Source: Plumapathes pennacea (taxonomy: Eukaryota > Cnidaria > Anthozoa > Antipatharia > Myriopathidae). From it: a stretch of DNA of 64,000 nt. Positions 1 to 64,000 of this stretch are shown here, piece after piece. The stretch covers positions 1,430,501 through 1,494,500 of the forward strand of contig OZ038464.1 of the NCBI GenBank assembly GCA_964036295.1. The letters are read 5' to 3'. The translations under genes were made by a program, and so were the position numbers. Positions within the stretch are counted from its first letter, which is position 1. Each line of letters begins with the position of its first letter. Below the pieces are notes generated by a model. That model had not been told where the DNA came from, did not search any database, and saw only the letters and a program-made list of their open reading frames with translations.

Positions 1-2
1 TA

Positions 3-791
3 GGTGATATTTACGCTTATGATCACGCTCACGGACATTATTCTAACACGAGAACAAGTCCTTGGTTTTCGAATAAAGATGCTAAATGGCCAAATGGTGG
101 ATTACACTTTTCGGATGAAGGTGGATCTTCAAATAAGGTAATTCAACACATTAGAAACGATTTTCATCACGGGAAACAACATGAATGGTTCGCTTTGAGA
201 AAAGGCAAAGGAATTACAAAAGCGGGTCTTGGAAGATTGAATCGGAGTATCGAAGCTTTCGTTTATTGTGTTTTGGGAGCTCAAGCAAATGTTAGAAATC
301 CAATCGTTGGAGATGGAGGAGGAGTTCAAGAAGCGCAACAAGAAATGTTGATTTTATTTGAAAGTGCCGTGATTGAAGAAGACATTTCTAAAAGTATTTC
401 GAGATATCAACTGGCTGTGCAAAATGCCAAAGTGAAGTTAGATTTCGCTATCACGCCGGGAACTTGGTTGCTTCCTTCTGAATTAATAATAAACGAAGAA
501 AGAGTCGAAGGTTATAATAACAAATTACAAAAAGCCACAAATGACATGAAATTTGGAGCGAATGATTCAGTGAACAAGACAAACGAGAACAATAATAAAG
601 ATAGCGAAATTAAAGATTCACCTCATAGTAGTGTAAGACCAGATAACGTTGAACATAAAAGTCAAAATCAGTCATCCGTGGTAACGCCTGCGACTAAATT
701 AAATCCTTCAACTAACTCAAGAATTCACGAGGATAAATTAGCTTCAATCGCTGTTGTTGTTGGAGGAGTTTTTTGGTGGTGGTTTCGTTAA
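3..791 (+). CDS. Virus-like ORF, 5' truncated by window edge
   Basis: The frame is open from base 3 to the stop at 789-791, about 262 codons, and continues beyond the left edge. The first third is rich in His, Trp and Gly. The middle looks globular and helical, and the tail from about base 540 is polar and Asn/Ser-rich. It closes with a short hydrophobic segment ending in three Trp, which could be a membrane or capsid-contact anchor. It is intronless, AT-rich and convergent with the next two ORFs, unlike the intron-rich genes to the right. I do not recognise the family. The virus-like label comes from its neighbours and compact packing. Confidence 0.5.
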   Translation, partial: GDIYAYDHAHGHYSNTRTSPWFSNKDAKWPNGGLHFSDEGGSSNKVIQHIRNDFHHGKQHEWFALRKGKGITKAGLGRLNRSIEAFVYCVLGAQANVRNPIVGDGGGVQEAQQEMLILFESAVIEEDISKSISRYQLAVQNAKVKLDFAITPGTWLLPSELIINEERVEGYNNKLQKATNDMKFGANDSVNKTNENNNKDSEIKDSPHSSVRPDNVEHKSQNQSSVVTPATKLNPSTNSRIHEDKLASIAVVVGGVFWWWFR

Positions 792-803
792 TTATTCGCT
801 TAA

Positions 804-924
804 GTGATACACGCGTGTCTCATCACAAGGTGATTTTTACAAATTTAAAACCCATGAAACACAAGTGCCCTATTTTTCAAAATTCACATATTCTAAATTT
901 CTAGGTACCCGACGCGTTGGGTAC
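804..924. terminator. Two hairpins in the convergent gap between virus-like ORFs
   Basis: Between the convergent stops at 791 and 1100 lie two inverted repeats. 804-826 pairs GTGAT with ATCAC around ACACGCGTGT, and 905-924 pairs GTACCC with GGGTAC. In some giant viruses and virophages mRNA 3' ends form at palindromes. That role here is inference; the pairing is visible. Confidence 0.4.
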
Positions 925-1099
925 TTAAAAATCATCATTTTTCTATTTTTCGTTATTAACATACTCTAAAATCTGCCTGGGCGCGTTTGACAAATAATTA
1001 AATTTACCTTAGCGCAAACTAAAATTTAATTCATAACAAAGTTGTTATGAATTATTTAGTGTTAGTCGCTAGTCGCAACGCAAATCTCGTCTTTAAAGA

Positions 1100-1723
1100 T
1101 TATTCATCTTCGCTTTCGCTAAGTAAAATTTCCTCGGTAATCCTTCTAAACCTTGACACTGGGTCAACAGTCGCTTCCGTCAAACTAACCTGTAAATATG
1201 CATTTTTTGAGTTCACAAAAATTGAATCAATCTTTATCTTTACTTCAACGTCAAAAGGTTCATTCAACATATAATCAGCAGTTAAACGTTTTCTCTCTGG
1301 GCCATAGAAATTACAAAAAACTCTCTTATTGTAATACCCAACTTTAAGAAACATCACTGGACTCTCGCCCGGCTCAACTTTCAAGGGATTAAACTTAGTA
1401 AAATCAACCTCATTTTTTATTTTATTCTTAACATGCACTTCTATGTAATTAATAATTTCGTCAAACTTATCAATCCATCTCAAATCTTCATTAGTGTCTA
1501 TAAAAGTTATTGGAAAAAATAAACGATTTACTTTACCGTAATCGTCTGAAACTTTTCTTAAACCTAAAGTCGTCGTATCTTTATCTAAAATTATTGGTCT
1601 ACTTTTACCGTTGGAATTTTCCGTGTAAACTTTCATAATGTAAAATTCTTCGCCCTTCTTGTTCTTCTTCGTCTCAAAATCAGTAAATCTTAAATCTTTA
1701 GTTTTCAAGTCTTCGATTTTCAT
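1100..1723 (-). CDS. Virus-like ORF, possible ssDNA-binding-like protein (207 aa)
   Basis: I start at the ATG 1721-1723 because the open frame upstream overlaps the next gene antiparallel in composition and is low-complexity. The protein is Lys-rich at the N terminus, then alternates beta-strand-like stretches with a charged helix. It ends in an acidic tail (SESEDE). The order of strands and the acidic end recall OB-fold single-strand DNA-binding proteins of large DNA viruses, but I see no diagnostic motif. It lies 55 bp downstream of the zinc-repeat ORF on the same strand, so the two could be one transcription unit. Confidence 0.45.
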   Translation of the reverse strand: MKIEDLKTKDLRFTDFETKKNKKGEEFYIMKVYTENSNGKSRPIILDKDTTTLGLRKVSDDYGKVNRLFFPITFIDTNEDLRWIDKFDEIINYIEVHVKNKIKNEVDFTKFNPLKVEPGESPVMFLKVGYYNKRVFCNFYGPERKRLTADYMLNEPFDVEVKIKIDSIFVNSKNAYLQVSLTEATVDPVSRFRRITEEILLSESEDE

Positions 1724-1778
1724 AGTTCTCACTTTATAAATACAAAACTTTAAGTAGAAAAAAATTTTATAATAAGTT

Positions 1779-2276
1779 TCAAAAATTAATAATGTTTTTA
1801 TCATTCTCTTTACAAATTTTGCAGCTATACTTACGCTTGTCATGTATACAAAAACCTTTGCCTCCACAATCTCTACAATAAAACCTCCTCCTACCATGTA
1901 CACAATACAAATTACCTCCACATTCCCTACAAGATTGTTTAAATCTATTATGAACACAAATCTGAGAACCCTTGCAAAGTTTACAAGTATACTTAAACTT
2001 TTTATGCACACAAATTTCAGCACCATTACAATCTTTACAAATTCGCTTTCTCTTTCCATGTTCACAAATACCTTTTCCATTGCAAATTACACAATAATAC
2101 CTATCCTTACCATGTTCACAACGGCTGCGTTTTATACTTTCGTAATTTGATGGAACCACGTCTTTACCTTGTGCAATCAAAATAGCTTCTTCGAGCTCTT
2201 TTTTACTCATCTTCCACCTCCCTTTAATGTTAAGATCCTTAGCGATCCCTTTTCTTAGTTCGTTTAATGTGGTCAT
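1779..2276 (-). CDS. Cys/His zinc-repeat protein with SAP-like N terminus (165 aa)
   Basis: Residues 1-40 look like a small helical DNA-binding (SAP/HeH-like) domain. From about residue 52 there are six tandem modules of about 18 residues with the pattern C-x-H-x(6-7)-C-x-x-C, usually followed by G or NG. These resemble the Cys/His repeat (EsV-1-7-like) proteins of nucleocytoplasmic large DNA viruses and some algae, which are predicted zinc binders. Every module keeps its Cys and His residues, so the ORF is undamaged. It is intronless and precedes the 1100-1723 gene in the same direction. Function is unknown; nucleic-acid binding is inferred. Confidence 0.6.
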   Translation of the reverse strand: MTTLNELRKGIAKDLNIKGRWKMSKKELEEAILIAQGKDVVPSNYESIKRSRCEHGKDRYYCVICNGKGICEHGKRKRICKDCNGAEICVHKKFKYTCKLCKGSQICVHNRFKQSCRECGGNLYCVHGRRRFYCRDCGGKGFCIHDKRKYSCKICKENDKNIINF

Positions 2277-2345
2277 TTTGTATGTTAATCATTTTCCTTA
2301 AGTCCTTTTTTGGAAAAATCAATTTTTTTTATTTACTTTTAAAAA

Positions 2346-2525
2346 TAGCCTATTATCAGGCTCTTCGTTTCTGGCTCATCGTAAAACCCACTTATTTTTT
2401 CTGGCTCATCTTAAAAAATCGATATTTATTTTTAAATTAGCCTATTATCAGGCACTCGATTTCTGGCTCATCGTAAAACCCACTTATTTTTTCTGGCTCA
2501 TCTTAAAAAATCGATATTTATTTTG
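2346..2525. repeat. Two 92-bp direct repeats upstream of the virus-like genes
   Basis: The unit beginning TAGCCTATTATCAGGC at 2346 recurs at 2438 with few changes. Each unit itself contains CTGGCTCATC twice (four in all). It lies just 5' of the leftward gene pair, so it could be a promoter, replication or end repeat of the virus-like island. Confidence 0.75.
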
Positions 2526-2824
2526 AATCAATTTACTTTATCCTTAAGTGGCCTGTAATATAGGCATACTTTTGACAATAACCATCTTGTGTTAGCAACG
2601 TGCTAGCGGTGAGGTGATGTGGGGTGGTGGGGTGGTGGGTTATGAGCCAGAAGGAACGTTTTATATCTACTCAGGCGACACAGATTCACATTTAGAGCGA
2701 CATTTCTGGACACATTTGCGAATATATGCTCCGCTCACAAAAGAAGGAACACAGCTGTATGGTGTGACCATGACATATGTTTTGGCAAAGGTAAATGCTT
2801 ATTCCGAGTTTTTTTGCGTTCGCT

Positions 2825-3316
2825 GATATGTTTGTTGACACATGATTTCATGCCATAATTGCAAATGCAGATCGACTGTGGTATGTCTGAGTTGTTTGTT
2901 TATAAAATTGTCTCGAGCGGATTCTTTCACTAATGAAAAATCGACAGGAAATTTTACTGTGAATCCTTTTCACCACCGTTCGAATAGCACGAGAAACAGG
3001 TTTGTTCGGCTGGAGTGTGTTACGTTACGAAACTATTATAACGAGTCAAAATCTGGTTTACCTCGCATGATATGTTTGTTGACACATGATTTCATGACCA
3101 GATCGACTGTGGTTTGTCTGAGTTGTTTGTTTACAAAAATTGTCTCTAGCGGGTTTTGTCGCTAATGAAAAATCGACTGAAAAGTCGACAGGAAATTTTA
3201 CTGTGAATCTATTTCACCACCGTTCGAAGAGCACGAGAAACAGGTTTGTTTGGCTGGAGTGTGTTACGTTAATACGAAACTACTAGAACGAGTCAAAGTC
3301 TGGCTTACCTCGCAGA
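2825..3316. repeat. Tandem duplication, 244-bp period
   Basis: A block starting GATATGTTTGTTGACACATG at 2825 is repeated at 3069 with modest divergence and a small insertion in the second copy. No coding sense is evident. It marks return to host-like DNA after the AT-rich island. Confidence 0.75.
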
Positions 3317-5277
3317 AATTTACAGAACGACTTGAAATATTTTGGCAAGCTATACTTTCCTCCTTTTATGTTGATCAGCTCAAAATAATCATATAATAAA
3401 CTGTCATGTTTGTGCATTTGTGTTTGGTCATGCATAGTACGTAGCTGGCATAGTAGAACATAGTGTAAAACCCCGATCAAACGGTGATAATATTCGATGA
3501 TAGTTCGTGCCCCGTTGTAACACGAACTACCTATCATAGACTATCATCAACTAGCAAATAGCTTCACGTACGCTTTGCGGACCTATGTTTTTTTTAAAGC
3601 CGAGATTCAATATCTTTCGGCCTAGTATCTTCCAAGCCGTATTTACTGTCACTACCGAAATTTTGGTGGATACTAAACCAACGGCTTCAGATTTGTTTGC
3701 GATAACGCCATCGGTGCCACTAATTGTTTGACCTTCACGGCACCGCGCCAAAATGTCGCAATAACAACGCAAAACACAACAGAGTGAAACACAACCAAGC
3801 TCAGAATCAATGGCCAAACATGCTTCGAACGTATGACAACCTTCAAAATGAGAACACGTTCCGAACAAAAATATGGTCGCAACAACTACAACAACATCTT
3901 GCTTTGAAACAACTGCGTTGTTCGACACACCCTGTTGCGCGACCTTCATCATACCCAAATTTGGAAAACCGCAACTGCTTTATTTGGAAATCCATTGTTG
4001 ATAACAGAGGGAATAGGGAAGCAGAGAAGTAGGGAAGTAGGGAAGGGAAAGTGATTACTATACCTCGCAAATCCCTGGGATTCGCGAGCTAAAAATGCAG
4101 GCAAATTCAGTCCCTTCCCCCCTCTCCTCGTTCCGCTCTTTCCCTCCCTTCCCCTCCCTGGGTGTGTCGATCAGTTGTGCACGTGACCAGTGCGTAATGG
4201 TGGCCATGATGAGGAAGTCGAAGCTTATTTGAGGTAGGGAGTCCTGTCTCCGCTTTATACCGTATTTTGTTTTTATTACAGTGAAATATTTACCCTCTAG
4301 GGTAATTCCCGTCAAATATCTCAATTGTGTAGGAAAAAATCTGAGATGCCTTCCAAATAAATCTCACTTTGCTGACACCTAATAATCCCAAAATATCATT
4401 CTTTATGCGATGGAATTCTTTGTGGAATCGAAGCATGGGACAACATAGTTCTGTATTGTGCAGCCAAGTATGATAAGTGCGTGTTCGATCTTTCGGATCT
4501 TTCTTTATATAAGTTTAGGGCACGTTCGATTGAGTCTATTTCGGGATAGGAATAGCTAAACTGACCCAAAGTGTTGCGGTAGGAATTTTTGTTCGAAATT
4601 GTTTTGAAAACCTTCACACTGGCATTTCGAACAGCTCCCGATGCATTTTTAACCAAGTCAGCTCCAAACCAAAGAATTCTACTGATCAACATTGCTATTC
4701 CTATGCGAAATTAGACCCAGTCGGAAGTAACGGCTACTCAATCTTTTTTGTGCATTTATATGCAAGTGTATATTGGTGTCTGATAAATGTTCTTTATGGT
4801 GTAGCTGTTAACTTAATATCTGTCTTTTGTCTGATGGCCGTTTAAATGTTGGCCACATAATCTGCAAGATTGATGACTTAGATATATTTTCTACGCCGAT
4901 TGTCGGACATTAATAGTAACACGTACAGAAGACAACGATGGGCTCCGTGCTAGCACGACCTTCAAATCTAGTGAGGCTCTCCTGGCAGAAACATTTGTGC
5001 ATGTACTAGAAATATGACAATCGCATATATCTTCTCGCCCTGTAGCGGGTTTTAAGGGAGGTTCTAGACTATTTTCCGCTTGAATAATCGTTTTTACAAA
5101 CCAAGTTTGTCCCATTATTAGCGACGTCACCAGTCGGCCGCTAATCGCACGGCAGTCTGGTTTAGTTCAAGCAACGCGTGCACAGTGATTTTGTAGGCAA
5201 GCTACACGCGAGACCGCCTCTTGCAAGCCTCTTGCAAGCCTCTTGCAAGCCAAGAAAAGCGCAGTTAGAATCGTGAC
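3317..5277. other. No gene recognised
   Basis: Several short frames exist but none has a recognisable motif or splice pattern. 4000-4170 is a purine/pyrimidine-skewed stretch (repeated AGTAGGGA, then runs of CCCTCCC). 5215-5250 has three tandem copies of TCTTGCAAGCC. Confidence 0.5.
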
Positions 5278-5280
5278 TCA

Positions 5281-5647
5281 GGCCCGGTTCAGACGCCGCT
5301 CCTGACATGCGCCCGACCCTGGTTTGACATAGGAGCGACTGTTGATTCAAACGGCGAACTTTTCCTGCCGCACCAAATACACAATAGTGCTTATGTTTAA
5401 GGATACATGTTTTTAATTCAAAATAATTTAAAATAATTCATGATATTGGTACGGCACATGTGAAGAGCGGCGTCTGAATCAACGTCGCTCCCAGGTCGGA
5501 TTATGCGACAGCGTCAGTCGAACCTAATACCGCTGCCGTACCTAATTCAAATATGCCGAACCTAATTGATTCAGACGCCACTCTTCTGCCGTACTTAATT
5601 CAAGCATTAGGTTCGGCGCATGTCAGGAGCGGCGTCTGAACCGGGCC
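5281..5647. mobile_element. MITE with 33-bp perfect terminal inverted repeats
   Basis: The ends begin GGCCCGGTTCAGACGCCGCT and match as inverted repeats for 33 bp without mismatch. TCA flanks both sides (5278-5280 and 5648-5650) as a 3-bp target duplication. Shorter copies of the end sequence recur inside. No coding frame; 367 bp. The 3-bp duplication suggests a PIF/Harbinger-type mobilising transposase. Confidence 0.85.
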
Positions 5648-5771
5648 TCAATCAGTTTTGCATAGACAGTCAGCAAAGTCGACCTTCGACAGCAATTTTT
5701 CCTTAAAGCCGTGATTCAGATTGCTCAATGCCAGCCAACGCTGCATCCTTACAAAATACGTGTATGATTTT

Positions 5772-6897
5772 TAAGCTCGCGTTCAGCACGAAGTGCTGAA
5801 AAGCGAAGCTTCATGCGATTAGTCCAACTGGAATGTGTCCCGTGTCCCGGTGCCGTCAACAATGGATTCCAAATATGGAAGTCGTTCTGTTCCCAATTTG
5901 GGCAGCATCGATATTACCGACAACGCAACAAAATCGAGAACGCGATCGTCGAAGTAGTTTTTGTGGTGGCATTTTTAAGCGTCCCACCTTATTGCAGTTA
6001 AGACTGCGTCAGTCAGTCAGTCAGTCCGTCATGCTTTGTCAACAATTGCCTTTGAAATTTGAGCATCAGCGAATACGCATGAAGAAACGAAGAGATGGGA
6101 AGACGTTTTCTGGAGTTATTTTGATTGTTATCATTGTATTCCTTAATTGCCAGTAGATCTGTTGCAATTCAGAACCATTATCACACAGGTTTTAGTAAAT
6201 TCTCGGTTGTTTGACAAGCGTAATTCAAAGTTGAAATACCCGTGACCACTGACAGCCCTGAGCTACTTCGGCTTGTCGAAATATTTCTATCGTTTGATTA
6301 TAGTTGCTTTACTTCGCATAGTTTTCGCCAGCAATGAAAAATGCTGTAGAGAACTGGAAGAAGAAGAAGAATTCGAAAATGAATTTGACCAAGACCGCAA
6401 GTAATGTCAACAAGTTATCAGATTTCACTTAAACTTATTCGACTTGAAACTCAGCCAAAAGAAGAAAGGCGTGTTTTCTTTAAGCACGTATTTAGTTTGA
6501 ATGCAGCCCAGGCTGGAGTATAATGGCCTCTGATGAATATGTAGATGTTGAACATAAGCTGTGCATAACATGAGTAATGAAGTCACGGATAGACTTTTTT
6601 CAGTGCGACTCCGGAAGGTCTCGGCTTCCGGTTCAAAGATTTGGCACTTGGTGAAGGATTTTAAATTCTCCCAATTCGAGCGTCTAAGTTTAAAATTTTC
6701 ACCCTCTGCCGCCTTGTAAATGAGGGTTTTCAAAACTGAGACTAAATCGAATACGCGGTTCAGCAAAAGTGGAGGCCCGCGGAAACGGATGCGAACTTCC
6801 ACATACCTAAAATTGAGCATTTTTACGATGTGGCCTTGAGCCAGTTCTATTAAATACCCACTCCCGCAAAAATACTTTTTACAAATTCGCGAGCTTA
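5772..6897. mobile_element. Interspersed element, copy 1 of 2
   Basis: The segment shares long similarity with 33277-34314 in the same orientation. Both ends carry TAAGCTCGCG as an inverted repeat (5772-5781 and 6888-6897). Frames inside are short and not conserved between copies, so I treat it as a non-autonomous DNA transposon. Copy 1 is slightly longer. Confidence 0.7.
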
Positions 6898-7205
6898 CAG
6901 CTGCCTTGCTGCTTTTATTTACTTTATAATTAGGTTTCGTCGAGTGTAACAAATTTAAAACTGAAAGCGAGAGTCGCTTGTTTATCTTTCGAAATCTCGA
7001 AAATATGTCAATTATTCTAAGGAAATCTGCATTCAAACAAAACTTGAAATCAGATATTCTAGCTTGTTGGTTATTGATTATTTAGTAATATAATGTTGTT
7101 GACAGATGTCCGTGTGTGCATGTGTGTGTGTTGAGTGTGTGTGTGCATGCAAGCGCGTAACATGCACAGTCTGAATAATTTCAGACTAATGTGTGCGTAG
7201 TTGTA
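6898..7205. other. No gene; GT-rich tract
   Basis: 7105-7150 is an imperfect (TG)n microsatellite. Nothing else is supported. Confidence 0.5.
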
Positions 7206-7391
7206 TTTGTAGTCCTGTCCATACTGTTTGACCAAACTAGAAATTATTAACTGTATGGCTTTCTGGCTCGATTAGCCCTAAGACTATTCCAGATAGCCAG
7301 TACCTTAATACTAGTACCTACTGTTGACCAGTACTCAATATATACACTATTTTATACCAAGGTACAAATAAAAACTGTCTGTCTGTCCGTA
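7206..7391. repeat. Short interspersed repeat, copy 1
   Basis: Starts TTGTAGTCCTGTCCATACTG and ends in ACAAATAAAAACTGTCTGTC; a second copy is at 8844-9064. A fixed 5' start with a variable simple-repeat 3' end is SINE-like, but I see no clear tRNA-type promoter boxes. Confidence 0.6.
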
Positions 7392-7868
7392 TGTATGCAA
7401 ATATGGTCTTGGTCCACATGCTTCAAAATAACGGAAACCTTGACAGGAAGGTTATCTTGCATGAAGGCACTCTAAAATAGCTTTGAAAATTGGCAAAATG
7501 GTCACAAGATAAACGAACTTGGCCTTCATCACAGTCCCGGGCATCAAACGACAAAAGAGTACATGGAGTCACTGTTCAGGAATGAAAAATATGTTTGCAA
7601 ATAGCAAGCACAGGTACAACGTCGCCCAACATTGTTGTGCACAACATGTTGGGCGATGTTGCATGATGTTGGCACATGTTGCATGAAGTTTGAAATCGGT
7701 CAAACTTTGCGCCCAACATCTGCCAACGATAGTGACTAAAAGAACACACGAGTGACCACGAATGACCACAAGTGAACACAAGTCAAAATAAGCTCCTTGT
7801 GTGACTGTGACCTCATTTTGATGTCATTCATAGTGTGACAGTGAGGTCATTACCAACTCACTGCAGAA

Positions 7869-8014
7869 CGGGCCAGTTCTTCAGAGTGTGGATAGTGCTA
7901 TTCACCGGATAAATTGCTATCCAGTGGATAAGTGTTAACATTTAGCCTTATATTGTCAACTGAATAAGGATTTATCTGGTGGATAATGCTTATCACTCTT
8001 TGAACAATTGGCCC
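7869..8014. mobile_element. Small MITE
   Basis: The ends are inverted repeats of about 40 bp (GGGCCAGTTCTTCAGAGTG at left, the near complement ending TTGGCCC at right) with TATCCACTGGATAA-like sequence just inside each end. No coding frame. Confidence 0.65.
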
Positions 8015-8843
8015 TGGAGTCACTAATTAGTCCCTCGCGTCACTGTGACATTTTAATACTATTTTAAACGTAATATGAACCGCTTATCGGGTGACCACGA
8101 GTCTAAAAATCTCCCTCGTGTCATTTTACTAAATACAAACACAAACAACGCTGACTATTTAACAACAAAATGCACTAAAATGTCACTGTGACGTTTGAGT
8201 TGTAAATACAGGAGTGCTGCCTCCAATATCTTGTATGGAAAAAGGGAAAGAACTGTTCTCCGGAAACTTCGAAAGTTTACACTGTATGAATAGTCTTTTT
8301 CAACCACATTCAGCCAAGGGAAAGCCTCACAAAATAGAAAAGAATTGTGTTAGATGTCCAGATATTTTCTGTGACGTACCGACAAAATTCTGACTGGTTG
8401 ACACCCTTGTATACACTGATGATATGTACACTACATGTGAAAACGTCTGTTATGGCATTGTATGCGTACTACTTAAATTGCTCCCACACTGCAAACAGGT
8501 GCCCATTTTAGTGTACAAGGTGCCCGAATTCTGTCTGGGTACTTGAAAAAAAGGTGTGTTCACATAAGTGTCCAGCGAGAATCATGCTCTGGCGCCAAGT
8601 GTGAACATGTCATTAATCTTAGCAGTTGACATGGAAACCAAGCTTCAACCCAATCAGCATGTTTTAGTTTTTCAGTTAAAATTACTAATGAATGTTTAGT
8701 AAAAAGTGATCCAATGTTTATTGATTTATTAGTCAAAACTTTTCAAGTTGTTTGTTTTGAACTTTAAATACCTGCATGTAAACAAAGAGTGAGACTTCTG
8801 GTGCATGCTCAGTGGTCAGCGGTCAAAAAAGATGGTGGGAGTA

Positions 8844-9064
8844 CTTGTAGTCCTGTCCATACTGTTTGACCAAACTAGAAATTATTATAACTGCATGGCT
8901 ATCTGGCTCGATTAGCCCTAAGACTATTCCGGATAGCCAGTACCTTAATAGTAGTATCTATTATACCTATTATCTATATCTATTATCTATTTTACCAGTA
9001 ATCAACATTCACTATTTTATACCTAGGTACAAATAAAAAAACTGTTTGTCTGTCTGTCTGTAAC
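8844..9064. repeat. Short interspersed repeat, copy 2
   Basis: Same orientation as 7206-7391, ending in (TGTC)n about 95 bp before the start codon of the large gene, so it may sit in that gene's promoter or 5'UTR. Confidence 0.6.
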
Positions 9065-9159
9065 ATATTGTATGGCTGTGTATTGAGTGTGTCACTCTGA
9101 CATTTCTTTGTGCAATAAGGCTTGCAGTACTGAAGTCATGTGATGAGTACCAGACCAAC

Positions 9160-9392
9160 ATGGCAGATGACAAGGAACAGACTGGGACAATGAGGGAGGT
9201 CCACCTAACATGTAAACCAGGAACTGAGCCATACTATATAAAGTTTGGTTTAACCATTGATGGACCAAGAACGAAACAGTTCAAATTGACAGATGGAAGG
9301 GTTTGCAGGCCCCTGTGGTATGTTTTTAGAGTGGAAAAGAATGGCCCTGCAGAAAGAGAAGGCATTGTGCCTGGGGACTGTATCCTTAAACT
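9160..9392 (+). CDS. Exon 1: start codon and first part of PDZ domain
   Basis: AACATGG at 9157-9163 is a good start context and I choose this ATG, although the frame stays open upstream and an earlier exon cannot be excluded. The protein shows a PDZ carboxylate-loop-like FGLTI, then VFRVEKNGPAEREG and PGDCILKL, which match PDZ strands and the G-(D/C)-x-I-L core. The donor GTAAGT follows at 9393; phase 2. Confidence 0.85.
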
Positions 9393-12300
9393 GTAAGTAC
9401 GATACCGGTATTTCAACAAACTCCCTGTTCTTTATTGAGGAGATCAGCTTAAGGTGATTCCCTAGTTTTGCATTGCGCATCTTTAGTGTGCATAACACTT
9501 TTGAGATGGTGGACATTGAGAACCACCGAAATTTCAAGATCGAAAGCTCTTCATACTCTTTACACAAATCAGTTTTATTTTCCATCGTTCCTTGTGAGAA
9601 CAACCACCTTGAAAGTCCCCTTTCGGAAAGACGAATTTTGAAGTGAATACTCGCCTTTTCCTAACAAATGCGCAAAAACGAGCAGGGTGACCCCCATTTT
9701 TTATTCCATAATTTTGATAAGAACAGTGTACCCCCAGTAAAACAGGAAAAACTAGGCAGAAATCTTTGAGCGGATTTTACGCAGTTGAAAGAAATGCTAC
9801 GGATCGGGCCACTTCCGTTGGTCAGTTAATAGGAAACTAATATCTTGATGCATGGTTATCAATGTTACAGTACTGTTATTAGTATGAAAAACAACGATTT
9901 GAATGTCAGTAGAAATTTATACCTACCTTTAGCACCCAAGGATGCCCAGATCAACAAGGATAAAAAAATCACAGAAATTTTTGAGAAACCTTGTGTTGTC
10001 AGCCATGAGGAACTTTGACAAGAAATGTATGGGGCTTGGTAACCTCTCCAATTTATTGCCAACTCGTCAAAATGGCGGCCAAAAACCTACTAAGTATACT
10101 TAAAGTATACTTATCATAGTAACCATTTGTGATGTTGAAAAGTATACTTTAAGTATACTCGCAGAACAGAGTACCTTCTCAGTATACTTAAAGTATACTT
10201 TAGGGTGTTCCAATATCAGGTGGGCTTAAGTATACTACAAGTATACTTTAAGTATGCATCCAAAGTATACTCTGAGTATACTCCGAGTACACTTTATGTA
10301 TACTTTTTAATGGTTGTTGCAGTATACTTTGATTACAAAATTAGTATACTTTAAGTATAGATTTTTTTGGTAAGGGAGAGTAAGTGTAATTGATTGATGG
10401 GCCGGCCAGTAATTAGAGTAGGCAGCTTCTGAGCATATTATGCAACTCTTCTCTAGGCGGTCCGGTCTTTTAACTTTACAACCTTTGGGATTACAATTTC
10501 CTGCTTCTGGTGCATGCTTACAGTATATTTTACCGAGAGTGTGTAGCTTAAACTTTGGCAGAAAATTTCAAATTTTAGGTTAAGTTTTTTGTGGTTCTTG
10601 AACAAATATTTGGTCTATAATACAGATTGTCATTATCACAGTCACTTTCATAATCAGAGTCTGCTTCTCAGCTGATAGCATGACAGCATGCAGCCAGGTT
10701 TAGGGCAGCACTGGCAATTCCTACTTCTGTTTACCCGGAATCAGTTAAATGAAATCTGAATGAAGTAAATACATCAGTTTACAAAGTCTCTGTATTAACA
10801 TGATATCGAAGCGTTCGATTTTCAAAGGTTGATTTCAAACATTATTTTGTTGATGTTATGGACACTGACAGCCAGTGTGTGACAACCTGTCAAAATCGCA
10901 CAACAAACTGCTCCTACAACATTGATTTAAACATTTGATTTGATTTGATTTGAAAACTCTATTTACCCACGGTTGTTTTATCAAAAAAATAATACAATAG
11001 TAATAATAATTTGGTCTTCCTAAAACCTGTGCATTACAATAATTACAATATTACATCTTTCTAATCAATGTTTACTAGATAATTCAATTTACGTACAGTA
11101 CACTACAGCTTATGAATAAATTTTGCTTGAGCAGATAGAGTGCAATTTATAGTGTTTCTTTGTTGAGAGAAGTCGACTAAGAACAGCAGTCAACAGCAGC
11201 TCATGAAACCTATTATTCCTATGATTCCTTGTGTCTGCTACAAGGTATATCTAATATTCATTGAGTTGTTTGTAATTTTTCATTTCATTTCAAGTTCTGT
11301 ATTTGGCTCAGAAAAGGTTATTATGAAGATCAGGAGAGTTGTTCAATGTACAAACTTTTAGATTAGGATGATTTAAAGAATGTAAGCAAAAATTACAATA
11401 ATTATGAGCATAAGTTTTCTACCAATCTTACATTAACAGGATTTTTTGTAGCCGCAGAAATATGAAGTAAAAAAATTCTATGTAACATTACACTTAAATT
11501 GCCAATAGAAGGAGGTATGTCATATCTTTTTCCTTTTTATTTAGTTTTAAATCTTTGGCATGAAGTAGCCAGCGCAATAATGTTTGACAACTAGTGGAAA
11601 ACCTGTCGGCTATCTGAATGTTTACTTTTGTTCAAAAGTACTTTTCAGGGAATCTAGACTACTGTATGAACCCCTACTCGAATCCCCTTCACCAAATCAC
11701 AGTGGATCTCACCCAGACTGTTATTTCCGTACTTGGGAGGGTACTAAATTGTGACACTATCTTGTTTTTCGCACCAAGTTTTCATGAAGAGACTTTTTCC
11801 CAGGGCCAAGTTGTTTTCCTAGTGTGAGCTGCAGCATGGTGTTGCACTTTGAGTTCAAATACATATTTTCATAACCTTGTCAGGCATCAATATAGAATTT
11901 ACAGGCAGTTTTTGCAAGATAATGACTCAAAATTGACAATTATAACTGTATGATTTATTTATTCAGAATACTACACAATGTGCTGGTAAGCTGAAGCCAC
12001 AGAACAGGGCACAAAGGCCACGGTGGTAGCAGGCATTACCCATTGATCTACGAAACGAAAAAAAAAGATGAGCCCAAGTAATAGCTGCCATGGACAGCTG
12101 TTACTTGGGCTCACTTTTTTTCTTTTGATAGATTAAGGAGTAATGCCCGCTACCACCGTGGCCTTTGTGCCCTATTCTGTGGCTTCAGCTTACCAGCATA
12201 TTTTTAATGTCAACTTTTTTTGCATTAGTCTGATGTTTTCCAAGTAGGAAAGACAAGAACAAATTCAAGAGTAAGAGTAAGATCCTTTTCCCCATATTCT

Positions 12301-15081
12301 GCGAGGTCTCACTAAGTGGGAAGCAAAATTTTATGGGTACAGTACTGTACATGTATTATGTCACAGAGTTACAGCACTGAGCTTTACCGTTAGATCTGTG
12401 ATAGTAAAAATGCACTGTCTGAACAAAATGATTTTAGTTGTGCTACAAGTTGTATGTTGTTCAACGGAATGCCACAGATTCAGTTCTGTAAACAAATAAA
12501 CAACAAACTTACTTTTCACTACTTCTCTTCACCCCTCTCCCAATAAAGGGAATATACTGCTTCCTCTCTTTTTAATGTTGGCCTGCAGGCAGCAAGACAT
12601 TGGGTGGTCATTTATTTACAGTATTTCTAAGACTGTGGAGGGGAGGAGTAGGGATAAAAATTACCAAATTCTCTATGGTTACTGTATGAACCAGGTGCTT
12701 TTGGCTGTTGGGTTCTGATGGTTCATTGTACTGTACCACAGAAGTGAAAATAGTGAGGTGACTGAGGCAATATAGTCAAGTTGCTTAGGTTGTTAATAAA
12801 AATGCTATAATGCCAGCTTTCTGCTTTGACTCTTTTTGTCAGAGATGGTAAGAATATGGAGGATGCTAGTCTGGATGATGTATATCGATGTGTCAAGATG
12901 TGGTATAAGAGCAAACTGGTGCTGGTCGTTATCTCTGATAGCCACTATCAGGTAAAGTGATTGTCACATGTAACTTGGAGTACTAGTCCCTGTTAAAACT
13001 AGGTTTCTTCTGTGTTGGCAAGGCAGTATATAATAGAAATAATATACAATATAAGTAAATAAATAATAATTAATTAATTAATTAATTAAATGAAATTCTA
13101 TATTTTTTAGTGTGGTCGTGTCTGTCAATTATCTTTCTAGTTGAACAGGTCCATAGTAAAACGCGTAAGTCGTGTTTGACTTTAGCTTTGAAATCTCGTC
13201 GTGATTTTGAAACAAAAAGTAGAAAGCAAAATCAAAGGGTACAGAAAACAGAGAAGGGAAAAAAAGAACGCATATTCGCTTTCCAAATTTGAACCTGAAC
13301 ACTTTTGAACAGCATCGGCAAATTTGAGTATGACAGAATCTCATTGGGAAAAAAACGCTTATTTTAGAAACTACGTGTAAAGTAAATTGTCTTGAAAATC
13401 TAATAATCGCAACTCTTTGTATCAGCGGGCTTTCATGTCCTAAAGATAAAATGAATCAAATACCACAAAATTACAACCTATGAAAAGTTTAATGGTCCTT
13501 CAGAGACTTTGCTTTGAGCTCTGTGGCCGTGCAAGAATATTTTTCTTTTGGAGTTTATGAAAGTACCTCAGTAACGCACTGTTTGTTCACGCCTCTTGAC
13601 CTTACTGGCTATTTAGATAGCAACTACTCCAAATGTGTCGTAGGTTTGCCTTTTATGTAGACAAGATCTTTAACTTTCTTTTTCTTTCAGCCAAGTCCAC
13701 ATCAGCAACTTTACAATGCTGCAGTTGATGGAGATCTTGAGGCCGTGAACAACGCACTCGAAGGAGGAGCTGACATAAACGTACACGTTGGTTTAGTAAG
13801 TACATGTAGTTTATTTGTCAGAAAACGAAGCTTCGGATCAAAGTTTGATCCTGTTTAAGTTTGTTTAAAGTCAAAGAAACATTAAAAATAGTTTTCTATT
13901 TGCGAGGCATCTTCGTAACTTAGAGAGACTACAAAAGAGCAACAAAATGCCTTTGGGGAGGGGGCGGGGGAAATCCGCGTCCGGGCGGACATTTTACCTG
14001 TCAATGTGCACTGATATGCAGTGTAGTAATCAGCATTATTCTACGAGGGCGTGCCGAATATGGAATGATAATTAACCAAAAAGGCGCCGCGCCAAGTGTA
14101 CTCCAGAAGGAATGGGCTAGAATAATTTGTGATTCAGTACTGATTTTAATTGACGAAAAAAAAATACCCGGAAGACGACTTCCGCTTCAAAATAGAATGA
14201 TCATATGATTACTGCAACTATGACAACGTCTTTGCGAACGGGCTGAATGAATCGAGTGAAGAAAGCATTTTCATGGAAATTACATGGCACAAACACTCGG
14301 AAGAAGTTTACAAAATATCTTAAGGTGATGTACCAAAATTACTGAAAACTTGGACGTTGTTACATCACATGAAACATCGCATTACGGAGGGAATAGGTTT
14401 TCTTGCTCGCTATGTGCGACGTTTGTGATGCTGCTTTAAAATGACAACTGGCTGTGCTGAACGACAACTGAAGCTGGAGATGCTTGAACATCAGCAAGGA
14501 ATATTAAAGAAGAAAACTATATCAGAGTCCATAGACAGAGTCGGCGGTGGTGGAAAACTGTTTACATCGCGGAGGCGAACCCAAGAAAGCAATCGACTCG
14601 ATGCCTGCTCGTATCGACTTGAGTGAAGGTGCTGTCTTGTTCCGTTTGCTGATGTGTAAAAATACTTGAGGCATGCAATTATTTCTTCTTTGCTCATTCT
14701 TCAAATTTTGTAAATTTGTCTCACCAAGGACTTACAAGCCACTCTGAAAAGGTTGTGAAATCTGAAAAATCTTCCTCAGCAGTACTTCGTCGCTTATACG
14801 TTCAATGACCGTATTTGTCCACAGAAAGGTTTTGACCCATCAAATATTTCCTTTCGCGCGTGTTTGGTGGAATTGTGACGCGTGACCGAATGACGTCCGC
14901 TCAGCGAGTAAACCCCCGCCTGGCGAACAATTGCTCCTTATTGACAATATCCGAACACAGTTCTATTTATTTTATCACAATAGACAATACGAGATGACTA
15001 CCGAGTATGACATCAATTCATTGGTCGAAGAAGTCGTTTTAGGAAGTATCAAAAACTTCACAGCCCCCGCGCCGTCATTTA

Positions 15082-15180
<99 letters not shown>

Positions 15181-18100
15181 GTAATAATAATAATAATAAT
15201 AATTAATAATGACGTTTATTTATACACGATGGTAGGCGACTGCAGCATACAAAGCTGATGTGGCCGTGTGATAAAATCTGTATATCAGGAATTAAAATTA
15301 GACTTAAGCTAAATAGTTGCATTGCCAGTTGGATATCTAACTAACTACCGATGTTTAATATACTGTCAGTAATATCTTAAAATCGAATTGATAAATAATA
15401 ACGCATAAATTTAAAATGGTTTCTCTGCACAGGTACGTAATTGAGTTAGGTGTATGCGTGTGTAAGTGGGTAGCGTAAGTATGGAAATTGTATAAGATAA
15501 TATAATAAAAAATATATATTGCCTAAAAGGTAACTGAGTAAAGGATGAGTTGAATGAGCGCTCTTTGCTTCAACTGTACTCAAAATCTTCGCTAATCCTT
15601 GTGTTTGGCTTTAGGAGTATGCTGTTTATGTGCTTTTTTACTAGTTTCTTGAAACAGGAGTGTGGTTCTTCTTGAAGGGGCTCTTCTAAGTAATTCCACG
15701 GTACTGATGACCTGTATGTGATTGACTTACGATGGGCGTCTGTGCGTGGTTGCGGAATGACTAGCTTGTTTCTACCTCTTAGAGAATGTTTAAAATTCCT
15801 TTGAGTGAGTTTACTATAGACGGTTTTCGAATGTACTGACTTACGCACAAATGTCGGTCCATTGTACTCTTTCGAGGACGTCAGTGCTGAAAGTGCTCCA
15901 TTCAATCTTGTCCCCGAGCGAAGCGAGAATCACGACCCTAATGCAGCAAAATCGCCTTATTTGAAGACTCCAAGCGTGTCGCCATCTCGAAATTTAATGT
16001 TCGCGTGTGTGTGGTACGACTTTTTAGGCCAGTTACGTAAGGCAATGACGTAATTATTATCGATTAGCGTCTCCGCCAGTGTTTTTACTGACATTCGGAA
16101 GAAAAATATTTGAACGAAGCAATAATTGTACGTAACTGCGTTCATGAAAATGAATTTGAAAACTGGAAAACTTGAAACAGAAGGGTCTCTCGAAGCTCGT
16201 CTTCAAAAGAAAAGGGAACAGGCACGGGCAAGGCGAAATCGTGAAGGGAACAGCGCTTGAAAGCAAGTCGGGAGCTTGAGACGTCGTTTTGTGTTAAACT
16301 CAGATACTTATTCAGAAAGGACAAGCAACAAAGGTTAGTCAATGGAATTCGAACAATCACCGTGACAAATATATTCTACCCGTATCTTCTAACTCGATCA
16401 CTTCAAGAATGTATTCATCCTCGGAGACCCAGGGGCAGATCGTGGAGCGGCGGTGAAAAGAACGGCGGGCAAAAAGCGGCGGAGGGGGAGGGGGGAGAAA
16501 CGAAGAGGAGGAAAAGAGCCCCTGGGAACACAGTCTGTTCAGACCAGTATTGAAGGCGTGAGACAGGCGCGCCGCCGATTGGGCGAAAAAATTTATCAAT
16601 TGTATTTTTTCGTCCAATCAGCGATTGTCGTCAAATGCCGCCTGTCAAAAGTCCATCAAAAAATTAAAAGATTAAGCGCGTTTACATTTCGTTCGGCAAG
16701 ATGGAAGAAGCTATTAAATTTTCTGTGTGATTATTTTCAAATGTCAAGGAGTTGAAAGCCGATCGAGCAGAAATTGGAGAATGTTGTGAAGGGAAGAGAT
16801 GTGTTTGGAAAGCTGCCAACGGGATTTGGCAAGAGTTTGACCTTTCAAGTTTTGCCAGTCGTTGCGAAAGCGATGAATGCTGCGGGCCAGAACTTCCCCG
16901 CTTCTCCGCTGGTCGTAATTTCACGGTACTTTTGGTTGCCGACAAACGTTTCAGGACCGTACAAGAAGTCGAAGCGTCCTTTTCCTTCAAGGATACGTCG
17001 GTCTTCGTCTGCGTTCTCCCCCACAAACGCAGCTTTGAAACCAATTGATCAAAGGTATGCGACCTGGTCTTGTATGATCGACGACAGAGGAGACAGAACA
17101 ACGACCAGCGGAGAAGCGGGGAAGTTCTGGCCCGCAGCATTCATCGCTTTCGCAACGAATGGCAAAACTTGAAAGGTCAAACTCTTGCCAAATCCCGTTG
17201 GCAGCTTTCCAAACACATCTCTTCCCTTCACAACATTCTCCACGATCAATTTCTGCTCGGCTTTCAACTCCTTGACATTTGGAAATAATCACACAGAAAA
17301 TTTAATAGCTTCTCCCATCTTGCCGAACGAAACGTAAACGCGCTTAATCTTTTAATCTTTTGATGGACTTTTGACGACAATCGCTGATTGGGCGAAAAAA
17401 TACAATTGATAAATTTTTTCGCCCAATCGGCGGCGCGCCTGTCTCACGCCTTCAATACTGGTCTGAACAGACTGTGTTCCCAGGGGCTCTTTTCCTCCTC
17501 TTCGTTTCTCCCCCCTCCCCCTCCGCCGCTTTTTGCCCGCCGTTCTTTTCACCGCCGCCCCACGATCTGCCCCTGGGTCTCCGAGGATGAATACATTCTT
17601 GAAGTGATCGAGTTAGAAGATACGGGTAGAATATCATGTACAGAGTAAGGCATAAAGCGTCATTGTTTTACGGCTAAAGCTCACCGTAGCTTTGGTTTCT
17701 GTTTTCGCCCTGTTATCTTCCCAAAAGTATTTCGTGTCGCCACAGAAAGTTTCGTCGGGACTAAATACTTATTGGCGACAGAGATATTTGCAATACCCCA
17801 GAAGTACCATCAAACATTTGTTTACGGCTATTCTCAAAGCTTGTGCGGTGAACGCGAGCCAAAATCTTTTCCTAAAATCCAGTTTATCCATGCCTATTCC
17901 ACAGAGCCAAATGGCGTTGAATTTGAATGGGATGCAGTTTACTTTTTCGCTTCACTACTTATATGTTTTCTTTTATTAACTCAATACGTTTCTTTCTATC
18001 AGGCTTTCGAGTATTCGTGCTCTGTAAGAAATATAAAATTGACAGCGAGGAATGTCACACGAGAGATGTTTACAATATTATTGCGCTTTTGTTCACAGTG

Positions 18101-21100
18101 TGTTCAGTCCATTTGTGACTGCAAACTCAATCCTCAGAATTATTTCGGTGTATTTTTCATTTCTGGTATTCACTGACCATTGCGAAACAAAGGCTACATC
18201 ATCGAATGAAAGAAACACTTCAACAGGCAATGTACGATACGCAGAAGAATTTTATGAGGCAACAGATGTCATGTACAGAGTAAAGCATAAAGCGTCATTG
18301 TTTTACGGCTAAAGCTCACCGTAGCTTTGGTTTCTGCTTTCGCCCTGTTATCTTCCCAAAAGTATTTCGTGTCGCCACAGAAAGTTTCGTCGGGACTAAA
18401 TATTTATCGGCGACAGCGGTACCATCAAATATTTGTTTACGGCTATTCTCAAAGCTTCCGCGGTGAACGCGAGCCAAAATCGTTCCCGAAAATCCAGTGT
18501 ATCCGTGCCTATTCCACAGAGCCAAATGGTGTTGAGTTTGGATGGGATGCAGTTAACTTTTACACACAAGTAACGAGCAATTCACTGGCCACATCTCGAG
18601 TTGTTTAGCGAAGTCAATTACGTCATCGCCCAGCACGTGATAATATGAACCAATCACCGTGTGCTGATCCTCGACCCACAAAAAGGAAAAATAAATAAAT
18701 AAAAATCTCCATTTTTAAGCTCTCGTGGGCCCCAGGCCCCCGCGAACAAAAATTCCGATTTTTAAGCTCTCGTGGGCCCCAGGCCCCCGCGAGCAACTAC
18801 TATGTGAACTCCAAGGAAAAGGTAGATAGTGGACGTGTTAGTACGTTGAAGCTCTGAAAATTTTGATCATTGTCTGTTGCTTTCTATTTTATTACATAAA
18901 GTTGTAATTGTGCTAATATTCGCAGCGTTGGTTAAAGGAGCAGTGTCGTTAGATGCTTATGCGTTTCTTTCTTTTTTTCTATCAATCGCAGACGTTCATA
19001 TTTGAAGGCCAAGTGTTAGGGCTGTCAAGCATGCTCTCTTAATACGTAGAGATATGTGTAGCATTAGCAGTCATACATGTGCAGCAAATGGTCATGAATG
19101 AGTTTCTCCCAGATTTGACTTCTCACTGCATTCGTCACGCTGGCTTTTTTTTTTTTTTTTTTTTTTTTTTTGAAAGGATGAATGGATTCCACTGCATCTG
19201 GCTTCACAGAACGGATATCTGGAGGTTGTGACTAAGTTAATCGATGCTGGAGCCGAGGTGAACTCCAAGGCAAAGGTAGATAGTGGACGTGTTAGTACGT
19301 TGAAGCTCTGAAAGTTTTGATCATTGTCGCTATCTATTTTATTACATAAAGTTATAATTGTGCTAATATTCGTAGCGTTGGTTAAAGGAGCAGTGTCGTT
19401 AGATGCATATGCGTTTCTTCCTCTTTTTCTATCAATCGCAGACGTTCATGTTTGAAGGCCAAGTGTTAGGGCTGTGAAGCATGCTCTCTTAATACGTAGA
19501 GATATGTGTAGCATTAGCAGTCATACATGTGCAGCAAATGGTCATGAATGAGTTTTTGCCAGATTTGACTTCTCACTGCATTCGTCACGCTGGCTTTTTT
19601 TTTTTTTTTTTTTTTTTGAAAGGATGAATGGATTCCACTGCATCTTGCTTCACAGAACGGATATCTGGAGGTTGTGACTAAGTTAATCGATGCTGGAGCC
19701 GAGGTGAACTCCAAGGCAAAGGTAGATAGTGGACGTGTTAGTACGTTGAAGCTCTGAAAGTTTTGATCATTGTCGCTATCTATTTTATTACATAAAGTTA
19801 TAATTGTGCTAATATTCGCAGCGTTGGTTAAAGGAGCAGTGTCGCTAGATGCATATACGTTTCTTCCTCTTTTTCTATCAATCGCAGACGTTCATGTTTG
19901 AAGGCCAAGTGTTAGGGCTGTGAAGCATGCTCTCTTAATACGTAGAGATATGTGTAGCATTAGCAGTCTTACATGTGCAGCAAATGGTCATGAATGAGTT
20001 TTATCCGGATTTTACCTCTCACTGCATTCGTCACGGTGTTTTTTTTTTTTTTTTTTTTGAAAGAATGAATGGATTCCACTGCATCTGGCTTCACAGAACG
20101 GATATCTGGAGGTTGTGACTAAGTTAATCGATGCTGGAGCCGAGGTGAACTCCAAGGAAAAGGTAGATAGTGGACGTGTTAGTACGTTGAAGCTCTGAAA
20201 GTTTTGATCATTGTCTGTTGCTATCTATTTTATTACATAAAGTTGTAATTGTGCTAATATTCGCAGCGTTGGTTAAAGGAGCAGTGTCGTTAGATGCATT
20301 TCCGTTTCTTTCTTTTTTTCTATCAATCGCAGATGTTCATGTTTGAAGGCCAAGTGTTAGGGCTGTCAAGCATGCTCTCTTAATACGTAGAGATATGTGT
20401 AGCATTAGCAGTCATACATGTGCAGCAAATGGTCATGAATGAGTTTTTCCCAGATTTGACTTCTCACTGCATTCGTCACGCTGGCTTTTTTTTTTTTTTT
20501 TTTTTTGAAAGGATGAATGCATTCCACTGCATCTTGCTTCACTTAACGGATATCTGGAGGTTGTGACTAAGTTAATCGATGCTGGAGCCGAGGTGAACTC
20601 CAAGGCAAAGGTAGATAGTGGACGTGTTAGTACGTTGAAGCTCTGAAAGTTTTGATCATTGTCTGTTGCTTTCTAGTTCATTACATCAAGTTGTAATTGT
20701 GCTAATATTCGCAGCGTTGGTTAAAGGAGCAGTGTGATTAGATGCACATGCGTTTCTTTCTTTTTTCTATCAATCGCAGACGTTCATGTGTGAAGGCCAA
20801 GTGTTAGGGCTGTCAAGCATGCTCTCTTAATACATAGAGATATGTGTATCATTAGCAGTCATACATGTGCAGCAAATGGTCATGAATGAGTTTTATCCGG
20901 ATTTGACTTCTTACTACATTCGTCACGGTGTTTTTTTTTTTTTTTTTTTTTTTTTTTTGAAAGGATGAATGGATTCCACTGCATCTGGCTTCACAGAACG
21001 GACATCTGGAGGTTGTGACTAAGTTAATCGATGCTGGAGCCGAGGTGAACTCCAAGGAAAAGGTAGATAGTGGACGTGTTAGTACGTTGAAGCTCTGAAA

Positions 21101-24100
21101 GTTTTGATCATTGTCTGTTGCTTTCTATTTTACTAGAAATACGATAATCGCAGATACCCCCTCACTCTGCCATTGATGGGACTTTTACTTTGGTAACTCC
21201 CAACAAGAGTAGCCTTTGTTTTACCGAAATGTTGACTCGATCTTTTCTTCGAAGTCAAGTGCTACACGCAAAGGAAGGAGAAAAAGAATGGTGTGTGTTA
21301 TACTTTTGCGTTGAAAAAAGAATCGATTGCGTGACGAAGTACGTATTTCCCACGGTCGGCACGTCAAATTAATTCATGCAGTCTGCCAAGCACGTTCTCA
21401 AAATTTAATACTCAAAGTTTGAAGTTGGTCGGCCGTCGTAGTACGGGAAAAAAGGAACACTGATTTTCCAATTTTGAATTCATAGGCAGTACAATTAAAT
21501 AGGCTTCCTGTGCGATTTGTTTTTACTCTGGACTGCATGCACCAGATTCAGACATGCATATTTAATAGGCTCGAATTGTTTTGTATGTGAACCCACTCAA
21601 AACAGCAAGATTTCTCCCAGAATCAAAGCAAAACTTGAACAGTTTACTTCAAATTATACAGGGGCTTGAGACCCAGTAATACTTCTAAGGGCTTGTGAAC
21701 GATTCTCGCTGCAATCACCGCGTGTCAGATTACAGAAAAATAAGACATGTTACTAAATCATTCAAGACTCCAAGTTCCGATTGCTCTGAGCGAATACGGT
21801 AGCCGAAACTGGCGACAGAAGCGTAGTAAAACAATACTTCGAGGGAAAATGATCAGCATACAGATTTTAATACATTCTTGAAGTGATCGAGTTACAAGCT
21901 ATACGGGATACAATATATTTGTCACGGTGATTGTTCGGTTTCCACTGACTAACCTTTGTTGCTTGTCCTTTCTAAATAAGTATCTGAGTTTAACACAAAA
22001 CGGCGTCTGAAGCTCCCGATTTGCTTTCAAGCGCTGTTCCCTTTGCGGAGTTGTCTGTGTTACCCGCTTCTGTTCATGTCGCTTTTGGTCAGCATTCATG
22101 CGCTGTTGTCTTTGCGGAGTCTTCTCTTCGGCTCGCTTTTTCTCCTGAAGGTCCCGATTCGCTTTCAAGCGCTGTTCTTTTTGCGGAGTTGTCTGTGTTG
22201 CCCGCTTCTGTTCATGTCGCTTTTGTTCGGCATTCATGCGCTGTTGTCTTTGCGGAGTCTTCTCTTCGGTCCGCTTTTGCTCTTGAAGTGCCTGTTCGCT
22301 TCTCTTTTGAAGACGAGCTTCGCGAGACCGTTCTGTTTCAAGTTTTCTAGCTTTCAAATTCATTTTCGTGAACGCAGTTACGTAAAATTGTTGCTTCGTT
22401 CAAATCTTTCTTAAAAACATGGCGGTGGCTAGTCGATAATGATTACGTCATTGCCTTATTTGGACATTGCCTTAGGCACCTGGCCTAAAAAGGTCGCATC
22501 GCACACACAAACACACGAACATTAGATTTCGAGATGGCGACGCGCTTGGAGTCTTCAAATGAGCCGACTATGCTGCATTAGCGTCGTAAATATTTCCCTC
22601 ACTTCGTTCGGGGATTACATAAAGTTGTAATTGTGCTAATATTCGCAGCGTTGGTTAAAGGAGCAGTGTCGTTAGATGCATTTGCGTTTCTTTCTTTTTT
22701 TCTATCAATCGCAGACGTTCATTTTTGAAGGCCAAGTGTTAGGGCTGTCAAGCATGCTCTCTTAATACGTAGAGATATGTGTAGCATTAGCAGTCATACA
22801 TGTGCAGCAAATGGTCATGAATGAGTTTCTCCCAGATTTGACTTCTCACTGCATTCGTCACGCTGGCTTTTTTTTTTTTTTTTTTTTTTTGAAAGGATGA
22901 ATGCATTCCACTGCATCTTGCTTCACTTAACGGATATCTGGAGGTTGTGACTAAGTTAATCGATGCTGGAGCCGAGGTGAACTCCAAGGCAAAGGTAGAT
23001 AGCGGACGTGCTAGTACGTTGAAGCTCTGAAAGTTTTGATCATTGTCTGTTGCTTTCTAGTTCATTAAATCAAGTTGTAATTGTGCTAATATTCGCAGCG
23101 TTGGTTAAAGGAGCAGTGTGATTAGATGCACATGCGTTTCTTTCTTTTTTTCTATCAATCGCAGACGTTCATGTGTGAAGGCCAAGTGTTAGGGCTGTCA
23201 AGCATGCTCTCTTAATACGTAGAGATATCTGTAGCATTAGCAGCCATACATGTGCAGCAAATGGTCATGAATGAGTTTTTCCCAGATTTGACTTCTCACT
23301 GTATTCGTCACGGTTTTTTTTTTTTTTTTTTTTTGAAAGGATGAATGGATTCCACTGCATCTGGCTTCACAGAACGGATATCTGGAGGTTGTGACTAAGT
23401 TAATCGATGCTGGAGCCGAGGTGAACTCCAAGGCAAAGGTAGATAGTGGACGTGTTAGTACGTTGAAGCTCTGAAAGTTTTGATCATTGTCTGTTGCTAT
23501 CTATTTTATTACATAAAGTTATAATTGTGCTAATATTCGCAGCGTTGGTTAAAGGAGCAGTGTCGTTATATGCATATGCGTTTCTTCCTCTTTTTCTATC
23601 AATCGCAGACGTTCATGTGTGAAGGCCAAGTGTTAGGGCTGTGAAGCATGCTCTCTTAATACGTAGAGATATGTGTAGCATTAGCAGTCAAACATGTGCA
23701 GCAAATGGTCATGAATGAGTTTTTCCCAGATTTGACTTCTCACTGCATTCGTAAAGGTGTTTTTTTTTATTTTTTATTTTTTTTTGAAAGAATGATAGGA
23801 TTCCACTGCATCTTGCTTCACTTAACGGACATCTGGAGGTTGTGACTAAGTTAATCGATGCTGGAGCCGAGCTGAACTCCAAGGAAAAGGTAGATAGTGG
23901 ACGTGTTAGTACGTTGAATCCCTGAAAGTTTTGATCATTGTTTGTTGCTTTCTCTTTCATTAGATAAAGTTGTAATTGTGCTAATATTCGCAGCGTTGGT
24001 TAAAGGAGCAGTGTGATTAGATGCACATGCGTTTCTTTCTTTTTTTCTATCAGTTGCAGACGTTCATGTTTGAAGGCCAAGTGTTAGGGCTGTCAAGCAT

Positions 24101-24648
24101 GCTCTCTTAATACGTAGAGATATGTGTAGCATTAGCAGTCATACATGTGCAGCAAATGGTCATGAATGAGTTTCTCCCAGATTTGACTTCTCATTGCATT
24201 CGTTACGGTGGTTTTTTTTTTTTTGAAAGAATGATAGGATTCCACTGCATGTTGCTTCACTTAACGGACATCTGGAGGTTGTGACTAAGTTAATCGATGC
24301 TGGAGCCGAGGTGAACTCCAAGGCAAAGGTAGATAGTGGACGTGTTAGTACGTTGAAGCCCTGAAAGTTTTGATCATTGTTTGTTGCTTTCTCTTTCATT
24401 AGATAAAGTTGTAATTGTGCTAATATTCGCAGCGTTGGTTAAAGGGGCAGTGTCATTAGATGCACATGCGTTTCTTTCTTTTTTTCTATCAATCGCAGAC
24501 GTTCATGTGTGAAGGCCAAGTGTTAGGGCTGTCAAGCATGCTCTCCTAATATGTAGAGATATGTGTATCATTAGCAGACATACATGTGCAGCAAATGGTT
24601 ATGAATGAGTTTTTTCCGGATTTGACCTCTCACTGCATTCGTCACGGT

Positions 24649-24682
<34 letters not shown>

Positions 24683-27360
24683 AAAGAATGATAGGATTCC
24701 ACTGCATCTTGCTTCACTTAACGGACATCTGGAGGTTGTGACTAAGTTAATCGATGCTGGAGCCGAGGTGAACTCCAAGGAAAAGGTAGATAGTGGACGT
24801 GTTAGTACGTTGAAGCTCTGAAAGTTTTGATCATTGTCTGTTGCTTTCTCTTTCATTAGATAAAGTTGTAATTGTGCTAATATTCGCAGCGTTGGTTAAA
24901 GGGGCAGTGTCATTAGATGCACATGCGTTTCTTTCTTTTTTTTCTATCAATCGCAGACGTTCATGTGTGAAGGCCAAGTGTTAGGGCTGTGAAGCATGCT
25001 CTCTTAATACGTAGAGATATCTGTATCATTAGCAGTCAGACATGTGCAGCAAATGGTCATGAATGAGTTTTATCCGGATTTCACTTCTCACTGCATTCGT
25101 CACGGTGTTTTTTTTTTTTTTTTTTTTTTTTTTTTGAAAGGATGAATGGATTCCACTGCATCTGGCTTCAGAGAACGGACATCTGGAGGTTGTGACTAAG
25201 TTAATCGATGCTGGAGCCGAGGTGAACTCCAAGGCAAAGGTAGATAGTGGACGTGTTAGTACGTTGAAGCTCTGAAAGTTTTGATCATTGTCTGTTGCTT
25301 TCTCTTTCATTAGATAAAGTTGTAATTGTGCTAATATTCGCAGCGTTGGTTAAAGGGGCAGTGTGATTAGATGCACATGCGTTTCTTTCTTTTTTTCTAT
25401 CAATCGCAGACGTTCATGTGTGAAGGCCAAGTGTTAGGGCTGTGAAGCATGCTCTCTTAATACGTAGAGATATGTGTAGCATTAGCAGTCTTACATGTGC
25501 AGCAAATGGTCATGAATGAGTTTTTCCCAGATTTGACCTCTCACTGCATTTGTAACGGTGTTTTTTTTTTTTTTTTTTTTTTTTTTTTGAAAGGATGAAT
25601 GGATTCCACTGCATCTGGCTTCACAGAACGGATATCTGGAGGTTGTGACTAAGTTAATCGATGCTGGAGCCGAGGTGAACTCCAAGGCAAAGGTAGATAG
25701 TGGACGTGTTAGTACGTTGAAGCTCTGAAAGTTTTGATCATTGTCTGTTGCTATCTATTTTATTACATAAAGTTATAATTGTGCTATTATTCGCAGCGTT
25801 GGTTAAAGGAGCAGTGTCGTTATATGCATATGCGTTTCTTCCTCTTTTTCTATCAATCGCAGACGTTCATGTGTGAAGGCCAAGTGTTAGGGCTGTGAAG
25901 CATGCTCTCTTAATACGTAGAGATATGTGTAGCATTAGCAGTCATACATGTGCAGCAAATGGTCATGAATGAGTTTTTCCCAGATTTGATTTCTCACTGC
26001 ATTCGTAACGGTGTTTTTTTTTTTTTTTTTTTTTTTTCTTTTTTTGAAAGAATGATAGGATTCCACTGCATCTTGCTTCACTTAACGGACATCTGGAGGT
26101 TGTGACTAAGTTAATCGATGCTGGAGCCGAGCTGAACTCCAAGGAAAAGGTAGATAGTGGACGTGTTAGTACGTTGAAGCCCTGAAAGTTTTGATCATTG
26201 TTTGTTGCTTTCTCTTTCATTAGATAAAGTTGTAATTGTGCTAATATTCGCAGCGTTGGTTAAAGGAGCAGTGTGATTAGATGCACATGCGTTTCTTTCT
26301 TTTTTTCTATCAGTTGCAGACGTTCATGTTTGAAGGCCAAGTGTTAGGGCTGTCAAGCATGCTCTCTTAATACGTAGAGATATGTGTAGCATTAGCAGTC
26401 ATACATGTGCAGCAAATGGTCATGAATGAGTTTCTCCCAGATTTGACTTCTCACTGCATTCGTTACGGTGGTTTTTTTTTTTTTTTTTTTTGTAAGAATG
26501 ATAGGATTCCACTACATGTTGCTTCACTTAACGGACATCTGGAGGTTGTGACTAAGTTAATCGATGCTGGAGCCGAGCTGAACTCCAAGGAAAAGGTAGA
26601 TAGTGGACGTGTTAGTACGTTGAATCCCTGAAAGTTTTGATCATTGTTTGTTGCTTTCTCTTTCATTAGATAAAGTTGTAATTGTGCTAATATTCGCAGC
26701 GTTGGTTAAAGGAGCAGTGTCATTAGATGCACATGCGTTTCTTTCTTTTTTTCTATCAGTTGCAGACGTTCATGTGTGAAGGCCAACTGTTAGGGCTGTG
26801 AAGCATGCTCTCTTAATACGTAGAGATATGTGTATCATTAGCAGTCATACATGTGCAGCAAATGGTCATGAATGAGTTTCTCCCAGATTTGACTTCTCAC
26901 TGCATTCCTTACGGTGGTTTTTTTTTTTTTTTTTTGTAAAAATGATAGGATTCCACTGCATGTTGCTTCACTTAACGGACATCTGGAGGTTGTGACTAAG
27001 TTAATCGATGCTGGAGCCGAGGTGAACTCCAAGGCAAAGGTAGATAGTGGACGTGTTAGTACGTTGAAGCTCTGAAAGTTTTAATCATTGTTTGTTGCTT
27101 TCTCTTTCATTAGATAAAGTTGTAATTGTGCTAATATTCGCAGCGTTGGTTAAAGGAGCAGTGTGATTAGATGCACATGCGTTTCTTTCTTTTTTTCTAT
27201 CAATCGCAGACGTTCATGTGTGAAGGCCAAGTGTTAGGGCTGTCAAGCATGCTCTCTTAATACGTAGAGATATGTGTATCATTAGCAGTCATACATGTGC
27301 AGCAAATGGTCATGAATGAGTTTTATCCGGATTTCACTTCTCACTGCATTCGTCACGGTG

Positions 27361-27391
<31 letters not shown>

Positions 27392-30300
27392 GATGAATGG
27401 ATTCCACTGCATCTGGCTTCACAGAACGGATATCTGGAGGTTGTGACTAAGTTAATCGATGCTGGAGCCGAGGTGAACTCCAAGGCAAAGGTAGATAGTG
27501 GACGTGTTAGTACGTTGAAGCTCTGAAAGTTTTGATCATTGTCTGTTGCTATCTATTTTATTACATAAAGTTATAATTGTGCTAATATTCGCAGCGTTGG
27601 TTAAAGGAGCAGTGTCGTTATATGCATATGCGTTTCTTCCTCTTTTTCTATCAATCGCAGACGTTCATGTGTGAAGGCCAAGTGTTAGGGCTGTGAAGCA
27701 TGCTCTCTTAATACGTAGAGATATGTGTATCATTAGCAGTCATACATGTGCAGCAAATGGTCATGAATGAGTTTTTCCCAGATTTGACTTCTCACTGCAT
27801 TCGTAACGGTGTTTTTTTTTTTTTTTTTTTTTTTTTTGAAAGAATGATAGGATTCCACTGCATCTTGCTTCACTTAACGGACATCTGGAGGTTGTGACTA
27901 AGTTAATCGATGCTGGAGCCGAGGTGAACTCCAAGGAAAAGGTAGATAGTGGACGTGTTAGTACGTTGAAGCCCTGAAAGTTTTGATCATTGTTTGTTGC
28001 TTTCTCTTTCATTAGATAAAGTTGTAATTGTGCTAATATTCGCAGCGTTGGTTAAAGGAGCAGTGTCATTAGATGCACATGCGTTTCTTTCTTTTTTTCT
28101 ATCAGTTGCAGACGTTCATGTTTGAAGGCCAAGTGTTAGGGCTGTCAAGCATGCTCTCTTAATACGTAGAGATATGTGTAGCATTAGCAGTCATACATGT
28201 GCAGCAAATGGTCATGAATGAGTTTCTCCCAGATTTGACTTCTCACTGCATTCGTTACGGTGGTTTTTTTTTTTTTTTTTTTTGTAAGAATGATAGGACT
28301 CCACTGCATCTTGCTTCACTTAACGGACATCTGGAGGTTGTGACTAAGTTAATCGATGCTGGAGCCGAGGTGAACTCCAAGGCAAAGGTAGATAGTGGAC
28401 GTGTTAGTACGTTGAAGCCCTGAAAGTTTTGATCATTGTTTGTTGCTTTCTCTTTCATTAGATAAAGTTGTAATTGTGCTAATATTCGCAGCGTTGGTTA
28501 AAGGAGCAGTGTGATTAGATGCACATGCGTTTCTTTCTTTTTTTCTATCAATCGCAGACGTTCATGTGTGAAGGCCAAGTGTTAGGGCTGTCAAGCATGC
28601 TCTCTTAATACGTAGAGATATGTGTATCATTAGCAGTCATACATGTGCAGCAAATGGTCATGAATGAGTTTCTCCCAGATTTGACCTCTCACTGCATTCA
28701 TCACGGTGTTTTGTTTTTTTTTTGTATTTTTTGAAAGGATGAGCGGATTCCACTGCATCTGGCTTCAGAGAACGGACATCTGGAGGTTGTGACTAAGTTA
28801 ATCGATGCTGGAGCCGAGGTGAACTCCAAGGCAAAGGTAGATAGTGGACGTGTTAGTACGTTGAAGCTCTGAAAGTTTTGATCATTGTCGCTATCTATTT
28901 TATTACATAAAGTTATAATTGTGCTAATATTCGCAGCGTTGGTTAAAGGAGCAGTGTCGCTAGATGCATATACGTTTCTTCCTCTTTTTCTATCAATCGC
29001 AGACGTTCATGTTTGAAGGCCAAGTGTTAGGGCTGTGAAGCATGCTCTCTTAATACGTAGAGATATGTGTAGCATTAGCAGTCATACATGTGCAGCAAAT
29101 GGTCATGAATGAGTTTCTCCCAGATTTGACTTCTCACTGCATTCCTTACGGTGGTTTTTTTTTTTTTTTTTTTGTAAGAATGATAGGATTCCACTGCATG
29201 TTGCTTCACTTAACGGACATCTGGAGGTTGTGACTAAGTTAATCGATGCTGGAGCCGAGGTGAACTCCAAGGCAAAGGTAGATAGTGGACGTGTTAGTAC
29301 GTTGAAGCTCTGAAAGTTTTAATCATTGTTTGTTGCTTTCTCTTTCATTAGATAAAGTTGTAATTGTGCTAATATTCGCAGCGTTGGTTAAAGGAGCAGT
29401 GTGATTAGATGCACATGCGTTTCTTTCTTTTTTTCTATCAATCGCAGACGTTCATGTGTGAAGGCCAAGTGTTAGGGCTGTCAAGCATGCTCTCTTAATA
29501 CGTAGAGATATGTGTATCATTAGCAGTCATACATGTGCAGCAAATGGTCATGAATGAGTTTTATCCGGATTTCACTTCTCACTGCATTCGTCACGGTGTT
29601 TTTTTTTTTTTTTTTTTTTTTTTTTTGAAAGGATGAATGGATTCCACTGCATCTGGCTTCACAGAACGGATATCTGGAGGTTGTGACTAAGTTAATCGAT
29701 GCTGGAGCCGAGGTGAACTCCAAGGCAAAGGTAGATAGTGGACGTGTTAGTACGTTGAAGCTCTGAAAGTTTTGATCATTGTCTGTTGCTATCTATTTTA
29801 TTACATAAAGTTATAATTGTGCTAATATTCGCAGCGTTGGTTAAAGGAGCAGTGTCGTTATATGCATATGCGTTTCTTCCTCTTTTTCTATCAATCGCAG
29901 ACGTTCATGTGTGAAGGCCAAGTGTTAGGGCTGTGAAGCATGCTCTCTTAATACGTAGAGATATGTGTAGCATTAGCAGTCATACATGTGCAGCAAATGG
30001 TCATGAATGAGTTTTTCCCAGATTTGACTTCTCACTGCATTCGTAACGGTGTTTTTTTTTTTTTTTTTTTTTTTTTTGAAAGAATGATAGGATTCCACTG
30101 CATCTTGCTTCACTTAACGGACATCTGGAGGTTGTGACTAAGTTAATCGATGCTGGAGCCGAGCTGAACTCCAAGGAAAAGGTAGATAGTGGACGTGTTA
30201 GTACGTTGAAGCCCTGAAAGTTTTGATCATTGTTTGTTGCTTTCTCTTTCATTAGATAAAGTTGTAATTGTGCTAATATTCGCAGCGTTGGTTAAAGGAG

Positions 30301-33300
30301 CAGTGTGATTAGATGCACATGCGTTTCTTTCTTTTTTTCTATCAGTTGCAGACGTTCATGTTTGAAGGCCAAGTGTTAGGGCTGTCAAGCATGCTCTCTT
30401 AATACGTAGAGATATGTGTATCATTAGCAGTCATACATGTGCAGCAAATGGTCATGAATGAGTTTCTCCCAGATTTGACCTCTCACTGCATTCATCACGG
30501 TGTTTTGTTTTTTTTTTGTATTTTTTGAAAGAATGAGCGGATTCCACTGCATCTGGCTTCAGAGAACGGACATCTGGAGGTTGTGACTAAGTTAATCGAT
30601 GCTGGAGCCGAGGTGAACTCCAAGGCAAAGGTAGATAGTGGACGTGTTAGTACGTTGAAGCTCTGAAAGTTTTGATCATTGTCGCTATCTATTTTATTAC
30701 ATAAAGTTATAATTGTGCTAATATTCGCAGCGTTGGTTAAAGGAGCAGTGTCGCTAGATGCATATACGTTTCTTCCTCTTTTTCTATCAATCGCAGACGT
30801 TCATGTTTGAAGGCCAAGTGTTAGGGCTGTGAAGCATGCTCTCTTAATACGTAGAGATATGTGTAGCATTAGCAGTCATACATGTGCAGCAAATGGTCAT
30901 GAATGAGTTTCTCCCAGATTTGACTTCTCACTGCATTCCTTACGGTGGTTTTTTTTTTTTTTTTTTTTTGTAAGAATGATAGGATTCCACTGCATGTTGC
31001 TTCACTTAACGGACATCTGGAGGTTGTGACTAAGTTAATCGATGCTGGAGCCGAGGTGAACTCCAAGGCAAAGGTAGATAGTGGACGTGTTAGTACGTTG
31101 AAGCTCTGAAAGTTTTAATCATTGTTTGTTGCTTTCTCTTTCATTAGATAAAGTTGTAATTGTGCTAATATTCGCAGCGTTGGTTAAAGGAGCAGTGTGA
31201 TTAGATGCACATGCGTTTCTTTCTTTTTTTCTATCAATCGCAGACGTTCATGTGTGAAGGCCAAGTGTTAGGGCTGTGAAGCATGCTCTCTTAATACGTA
31301 GAGATATGTGTATCATTAGCAGTCATACATGTGCAGCAAATGGTCATGAATGAGTTTTATCCGGATTTCACTTCTCACTGCATTCGTCACGGTGTTTTTT
31401 TTTTTTTTTTTTTTTTTTTTGAAAGGATGAATGGATTCCACTGCATCTGGCTTCACAGAACGGATATCTGGAGGTTGTGACTAAGTTAATCGATGCTGGA
31501 GCCGAGGTGAACTCCAAGGAAAAGGTAGATAGTGGACGTGTTAGTACGTTGAAGCTCTGAAAGTTTTGATCATTGTCTGTTGCTATCTATTTTATTACAT
31601 AAAGTTATAATTGTGCTAATATTCGCAGCGTTGGTTAAAGGAGCAGTGTCGTTATATGCATATGCGTTTCTTCCTCTTTTTCTATCAATCGCAGACGTTC
31701 ATGTGTGAAGGCCAAGTGTTAGGGCTGTGAAGCATGCTCTCTTAATACGTAGAGATATGTGTAGCATTAGCAGTCATACATGTGCAGCAAATGGTCATGA
31801 ATGAGTTTTTCCCAGATTTGACTTCTCACTGCATTCGTAACGGTGTTTTTTTTTTTTTTTTTTTTTTTTTTGAAAGAATGATAGGATTCCACTGCATCTT
31901 GCTTCACTTAACGGACATCTGGAGGTTGTGACTAAGTTAATCGATGCTGGAGCCGAGCTGAACTCCAAGGAAAAGGTAGATAGTGGACGTGTTAGTACGT
32001 TGAAGCCCTGAAAGTTTTGATCATTGTTTGTTGCTTTCTCTTTCATTAGATAAAGTTGTAATTGTGCTAATATTCGCAGCGTTGGTTAAAGGAGCAGTGT
32101 GATTAGATGCACATGCGTTTCTTTCTTTTTTTCTATCAGTTGCAGACGTTCATGTTTGAAGGCCAAGTGTTAGGGCTGTCAAGCATGCTCTCTTAATACG
32201 TAGAGATATGTGTAGCATTAGCAGTCATACATGTGCAGCAAATGGTCATGAATGAGTTTCTCCCAGATTTGACTTCTCACTGCATTCGTTACGGTGGTTT
32301 TTTTTTTTTTTTTTTTTTTTGTAAGAATGATAGGACTCCACTGCATCTTGCTTCACTTAACGGACATCTGGAGGTTGTGACTAAGTTAATCGATGCTGGA
32401 GCCGAGGTGAACTCCAAGGCAAAGGTAGATAGTGGACGTGTTAGTACGTTGAAGCCCTGAAAGTTTTGATCATTGTTTGTTGCTTTCTCTTTCATTAGAT
32501 AAAGTTGTAATTGTGCTAATATTCGCAGCGTTGGTTAAAGGAGCAGTGTGATTAGATGCACATGCGTTTCTTTCTTTTTTTCTATCAATCGCAGACGTTC
32601 ATGTGTGAAGGCCAAGTGTTAGGGCTGTCAAGCATGCTCTCTTAATACGTAGAGATATGTGTATCATTAGCAGTCATACATGTGCAGCAAATGGTCATGA
32701 ATGAGTTTCTCCCAGATTTGACCTCTCACTGCATTCATCACGGTGTTTTGTTTTTTTTTTTGTATTTTTTGAAAGGATGAATGGATTCCACTGCATCTGG
32801 CTTCAGAGAACGGACATCTGGAGGTTGTGAGTAAGTTAATTGATGCTGGAGCCGAGGTGAACTCCAAGGAAAAGGTAGATAGTGGACGTGTTAGTACGTT
32901 GAAGCTCTGAACGTTTTGATCATTGGTTGTTACTTCCTATTTCATTACATAAAGTTGTATGTGTAGTAATTTTTGTAGATCATTGTCTGTTGCTTTCTAT
33001 TTCATTACATAAAGCTCTATGTGTTCTGATTTTCGTAGCGTTGGTTAAAGGAGCAGTGTCATTAGATACAGATGCTCCTTGTTTTTTTCTATTAATAGCA
33101 CACGTGCATGTTTTAAGGCCAAGTGTTAGGGCTGTCAAGCACGCTTTTTAAAGTGTATATATTTGATAGTCCACGTGTGTGGTAGTTTGTATAGGGTTGG
33201 TTTAAGGAGCAATGTTGCATTATTTCTCTTTCTGTTGGTTTTGCAAGAGTTGCAGGAAGTAATTTCACTTCATTTTTAAGCTCGCGAAGCGCAGCTTTAT

Positions 33301-36300
33301 GTGATTAGTCCGCCTGATATTTGCCCGTGTCCCGGTGCTGTCAACAGTGAATTCCAAATATGGAAGTCGTTCTGTTTCCAATTTGGGCAGTATCGAATTA
33401 TGGACAACGCAACAAAGTCAAGAACGCGATTGTCGAAGTAGTTTTTGCGGTGGCACTTTTAAGGTCGGAGTCCCACCTTATTGCAGGCAAGACAGCGTCA
33501 GTTAGTCCGTCATGCTGTGTCAACAATTGACTTCCAAATTTGAGCATCAGGGTATATGCGTGAAGAAACGAAGAGATAGGAAGACGTTTTGTAGAGGTAT
33601 TTTCATTTTTATCATTGTATTCCTGAATTGCCAGTTGATCTGTTGCACTTCAAAACCATTATCACAGAGGTTTTGGTAAATTCTTAGTTGTTTGACAAGC
33701 GTAAGTCAAAGTTGAAAGACTCGTGACAGCCCGGAGTGACTTCAGCTTGTCAAAATATTTCTATCGTTTAATTATATTTTCTTTCTTCGCATAATTTTCG
33801 CCAGGAATGAAAAATACTGTACACAACTGTAAGAGGAAGAATTCGAAAATGAACTTGACCAAAACCGCAAATGTCGACAAATGTATCAGATTTCAATTAA
33901 ACGTATTCAACGTGAAACTCAGCCAAAAGAAGAAAGGCGTATTTTCTTAGTTTGGATGCAGCCCAGGCTGGAGTATCATGCCTTCTGATGAACATGTAGA
34001 TGTCGCAGATAACGCTGTGCATGATATGAGTAATGAAGTCACGGATAGACTTTTTTCTTTGCATCTGTCGTTCTGGTTCAAAGATTTGGCAGTGGAGAAT
34101 TTTAAATTCTCCCATTTCAAACGCCCAAGTTTTATAATTTCCACCCTCTGCCGCCTTGTAAATGAGGGTTCAGCAGTTCAGCGAAAGTGAAGGCCGCGGA
34201 AACGGATGCGAACTTTCACATGCCTAAAATTGAGCAATTTTTACGATTTGGCCTTGAGCCAGTTCTATCAAATACCTACTTCCGCAAAAGTACTTTTACA
34301 AATTCGCGAGCTTACAGTTGCCTTGCTGCTTTGATTAAAATGAAAATACTTTTGGTTCAACATGTTGCGCTTGTTTGAATTCCTTGTTGGGTTTGATTGG
34401 TTAGCTGAGGTTTGATTTTGGTCAAACTATTCACCCAACATGCAACATTTTTGTTGTTTTCTGGTGAACTGTGGCACGACATGTTGGGTTCGTTTGGATA
34501 GCTTAACGGAAAATTATTGAATTTCTCACATGGGCACTATTAGTTTAGTTACAAAGATGGCGGACAGCAAAGATTTATGTACATTTTTGAGGAGCGGAGT
34601 GCTTCTTTTAACGGAATTAGAGAAAGGTAGCAGAAAGTGGACCAGAGAAAGTAGTCTGATAGTGAAGTATGGAAGTTGATTAAGTTGTTAGAAGAGTGAT
34701 CGGCCTACAGGGCATGTCTTTAAAAGTCTATCATCTGAAACATGAAAGAGAAGGCGTAAGAATAAATTTAAGAAAAGATATATATAAGTATTGCACAGAT
34801 CAAAGTTAAAATTGCATATTTAAGTGCGGAACTTGGGAGAATCTTATCTTATTCAGTGTTTTCTACAACAGTGTTGCATTCGATTGGACACATGATTTAA
34901 CTTGTTGGACTAACAATATTGGACGATGTTGCGTTCGTTTGGACGGGCCTTTAGGTGACTCCGGTGTTTTACCGGGGGCACTCGTCCATGACAAACTTTG
35001 GATCATAACTCTTTTGGCGAATGTTATGACCTAAAGTAGACAAAAGGATCTAATTTGCGACCTGTTTAAGGTATCAGGAGACGTTCGTGACATGCTCGCG
35101 GTAAAACTGCAATAGCGCGCGTTCAATACAAGTAAACTTTACGAAGTTAGTGTCTTTTTGTAGGTTAGGGCCCGGTCGCACTAGGAAGTTTGGTCGATAC
35201 CTGCTTAGCATCGAGAGCAATACGACGGCTTCTTGAATGTTTGATAGCAACTTGCTCACATACATTTCTGGTGGCAAGCGCTGTTTGCACTTCAAATGAT
35301 GCAATTGTCGATATTAAGGCTGGTTCACACGGTAAAGCAAGTGCAAACGCAAGAGAATGAAAACTTTTCCATTCTCTTGCGCTTGCGTTTGTGCTTGCTT
35401 CACAAATTTTATCGTGTGAACCGGTCGCTTGCGCTTGCGTTAGCGTTTGCGCTTGCGCTTGCTTTACTCGTGTGAACCAGGCTTTAGAGTCGTTAAGGCT
35501 AAGTTTACACAGTATCGGATCAATTTGGATCCGGTACAAAATCGTACCGAATATGCCTTGCGTTTACACGGATCTCTTCTATCCGGACGAATTTTGTACC
35601 GCCTATCCGTACAAGTTTTGTACCTGCAGAAACGCAGGTACAGTTCTGTACCTATACCGGTTACACCGTGTAAACGAACCCTCGGGAAGAAACGGTACCG
35701 TGTAAACACCGGTCTGGTTCGTACCGGATCCAAATTGATCCGGTACCGTGTAAACTTAGCCTAAGTTACGAGTGCGACCGGATCCTTAATAAACACAGAT
35801 TCAGGAAAATACCTTTGTTTTCCGAAATTTTAAGCGTGCGCCGAGTTATAGGGATTACAGAAATACGATAATCGCAGATACCCCCTCGCTCTGCCATTAA
35901 TGGGACTTTTACTTTGGTACTCCCAACAAGAGTAGCCTTTGTTTTACCGAAATGTTGACTGAATCTTTTCTTCGAAGTCAAGTGCTACACGCAAAGGAAA
36001 GAGAAAAAGAATGGTGTGTGTTATACTTTTGCGTTGAAAAAAAAAGAATCGATTGCGTGACGAAGTACGTACTCAGAATCTTGGTGGTAACTGGCTGCAT
36101 TCAACTAAGGCTCAAAAGATTCATTGGTTTTTATATGGTTCTCCTCATATCGACTTTCAGACCAACGTAAACTTGTTCAAAGCAGTTCAATCTTATATCA
36201 TGCAGTCTGCACGATTTACATCTTAGCATTTTTAAATTATTAAAATCATTAAATCATTAAAATGGTAATTTGCTTTATTATTATTATTATTTTATTTATT

Positions 36301-39300
36301 TATTTATTTATTTTTTGTCCGAAAACTCTGTTTCTATTTTGTGTCTGATATAACGTTGCATGTATTAAATTTACATAAGCTCCCTCGATGAGCTTTTTGC
36401 TTGTGCAAAATTTCAACCTAATCCGTTAAAACCCGCTTACACTGGAACTCCAAGAAAACGCTACAAAACGCGTTTTTCAGATGCAGAGAAAATTGCGCCT
36501 GAAGATTTTCGGCACCCCGACGGTTTTTGTTGACGTAAGCAGTTAAACTGTCAGCCAGAGGTCACTTTGATTCACTTTGATGTAAAGCAGCGTCGTGTAA
36601 TCTAGCCCAAGACTTCTTCCTTCGGTGGGTTTTTCGCTCAACAGTGATTTTCTTCGTGGTTTAGCTATGCCGAATCACATACGCAATGCTTGTGTTTTGC
36701 CAGATTTCACGCGATATATCGGCGTTGCATAAGACGCATAAGTTGACGAGTGATGACAGGTCGCGACAGGGGCCACTTTGATCGAAATTTTCCTTTGAGC
36801 CAATTTCTCGCGGAATAAAGCAGAAAGTCGAAAAAGGACAATGAATTCGGGCGGATATATTGGAAATAAGTCACATTACAGAAAATTTTTTTTTTCGAAA
36901 CAAATTCAGAGTGTAAGAACCAATTTTTGGGGTCAGCGGGAGTTTACATTTAGTTTGACTTATGAAAAGATCGACGTTTGACCCCGAGACGATCTTCGGA
37001 CGTTCTTCCCGTCTGCAACAGACGGAAAGAACGTCTTGGTCGATCCAAATACAATCAGTCGAACTTAATTGAGTCAAACGTCGATCTTATCATAAACTTA
37101 ATTCGCTCAGTTTAGTTCGTCTCGTCTGCATGAAGTACGTCGTTTGACCTGGGCCTAAGGCTGGACCCAAAAATGGTACAGCTTGCGAACGCAACAATTG
37201 TGTAAATTCTGGTGACAGCAAAGAACGTAATTAATTGAACAGAATGTTCAATTTCCTTTTTTTTCTTTGGTTTCTCCACGTTTGTCAGTTTGTCCTCCTC
37301 CATCTCGTGTAGGATACTTGATGTTATTATGACTTGCATTTGACTTCTATATTGATCTCTTTCGTTTTTCGTTTTTTTGTTTTCTTGTAGTCGGGAAGAA
37401 CTCCACTCGATATGGCTGTACACAGTGATCATGTTGAGATTGTGAACACACTCATAGATGCTGGAGCTGATCTAAACTGTGGGGTAAATAGTTTATATTA
37501 TATATGAAAAATAGTTTTCTTGGATTTCCATGCTTGTCCACGGAGTTTAATTTTTTAAAAGCATAACTTATTTTACTTAGACTAATGTCCTTCATAATTA
37601 AATGCTAGTCCCTGTGAAACTAGTTTTACTCTGCGTCGGCGAAGAGATAAGACGTAGAGTGTGTCACCCTAAGGTTGATGTGGATGAGCGTGACGCCGTA
37701 AAGGTGGTGTAAGCGGACGGTTCGAGCGTTAGCTGTCTGAGGAAGTGCTAATGCTCCACACGTTAGCAACCTTTACGCTGTTGATCACATTCTCGTCAAC
37801 ATCAGGATGACAGATATTATGCGTTGCAATGTCATTACAGTGAACAGAAATGTAAATTGTGTGCCATGAGCATATTTCATATCGATTCGGGAAAAGAATT
37901 TTCAGGGAGAGCGCTTTGATATAACGCATAATAAATTTTGCACATAAGCAATCTGTTGTTCTGGGCTTCTAATTCTTCGAATACTTTGCTCGCAAGATTT
38001 AAATGTAGTTATGTGGTCACTTTCCATTGGGAGGAAAGGGGTTGGATTATCAGAATCTTCATTTACACAAAGAATTTTAACTGGGTCTTCTTTACACACC
38101 AAACATTTTGGATTCAATGTTTATGCAGTTGTGTATCCTTGAACGTACACCCATAGTTATTACGATTAGTAAGTCATTGAGGTAAACAACAACAGTCCTC
38201 CTGGAGACTCCTCACGGCAAGTTTTTTTTTTGATGATGAAACAAAGTAACGTGGCAAATGGTTTGAAGCCAGGAGTATCTGTCGTCTTCAGAAATACTGT
38301 TGATAACTGACTTTGTGACCAACTGCACTGACTGACTTATTATTATTTCGTTCAGACTTCATTCACTCCTTTCACCTACCCCACTTTTGACCAGTACGAC
38401 GTATTTAACTGTAAGTTTGTTAAGTTCAAACTGCACATATATTGAAGTCAAAATTGGCGGTGCTACGTTTACGATTTTAAAGGCCTTTTCTCAAAATCAG
38501 CTCATCTATTAAAGAGGGGGGAGGATTGCATATTAGCAAATTATGCTCCTTCATACAAAGATCTAACTGTACATCTCTCTTTGTCTAGGTATTTCAGAAT
38601 GAACCAGGTGATGGTGGTTTTGGTCCCAATTTTGGTTCAGATTCTAATCTTGATCATGCACCCCAGGATGCAATGGGTAAACATTGAACTTATCTCAATT
38701 AAAAAACTATATAAACGACATGGGTTGTAGTAAAATATATTCATTTTGTGTGGGTGTGTGGGGAGGAGTTGTTGGTATGCTGGCCATTTTCTGTTGCAGT
38801 CCTTGTTTAAGTATAAGTGCGAGGCAGCTTTGACTTTTAGAATGATTAATTTACTAGAAACGCGGTCAGAGATATGATGGAAATATTACCACACTCGCGC
38901 ATGCATTGGGATTTCTGTGAGAATGATGTTGGAGGGAGAAAAAGCTTTTTGCGCCGTAGCATATATAGCCAATACTTCTGATTGATTGGGCAGTTTAATA
39001 ACACTGAAGTTTTAGCTAGAAATTATGCGAGAAAAACGAGTATGTAATTTCTCGTGAATAGGCCACTTCCACACCCATCAACAGCAGCTTATAATTTTGG
39101 TTGGTACATAATTACATTACAACTTAGGCCCTGTTTATATGAGAAATAGTTGGCCCAGGGGCCCGAGTCAGCCTTCTCCCTAAGCGAAGTTTACCAAGCA
39201 TTTATATGGAAAAATGTTTTCCCGGGTAAACCGGGTCAAAGCTGGCCCTATCGGTTTCGAGACTGGAAAGAATATTTAAAACATCAGTTTATAAAGCCCA

Positions 39301-42300
39301 CGGATGGCAGACCAAAGAAACCTGTGTTTTCGATTAAGCCAAAATTTTGTTTCTGGACCAGGCAAAACAGGCTTGTGTAAACCCGAGTTGTCCCTCCCCC
39401 TGAGCCAAAGTGTTCACATGAAGAAAAGTTGTCATGCCACCCAGGGTCACCCTGTTTCCTGAGACAAGTTGTGATTTGTCGTGTAAATGCTCGCTTCGAT
39501 TTATAAAGAAATGTATGAATAGTTGTCGCGCCCAGGGTGACTTGGGGAGGAGGGTGACTCGGGTCCCCGGGCCAACTTTTTCTTATATATAAATTTCTCT
39601 ACTCTGGCCTCAAATAGCCTGCCAAAACATCTCAGGCGCATAAGTGTATTTTCGTGCTTCGTAAAATTAAGTCTATATCTAACACAACAGTATCATGCCA
39701 AACTTATTTGTGCTGAGATTGGTGTCACTGCCTGCAAACATTTGTATGTGTGCGTAATTCTTGCTTTCGGTGTGAAATCAAGCTGACAACACCAACCTGG
39801 AAAGTTACTGTAGTAAACACCAAAGAAAATAGATTAAACGAAAGTTATTATTTTATACCAGCTGGGCTTTACGATAGTTCTGTTGTTTCCAGGTCAGGTT
39901 AAGTGATAAAAGTTTCAGAGTAGCACTATTGTTGATAAATGACGTGATTGTTTGCATTATACAGTTCCCATTGAAATTATGGCCCGTGGTCCGGACGCTC
40001 TCGCAGCCTATCGGAAAGCACTGAAAGAAGGCCATGCGTATGACCGCCGCGTACCAATAATGATTGTTGGTCAGGACAGAGCTGGTAAGACCAGCTTGAA
40101 AAAATCCCTGAAAGGGGAAAGGTTTGACCCAAACGAATGCAGTACCGTGGGGATTGAAGTTGATCCAACACTGTGCCATTTGACGACTGAAGTTTGGAGT
40201 GTGGAGTCCCCTGGCGTGACGATAGCAACAGAAGAAAAGTTCGAACATCTTACTGCAAAGCTTTTGGGGCAAATGCTTATAGAGAATCAGTATCACCCTG
40301 TCCCACACAGGGATGAACGACATCGTGACAAATCAGCAGCCCAGAAAACCAAGTTAACTACATCTGGTGGTGATAAATGCATCGAGGTGTCTGAGACCTC
40401 AGACTCTGCAGAATGCATCCCAGAGCAACGTTCCAATTTTCCAGAACCCAGTTCTGAGGAAAACCCCACTTTGCCACAAAGGAGTCCAGAGCAACTATCC
40501 AATTTTCCAGAACGCAGTTCTGAGGAAAACCCCACTTTGCCACAAAGGAATCCAGAGAAACTTTCCACGTCACTAGAAAGTAATCCAGAGGCAGTTAGCA
40601 ATATCCCAGAGGAAATAATACAGATATTAGCGCATGCTGAAGAAACTGACATGGAAAGTGATGATGACGTTGAACTTGTTCTGTGGGACTTTGCTGGTCA
40701 ATCAGTGTTTTACACCACCCATGTACTGTTCCTGTCAAGAATAGCCATCTATATCTTGACTTATGACCTCAGCAAAGATCTTCGTGATAAGGCAGTACCT
40801 CTTGTGAAGCGTGACATGTATGAACGGGTGCTAACAGACGACAAATGTGAAACCACAAATATGGATTACATCCATTATTGGCTTTCATCAATTCATGCGT
40901 TCAGCTCTCATTCAAGAACCCCAAGTAATGAATCAGAGCATCTCCCGCCAAAGATTCCACCAGTTTTTCTTGTGGGCACTCACGCTGACAAGTGTAGCAG
41001 ATCAAGGGAAGTTGCCATGGAAGTTATGTCTGACTTGAAAGGCAAGACTTATGAGGAGCACGTGGTAGGTAAAGTCTTCACAGTGAACAACACGCGATCT
41101 GGAAGCCAAGAAAGTGAAGATGAGGGGATAAAAAAACTGCGGCCTGAAGTACTTGAAACAGCACGGGAGTTGCCTCATATGAAGGAACTATTTCCTGTTA
41201 GGTATGTTTTCATGTTTCGTGCCTTGTTTCCTTTTATTGTCGCTGTTGCTGTTATAGTTGGACTCAATAGGGCCGTTTATGCGAGAGAAATATGACGCGT
41301 CTTAAATAAGGCGCGCCTTAAATAAGACACGAACTGACCGTATAAATGATAAAAAAACCCTTGTTCCTGTCTTACGCAAGCGGCGTCTTATCTTAGACCA
41401 GGGTTTTGAGCTGTTCTTATTCAAGACGCATCTTCGCTAAGACTCGAACATGCTCGTATGAACGGGTTTCACAGTTCTTCGCGGCTTATCTTAACCGGGA
41501 ACACATACTCCGCAAGCGTCGGATTTGTTGTTCCATCCCAGTCTTCTCCCGGCACACTTTAACTCTATTTTTAAAATCCGTCTCGTCCCTCGTATTTGTA
41601 AAACCGCCTTCACGGCCCAAGAAAAAGTTTGTAGATTTGTATATGACTTTGTTAAAAGCTCTTGTCCTTTAAGGCCGACGAAAGCGTAAATTTTGGCCCG
41701 AGTTATTGTTTTTGGATAAACCATTCAAGTGCAGCTTTGATGACTCCTGTCAAAGTTTGTCAAGTTACTGCGTGCGCAGATTTGCAAAGCTTCCAGTTTC
41801 ATTCAAGCTGCAATTTTCACTAATATTGCCAATCCGAATCGTCTTTTACGTGCGTGACCAGCAATCCACTGAGACGTTAAAGGACAAAGTGACCGCAATG
41901 AGAACGATTTCTCTTTGAAGGCATTTCGAGATGCATGGCAGAAGAAAGTCGAATAACTCGATCACTCGAGTACTTGCATAATTCTTTGGACTGACAACAA
42001 AGCTGTTTTGTGGAACAGTTTATCGGTCGTGTCTGGGTCTGAATCTCCGACAGATACCCACGATAGAGAGGGCAATGGATTATAAAAAGGCCTGACATTA
42101 TGCAAGACTGTCTGCTGATCGACACCAGATACTTTACACCGGACAAAATGAGGCATCGGTACTACTAGCACAGCTCTACCGCCACAACCCTATGGTATGT
42201 CAGACTAATATTTGTAAATGCTCAAAATAATCCTTCCAGAGGAAATCGGACTGTGCAGCAGACTAATACGATACAAAACAATACAGACGGGGATTCGGCT

Positions 42301-45300
42301 CAAAGTCACCGACAAATTGAGGAACGTCAAGTTCAATGTAAAGTTGGAACGTTCTCCATTCACCCCCTCTTCTTCGCAGTGATTGCCATGCAATGCCATT
42401 TATTATATTGCAATTTACGCCGTCAACTTCGCACGAAAGTTTTGCGAATAGCACTTTAGTCTGTACGAACTTCTTCCTTTACGATAGCCGTAGCTTTTTA
42501 TATGACATTTTAGCTATGGCAAAAGGCCTTGAAACGAAACACATAAACAAGCGATGGTCTTACTGGACGCGAACCATTTATACGAGCACTTCACATCCAA
42601 CACAAGCTGCGCTCGTATAAATGGGCCAGTTCGCGTCTTATTTAAGACGCGTCCTATTTTTCAGGAATAAACGGCCCTAATTTGATGAATATTTTAACGC
42701 GGGGCGCACTATTTAAAGGAGACACCATACGGGGAGGTTTTCTGATATTTTATTATGTGGTATTAAGAGATACAAAATGATAGAACAACAGATTCAGCTC
42801 GGCGGCCTATTTTCAAATCTTGCACCACTCTCTTCAGCTGCCTCGGGTTTTGACCGACCGAAGGATATATATATATATATATATTTTTTTTTTTTTGTGA
42901 TGTCGCTGTAATAAACTTTAAGCAGGACATTTCTTGCTCTACTATCTTGAGGTCAGCAATTCATTGTTTGTGGTACCTCAAAACAAAATATATTGTAGTT
43001 AGTTGCACAGTAAAAAATAATTTACCGGATATTTCTAAATAGGTCGTCAATGACCAGACACTCAGAATTTTGTGATTTTATTTAAAGGTGGTTGCGCCTT
43101 GAGAAATCTTTGAAGAGCTTGAAAGTTGATGGCACAAGCTTCACAACCCTCGACATTGTCAGGAAGAAAGCACAAGCGGTTTTTGACGTAAGAGAAGAGA
43201 ACGACTTCAGAACAGTGTTAAACTTCCTACATGACCGCCACGCAGTACTGCATTTCAGTAAACCGCCAGAGCTAGACCGACTCGTGGTGCTGGATCACCA
43301 GTGGTTGATCGATGTTTTCAAGAAGGTGATTACTGTCCAGCCGTTGGAATGTCAAGCGAGAGCATTCAGAAAACATTGGGATGAACTGGAAAGTGAAGGC
43401 ATCTTGCGTCTTGAGTTAGCAAAGCACGTGTGGAAAGACCTCGTCCCATTAACAGAGACAGTCACTAGCCTTCTGCTTATGCTGGAGAAGTTCAGCCTGA
43501 CTTGTCGCTGGATCCAACGAAATGGATCAGAGGTACCACCCGTTCTCCCCTTGTTAATCACACACAGACTCGCACACCCTGACCACGCGCGCGCACACAA
43601 ACACAACGGTTTACGCGCACACAACTTCTAATACATGTACGCACAAAGAAACGAACAAGTGCATGTCTCCTCCTCAGTATATTGTTTTTTGATTTATAAC
43701 GATGTTACTTATGCAGTGGAATCCCGATTTTAAAACCTTCAAACCTTTAAGACGAAAATTGATTCGATTTATCGGGAGTTTGACAAGTGAGGGGTAAAGT
43801 TACAGTGTTAACAGGTCTGAGGGGAACGAATTTTGGTTTGAAAAATCTGGAGGTTCGAAAAATCGAGATTGCTCTGTACACCTATTGTGTTAGGTATCAA
43901 AACTGAAAGCTTGTTGAATCCGTTAGTCATAATATTTTAGATTTTGCAGTAAGACAAATGTTTACAATTCATACTTTAGAATTGGCTACATAAAAATACA
44001 GTTGACAACCGGTATCTTGCGAAATGTGTTCAAATAGCTGTGAGCTTTTAGTCAGTTTTCACAAGCGTCACAATTCTTATGTTTTCAGGTGTATTTGGTG
44101 CCTTCCATGCTGATGTCTGAAGCAGACTCTAAGATCCTAGATTTGATATCATTAGCCGAGATTCCAGCTCTCATTGTGCGGTTTGCAAATCAGTACCTCC
44201 CTGTTGGACTGTTTCCACGTCTGGTTACACGTTGTGTAAACTGGTGTTCAGAGAAGTGGTCTGTCAGGGAGCAGCCCGAGTTATGTAGGAACTACGCGCG
44301 CTTCTTCTTGGGCACTGATGGAGCTTATCAGGTGATCCTGGCCAAAGGACTGAACGTGATCTCTGTGAGTGTGATGAGAGGGGAGAAAGTGGCGGAGATG
44401 TGTGATGCTGATCGCTTGGCACACGAAAGGTAATCCATCGGTGGCCTTGGCAGCTGTTGCTCCTAATGGAATTAGTCTTAGTGATCACAAGCAGTTGTAT
44501 ATGTCACTAAATACCATTTATTTTCCTCAGTCGGTCCAACCGTAAAGTGTTTGAGTAGATACTGAAGGAACGTGGAAATTAAACTCGTATGCCAGTCTCT
44601 CTCGACATGAACAGATGTAAAGAAACTTTGGAACACTTTATGACTCTTTTCCTCCTATAATGTGCTCAGTAATTGCTTTATGTAACATTTTTGTGTACTC
44701 CCTCATTTGCATGTGTCATTTTCAACCAAGTAGACTCTTTTTCATTATCATTTGAAATATACTTGTTTTCCATTTAAGTTGTTTGGCTAATACGAGAGCC
44801 TGCCCAGTTGAGATTTTGTTTATAACAATAATTTTAACCTAATGCCTCAAATTTGAATAAGAGAACTGAATGATTTTCTAACCTGTCTAACTAAACCTTG
44901 TTCTGCTTTTGGCCAGGAGTTTGGCAACTTTCTGCCGTGACGTGCTTGCTTTTCTGAGGCCTGCGTTACAAGAAATGCAAGAAGAGCATCTCTGGATGAA
45001 GCTGATGCGTTACAACCTCTGTTTCACGTGTCCCGTTTGCTCAAAGGGCGGGGTCCGAGTCGGTGTCTGTCGTCTACACCGTGCTGCTGGCTGTACGCGG
45101 GATCAGTGTCTTCATTACGTCACTGAAGATGAGCTTGTACATGGCCAAAGAACCCTGGTATGTTGTGGATCAGAAGATGTCACTAATACTACCATACCCA
45201 GAAAGCAGTTCGCTCCTTGGTACGAAGAGTTGGAGAACAAGGTGTGTAATTTTTTCTACCTTTGAAAAATATGTAGCCGAGTGCTATGGCTAGAAGGAAT

Positions 45301-48300
45301 CTGTTTTCATAGGAAACATAACGCAGCGCACTTAGTGAAGAACTACAAACTACTTGTACAGTGTCCTTTCGAGCGGCTGTCGTATTGCCCTGTACAATCG
45401 TGGAGAGTTGTAGTTGTACGACCATTTCCAAACTACTGTGTCGATATTTCTCAGTCTGTGAAATAAGGGATGAATTATATTAAAAAGAGGTCAAATAATA
45501 CAGTTCTTTTTTATTTTCTCTGATTAGAAGGATCGCACCCGAGCCTCCAGTGCTCAAGACGACAAAGAGAAAGTAAACTGTCCTGAATCAGACGACAGCA
45601 AAGAAAGGTACACAAGTGGCGAATTGCTAGATGCCGCGTTTTTCGACGGTGCTCGTCAAGTCAAACTTGCTATTGGTTACATTACATCGAGCGATGGTGC
45701 TCAAGGAACTGGCTTCGCAATCTCCAAAGGCCTCGTCTTAAGTTGTCAGCATGTCCTGAAACACTGTCAGGATGGAGCCGCTGTACATTTCAACTACGGC
45801 GCACCCCCAGCGCCGAACGTTCCCGCCAAGCCTGAGCAAGTGAAAACGTTTCATCTTCAGCCAGGTGCTTTTTACTATGAAAGCGTCGCATTGGATTATG
45901 CGGTGATTGCAATGAGCAACCCTGATGGCGAGCCGGAAGATTCAAGCAATGTTACAATCTCCCATGTGGGGAAAATGGCAAAGGATTTAACCCGTGCTAA
46001 CATTAACATTCTTAGTCACCCCTGTGGGAAACCAATGATGGCTTCCTTTCGCCGAAACCCAGCTGTTGCGTATCCCCCTAATATGAGGTTTGTGGGAGAG
46101 AATATTCCTCCACAAGAACACATCATTTTGCACCATGCTGATACTGACAGAGGCTCTTCAGGTGCTCCAATGTTTAACGACTCATGGCAGCTTGTCGGAA
46201 TCCATCAAGGAGTTGCGACTGAAGACCGGGATGATAAGAAGCCGCCGTTTTCTGCTAATTATGGCAGGAAGATCACTCAAATCCTAGAGGACATGTATTC
46301 TCAGCCGGGCGAGTGTCTCACAGAATTTGAGAAGCAGTTGAAAGGAAGAGTAGACGAGTTTGGACTGCCTTTTGAAAACTGTAAGTGCACCAAGAACTTT
46401 AAAGATTGCTGCAAAAACGACCAGGACAGTAAATGTGACACTGAAGCTGACATTAACAAAGAGAAGTATTCAGGTGACGGAATCACCAACCCCTTGGAAG
46501 GTATGTAATAGTGTCAAGTGGCTGTGTATTAAGATTTCAATTCGCCTCGTAATTCTTGATAGATTTTAACACCAATCGATTGATGTTAACACCGGTTACA
46601 CTAAATATATGTGGGGAACATGACGGAAATGAATGACAAAACCCGATTTTGTAGCGTCCGTGCATTAACAGTTTTTATTGAAACTACAAATATACTGTAA
46701 AAGTTTAAAAGCAAATGCTGGCGATGTTATTCTACACGTTAAAATTACATATATACACATCAAATGTGTACACCATACTTATGTACATATGGTCAGACAA
46801 ACAATTGTTTCTTTTTTTCTCTCTCTCTCTTTTTTCAGGTGCCTCGAGTAACGCCAATAGGGAGGCTACTGCAGAACCCCAACCCATATTCAAGGAACCC
46901 AAAGAGACAGATCTGACAACTGAGCAGGAAGAAAAAGAGACAGACGGCAAGACACAAGACATGTCCCAGGAAGAGCAAGCACGAGACAGTGCTGAAGGAA
47001 CAGGGGTACCAGCTAGTTCAACAAACCAATCCCCTGAACAGACCGTCAAGCGCCGTAAAACAGATGGTAAGATTAAAAGACTTTTCCTGTTCGAGGTAAA
47101 AAGGAGCGAAAAGGAAACTAAGGTGTTCGAGATTTATATGAACACTAATCATAAATATTACAATTTCCTCGAATGTGATTGGTTCATAACGCCACCGATT
47201 AATCATTAATTTGACTCCTATTGTTCTGTAATTGGATACTTCTTTGTTCTGTAATCGGACAGTTGGCTTAACCAATCATAAGCAAGAGCGAAATTTAAAT
47301 GCACCAATCAGCCTTACGCTGATTTTCAGTGGAAAAAACGATTGCCGGTGTGAGTTTGTGGCATCTCGAAAGGCGAAGTTTGTTAGTTCTTGGACAACTT
47401 AACATGTAAGGAACAGTTTGTGGTCAGTCGAAGAACGTGAACAGTCACTATGGAACGAAAGAAGACAGGAAATTTTCGCCGCTTGACACGTTTGTTTAGT
47501 TCACGACGTCGCCAGCAAGCTAGGACGTGCTGTAGACACTCTGCAACTTACGGCTCAATGTCAGTGAACGTCGTTAATTCATTTCAAAATCATGGAAGAC
47601 TTTTAACTTTGTTGTGATGGATTGTGATGGACAAACATTCCTCGAGAATTAAGCCGTCAAGAAATCGGTAAGTTGGATTTGCCGTGCCGACCCGCTAGGA
47701 TACAGATTTTTTCAGTCTTAAATATTTCCTTTGAATGCCTTGTAAACTTCTATGAAAAAGTAAACTAGTATTCTGAGTTTCAAAGCACCTGTTTTGTTCA
47801 AAGATGTAAACCTGAAAGTCGAAAGAAACTGTCTTTCAATTTGTGAGTTCGTGATGGGTTTACCGATTTTTTCTGAGTTTACAGAACTACACACCTTTTA
47901 CTTTTACTTCAAAAATCTGCATTCAACTCAAATCATTGTGTAAATTAGTTTCTTGTTTCTCTCAAGTATTTTAAGTTGATAAACTGAGAGCTAGATGACT
48001 ACGAACAAGCGGTTAACGTGTTTACAAACGCCGAGCCGAGCCGTGTGTATGCGCGTGTTAAAATCGATCGGCGATGAAGTACTTGTTGATGCTTTGTTTT
48101 TATGTATAGTACAGCAGAAGACACTGAAGATATATGATCATTTCATTCTCAGAAATTGTAATATTTATGATTAATTGGTAAGAGGACTTCGTGTCGTCCG
48201 ATGTCGGTCTGTAATCATACTCGTGATTATGAAATCGGACTCCCGCGAAGCGCGGTCGTCCGATTTCGTAATCACTCGTATGATTACAGACCGAATCGGA

Positions 48301-48598
48301 CTCCACTTAGTCCTATTACCATTATTAATCATTATTTCTGTTCTTAGTTTCTTTGAGTCGCAGTGGTCGAGAGACCGAGGCAGATCCGTGCACGTCGACT
48401 AGTTGGCTCACAGAAACAGATCTGGCAAATCAGAAGGAAGAGAAAGCAGAACAGAAAGGCAAGGAGACACCAGCTAGCTTTGTCAGAAGCAAGTTTTCTG
48501 AGGGATCTTCTCTTTTGCTTAATGTTTCTATTTTTGCTGTTTTTGCTATTTTTGCTGTTCTGCTGTTTTTGTTCATCATCTATTATTACAGCTCTTAA
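9160..48598 (+). CDS. Giant PDZ-ankyrin-Roc-COR-protease-TM receptor-like gene (39 or 40 exons)
   Basis: Forty exons can be joined with matching phases and GT-AG borders. In order: 9160-9392, 12843-12951, 13691-13795, 28 ankyrin exons between 19177 and 32874, 37391-37483, 38589-38676, 39965-41201, 43088-43532, 44089-44429, 44917-45241, 45528-46500, 46839-47066, 48348-48598. The lengths sum to 7200 nt (2399 aa plus stop), a strong check on the model. Domains: PDZ about 10-114, ankyrin 115-1104, Roc about 1160-1545, COR about 1546-1860, Cys/His region, trypsin-like protease about 1940-2190, transmembrane tail about 2368-2392. The ankyrin part probably senses ligand, Roc-COR is a GTP switch and dimer module, and the protease is a candidate effector. 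An upstream noncoding exon is possible. One array exon lacks a normal acceptor and may be skipped. Confidence 0.85.
10089..10359. repeat. Cluster of palindromic AGTATACT motifs
   Basis: The 8-bp palindrome AGTATACT occurs 12 times exactly in about 270 bp, usually inside AAGTATACTT, plus several one-base variants. Spacing is irregular (about 10 to 57 bp), so it is not a simple tandem repeat. It could be a palindrome-rich MITE or a protein-binding cluster. Confidence 0.8.
11981..12198. mobile_element. Foldback element, nearly all stem
   Basis: The left end TGCTGGTAAGCTGAAGCCAC pairs with its complement at the right end, and the two halves stay complementary almost to the centre (about 12090, around GCTGCCATGGACAGCT). 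The stem is about 100 bp. Transcribed within intron 1 it would form a long hairpin RNA. Confidence 0.85.
12843..12951 (+). CDS. Exon 2: second half of PDZ domain
   Basis: The acceptor is a good pyrimidine tract ending TTTTTGTCAG. The exon continues exon 1 from phase 2 and encodes the PDZ second helix and last strand (DDVYRCVKMWYKSKLVLVVI). Donor GTAAAG, phase 0. The PDZ fold completes exactly across the splice, which confirms both exons. Confidence 0.9.
13691..13795 (+). CDS. Exon 3: capping ankyrin repeat
   Basis: After TTTCTTTTTCTTTCAG the 35 codons read QQLYNAAVDGDLEAV then GADIN, a typical N-terminal ankyrin cap (L-x-x-A-x-x-G-D-x-x-x-V). Phase 0 at both ends, so it can join any exon of the downstream array. 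Donor GTAAGT. Confidence 0.9.
13796..15079. other. Intronic sequence, no gene recognised
   Basis: No exon with ankyrin sense and correct phase is seen here. Short frames at 14441-14704 lack recognisable motifs. Confidence 0.5.
15080..15905 (-). mobile_element. LINE 3' fragment ending in (TTA)n tail
   Basis: On the minus strand 15905-15570 is open and encodes the C-terminal signature of animal non-LTR reverse transcriptases: VIPQPRTDAHRKSI, then a Y-x-S-x-V-P-W-N motif. The region 15080-15205 is a long (AAT)n microsatellite, which on the element strand would be the 3' tail expected for L2/CR1/RTE-type LINEs. 5' truncated at 15905. The Asn-run frame on the plus strand is an artefact of the microsatellite. 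Confidence 0.7.
15906..16370 (+). mobile_element. 5' part of STPR-repeat element, copy 1 (decayed)
   Basis: Similar, in opposite orientation, to 21880-22613. It keeps the region before the ORF, the start ATGAATTTGAAAACTGG and the exon end (FCVKLRYLFRKDKQQRLV), but most of the 23-residue repeats are missing and the frame breaks near 16258. A degenerate transposon fragment. Confidence 0.6.
16701..16925 (+). pseudogene. RecQ-like helicase N-terminal fragment (left arm)
   Basis: Starts MEEAIKFSV, meets an in-frame TGA at codon 10, then in a shifted frame reads DVFGKLPTGFGKSLTFQVLP, where TGFGKS is a Walker A motif followed by RecQ-like F-Q-V-L-P. Broken by stop and frameshift; ends at the palindrome loop. 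Confidence 0.7.
17049..17318 (-). pseudogene. RecQ-like helicase N-terminal fragment (right arm)
   Basis: Mirror of the left-arm fragment, with the same TGA at codon 10 after the ATG at 17316-17318. The Walker A (TGFGKS) is followed further downstream by LSPLSSIIQDQV, which fits helicase motif Ia. It reads into the loop, so this is the longer copy. Shared damage shows that the stop predates the inverted duplication. Confidence 0.75.
17637..18803 (+). mobile_element. Interspersed element with GC-rich hairpin end, copy A
   Basis: Inverted relative to 54951-56395. It contains an internal duplication of about 630 bp (GTACAGAGTAAGGCATAAAG at 17638, a close repeat at about 18272) and ends in two copies of a strong hairpin, CTCGTGGGCCCCAGG/CCCCCGCGAG (about 18720-18795). 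A terminal hairpin would suit a Helitron-like end, but I see no Rep or Pif1 helicase sequence. Short frames are shared between copies but none is recognisable. It truncates the first unit of the ankyrin array. Confidence 0.6.
19177..32874 (+). CDS. 28 ankyrin exons of 99 bp, phase 0-0
   Basis: Exon starts (each 99 bp): 19177, 19623, 20064, 20512, 20964, 22896, 23340, 23791, 24230, 24687, 25141, 25594, 26051, 26497, 26941, 27392, 27843, 28289, 28738, 29179, 29632, 30083, 30532, 30975, 31426, 31877, 32326, 32776. Each encodes one 33-residue repeat, (D/N)(E/D)(W/R/C)(I/T)PLHLAS-x-NG(Y/H)LEVV, then TKLIDAGAE(V/L)NSK(A/E)K. None has a stop or indel. Together they give 924 residues of ankyrin solenoid. 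Donors are all AAG|GTAGAT, which is moderate. Acceptors are poly-T plus GAAAG or GTAAG, except unit 15. Transcript evidence is needed to show how many are spliced in. Confidence 0.85.
21134..22613. mobile_element. Composite insertion splitting the ankyrin array
   Basis: Unit sequence stops at CTATTTTA (about 21133) and resumes at TTACATAAAG (about 22614). The first part (21134-21350) matches 35856-36070. The last part (21880-22613) is the STPR element on the minus strand, related to 15906-16370. Removing it restores a normal 452-bp unit, so it entered after the array existed. Confidence 0.8.
21899..22363 (-). CDS. Transposon ORF with 23-residue STPR-like repeats
   Basis: Intact 154-codon frame from ATG 22361-22363. 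After a basic start it has about three and a half tandem 23-residue repeats alternating two types, (E)EKTPQRQQRMNAEQKRHEQK and TQTTPQ(K/R)EQRLKANR(D/E)L. They are highly charged and predicted helical. Repeats of exactly this length and style (STPR) are DNA-binding modules often tied to mobile elements. The end FCVKLRYLFRKDKQQRLV may be an exon border. Probably the first exon of a transposon protein; the rest is not present. Confidence 0.6.
   Translation of the reverse strand: MNLKARKLETERSREARLQKRSEQALQEQKRTEEKTPQRQQRMNAEQKRHEQKRATQTTPQKEQRLKANRDLQEKKRAEEKTPQRQQRMNADQKRHEQKRVTQTTPQREQRLKANRELQTPFCVKLRYLFRKDKQQRLVSGNRTITVTNILYPV
26941..27039 (+). CDS. Ankyrin array exon 15 with lost acceptor AG
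   Basis: The other exons of this type are preceded by TTTTGTAAG; here the same place reads TTTTGTAAA, so the AG is gone. The 99-bp frame is intact. The next AG lies inside the exon (GATAG) and would shift the frame. Skipping the exon keeps frame, so this repeat is probably absent from the mRNA. Confidence 0.7.
32776..32874 (+). CDS. Ankyrin array exon 28 with internal strong donor
   Basis: The last array exon. One base change (GTGACT to GTGAGT at 32827-32832) replaces Thr by Ser and creates GTT|GTGAGTAAG, a better donor match than the usual AAG|GTAGAT. Its use would give a 51-nt exon, still in frame. Confidence 0.7.
32931..33276. repeat. Degenerate 3' edge of the ankyrin array
   Basis: Two diverged partial copies of the array intron (GATCATTG...TTCATTACATAAAG at about 32920 and 32978, then the GTTGGTTAAAGGAGCAGTGT block at 33040) without an exon. 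This is the decayed edge expected of an array homogenised from within. Confidence 0.75.
33277..34314. mobile_element. Interspersed element, copy 2 of 2
   Basis: Same family and orientation as 5772-6897, with terminal TAAGCTCGCG inverted repeats (33277-33286 and 34305-34314). Shorter by about 90 bp through internal deletions. No conserved frame. Confidence 0.7.
34338..34960. mobile_element. Fragment of an ACATGTTGG-type element
   Basis: Rich in CAACATGTTGGG-type motifs (34360, 34435, 34480, 34900), also seen at 7620-7720. Right end GACGATGTTGCGTTCGTTTG followed by GACGGGCC is terminal-like; the left end is unclear. A 40-codon frame begins AAGATGGCGGACAGC at 34554; I cannot assign it. Confidence 0.4.
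35317..35483. mobile_element. Nested MITE 1
   Basis: 167 bp, ends AGGCTGGTTCACACG and its near complement, TTA duplicated at 35314-35316 and 35484-35486. The inside is made of variants of GCTTGCGCTTGC and complements, so most of it can fold. Confidence 0.85.
35497..35761. mobile_element. Nested MITE 2
   Basis: 265 bp, terminal inverted repeats of about 40 bp beginning GGCTAAGTTTACAC, with TAA at 35494-35496 and 35762-35764. It lies 13 bp from nested MITE 1 inside the same host element. Confidence 0.85.
35856..36070. repeat. Interspersed segment shared with 21134-21350
   Basis: Same orientation and high identity with the start of the insertion in the ankyrin array (AGAAATACGATAATCGCAGA onward, to CGTGACGAAGTACGTA). 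No recognisable product. Confidence 0.7.
36071..37390. other. Intronic sequence with foldback at 36958-37096
   Basis: 36258-36312 is an ATT/ATTT simple repeat. 36958-37096 is a foldback: GACTTATGAAAAGATCGACG pairs with its near complement ending at 37096, with an inner stem around GACGTTC/GAACGTC. No exon seen until 37391. Confidence 0.55.
37391..37483 (+). CDS. Last ankyrin exon (31 codons)
   Basis: Acceptor TTTTGTTTTCTTGTAG, donor GTAAAT. Encodes SGRTPLDMAVHSDHVEIV then TLIDAGADLN, a canonical repeat that differs clearly from the array units. Phase 0-0. A duplicate lies at 53190-53282. Confidence 0.9.
37484..38588. other. Intron, no further exon supported
   Basis: 37500-37921 is shared with 53283-53719. 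A splice-like segment at 38356-38410 was tested and fails on phase. Confidence 0.55.
38589..38676 (+). CDS. Linker exon between ankyrin and Roc
   Basis: Acceptor CTCTCTTTGTCTAG; reads VFQNEPGDGGFGPNFGSDSN, Gly/Asp/Asn-rich and probably flexible. Enters in phase 0 and leaves in phase 1, which is what the Roc exon needs. Confidence 0.8.
39127..39609. mobile_element. MITE in the intron before the Roc exon
   Basis: Ends GGCCCTG...TTTATAT and complement, then matching AAATAGTTGGCCCAGGGGCC-type sequence inside. 3-bp flanks TTA and TCA differ by one base. The 77-codon frame inside is incidental. Confidence 0.65.
39965..41201 (+). CDS. Roc GTPase exon
   Basis: Enters in phase 1 and leaves in phase 2 (donor GTATGT). 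GTPase motifs: P-loop GQDRAGKTS (about residue 1169 of the full model), G3 DFAGQ (about 1375) and G4 THAD (about 1472). The DxAGQ form and the COR exons that follow identify a Roc (Ras-of-complex) domain as in LRRK/ROCO proteins. Between P-loop and G3 is an unusual insertion of about 120 residues, rich in Ser, Pro and Glu, with two tandem 22-residue repeats (SNFPE-(P/R)-SSEENPTLPQR). The motifs needed for GTP binding look intact. The frame runs past the donor for 31 codons, which I do not count. Confidence 0.92.
41270..42677. mobile_element. 1.4-kb inverted-repeat element in the Roc/COR intron
   Basis: Left end GGGCCGTTTATGCGAGAG and right end complement (GGGCCGTTTATTCCTG), both followed inside by ACGCGTCTTAAATAAG(G/A)CGCG. 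The dinucleotide TA flanks both sides. No transposase frame, so non-autonomous. Confidence 0.75.
43088..43532 (+). CDS. COR domain exon, N-terminal half
   Basis: Phase 2 to 0. Contains FLHDRHAVLHF and LDRLVVLDHQWLIDVFKKVI, typical of COR (W-L, D-x-x-W-L-x-D-x-x-x-x-V). COR mediates dimerisation and couples to the Roc nucleotide state. Donor is GAG|GTACCA, weak, but the next exon fits in phase. Confidence 0.9.
43533..44088. other. Intron; nothing else seen
   Basis: Begins with a CA-rich stretch (ACACAC, GCGCGC). No coding sense. Confidence 0.6.
44089..44429 (+). CDS. COR domain exon, C-terminal half
   Basis: Starts VYLVPSMLMS and contains YLPVGLFPRLVTRCV, the conserved V-P-S-x-L and P-x-G-L-F-x-R-L core of COR. 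Phase 0 to 2, donor GTAATC. Confidence 0.9.
44430..44916. other. Intron; nothing else seen
   Basis: Ordinary AT-rich intron, acceptor TTTTGGCCAG. Confidence 0.6.
44917..45241 (+). CDS. Cys/His-rich exon after COR
   Basis: Phase 2 to 0. Carries C-x-x-C (CPVC), C-x-x-H, then C-x(4)-C-x-x-H (CTRDQCLHY) and a CC pair, a likely small metal-binding region that follows COR in related animal proteins. Ends at AAG|GTGTGT. Confidence 0.85.
45528..46500 (+). CDS. Trypsin-like serine protease exon
   Basis: After a 30-residue acidic linker the exon encodes a chymotrypsin-fold domain: GTGFAISKGLVLSCQHVLKH gives the catalytic His (about residue 1991 of the full model), LDYAVIAM the Asp (about 2039), and DTDRGSSGAPMF the Ser (about 2127). 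All three residues are present, so activity is plausible. No secretion signal precedes it, so it acts inside the cell. The end is Cys-rich (NCKCTKNFKDCC). Phase 0 to 1, donor GTATGT. The whole protease lies on one exon, consistent with acquisition as a unit. Confidence 0.9.
46839..47066 (+). CDS. Acidic linker exon
   Basis: Acceptor CTCTCTCTCTTTTTTCAG; phase 1-1. Glu/Thr/Gln-rich, low complexity (KEPKETDLTTEQEEKETDG), ending in a basic KRRK that may be a nuclear or membrane-proximal basic patch. Duplicated at 61433-61657. Confidence 0.85.
47149..48301. mobile_element. TIR element plus adjoining hairpin in last intron
   Basis: A perfect 22-bp inverted repeat, TAATCATAAATATTACAATT plus TC, starts at 47149 and ends near 48176. 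Immediately right, 48196-48301 is a hairpin with arms of about 44 bp (GTCCGAT-CGGTCTGTAATCA). The duplicate copy at 61.7 kb has neither, so they arrived in this copy after the duplication or were lost there. Confidence 0.75.
48348..48598 (+). CDS. Last exon: transmembrane tail
   Basis: Phase 1 entry. A charged Ser/Glu/Lys stretch is followed by VSIFAVFAIFAVLLFLFIIY and a short YYSS end, one hydrophobic helix of about 23 residues right at the C terminus. With no signal peptide this predicts a tail-anchored protein with all other domains cytosolic. Stop TAA 48596-48598. Confidence 0.9.
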
Positions 48599-49755
48599 AA
48601 GTACGAGCTTTTCTCTGTAGAGTAGTGCAATGTACTGTTTACGTACAGATTAAGTTTGAGTTACATTTACGATTCCCGTGGAAAACTAGTAAAGTAACGT
48701 TGGTAGGCACTAGTGTTGGCACAAGCACCGTTTTCTCTGGTCAGCATTATAAATTATGCGGTAAATTGTTCCCAAACTTTTAATACTACGTGCAGAGGCG
48801 CAATCTCTTGACGTTTTCCTGCTTTCACAGTTGTCCTAGTAGCCCAACATAGTCAATTTTGCTCCTAAGAATTGCTTTCTGTTTTCCCTATCACAAGGGA
48901 AAGTAAATCCGTAAAATTCAAAGGCGGAATTTCAGAGTGTGGCTTTATGTTTTGACATGGACAGCAAGAGACTAGGCGAAGGCGTCACTGACTTTTGTTG
49001 TGTAGTCTATCATACTTAAAATTTTAAGAAAAAGTTTGTGCATTGTAGCTCAGCAGAACGTCAGGATGATGTATCGGCAAGCCAATAGTATCAAAAATAT
49101 TTAGAAGTTAAGATGAGCTTATTTTTATTCTAATTCTTCTATCCATTTGTTTGGAATCTTAGAGTTTGACAACACGAGAGTTAAGAGTTAGCTATTGCAT
49201 ATCTTTTTGTCGCAGTGCTGCTGAGAAAATTTGTGCATGTACACGCCTGTAGTTTAAGTTTAAGTCGTCCTTGTTGTACACGAAGGCAGCTGTAGAATCA
49301 AAAACTACGTGCACTTCACTCACTACGCAGTGTTACGAGAGAGGTGTTCCTTTTAGCGCGTGCGTTTATTAGTTTTGTCAGTTAGTCTGTGTAGACCTAC
49401 TAAATTGTGAACGGCCGACCAAACTAAGCAAGCTTTATTAAACACCTTTTAAACAGGTTTAAGCGTTGGTGTGAACGAGGTATAAGTCTTTAACAGAGCC
49501 ACATCACAGGTAGTGATGCAGTTACGAGCGTTCTCATGCCCATATAGATTATCAGAACGCCATTATATTGTCACTAAGCACGGTAAAAAGGAATAGGTCA
49601 GCAAGCGAGGTGACGCTAAGATTAAGTTATAATATTTTTAAATTAAGGTCAGCTTAGCGAACCACACAGTCAAAAATACCAGAGTAAGCGAGATCTGTAT
49701 TCGCATACGAGAAATAGGAACCGTCCTTGTATGACAATAAAGCAAAGAAATAATA
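48599..49755 (+). other. 3'UTR of the large gene
   Basis: Noncoding sequence up to AATAAA at 49736-49741. It is conserved in the duplicate at 62010-63580, which supports it as one transcribed block. Confidence 0.65.
49736..49741 (+). promoter_or_regulatory. Poly(A) signal AATAAA
   Basis: First canonical signal after the stop that is also kept in the duplicate (63575-63580). Confidence 0.55.
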
Positions 49756-49989
49756 GATTCTTGGGAACATTCATTTGTCATGGTGAGCTGAATTGTCTGC
49801 AAGGACTGTGATTGTAGCTCTAGTCTAAATAGTTGAGCCTATTTTTTACCCAGGATGCAGTATGGTCTCGTAGCTTTAATTAATTGCCATATGAAGTCTA
49901 ACAAACTTTATATGGCCAGATCCAGGTCACCTAGGTCATTAGCCTGTCAGAGAGCCTGAGGCCGAAATTGCGTCATGTGGTTTAAAAAC

Positions 49990-50388
49990 ATGGCGACAGT
50001 GACTTTGTCCTATGGCCGTTTTGGTGCGCAAGCGTCAGCAAGAAATACTTTTCAGTCATTAGAGGGGATACTGAATGCTGGTAAGAAACTATTTGGATGA
50101 CTTTTGCACTGGCGAATTAATTTGGAATTTTCTGACTCATGTACGTTTGGAGGAGCTTTTGTGGTTGGCGGCTGAAAGGTCTGGAACAGAGACAGTCAAC
50201 GTCTACCATTATAAATCGATCAGCAGGTTATCACTAGACAACTCAGTGGCAGTTGAATGCCACTGGGCGTTATTTTTTCAGCCAAGCATCTGGAGTCGTG
50301 TCGAAGCTCTGTTTTCTTCCTTCCGGGTGAGCCAGAACTGCAAATCGACGAAGCCGGCTTGTATTACGATCACAAATCAGCACACCAG
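49990..50388 (+). CDS. Candidate 5' exons of an unknown gene
   Basis: ATG at 49990 (AACATGGCG) opens 30 codons ending at a GTAAGA donor after 50080, phase 1. A second open segment, 50282-50388, follows a strong acceptor (TTATTTTTTCAG) and takes phase 1, reading AKHLESCRSSVFFLPGEPEL onward. It ends at AG|GCAAGT, the standard form of a GC-AG donor. I do not recognise the protein and found no later exon. It lies close to the convergent transporter gene. Confidence 0.35.
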
Positions 50389-50882
50389 GCAAGTTTCGTA
50401 TATTTAATAAATTTCCACTGGTTTGCTGTGGTGTGGACCAACCTTTACCACGATTTACGTCATCACATGGTCAAATTGTTGTGGACTCACGAGGCGCTTC
50501 GCCGAGAAAACGTGCAGGTCTGCCAGTTCCCCTGATCAAGACGCTGTAATTTGCTCTATTGTATGTCTGGGTCTTATAATATTGTTTCAATAGTTACAGT
50601 AACAATCATGAATTTGCACATGGTCTGATTTTGTTAAAAAAATACTTTTATTTACATGTAATATCTCACATTGAATCAAGCAGATGCAGTCAAAAATTAT
50701 AAAACATATAAAATTATACTCTAACCTATATTTTTATACTTTGAAAACACACACATATATTTTTCTTGCCCATTAGATGTCCTTACACATTTCCCTGATC
50801 TAAAACAAGTAATTTATCCATGGTATGGTACCTGTGTAATGTTTCAAATTCCATAAAGTAAGAAATAGCTAGCCCTATTTAC

Positions 50883-53001
50883 TTAGTCCAGCTTGGAAGT
50901 ATCCACCATCTTTGAACTTAAATTTCTTGTGCACAACAAAAATATTAGCATTAACACAGCAATAATTTCCATCAGGAAGAAAGCCACGTCCCAATCATAA
51001 TGCTTGCTTAGGGTCGTCAAGGGGTAGCCACCAAGAACAGCTCCAACTAATACACAGAGGAGAGAATTGAAAACCTGAGTGCAAGAAAGGCCTGAGTACA
51101 GGGGAATTTACTCGGTATAGTGATCAAGTTTTAATTTTAGTTTTATAACTATATTTATTTTTTGCCTGAAGTTACTGTACTGTAGATAACAAAGTCAGGG
51201 TATATAGATCAACAGCTGTTTTTGGGTCGATCAAATCATATAGACTCAGAAGGTGGTTGTCATGTGGCTGCCTGCAAATACAGCTGTCTCCCATCTTTTG
51301 AGCGCCCTGAACCTATGGAAGAAAGCTGTATTTGCAGGCTAACGTACTTGTCATGAGGCTGCTGTATTGCCCACGCTGGTCCAATGTTACCTTAAATTGA
51401 AGTACTTGTACAGTATCAGAATACTTACTGTTGGAAGCAAGGGATACGATGGCATGGGAGGTTCCAGTAAGCCCAGCAGGGGCACATTCAACTGCAAGAA
51501 CTCCAAATATGTTGATTGGCCCACACAATGCAAATCCAAGTCCAAATATGATGAGTGACAAGAACCACTGACATAAAAATATAGGAAACAAATAAATATG
51601 TTTTGAGGGTGAAAACCTGGGGTGCATACTTTGGGCTTATGATGCCATTGAGTGGGGTGTATAAAGCTGATTTTCAAAAAATGGTATCCCACTTAGCAAT
51701 ATTCATATATCATGGTGCTACAGAGAGAAGCTGAAAGAGAAAATTAAAGTTGATCACTCAGATAATCACTACTATTTATACTGCACGTACCAATGAGGAA
51801 GCTGTATTGACAACATGACAGAGGAGATGGAGACACAATATCTGCACAGCCACAAAAACAATGTTCACAGGCACGCGGGGGCTGGATTCAGTCGCTGTTC
51901 CATACTGTGTCAAATATACAAACACTTGTTGGCTTACAGAAGCTAGCTGGAATTTGAAGAACGTAACACAAGAAAAATGTGGAGAAGCCATGATGCTGCA
52001 GAGTGCTTCTCCAGACTTTCGCATTTCCAAGTGGTTTATAGGTCAAGAAAGCTCATTGGCGTTACTGCTTATATCGTTTATACTATAAGGCAAACAAATA
52101 ACTTACAGTACCCCCCCAAAAAAAAGAATCAATTTTGACGCAAACTGACATCAAAGTGACATCGCACGCTGTATTGAGTACAACATTCATCACCATCGTT
52201 CACCAATATTAGATCACACATATTATTTCACCTTATCATAGAAAAAATTTCAGAGGATAATGCGTGATCAGAAAATAAAATGAAGGTTAAATTGAAACAA
52301 TGAATCACCTTTTCCAACATCCTGTCAGAGAGATATCCAGACAAAATACTCCCAGCCATCCCCCCGATTTGATACATGCTCACAGCTAAGCCAGCTGAAA
52401 AGAAGCATAAAACAATAGTTAAACACCATGAAAACATACATATGTACACCTATATCAAGAAGGGAGACTTATTACTCCAGCTGTATCAAAGGGCCCTGAC
52501 TACAGACATGCCAGCCTTGAGTATATGCAAGGGGGAGCTTTAGGCCACTTGCATAAAAGACTTCATGTACTGACGTATGTGGATATCATACTCACCATCA
52601 TATTCAGATTTTTGCTTTGTCTGCATCAAGTAAAGCTGTACCCAGTCATTGACACTAGTCTTTAGAAAAAGTGCCAACAAATAACCAGTGCACAACATCC
52701 ACAAAAATGGACTCTGTAACATCATACGCAAAGTAATCTTGCTGCTTTTGTCATTGTTGTGATCTTTGGATCTACTGCTTATATTGACTGTTCTGTCTTT
52801 GCTAAAATTTTCCAGTCCAATTTCAGAAGAATGGTCACATATAGATATGTATGCCACACCAGACAGTGACACTGCAAGTAATCCAGGAACAGTGAAGGCA
52901 GCAGACCAATTGTATGTGGATGTTAAGTAGATGGTAAGCATTGGAGAGACACTGGCTACCAGATTACTCCCAACCGTTAAAATACTCCACAAGGTTCCCA
53001 C
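50883..53001 (-). CDS. SLC37A4-like glucose-6-phosphate transporter, C-terminal half
   Basis: Five minus-strand exons join in phase: 52596-53001, 52309-52394, 51791-51904, 51429-51567, 50883-51046 (stop 50883-50885). They encode a major-facilitator C-terminal half with motifs of the ER glucose-6-phosphate/phosphate antiporter: GTLWSILTVGSN, SPFLWMLCTGYLLA, GGMAGSILSGYLSDRM (MFS loop motif G-x-L-S-D-R), GPINIFGVLAVECAP, GTSHAIVSLASN and YPLTTLSKHYDW. Spacing follows the family. The 5' exons (N-terminal six helices) should lie beyond 53001, but none is seen before 64000, so the gene is either cut by rearrangement or has its start beyond the window. The last acceptor is at 51047 (TCTGTGTATTAG). 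Confidence 0.85.
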
Positions 53002-53124
53002 CTAAGACACAGAAAAGGGAACAAAATATTACACTATAATTTACAGAGCAGATCAACATTTGAACACAATCCCATCAATACATCAATCATTATCCCAGCC
53101 TGTTTTCATCCTTGGAGACCCAGG

Positions 53125-53719
53125 TTATTATGACTTGCATTTGACTTCTATATTGATCTCTTTCGTTTTTCGTTTTTTTTTTCTTGTAGTCGGGAAGGAC
53201 TCCACTCGATTTGGCTGTACACAGTGAAAAGTTTGAGATTGTGAAGACACTCATAGATGCTGGAGCTGACCTGAACTCTGAGGTAAATATTATATTTAAA
53301 AATAGTTTTCTTGGATTCCATGCTTGGCCATGGGGTTTAATTTTTTTTTAAAGCACAACTTATTTTACTTAGACTAATGTCCTTCATAATTAAATGCTAG
53401 TCCCTGTGAAACTAGTTTTACTCTGCGTCGGCGAAGAGATAAGACGTCGGCGACGAGTGTGTCACCCTAAGGTTGATGTAGATGAGCGTGACGCCGTAAA
53501 GGTGGTGTAAGCAGACGGTTCGAGCGTTAGCTGTCTGAGGAAGGGCTAATGCTTCACACGTTAGCAACCATTACGCTGTTGATCACATCCTCTTCAACAT
53601 TAGGATGACAGATATTATGCGTTGCAATGTCATTACAGTGAACAGAAACGTAAATTGTGTGCCATGAGCATATTCATATCGATTCGGGAAAAGCATTTTC
53701 AGGGAGCGCGCTTTGATAT
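53125..53719 (+). repeat. Duplicate of the 37325-37921 ankyrin-exon segment
   Basis: High identity over about 595 bp including the exon and both flanking introns. Lies directly upstream (in gene sense) of the first visible transporter exon and on the opposite strand. Confidence 0.9.
53190..53282 (+). pseudogene. Isolated ankyrin exon copy
   Basis: 93 bp, 31 codons, SGRTPLDLAVHSEKFEIV then TLIDAGADLN, with TTCTTGTAG acceptor and GTAAAT donor intact and no stop. Differences from the 37391 exon include several replacements. With no partner exons nearby it is called an orphan; it could belong to a second ankyrin gene. Confidence 0.65.
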
Positions 53720-54559
53720 GACAGTACTGCGGTCAACAGGTGACTTCAGTCATTTTTGTTATCTAGTAGTGATAGTTTGATGAATACTGGAAGGCTTACG
53801 TTCCTGTTAATGCTGTTTAATCTCTGCCCCTTATCTAAGTCGCATTTGGCGGCTGCAATCCATCACTTTCTTACTCTTACTCAAAAAAACCAAAAGGCAC
53901 ACAACGTGTCACACACGGTGGAATCATCTTAGTGAAAAACGCACACTATTTGATATTCATTGCACCTCAATCAAAGTGGAGTCATATGTCCCGTAAGCAA
54001 GATGGGGACAACTTAGGAGAAACACTACTTTGCAAGGGACAATCTATTGTAAAATGGGGGGTGTATACACGAGGATAATGTACGGATGAGGACTTGTTGT
54101 AACGTGGACATAAGGAACTTCAATCTGTAATTCTACAATCACGGCTCGAAAGTTTTTTGAATGAAACCACCCGCAGCAAATATGCGGTAACTTTTGGACA
54201 GTTTCGGTTGTGGAGGGGAACTTTGTACGGAAGTGAGAGAAAGGCTATACACGGGATATTACTAAAATGGGGAATGAGATCACAAAAGCCGACAGAGCTA
54301 AGTCGCGTTGGGTTAGGTTTGGGGTTAAGTTTATGGTTAGACATCAAAACAAATAGTCTTAATTTTCATAAGCACTGGGCCTCGTTTTGAAAGAGAGGAA
54401 ACAGGGATCTCACAAATGGCCTGTTGCATAAACAAAAAAGTCCTTACTGGCCGAATAATTAATTTCTCCAAGTGAACATTTTTTCGTGGGAACATTTGAT
54501 GATATCGGAATTTTGAGATCAATTTTGCATATCTTGAGAAAGTCAAATTCTGCCGAAAG
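53720..54559. other. No gene recognised
   Basis: Short unassigned frames only. Confidence 0.5.
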
Positions 54560-57500
54560 CGCAATTAAGAGTTGATGTCTGTAAAAATCAAAGAAATGTG
54601 GCAATCGGCGGCCAAAGTCAAAAAATCAAAATCGCTCATACTTTGGTCAGTTGTAGGCATTAGTAAGTAAGAAAACGTGATGTAGTTAGTTTGTCCAGAT
54701 TTCACCTCCTTTGAGAGAAAATTTGCAAAACGTAATTCGGCCGATTCTCAGGGGAAACAACGATTTTCGAAGGTCAAGAAAATCACTCTCGTTCTCACAA
54801 AGAAATGTACCAAGGGCTCTGTACTGGTTTTTTATTTGTTAAATAGGTCTTTAGCTTTCTTCTGAGAAGATTATTCAATGAATACCATTATCTGTGAACT
54901 ATTGGTAAATTAACAACGGAGGTCATATTTCAGTCACATTTCATTGTCATAATTGCTCGCGGGGGCCTGGGGCCCACGAGAGCTTAAAAATGGAGATTTT
55001 TATTTATTTTTTTTTCCTTTTTGTGGGTCGAGGATCAGCACACGGTGATTGGTTCATATTATCACGTGCTGGGCGATGACGTAATTGACTTCGCTAAACA
55101 ACTCGAGATGTGGCCAGTGAATTGCTCGTTACTTGTGTGTAAAAGTTAACTGCATCCCATCCAAACTCAACACCATTTGGCTCTGTGGAATAGGCACGGA
55201 TAAACTGGATTTTCGGGAACGATTTTGGCTCGCGTTCACCGCGGAAGCTTTGAGAATAGCCGTAAACAAATATTTGATGGTACCGCTGTCGCCGATAAAT
55301 ATTTAGTCCCGACGAAACTTTCTGTGGCGACACGAAATACTTTTGGGAAGATAACAGGGCGAAAGCAGAAACCAAAGCTACGGTGAGCTTTAGCCGTAAA
55401 ACAATGACGCTTTATGCTTTACTCTGTACATGACATCTGTTGCCTCATAAAATTCTTCTGCGTATCGTACATTGCCTGTTGAAGTGTTTCTTTCATTCGA
55501 TGATGTAGCCTTTGTTTCGCAATGGTCAGTGAATACCAGAAATGAAAAATACACCGAAATTCTGAGGATTGAGTTTGCAGTCACAAATGGACTGAACACA
55601 CTGTGAACAAAAGCGCAATAATATTGTAAACATCTCTCGTGTGACATTCCTCGCTGTCAATTTTATATTTCTTACAGAGCACGAATACTCGAAAGCCTGA
55701 TAGAAAGAAACGTATTGAGTTAATAAAAGAAAACATATAAGTAGTGAAGCGAAAAAGTAAACTGCATCCCATTCAAATTCAACGCCATTTGGCTCTCTGG
55801 AATAGGCATGGATAAACTGGATTTTAGGAAAAGATTTTGGCTCGCGTTCACCGCACAAGCTAATTTGAGAATAGCCGTAAACAAATGTTTGATGGTACTT
55901 CTGGGGTATTGCAAATATCTGTCGCCGATAAGTATTTAGTCCCGACGAAACTTTCTGTGACGACACGAAATACTTTTGGGAAGATAACAGGGCGAAAACA
56001 GAAACCAAAGCTACGGTGAGCTTTAGCCGTAAAACAATGACGCTTTATGCCTTACTCTGTACATGACATCTGTTGCCTCATAAAATTCTTCTGCGTATCG
56101 TACATTGCCTGTTGAAGTGTTTCTTTCATTCGATCATGTAGTCTTTGTTTCGCAATGTTCATTAAATACCAGAAATGAAAAATACACCGAAATAATTCTG
56201 AGGATTGAGTTTGCAGTCACAAATGGACTGAACACACTGTGAACAAAAGCGCAATAATATTGTAAACATCTCTCGTGTGACATTCCTCGCTTTCAATTTT
56301 ATATTTGTTACAGAGCACGAATACTCGAAAGCCTGATAGAAGAAACGTATTGAGTTAAGAAAAGAAAACACATAAGTAGTGAAGCGAAGGCTGGATTAAT
56401 CGTGGCCTCTGATTAGAAATATGAGTCAAGGTCAAACTGTCAAAATCGATTGTGCATAAAAAGATATGTCACGCATTCTCAAGATGCAGGGTCGCTCAAC
56501 CTTTAAGAAGCAAGTGTATGAGTGTTGTAATAATAATTTTTAGTTTAATCAAGGTGTCAAAAGAGCAAGGTGTCAAAAGCCAAGTTCTCTATACTGTGTG
56601 ATATTTTTATGGTGAGAAATTGGAAGTCTCTCTTGGGAGTTCCGCTCTTGTCCCCTACTTTCCATTTTATATTCTGGTCTCGACCCAACTCACGCCGCGA
56701 GCTCACTGGCAAGGCCAGTCTAGTTTATGTCTAATATGAAGCGGGTTTTCACCATGCGCGGGGACTTCAAATACCATGAAATTTTGGTTGTGGTTAGTTT
56801 GAATGTTGATCTTTTAAACTATCGACTTTCTTTTTTGGGGTCTGTGAGCGTTTCTTCTAAAAACGTCACCAAAATTGCTCGATTTCACGCAAATGACGTT
56901 TCTCTCGCCCACAAGTCGGTTATCGCGTGGATTAAAAAAACACAAATATATTTCTTTTAGGTACTTTCTATCAAAACTGTGACACCTCTGGTAACTCTGT
57001 CTTTCGTTGTTGAAAAAAAAAACTGATCTAATATCAGTTTTCTGCATGTAAACAAACGTTAAAAATTTGCATATATATCGCGAAAAGCGTCTCACTTTAG
57101 CAAGGCGAAACGTCGTCCTTTAGAATGATATGTCAGGTGAATAAGGGTTTGGTTGAGTAGTAATAAACCGATACTTTAACTTTTGGATAATTTAGCGGGC
57201 ACTGCTGTAAATGCCTCCGCCTTTCCATCCACACTTTCGTGACACATTACAAGTTCAGACCGCGGTCACGCACGGGATTGTTCACTCCGGCGACAAAGAA
57301 ACAATCGGAAAAATAGTCGCCACCTTACCCTCAAAACACAACTATGGTCTTCTACAAAGATGGCAATTCCGAGACACTGCGATACGTATGACAAATCAGT
57401 CATACCAGTGGTGCCTTAGAATGTTTCGTAACAGCTCGGGAGTCTCTATTCTCTTCCAGATTGATTATATCAAGCTAATTTGAAACTGATAACCCATCGA

Positions 57501-60085
57501 TAAACTAACGTTGTTCCTTTATTTTTCGGGCAATTTAGGAGGCATTGCTGTAAATATACCCGCCTTTCAATCTACACTTCGTTTATTGGAATACGTGACT
57601 CGTTAGTTTCTTAGATTGAGGTCACGCACGGGAAGTACTGTTCATTTAACTCCTGACGCCGTTTTCCTCGGTTCGCGGTTATTTCGGTTGGTATTGCTGT
57701 TTTCTTTCTTCTTTCTTTCTTTCTTTATATCTTTCTTTCTCTCTCCCTCTTTTTTTTTTTTTTTTTTTTTTTGCGGATAACACTTCGCAAACACTTTGCA
57801 AACTTAGCAAACCATTTTTGTCAGGGAACTTGTCTCAGTTTATTCTCTTTTCCATATCCGTTTCCCATTTCATTATTTTGTACATTATTTAATTATCACC
57901 TGTATGCTAATATGCTACCCCAAACTCACCCTCTCTGCACGTGAAAAGGACGCCATAGTTGTTCCTTTTCAAGAATGTTAAGTTTAATGAACGACTTTAA
58001 CCAGGAGTCAGATCGTCATTTGCCAAAACTTGATAATGAGAAATCCATTCAAAACTTGTTTTGGCCGTGTTTGGATTGTGCGGGGGTGAGGGGATGCGCA
58101 TAAAGGCTCTACTTTGACTCCAAGATGGTACAGAAAGAGGTAGTACAAAGGTTTGAAACTCTTTGTCGCTGTTTTGACGGCTAATTTGTTACGGAACTCT
58201 GCATCTTGTGGGGTGAAATTTATAGTTTGGAAAAAAGACCGTCAGAAAATTGAGATATTAGCTCATTTGTCTAATTCACATCACTATACCTCCATTACTC
58301 TGCAAGACTAAAATTTGTTTTGAGGGTAAGCAGGAGACTATTTTTTCAGGAAAAAAAATTTTTTTTGCCACACTGATATGATGGAATAAACAGTCCCGTG
58401 CGTGATCACGATCTAGGAAACTAAGTAATGCATTCTTTACAGAGTTTTTAAGGCGAGGGTATTTATTTACGGCGGTGCTCGCTAAATTACCCAAAAGGTA
58501 AAGTTTCGGTTTATTACTTCGTCGATGAATCGCAAGTGTTCAGCAACAAGTCACTCTGAAGGACGACGTTTCGCATTACTTGAATAGGTGGACTACTGAT
58601 CGCGGTAAATATGCAAATGTTTAGCGTTTGTTTACATGCGGAAAACTTATGTTAGATCGCGTTGTTTTTGTCATTATCTAAAGACAGAGTTTCCAGAAGT
58701 GTCACAGTATTGAAAGAAAGTACAAAAAAGAAATACATTTGTGTTTTTCAATCCACGGGATAACCGATTTTTGGGCGAGAGAAACGTCATTCGCGTTAAA
58801 TGAACGGTACTCTCGTGCGTGACCGCAATCTACAAATTTAACGAGTCACGAATTCTAAAACGGCGGGTGTATTTAGTACAGCAGTGCCCCCTAAATTACA
58901 CAGAAGGTAAAGGAACAACGTTACTTTATCAATGGCGTATCAATTTCAAATTAGCTTAATATGATCAATCCGGCAAGAATAGAGGCCCCGAGCTGTTACG
59001 ACACCACTGTTAAGGCACCACTGGTATGACTGATTTGTCATACGTATCGCAGTTACTCATTATTGCCATCATTCTAGAAGACCATAATTTTATTGTAAGG
59101 GTAAGGTGGCGACTATTTTTCCGATTGTTTCTTTGTCGCCGGAGTGAACAGTCCTGTGCGTGACCGCGGCCTGAACTTGTAATGTGTCACGAAAGTGTGG
59201 ATTGAAAGGCGGAGGCATTTACAGCAGTGCCCGCTAAATTATCCAAAAGTTAAAGTATCGGTTTATTACTACTTAATCAAATGCTTATTCACCTACATAT
59301 CATTCTAAAGGACAACGTTTCGCCTTGCTAAAGTGAGACGCTTTTCGCGATATATATGCAAATTTTTAACGTTTGTTTACATGCAGAAAACTGATATTAG
59401 ATCAGTTTTTTTTTCAACAACGAAAGACAGAGTTACCAGAGGTGTCACAGTTTTGATAGAAAGTACCTAAAAGAAATATATTTGTGTTTTTCAATCCACG
59501 CGATAACCGACTTGTGGGCGAGAGAAACGTCATTTGCGTGAAATCGAGCAATTTTGGTGACGTTTTTAGAAGAAACGCTCACAGACCCCAAAAAAGAAAG
59601 TCGATAGTTTAAAAGATCAACATTCAAACTAACCACAACCAAAATTTCATGGTATTTGAAGTCCCCGCGCATGGTGAAAACCCGCTTCATATTAGACATA
59701 AATTATGACAATGAAATGTGACTGAAATATGACCTCCGTTGTTAATTTACCAATAGTTCACAGATAATGGTATTCATTGAATAATCTTCTCAGAAGAAAG
59801 CTAAAGACCTATTTAACAAATAAAAAACCAGTACAGAGCCCTTGGTACATTTCTTTGTGAGAACGAGAGTGATTTTCTTGACCTTCGAAAATCGTTATTT
59901 CCCCTGAGAATCGGCCGAACTACGTTTTGCAAATTTTCTCCCAAAGGAGGTGAAATCTGGACAAACTAACTACATCACGTTTTCTTACTTACTAATGCCT
60001 ACAACTGACCAAAGTATGAGCGATTTCGATTTTTTGACTTTAGCCGCTCTTTCTTTGATTTTTACAGACATTTGCTCTTAAAAGC
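54560..60085. repeat. 5.5-kb interrupted palindrome
   Basis: The left arm (54560-54950 plus 56725 to about 57650) is inverted and similar to the right arm (about 58780-60085). Both arms contain the GTGCGTGACCGC/ATTT-type motif and a GCCCGCTAAATTA repeat. A further diverged copy of the arm motif sits inside at 58270-58730. No coding sense. 57700-57772 is a (TTTC)n and poly-T tract. It could be a large foldback element. Confidence 0.75.
54951..56724 (-). mobile_element. Element copy B inserted in the palindrome's left arm
   Basis: Inverted copy of the family at 17637-18803, beginning with the GC hairpin (CTCGCGGGGGCC-type) and holding the same internal duplication, plus a third partial copy (56040-56390). 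The right arm shows the uninterrupted site (GTCATAATTTATGTCTA complement), so the insertion point and its order after palindrome formation are clear; at most a TT duplication flanks it. Confidence 0.75.
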
Positions 60086-60749
60086 TTCCAAGGCTTTTGT
60101 CTACTGTGTTATATTATGTCTTTTAAAATCAAACTTTCGTTTGATCGTGTTTGTCGTATTCCAGGTTGTTCACTGATTTTCAAATTCTCGAAGTTCTGCT
60201 GTATTTTTTTTTTTTTTTTTTTTTTGGTTGACAACTGCGTCACCAGCTGTCTGGTTGTCTTTCGAATGTGTATATTTAATTCAACTGATTATCTATCATG
60301 GCCAGACGGATACAAGAGCTAGAATGCGTGTTCAGTTTAGACGTCGCACTAGTGACGCATCTAATGTAATTCGTCAATTATAATTTCGTCTTATAAACCG
60401 GAGTGTCATTAACATTGTCTCATTGGTGAAGCTAATATTAATTACATTTATCTAAGTTAAATTCGACGATTATGCAACGTATAAACCAGACCTCATAATA
60501 CCTAGTCAACTGGGTGAGTGAGCTTCCAGTGGTCTCTTTGATTGCGTGGTTTCTGTCTATATTTGTGTACAGAAATATGAACTTAAATCCTCGTCTCAAT
60601 CTTACTGTCCTATCCACAGGTTGTAGAAAATGTGAGACTCGAGGGACTGGAAAGAAACCCACAAGAAGGTATTTGTTGCCTTTCACTCTTAGTTTTAATT
60701 CGTTAGCCTTTGGTGATTAAATCAGTCTCTTAAAGTGACATCGAGGCCG
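60086..60749. other. No gene recognised
   Basis: Contains a 24-bp T run (60205-60225 area). Short frames only. Confidence 0.5.
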
Positions 60750-60940
60750 TAAGCTCCGCTAAAGTGTTAGAACGTCACCCTGACAACAATTTATCATGGA
60801 ATAACCATAACGATCATCTCAATCGGAAACTTTCAAAGATCATCATCCAGCCTGTGATGGATTATGGGGGCGATGCATCATGCCTACATGCAGACTCTGT
60901 GCTACGACTCCAGAATCGTGCTGCGAGAATCACAAATTGA
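60750..60940 (+). mobile_element. LINE reverse-transcriptase fragment
   Basis: Frame ending at TGA 60938-60940 reads DNNLSWNNH, NRKLSKIIIQPVMDYG, then RLQNRAARIT, the order found at the C-terminal side of CR1/L2/jockey-type reverse transcriptases (L-S-W-x-x-H; Y-x-S-L-I-x-P-x-x-D-Y; L-Q-N-R-A-A-R). The interval between the first two motifs is shortened, so it carries an internal deletion. Confidence 0.7.
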
Positions 60941-60968
60941 AGATGATTCCTAACACGCATGAAACTTA

Positions 60969-61382
60969 AGCCTTGGCCAAACGAGATGCAAGTCGATGCA
61001 AGTTCGACTTGACAGTAAACTTGCATCGCCTTTTATAAGAGGGTGACCCAACAAGAAGCAAGTCGATACAAGCTTATGCAAGTTTTATAAAAACGTTTTC
61101 TTCTACTTATTACGGTTCTGAGTCAGAACCCGAGTCAGATGCTTCGCTTGAGCTGGAACTTAATGAATAGGCTTTTACTTTAGTTTTTTTGTTTTTGTTT
61201 TGTTTTGTTTTTATTTCGGTTTAGATTTGCCTTTGCTAACACGCTCTTCGCTGTTTTAGATGAAAAAGGACGCAAGTCGATGCAAGTTCGTGCAAGTCGG
61301 TGGCCAAACGAAACGCAAGTCCGCGCAAGTTTGAAACTACTTGCATCGACTTGCGTCGATTGCATCTCGTTTGGCCAGGGTT
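60969..61382. mobile_element. MITE with GGCCAAACGAGATGCAA ends
   Basis: Terminal inverted repeats (A(G/A)CC(T/C)TGGCCAAACGAG) of more than 30 bp, TTA duplicated at 60966-60968 and 61383-61385. Inside are many GCAAGTCGATGCAAGT variants. Confidence 0.8.
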
Positions 61383-61432
61383 TTAAAGCACATACAGTCA
61401 GACAAATAATGATGTTCTTATATTTTATTCAG

Positions 61433-62009
61433 ATGCCTCGAGTAACGCCACTGGGGAGGCTGCTGCAGAACCCCAACCCATATTCAAGGAACCCAAAGAG
61501 ACAGATCTGACAACTGAGCAGGAAGAAGAGACAGACGGCAAAACACAAGACATGTCCCAGGAAGAGCAAGCCCGAGACAGTGCTGTAGGAACAGTGGTAC
61601 CAACAAGTTCAACAAATCAATCCCTTGAACAGACCGTCAAGCGCCGTAAAACAGATGGTAAGATTAAAAGACTTCCTGTTCGAGGTAAAAAGGAGCGAAA
61701 AGGAAACTAAGTTGTTGTTCGAGATTTATATGAACACTAATCATTGTCTCTGTTAATTTGTGCAATGTTTGCTTTTGTTCTTAGTTTCTTTTGAGTCGCA
61801 GTGGTGGGGAGACTGAGGCAGATCCATGCACGTCGACCAGTTGGCTCACAGAAACAGATCTGGCAAATCAGAAGGAAGAGAAAACAGAACAGAAAGGCAA
61901 GGAGACACCAGCCAGCTTTGTCAGGAGCACGTTTGCTAAGGGATCTGCTCTTTTCTTAATGTTCCTGTCTTTACTGTTTCTGTTCATCATCTATTATTAC
62001 AGCTTGTAA
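61433..62009 (+). pseudogene. Duplicated linker and tail exons with frameshift
   Basis: Linker exon copy 61433-61657 is open and phase 1-1, as in the original. The last exon has one extra T right after the acceptor (TTTCTTTTGAG versus TTTCTTTGAG), so phase-1 entry hits a stop within about ten codons. The downstream frame to TAA 62009 still encodes the hydrophobic tail, so the damage is recent or a different acceptor is used. Confidence 0.75.
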
Positions 62010-62957
62010 AGGTACGAGCTTTTCTCTGTAAAGTAGTACAATGTACTGTTTACCTACCGATCAGATTTGGGTTATAACAAGTAAAGTAACGTTGGTATTC
62101 ACTCATGTTGGCACAAGCACCGTTTTCTATGGTCAGCACTATATATATATATCACATGGTAAACTGTTTCCCAAATGTATGTGCAAGGGCGCAATCTTCT
62201 TGAGATTTTCTGCCCTCCCTAGTATAGCCCAACATATTCAATTTTGCTCCTAAAATTGCTTGCTGTTGACCCTGTCACGAGGAAAACGGTAAATCTGTAA
62301 AATTCAGTGGCGGAATTTCAGAGCTTGGCTTTATGTTTTGACATGGACAACAAGAGACTAGGCGAAGGCATTCACTCTTGTTGTGTAGTTAGTCTATAAT
62401 ATTTAAAATTTTAAGAAAGATTTTGTGCTTTGTAGCTCATCAGAATGTGAGGATGATGTATCGGCAAGCCAATAGTACCAAAAATATTTAGAAGTTAAGA
62501 CTTAAATTAGTTTAAACTAGTTTCATTCTAATTCTTCTATCCGTTTGTTAGGAATCGTAGAGTTTGACAACACGAGAGTTAAGAGTTAGCTATATCTAGT
62601 TTGCCCTGCTGCGTTGCATATCTGTCGCAGTGCTGCCTGAGAATATTTGGCCATTTGCATGCCTGTAGTTTAAGTTTAAGTCGCCCTTGTTGTACACGAA
62701 GGTAAGCTGTAGAATCAAAAACTACGTGCACTACACTCACTACGCAGTGTTACGAGAAAGGTGTTCCTTTTAGCGCGTGCGTTTATTAGTTTCGTCAGTT
62801 AGTCTGTGTAGACCGACTAAGTCTTTAAAAGAGTCACATCACAGGTAGTGATGCAGTCACGAGCGTTCTCATGCCCATATAGATTATCAGAACGCCATTA
62901 TATTGTCACTAAACACGGTAAAAAGGAATAGGTCAGCAAGCGAGGTGACACTACTAA

Positions 62958-63185
62958 TGCCGTGTTTACACGATACACATTTTCCTCGGTGAAAGCATTT
63001 ACTTTACTGCAGTAAAAGTACGACTCGTCTAGACAATTCACAATACCGTGGGAATTGTGTTTCAGAACAATAGAAAATTTGCCGTAGTAAATGCCAATTT
63101 ACCATCTTGCAGGGCATGGTAAATGCAAATTTATCGCGGTAATTTTTTTTTTGCTGCGGTAAATGTCTCTCGTGTAAACACTGCA
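62958..63185. mobile_element. MITE 1 in the duplicate
   Basis: 228 bp, ends TGC(C/A)GTGTTTACACGA as inverted repeats, TAA at 62955-62957 and 63186-63188. The original copy has the empty site with a single TAA (49617-49619). Confidence 0.9.
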
Positions 63186-63256
63186 TAAGATTAAGTTATA
63201 ATATTTTTAAATTAAGGTCAGCTTAGCGAACCACACAGTCAAAAATACCAGAGTAA

Positions 63257-63520
63257 TGGCCTGGCAAAACGAGGACACATTGTGGCGGCAACATTGTGTC
63301 CTTCAATGTTTCCAGGGTGGCAAAACGTGCGGCAACATTGTTGCGTTCCGCGTGGACACATTAAATGTTTCTAAAGTTTTGCAGAAACATTTTTTGTGTC
63401 CAGGACACCAATTTGTGTCCGCAACAAAAGTTTCGCGCGTGGCAAAACGGGGCAACATTTGGGAAACATGCGCGCGCTAGCAATGCTGCCGCCACAATGT
63501 GTCCTCGTTTTGCCAGGCCT
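63257..63520. mobile_element. MITE 2 in the duplicate
   Basis: 264 bp, inverted repeats of over 30 bp beginning GGCCTGGCAAAACGAGGACA, TAA at 63254-63256 and 63521-63523. Empty site in the original at 49685-49687. Confidence 0.9.
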
Positions 63521-63580
63521 TAAGCGAGATCTGTATTCGCGTACTAGAAATAGCAACCGTCCAACTTGTATGACAATAAA

Positions 63581-64000
63581 CGTTTAATTTGCAACTATAC
63601 ATGCTCGGGTGTATTAGTTGTTCGTGAAATGAAGTCACGCGCAGCAGTTTACAAACCTTGGCGAGCTGCAAGTTTTGTTGTCGCGATGCCGGTGTAACAG
63701 GCTGTTTTGTATTCCTGGCCAGAACGTCCGCCCGGACATATTCTGGCACAAACTAAAATGTCCCCCTATCCAAATTTATCAAATTTTCAGTTCAAATTAT
63801 TCCGAACAAGAGAGATGGGTAAACTGTCATTGTTTAGCAAACGAACTCACCGAATCAAACGATTTTGTCAATTGTGCGAAGAATCAGCTTTGTGATATTT
63901 TAAAGTATGATAGACTTTATTTTAAGTTATATGTAACATGTTCATGCAATACTACTTAACCCTTTCACTCCCAAGCTCATAATACAGATTCTCCTAACCT
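63581..64000. other. No gene recognised
   Basis: Beyond the duplicate; two overlapping short frames without known motifs. Confidence 0.5.

Follow-up and report, generated by a model that had tools for sequence, protein, structure and literature searches.

The window analysed here, a stretch of 64,000 nucleotides from the anthozoan Plumapathes pennacea (contig OZ038464.1), carries a predicted gene, g1, in which 28 near-identical ankyrin exons precede a Roc-COR GTPase. Judging from sequence, we consider it likely that this gene and its relatives encode ankyrin-Roco receptors with a sensor arm that evolves as symmetric exons are exchanged and that is subject to diversifying selection. Invertebrates, being without antibodies, need other routes to receptor diversity. 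If our reading is true, the arrangement of one repeat per symmetric exon ahead of a Roco GTPase has arisen in brown algae with one kind of repeat and in an animal with another, and exon banks would represent a general route to rapid receptor evolution. Roco proteins, to whose superfamily the Parkinson kinase LRRK2 belongs, would then also be candidates for a role in immunity or allorecognition.

The ankyrin exon array and the gene around it

A 99-bp reference exon slid along both strands of the window recovered 28 of 28 ankyrin units, and the array spans 19177..32874 (forward strand, as are all features below unless noted). As the initial annotation had claimed, every array exon is exactly 99 bp long, lacks stops, is of phase 0-0 and encodes one 33-residue ankyrin repeat. 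The units start at 19177, 19623, 20064, 20512, 20964, 22896, 23340, 23791, 24230, 24687, 25141, 25594, 26051 and 26497 (units 1-14) and at 26941, 27392, 27843, 28289, 28738, 29179, 29632, 30083, 30532, 30975, 31426, 31877, 32326 and 32776 (units 15-28), with a start-to-start spacing of 439-457 bp and a single exception of 1,932 bp. Together they comprise 15 distinct exon sequences encoding 14 distinct peptides. Tandem Repeats Finder scored two stretches of the array at 4029 and 17580, and therefore the array is not a chance pattern.

Three details of the earlier description need correction. The array had been given a start at 18804, which is in fact the 18-bp 3′ remnant of a 5′-truncated ankyrin exon (18804..18821) followed by its donor; the first whole exon begins at 19177. 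Positions 18795-18830 are identical to C3:1546099-1546134, ahead of the array of the paralogue g3, and in both truncated remnants the match starts at exon base 82. The units do stand in tandem, but not as one unbroken array, as a dispersed repeat of ~1.5 kb (21126..22614, unstranded) splits it within the intron separating unit 5 from unit 6; copies of this repeat occur at C3:1506433-1507935 (97.9% identical), 1495263, 1534010 and 1595962.

All 28 array exons share the donor AAG/GTAGAT, and 27 have an acceptor AG. The exception, and the third correction, is unit 15 (26941..27039), which has an open frame and an acceptor reading ...tgtaaa; because its AG has become AA, skipping or mis-splicing of this unit is likely and to be expected. 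The array could potentially be chiefly a splicing device, in which symmetric exons are variably skipped and each allele yields many protein lengths or combinations in a Dscam-like manner. Any subset of the 28 phase 0-0 exons stays in frame, the dead acceptor of unit 15 suggests tolerance of skipping, and brown-algal arrays of this kind are reported to be alternatively spliced (PMC11378527). However, the array donors pair with U1 no more weakly than the other donors of the gene, and weak donors were thus dropped as a sign of programmed skipping (duplex of -6.5 kcal/mol vs. -4.9 to -8.3 kcal/mol at other donors). We regard such a device, which is compatible with the exchange of exons that we favor, as unlikely.

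The model of g1 comprises 38 exons that together encode 2,240 residues in an open frame free of stops, with GT-AG at all junctions except the acceptor of unit 15. It runs in the order PDZ, cap ankyrin, 28 units, last ankyrin, Roc-COR GTPase and trypsin-like protease. Exons were set by splice-site reading and by lifting them onto the paralogues g2, g3, and g4; the model reaches the protease exon, and an exon beyond it was sought and not found. A screen for synonymous excess in stop-to-stop frames among the paralogues flagged frames that mostly were not the eventual exons, because the paralogues are too alike even outside exons; a tblastn comparison of all frames suffered from the same similarity.

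Exon 1 (9160..9392, phase 0-2) supplies an ATG start and the first part of the PDZ domain in an open frame ending at a GTAAGT donor, and is 98.3% identical to its counterpart in g3 without gaps. Exon 2 (12843..12951) holds the second part, with AG/GT borders that recur where the exon is lifted onto g2, g3, and g4; joined, the two exons match the Pfam families PDZ_6 (1.8e-9) and PDZ (1.5e-7). The cap ankyrin exon (exon 3, 13691..13795, 105 bp) is 97-100% identical across g2, g3, and g4 and weakly matches the unit profile; by itself it has no Pfam match. The last ankyrin exon (37391..37483, 93 bp, Pfam Ank 9.4e-9) likewise keeps AG/GT borders when lifted onto g2, g3, and g4. Both of these exons are of phase 0-0 with AG/GT borders, and the array sits in phase between them.

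A linker exon (38589..38676, phase 0-1) with AG/GT borders and an unbroken frame leads into the Roc GTPase exon (39965..41201, phase 1-2), whose enclosing frame matches Pfam Roc (5.1e-15). PDB matches to the Roc region are Roco proteins and LRRK2, and by eye the exon holds a putative P-loop-like motif, GQDRAGKT. The first COR exon (43088..43532) matches COR-A on its enclosing frame (1.6e-12) and has borders conserved in g2-g4. The exon that follows (44089..44429) is probably the remainder of COR; this exon and a further one (44917..45241) were placed by frame and borders, and neither matches a Pfam family. The trypsin-like protease exon (45528..46500) matches Trypsin_2 (8.6e-15), and the stretch around its presumed active-site serine aligns with solved serine proteases. 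No such exon was found in g2, g3, or g4, and tblastn gave no second match in the C3 cluster. Roc and then COR-A thus lie in consecutive in-frame exons of one predicted protein, as in members of the Roco superfamily, and the proposal that each ankyrin repeat has its own symmetric exon, in frame within an open receptor-like gene, is borne out at the level of prediction.

Pfam scans of the C3 gene exons, which covered g1 up to 46500 and g4 short of its C-terminus, showed no NACHT or NB-ARC domain and no kinase match after COR; Trypsin_2 (g1) or Death (g2, g3) is found there instead. Searching the window for Rfam families and tRNA genes gave no matches.

Tandem paralogues, probable unit exchange and the genome-wide set

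The close tandem paralogues differ in unit number, with 28 in g1 and 7, 7, and 5 in the others. Pfam places a Death domain at the end of g2 and g3. In g4, several exons carry indels, and the g3-g4 pair has a pN/pS of 1.25 in the COR exons, based on few changes; g4 may be decaying. A relic of a further copy consists of a last-ankyrin exon alone (53190..53282) and, downstream, a Death-exon scrap of 14 residues (53722-53763).

Within g1, unit pairs 18/27, 20/24, and 22/26 show no mismatch at any aligned base when the exon and 350 bp of intron are compared and gaps are ignored, which points to block duplication. Such identity between units that stand 4 or 9 places apart (lags 4 and 9) is what unequal exchange should produce. 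The arrays also evolve in concert, as 44 of 47 units have their nearest neighbor inside their own array. We take the unit counts, the lagged identities and this within-array homogenization to be products of exchange. Unequal crossing-over or conversion between introns would add, remove and shuffle repeats in frame, which is possible because the units are symmetric and their introns nearly identical; each repeat would travel as one 99-bp phase 0-0 exon inside a unit of ~450 bp that includes its intron.

Identical units are difficult to assemble, and the number of units could have been collapsed or expanded as an assembly artefact. Yet many units are distinct enough to be ordered and similar arrays occur at other loci, so that we consider an artefact extremely improbable: the arrays exist beyond doubt, and it is their exact unit counts alone that are uncertain.

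Genome-wide, we detected at least 200 ankyrin exons of this kind, grouped in 17 clusters, of which the array described above is one. In 14 of these, COR-A lies downstream on the same strand within 31 kb, a placement with a chance of ~0.3% per cluster by our own arithmetic; no COR-A was found within 60 kb of the array at C3:2.52 Mb or of one C2 cluster. The register of AG, 99 bp and GT holds for 28/28 units read on C4 (31 known), 20/20 on C2 and 19/19 at C3:2.52 Mb. Two plans were evident among the loci read out: PDZ-ANKn-Roc-COR-effector in the C3 cluster and, on C2, C4, and C11, ANKn ahead of LRR-Roc-COR. No kinase match was present in the three LRR-Roc-COR frames outside C3. Separately, we observed on a 17,711-bp mitochondrial contig that cox1 is split, with a further open frame between its parts that resembles a homing endonuclease and a gene order of cox3-cox1-nad4L-cox2 (names by eye), features that would suggest a hexacoral.

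Neutral processes could also build arrays of this kind, through satellite-like amplification of an exon-intron unit within an intron of a gene that is silent or whose transcripts skip the array. The exon divergence of g1 (0.056) lies between the intron figures of 0.047 and 0.076, the exon at the head of the array is truncated, and the array contains an inserted dispersed repeat. We nevertheless rejected this explanation as very unlikely on the basis of exon gaps, stops and the codon-position pattern of change. Over 47 units, gap intervals number 0 in 99 exon columns vs. 41 in 463 intron columns (22 once the 80 columns preceding the exon are set aside), and no stop occurs in the 114 exons inspected in full. 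In addition, Roc-COR is under purifying selection, with a pN/pS of 0.39-0.65 for Roc plus COR in five of six paralogue pairs (for g4, three COR-region exons only).

Change at presumed contact positions

We examined six preset positions of the ankyrin repeat, which we take to be ligand-facing contacts, and computed pN and pS from pairwise counts, in which the unit pairs are not independent. In all seven arrays, pN at contact positions exceeds pS and is 2.5-5.6 times that of the rest of the repeat. Permutation gave p < 0.05 in five of the seven (g1, 0.0395; g2, 0.0040; g3, 0.14; g4, 0.062; C4, 0.0001; C2, 0.018; C3 2.52 Mb, 0.0012). Contact pN in g1 is 2.3 times the intron divergence (bootstrap 1.7-3.0); in g2 it is 0.309, barely above the ungapped donor-side intron figure of 0.282, and in g4 it is 0.122, below the corresponding 0.133. 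Ankyrin core residues are invariant and the exons are free of indels. Within the preset set, position 33 is invariant and position 2 hardly variable in the C3 cluster, and positions 1, 10, and 16, outside the set, are highly variable. Predicted diversifying selection on the ligand face of the repeats has statistical support. An overall pN/pS above 1 was dropped as proof of positive selection, since the all-codon value differs between arrays (1.35 in g1, 0.56 in g2, and infinite and 0.81 in the other two C3 arrays).

A structural or elastic solenoid, a scaffold or spring whose length follows from the number of repeats and whose sequence is nearly irrelevant, would fit a repeat that is largely invariant and 28 units that yield just 14 peptides. 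The clustering of change at contact positions in seven arrays argues against it, as do the signalling layout of Roc-COR with a protease or Death domain and the range of 5-28 units among close paralogues, and we find this explanation quite improbable.

Under exchange with diversifying selection, the 28 exons would form the sensor arm of a Roco-superfamily GTPase of the intracellular receptor type, laid out as PDZ, ankyrin cap, n ankyrin repeats, last ankyrin, Roc-COR and effector. Selection would preserve the ankyrin frame and core and favor change at ligand-facing positions, and the arm could lengthen, shorten and vary at its presumed binding face with the gene staying intact. The long solenoid may bind a variable ligand, microbial or non-self, upon which GTP-dependent Roc-COR dimers would activate the protease or Death domain, in a manner similar to NLR receptors. 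It is the architecture that suggests an immune role. A wider reading, which we hold tentatively while leaning slightly against it, is that this anthozoan has evolved, independently of brown algae, a genome-wide ankyrin-Roco repertoire that recognizes microbes, symbionts or non-self tissue. Its arms would draw on banks of interchangeable symmetric exons, with turnover between haplotypes and perhaps also by splicing, and would diversify at ligand-facing residues.

Comparison with known systems

In human LPA (kringle IV-2), and in comparable exon-copy variants within other genes, the length of the protein depends on how many copies of a repeated exon block are present in frame; unlike the genes described here, LPA encodes a secreted kringle protein and has no receptor repertoire. 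The Roc-COR core is shared with LRRK1/LRRK2 and other animal Roco proteins, as the PDB matches indicate, and the ankyrin, LRR, Roc-COR order on C2, C4, and C11 resembles that of LRRK1. Unlike in LRRK1/LRRK2, a kinase match is absent from the exons and frames that we scanned, and we know of no exon arrays of near-identical repeats in these or other animal Roco genes. Among the literature matches listed, which cover few subscription journals, none described arrays of ankyrin exons for an animal Roco gene.

In Acropora corals, domain-combination genes are reported to have expanded in a haplotype-specific manner (PMC12314368), and these expansions likewise involve anthozoan repeat-sensor genes growing by unequal recombination. 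They differ in that whole genes are duplicated, and the words “exon” and “Roc” are absent from that text. The fungal NLRs of Podospora anserina combine high-identity ANK, TPR or WD repeats with repeat-number polymorphism, concerted evolution, positive selection chiefly on the concave face, and an NTPase switch with varied effectors (PMC4986451). Near-identical ankyrin repeats, concerted evolution and a switch with varied effectors are common to both systems; however, the Podospora proteins are STAND NTPases rather than Roco proteins, and the passages considered here describe amplification of the repeats from genomic DNA, with no mention of an exon per repeat.

The closest precedent considered here is the LRR-ROCO family of the brown algae Ectocarpus and Saccharina, in which each LRR is encoded by a symmetric tandem exon of 72 bp and phase 2 (PMC11378527, citing Zambounis et al., 2012). 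Alternative splicing, positive selection on the concave face and a large Roco repertoire are documented there. As symmetric repeat exons in a Roco gene and diversifying selection are already published for brown algae, the designation of the present locus as an undescribed system was overstated. The two share a Roco GTPase, an N-terminal repeat sensor, one repeat per symmetric tandem exon and probable diversifying selection on the ligand face, which here is derived from the pairwise counts (p < 0.05 in five of seven arrays). Unlike the brown-algal genes, those described here belong to an animal, use ankyrin repeats in exons of 99 bp and phase 0, and combine them with PDZ and a protease or Death domain.

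An ankyrin exon array in a Roco gene

Sliding a single 99-bp unit along the sequence recovered the 28 tandem ankyrin exons of the initial annotation on the forward strand (19177-32874), all 99 bp long and open, as well as two ankyrin exons of lower similarity, at 37391 and 53190. The donor sequence AAG/GTAGAT occurs in 28/28 units (~450-bp repeats of exon plus intron) and the acceptor AG in 27, unit 15 (26941) having AA instead. The proposed array start at 18804 had to be abandoned, as this is not a unit, being an 18-bp exon remnant. The same remnant, with an identical left edge, also precedes the array of g3, a paralogue of the window's gene g1 (C3:1546099-1546134), and both matches start at exon base 82; thus the truncation predates the g1-g3 split. 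The array comprises 15 distinct exon sequences and 14 distinct peptides. Between units 5 and 6 it is broken by a dispersed repeat of ~1.5 kb, close copies of which occur at other places in the gene cluster.

With splice sites read by hand (to 46500), g1 can be read as one open frame, 2,240 residues long, in 38 exons: two PDZ exons, a cap ankyrin exon (13691-13795), the 28 units, a last ankyrin exon (37391-37483), a linker, Roc, three COR-region exons and a trypsin exon. Phases are consistent and stops absent throughout, in agreement with the proposal that the array sits in phase between the cap and the final ankyrin exon. Pfam domains are PDZ (PDZ_6 1.8e-9), Ank, Roc (5.1e-15), COR-A (1.6e-12) and Trypsin_2 (8.6e-15). 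Sequence matches of the Roc-COR region in the PDB are to Roco proteins and LRRK2 first and to Rab-type GTPases after, and the region of the presumed active-site serine in the protease exon can be aligned to solved serine proteases.

Other elements lie nearby. A provirus-like block of frames, perhaps a Polinton or adintovirus-like element, occupies C3:1416023-1429900, left of the window, and 1100-2288 (minus strand) within it. Its frames include one resembling a packaging ATPase (Pox_A32 PF04665, 7.5e-17), and a major-capsid profile matches weakly, below cut-off (PF16903, 0.0027). The two frames at 1100-2288 match DUF2738 and, below cut-off, Rho_N, and one window frame begins like a frame left of the window. 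There is also a (TAA)43 microsatellite (15080-15210) and a forward-strand helicase-like fragment (16756-17172; DEAD 4.6e-4, below cut-off) that is perhaps transposon-derived. On the mitochondrial contig C24 (17,711 bp), where the gene order by eye is cox3-cox1-nad4L-cox2, cox1 is split, and the DNA between its parts holds an endonuclease-like frame; this arrangement would fit a hexacoral, for instance a sea anemone.

Paralogues on contig C3

The genome comprises 290 Mb in 24 contigs, the window being C3:1430501-1494500. Four genes of one plan, g1 to g4, lie at C3:1.43-1.62 Mb, with 28, 7, 7 and 5 ankyrin units between cap and last ankyrin exon, and an additional COR-A match at C3:1628554 suggests a fifth. 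When the ten unique g1 exons were lifted onto g2, g3 and g4 (the 5' part of the first PDZ exon of g4 lying outside the searched stretch), nine were recovered per paralogue, with AG and GT at all splice borders seen, and with indels in several g4 exons and in the first PDZ exon of g2. No stops were found in the g2-g4 exons used for pairwise comparison, read as individual exons. The tenth exon, encoding the protease, was not found in g2-g4; g2 and g3 have a Death domain (PF00531, about 1e-7) in its place. A relic copy with the last-ankyrin exon and a scrap of the Death exon is present at 53190-53763.

Immediately 3' of the array, g1 shares 98% DNA identity with both g3 and g4, and g1-g3 aligned blocks across the gene are 90-98% identical. 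Yet g1 has four times the units of g3, so the arrays have changed in length quickly compared with the divergence of their sequence. No base of the cap exon differs between g1 and g2 (C3:1505071-1505175; 100% identity), although the 992-column block that contains it is 87.2% identical, which points to conversion or constraint. In the second PDZ exon (12843-12951), non-synonymous differences prevail over synonymous ones (15:1 for g1-g2, 18:1 for g2-g3, 5:0 for g1-g3), so that diversifying selection may act on the PDZ domain too. Roc plus COR pN/pS is 0.39-0.65 in five of six paralogue pairs and 1.25 for the little-diverged g3-g4, comparisons with g4 covering the three COR-region exons only.

Unit turnover and presumed contact positions

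Gaps aside, units 18 and 27 agree at every aligned base of the exon and 350 bp of intron, as do 20 and 24, and 22 and 26; mean unit identity over the same stretch peaks at lags 9, 5 and 4. Blocks of units were thus duplicated. The nearest neighbour lies within the same array for 44 of 47 units (g1 27/28, g2 6/7, g3 7/7, g4 4/5), and therefore the arrays evolve in concert. In the 47-unit alignment, the 99 exon columns are free of gaps, and the 463 intron columns contain 41 separate gap intervals (22 without the 80 mostly poly-T columns before the exon; extreme-end gaps uncounted). In residue numbers that we take to follow the common ankyrin consensus, codons P7, H9, A11, G15, E18, V19, D25, A26 and K33 are wholly invariant, and L8, S12, L17, V20, L23, G27, A28, N31 and S32 vary synonymously only. 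Exon divergence in g1 is overall not lower than that of introns (0.056 versus 0.047 and 0.076).

Six presumed contact positions (2, 3, 5, 13, 14 and 33) were fixed beforehand; these are, we assume, the positions varied in designed ankyrin libraries, in the beta-hairpin and inner helix. In g1, pN is 0.141 there versus 0.039 elsewhere, with pS at 0.044 and intron divergence at 0.061, a contact pN/intron ratio of 2.3 (unit bootstrap 1.7-3.0). Contact pN is 2.5-5.6 times that of the rest, and exceeds pS, in all seven arrays tested; relative to the ungapped intron figure it is below in g4 and barely above in g2. The chance of six random positions doing as well is 0.0395 for g1, 0.0040 for g2, 0.14 for g3 and 0.062 for g4, and 0.0001, 0.018 and 0.0012 for arrays at C4:9.19 Mb (28 of 31 known units), C2:36.65 Mb (20/20) and C3:2.52 Mb (19); because unit pairs share ancestry, these values are indications and not exact probabilities. 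Counts of amino-acid types instead of pairs gave p of 0.042 (47 units), 0.050 (g1) and 0.0013 (C3:2.52). In the C3 cluster, contact position 33 is invariant and position 2 nearly so, and positions 1, 10 and 16, outside the preset set, vary strongly. In fungal ankyrin repeats, positive selection is likewise reported on the concave surface, with one exception (PMC4986451).

Arrays across the genome and known systems

Genome searches with three array units, together with direct scans, yielded at least 200 exon positions, which a 13-kb gap rule groups into 17 clusters, the largest array having 31 units (C4:9187591-9223321). Regular arrays have median spacings of about 450, 769, 802, 1008, 1140 and 1508 bp; three clusters at C2:28.4 are irregular, and two on C3 consist merely of 3 and 2 scattered exons, with a stop within the match of one. 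Among 124 array units with borders read, 123 have AG and GT around 99 bp, unit 15 being the sole exception, and the 114 translated through contain no stop.

At E<=0.001, the COR-A profile has matches at 63 places, and 55 of these pass the Pfam cut-off. These places (C2, C3, C4, C8 and others), many outside ankyrin arrays, represent a large Roco repertoire. For 14/17 clusters, a same-strand COR-A follows downstream at no more than 31 kb, and for one more at 35.5 kb; chance would give ~0.3% of clusters (from 63 places and a reach of 31 kb on two strands of 290 Mb), the clusters being non-independent. Two clusters have none within 60 kb. One of these, C3:2514885-2537163 (19-20 ankyrin exons, ~802-bp spacing), likewise has the contact-position bias. 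Three cluster-associated COR loci encode LRR-Roc-COR frames of 1,005-1,047 residues, in which no kinase match was found. Two kinds of Roco gene thus appear to carry ankyrin exon arrays, the join of array to frame in the LRR-Roc-COR kind being putative.

The gene, exon symmetry, turnover products, constraint, codon-position bias and effector difference are seen in the DNA. Beyond them, the array would be used in the mature protein, its turnover probably caused by unequal exchange; the ankyrin arm may recognize ligands, switching could be driven by GTP, and the role may be in immunity or non-self recognition.

We found no account of animal Roco genes with ankyrin exon arrays in the literature searched, and the available portions of two animal-immunity papers (PMC8195603, PMC8260672) describe no such arrays; neither text contains the word "exon". 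Ankyrin repeats of fungal NLRs evolve in a similar manner, and in fungi the repeat-number polymorphism has been measured (PMC4986451). Among described systems, the LRR-ROCO family of brown algae comes closest: there, each 72-bp phase-2 exon encodes one LRR, the concave side is under positive selection and splicing is alternative (PMC11378527). The ankyrin-Roco genes described here would work like that family; they are not members of it, because the type of repeat, the length and phase of its exon and the host are different.
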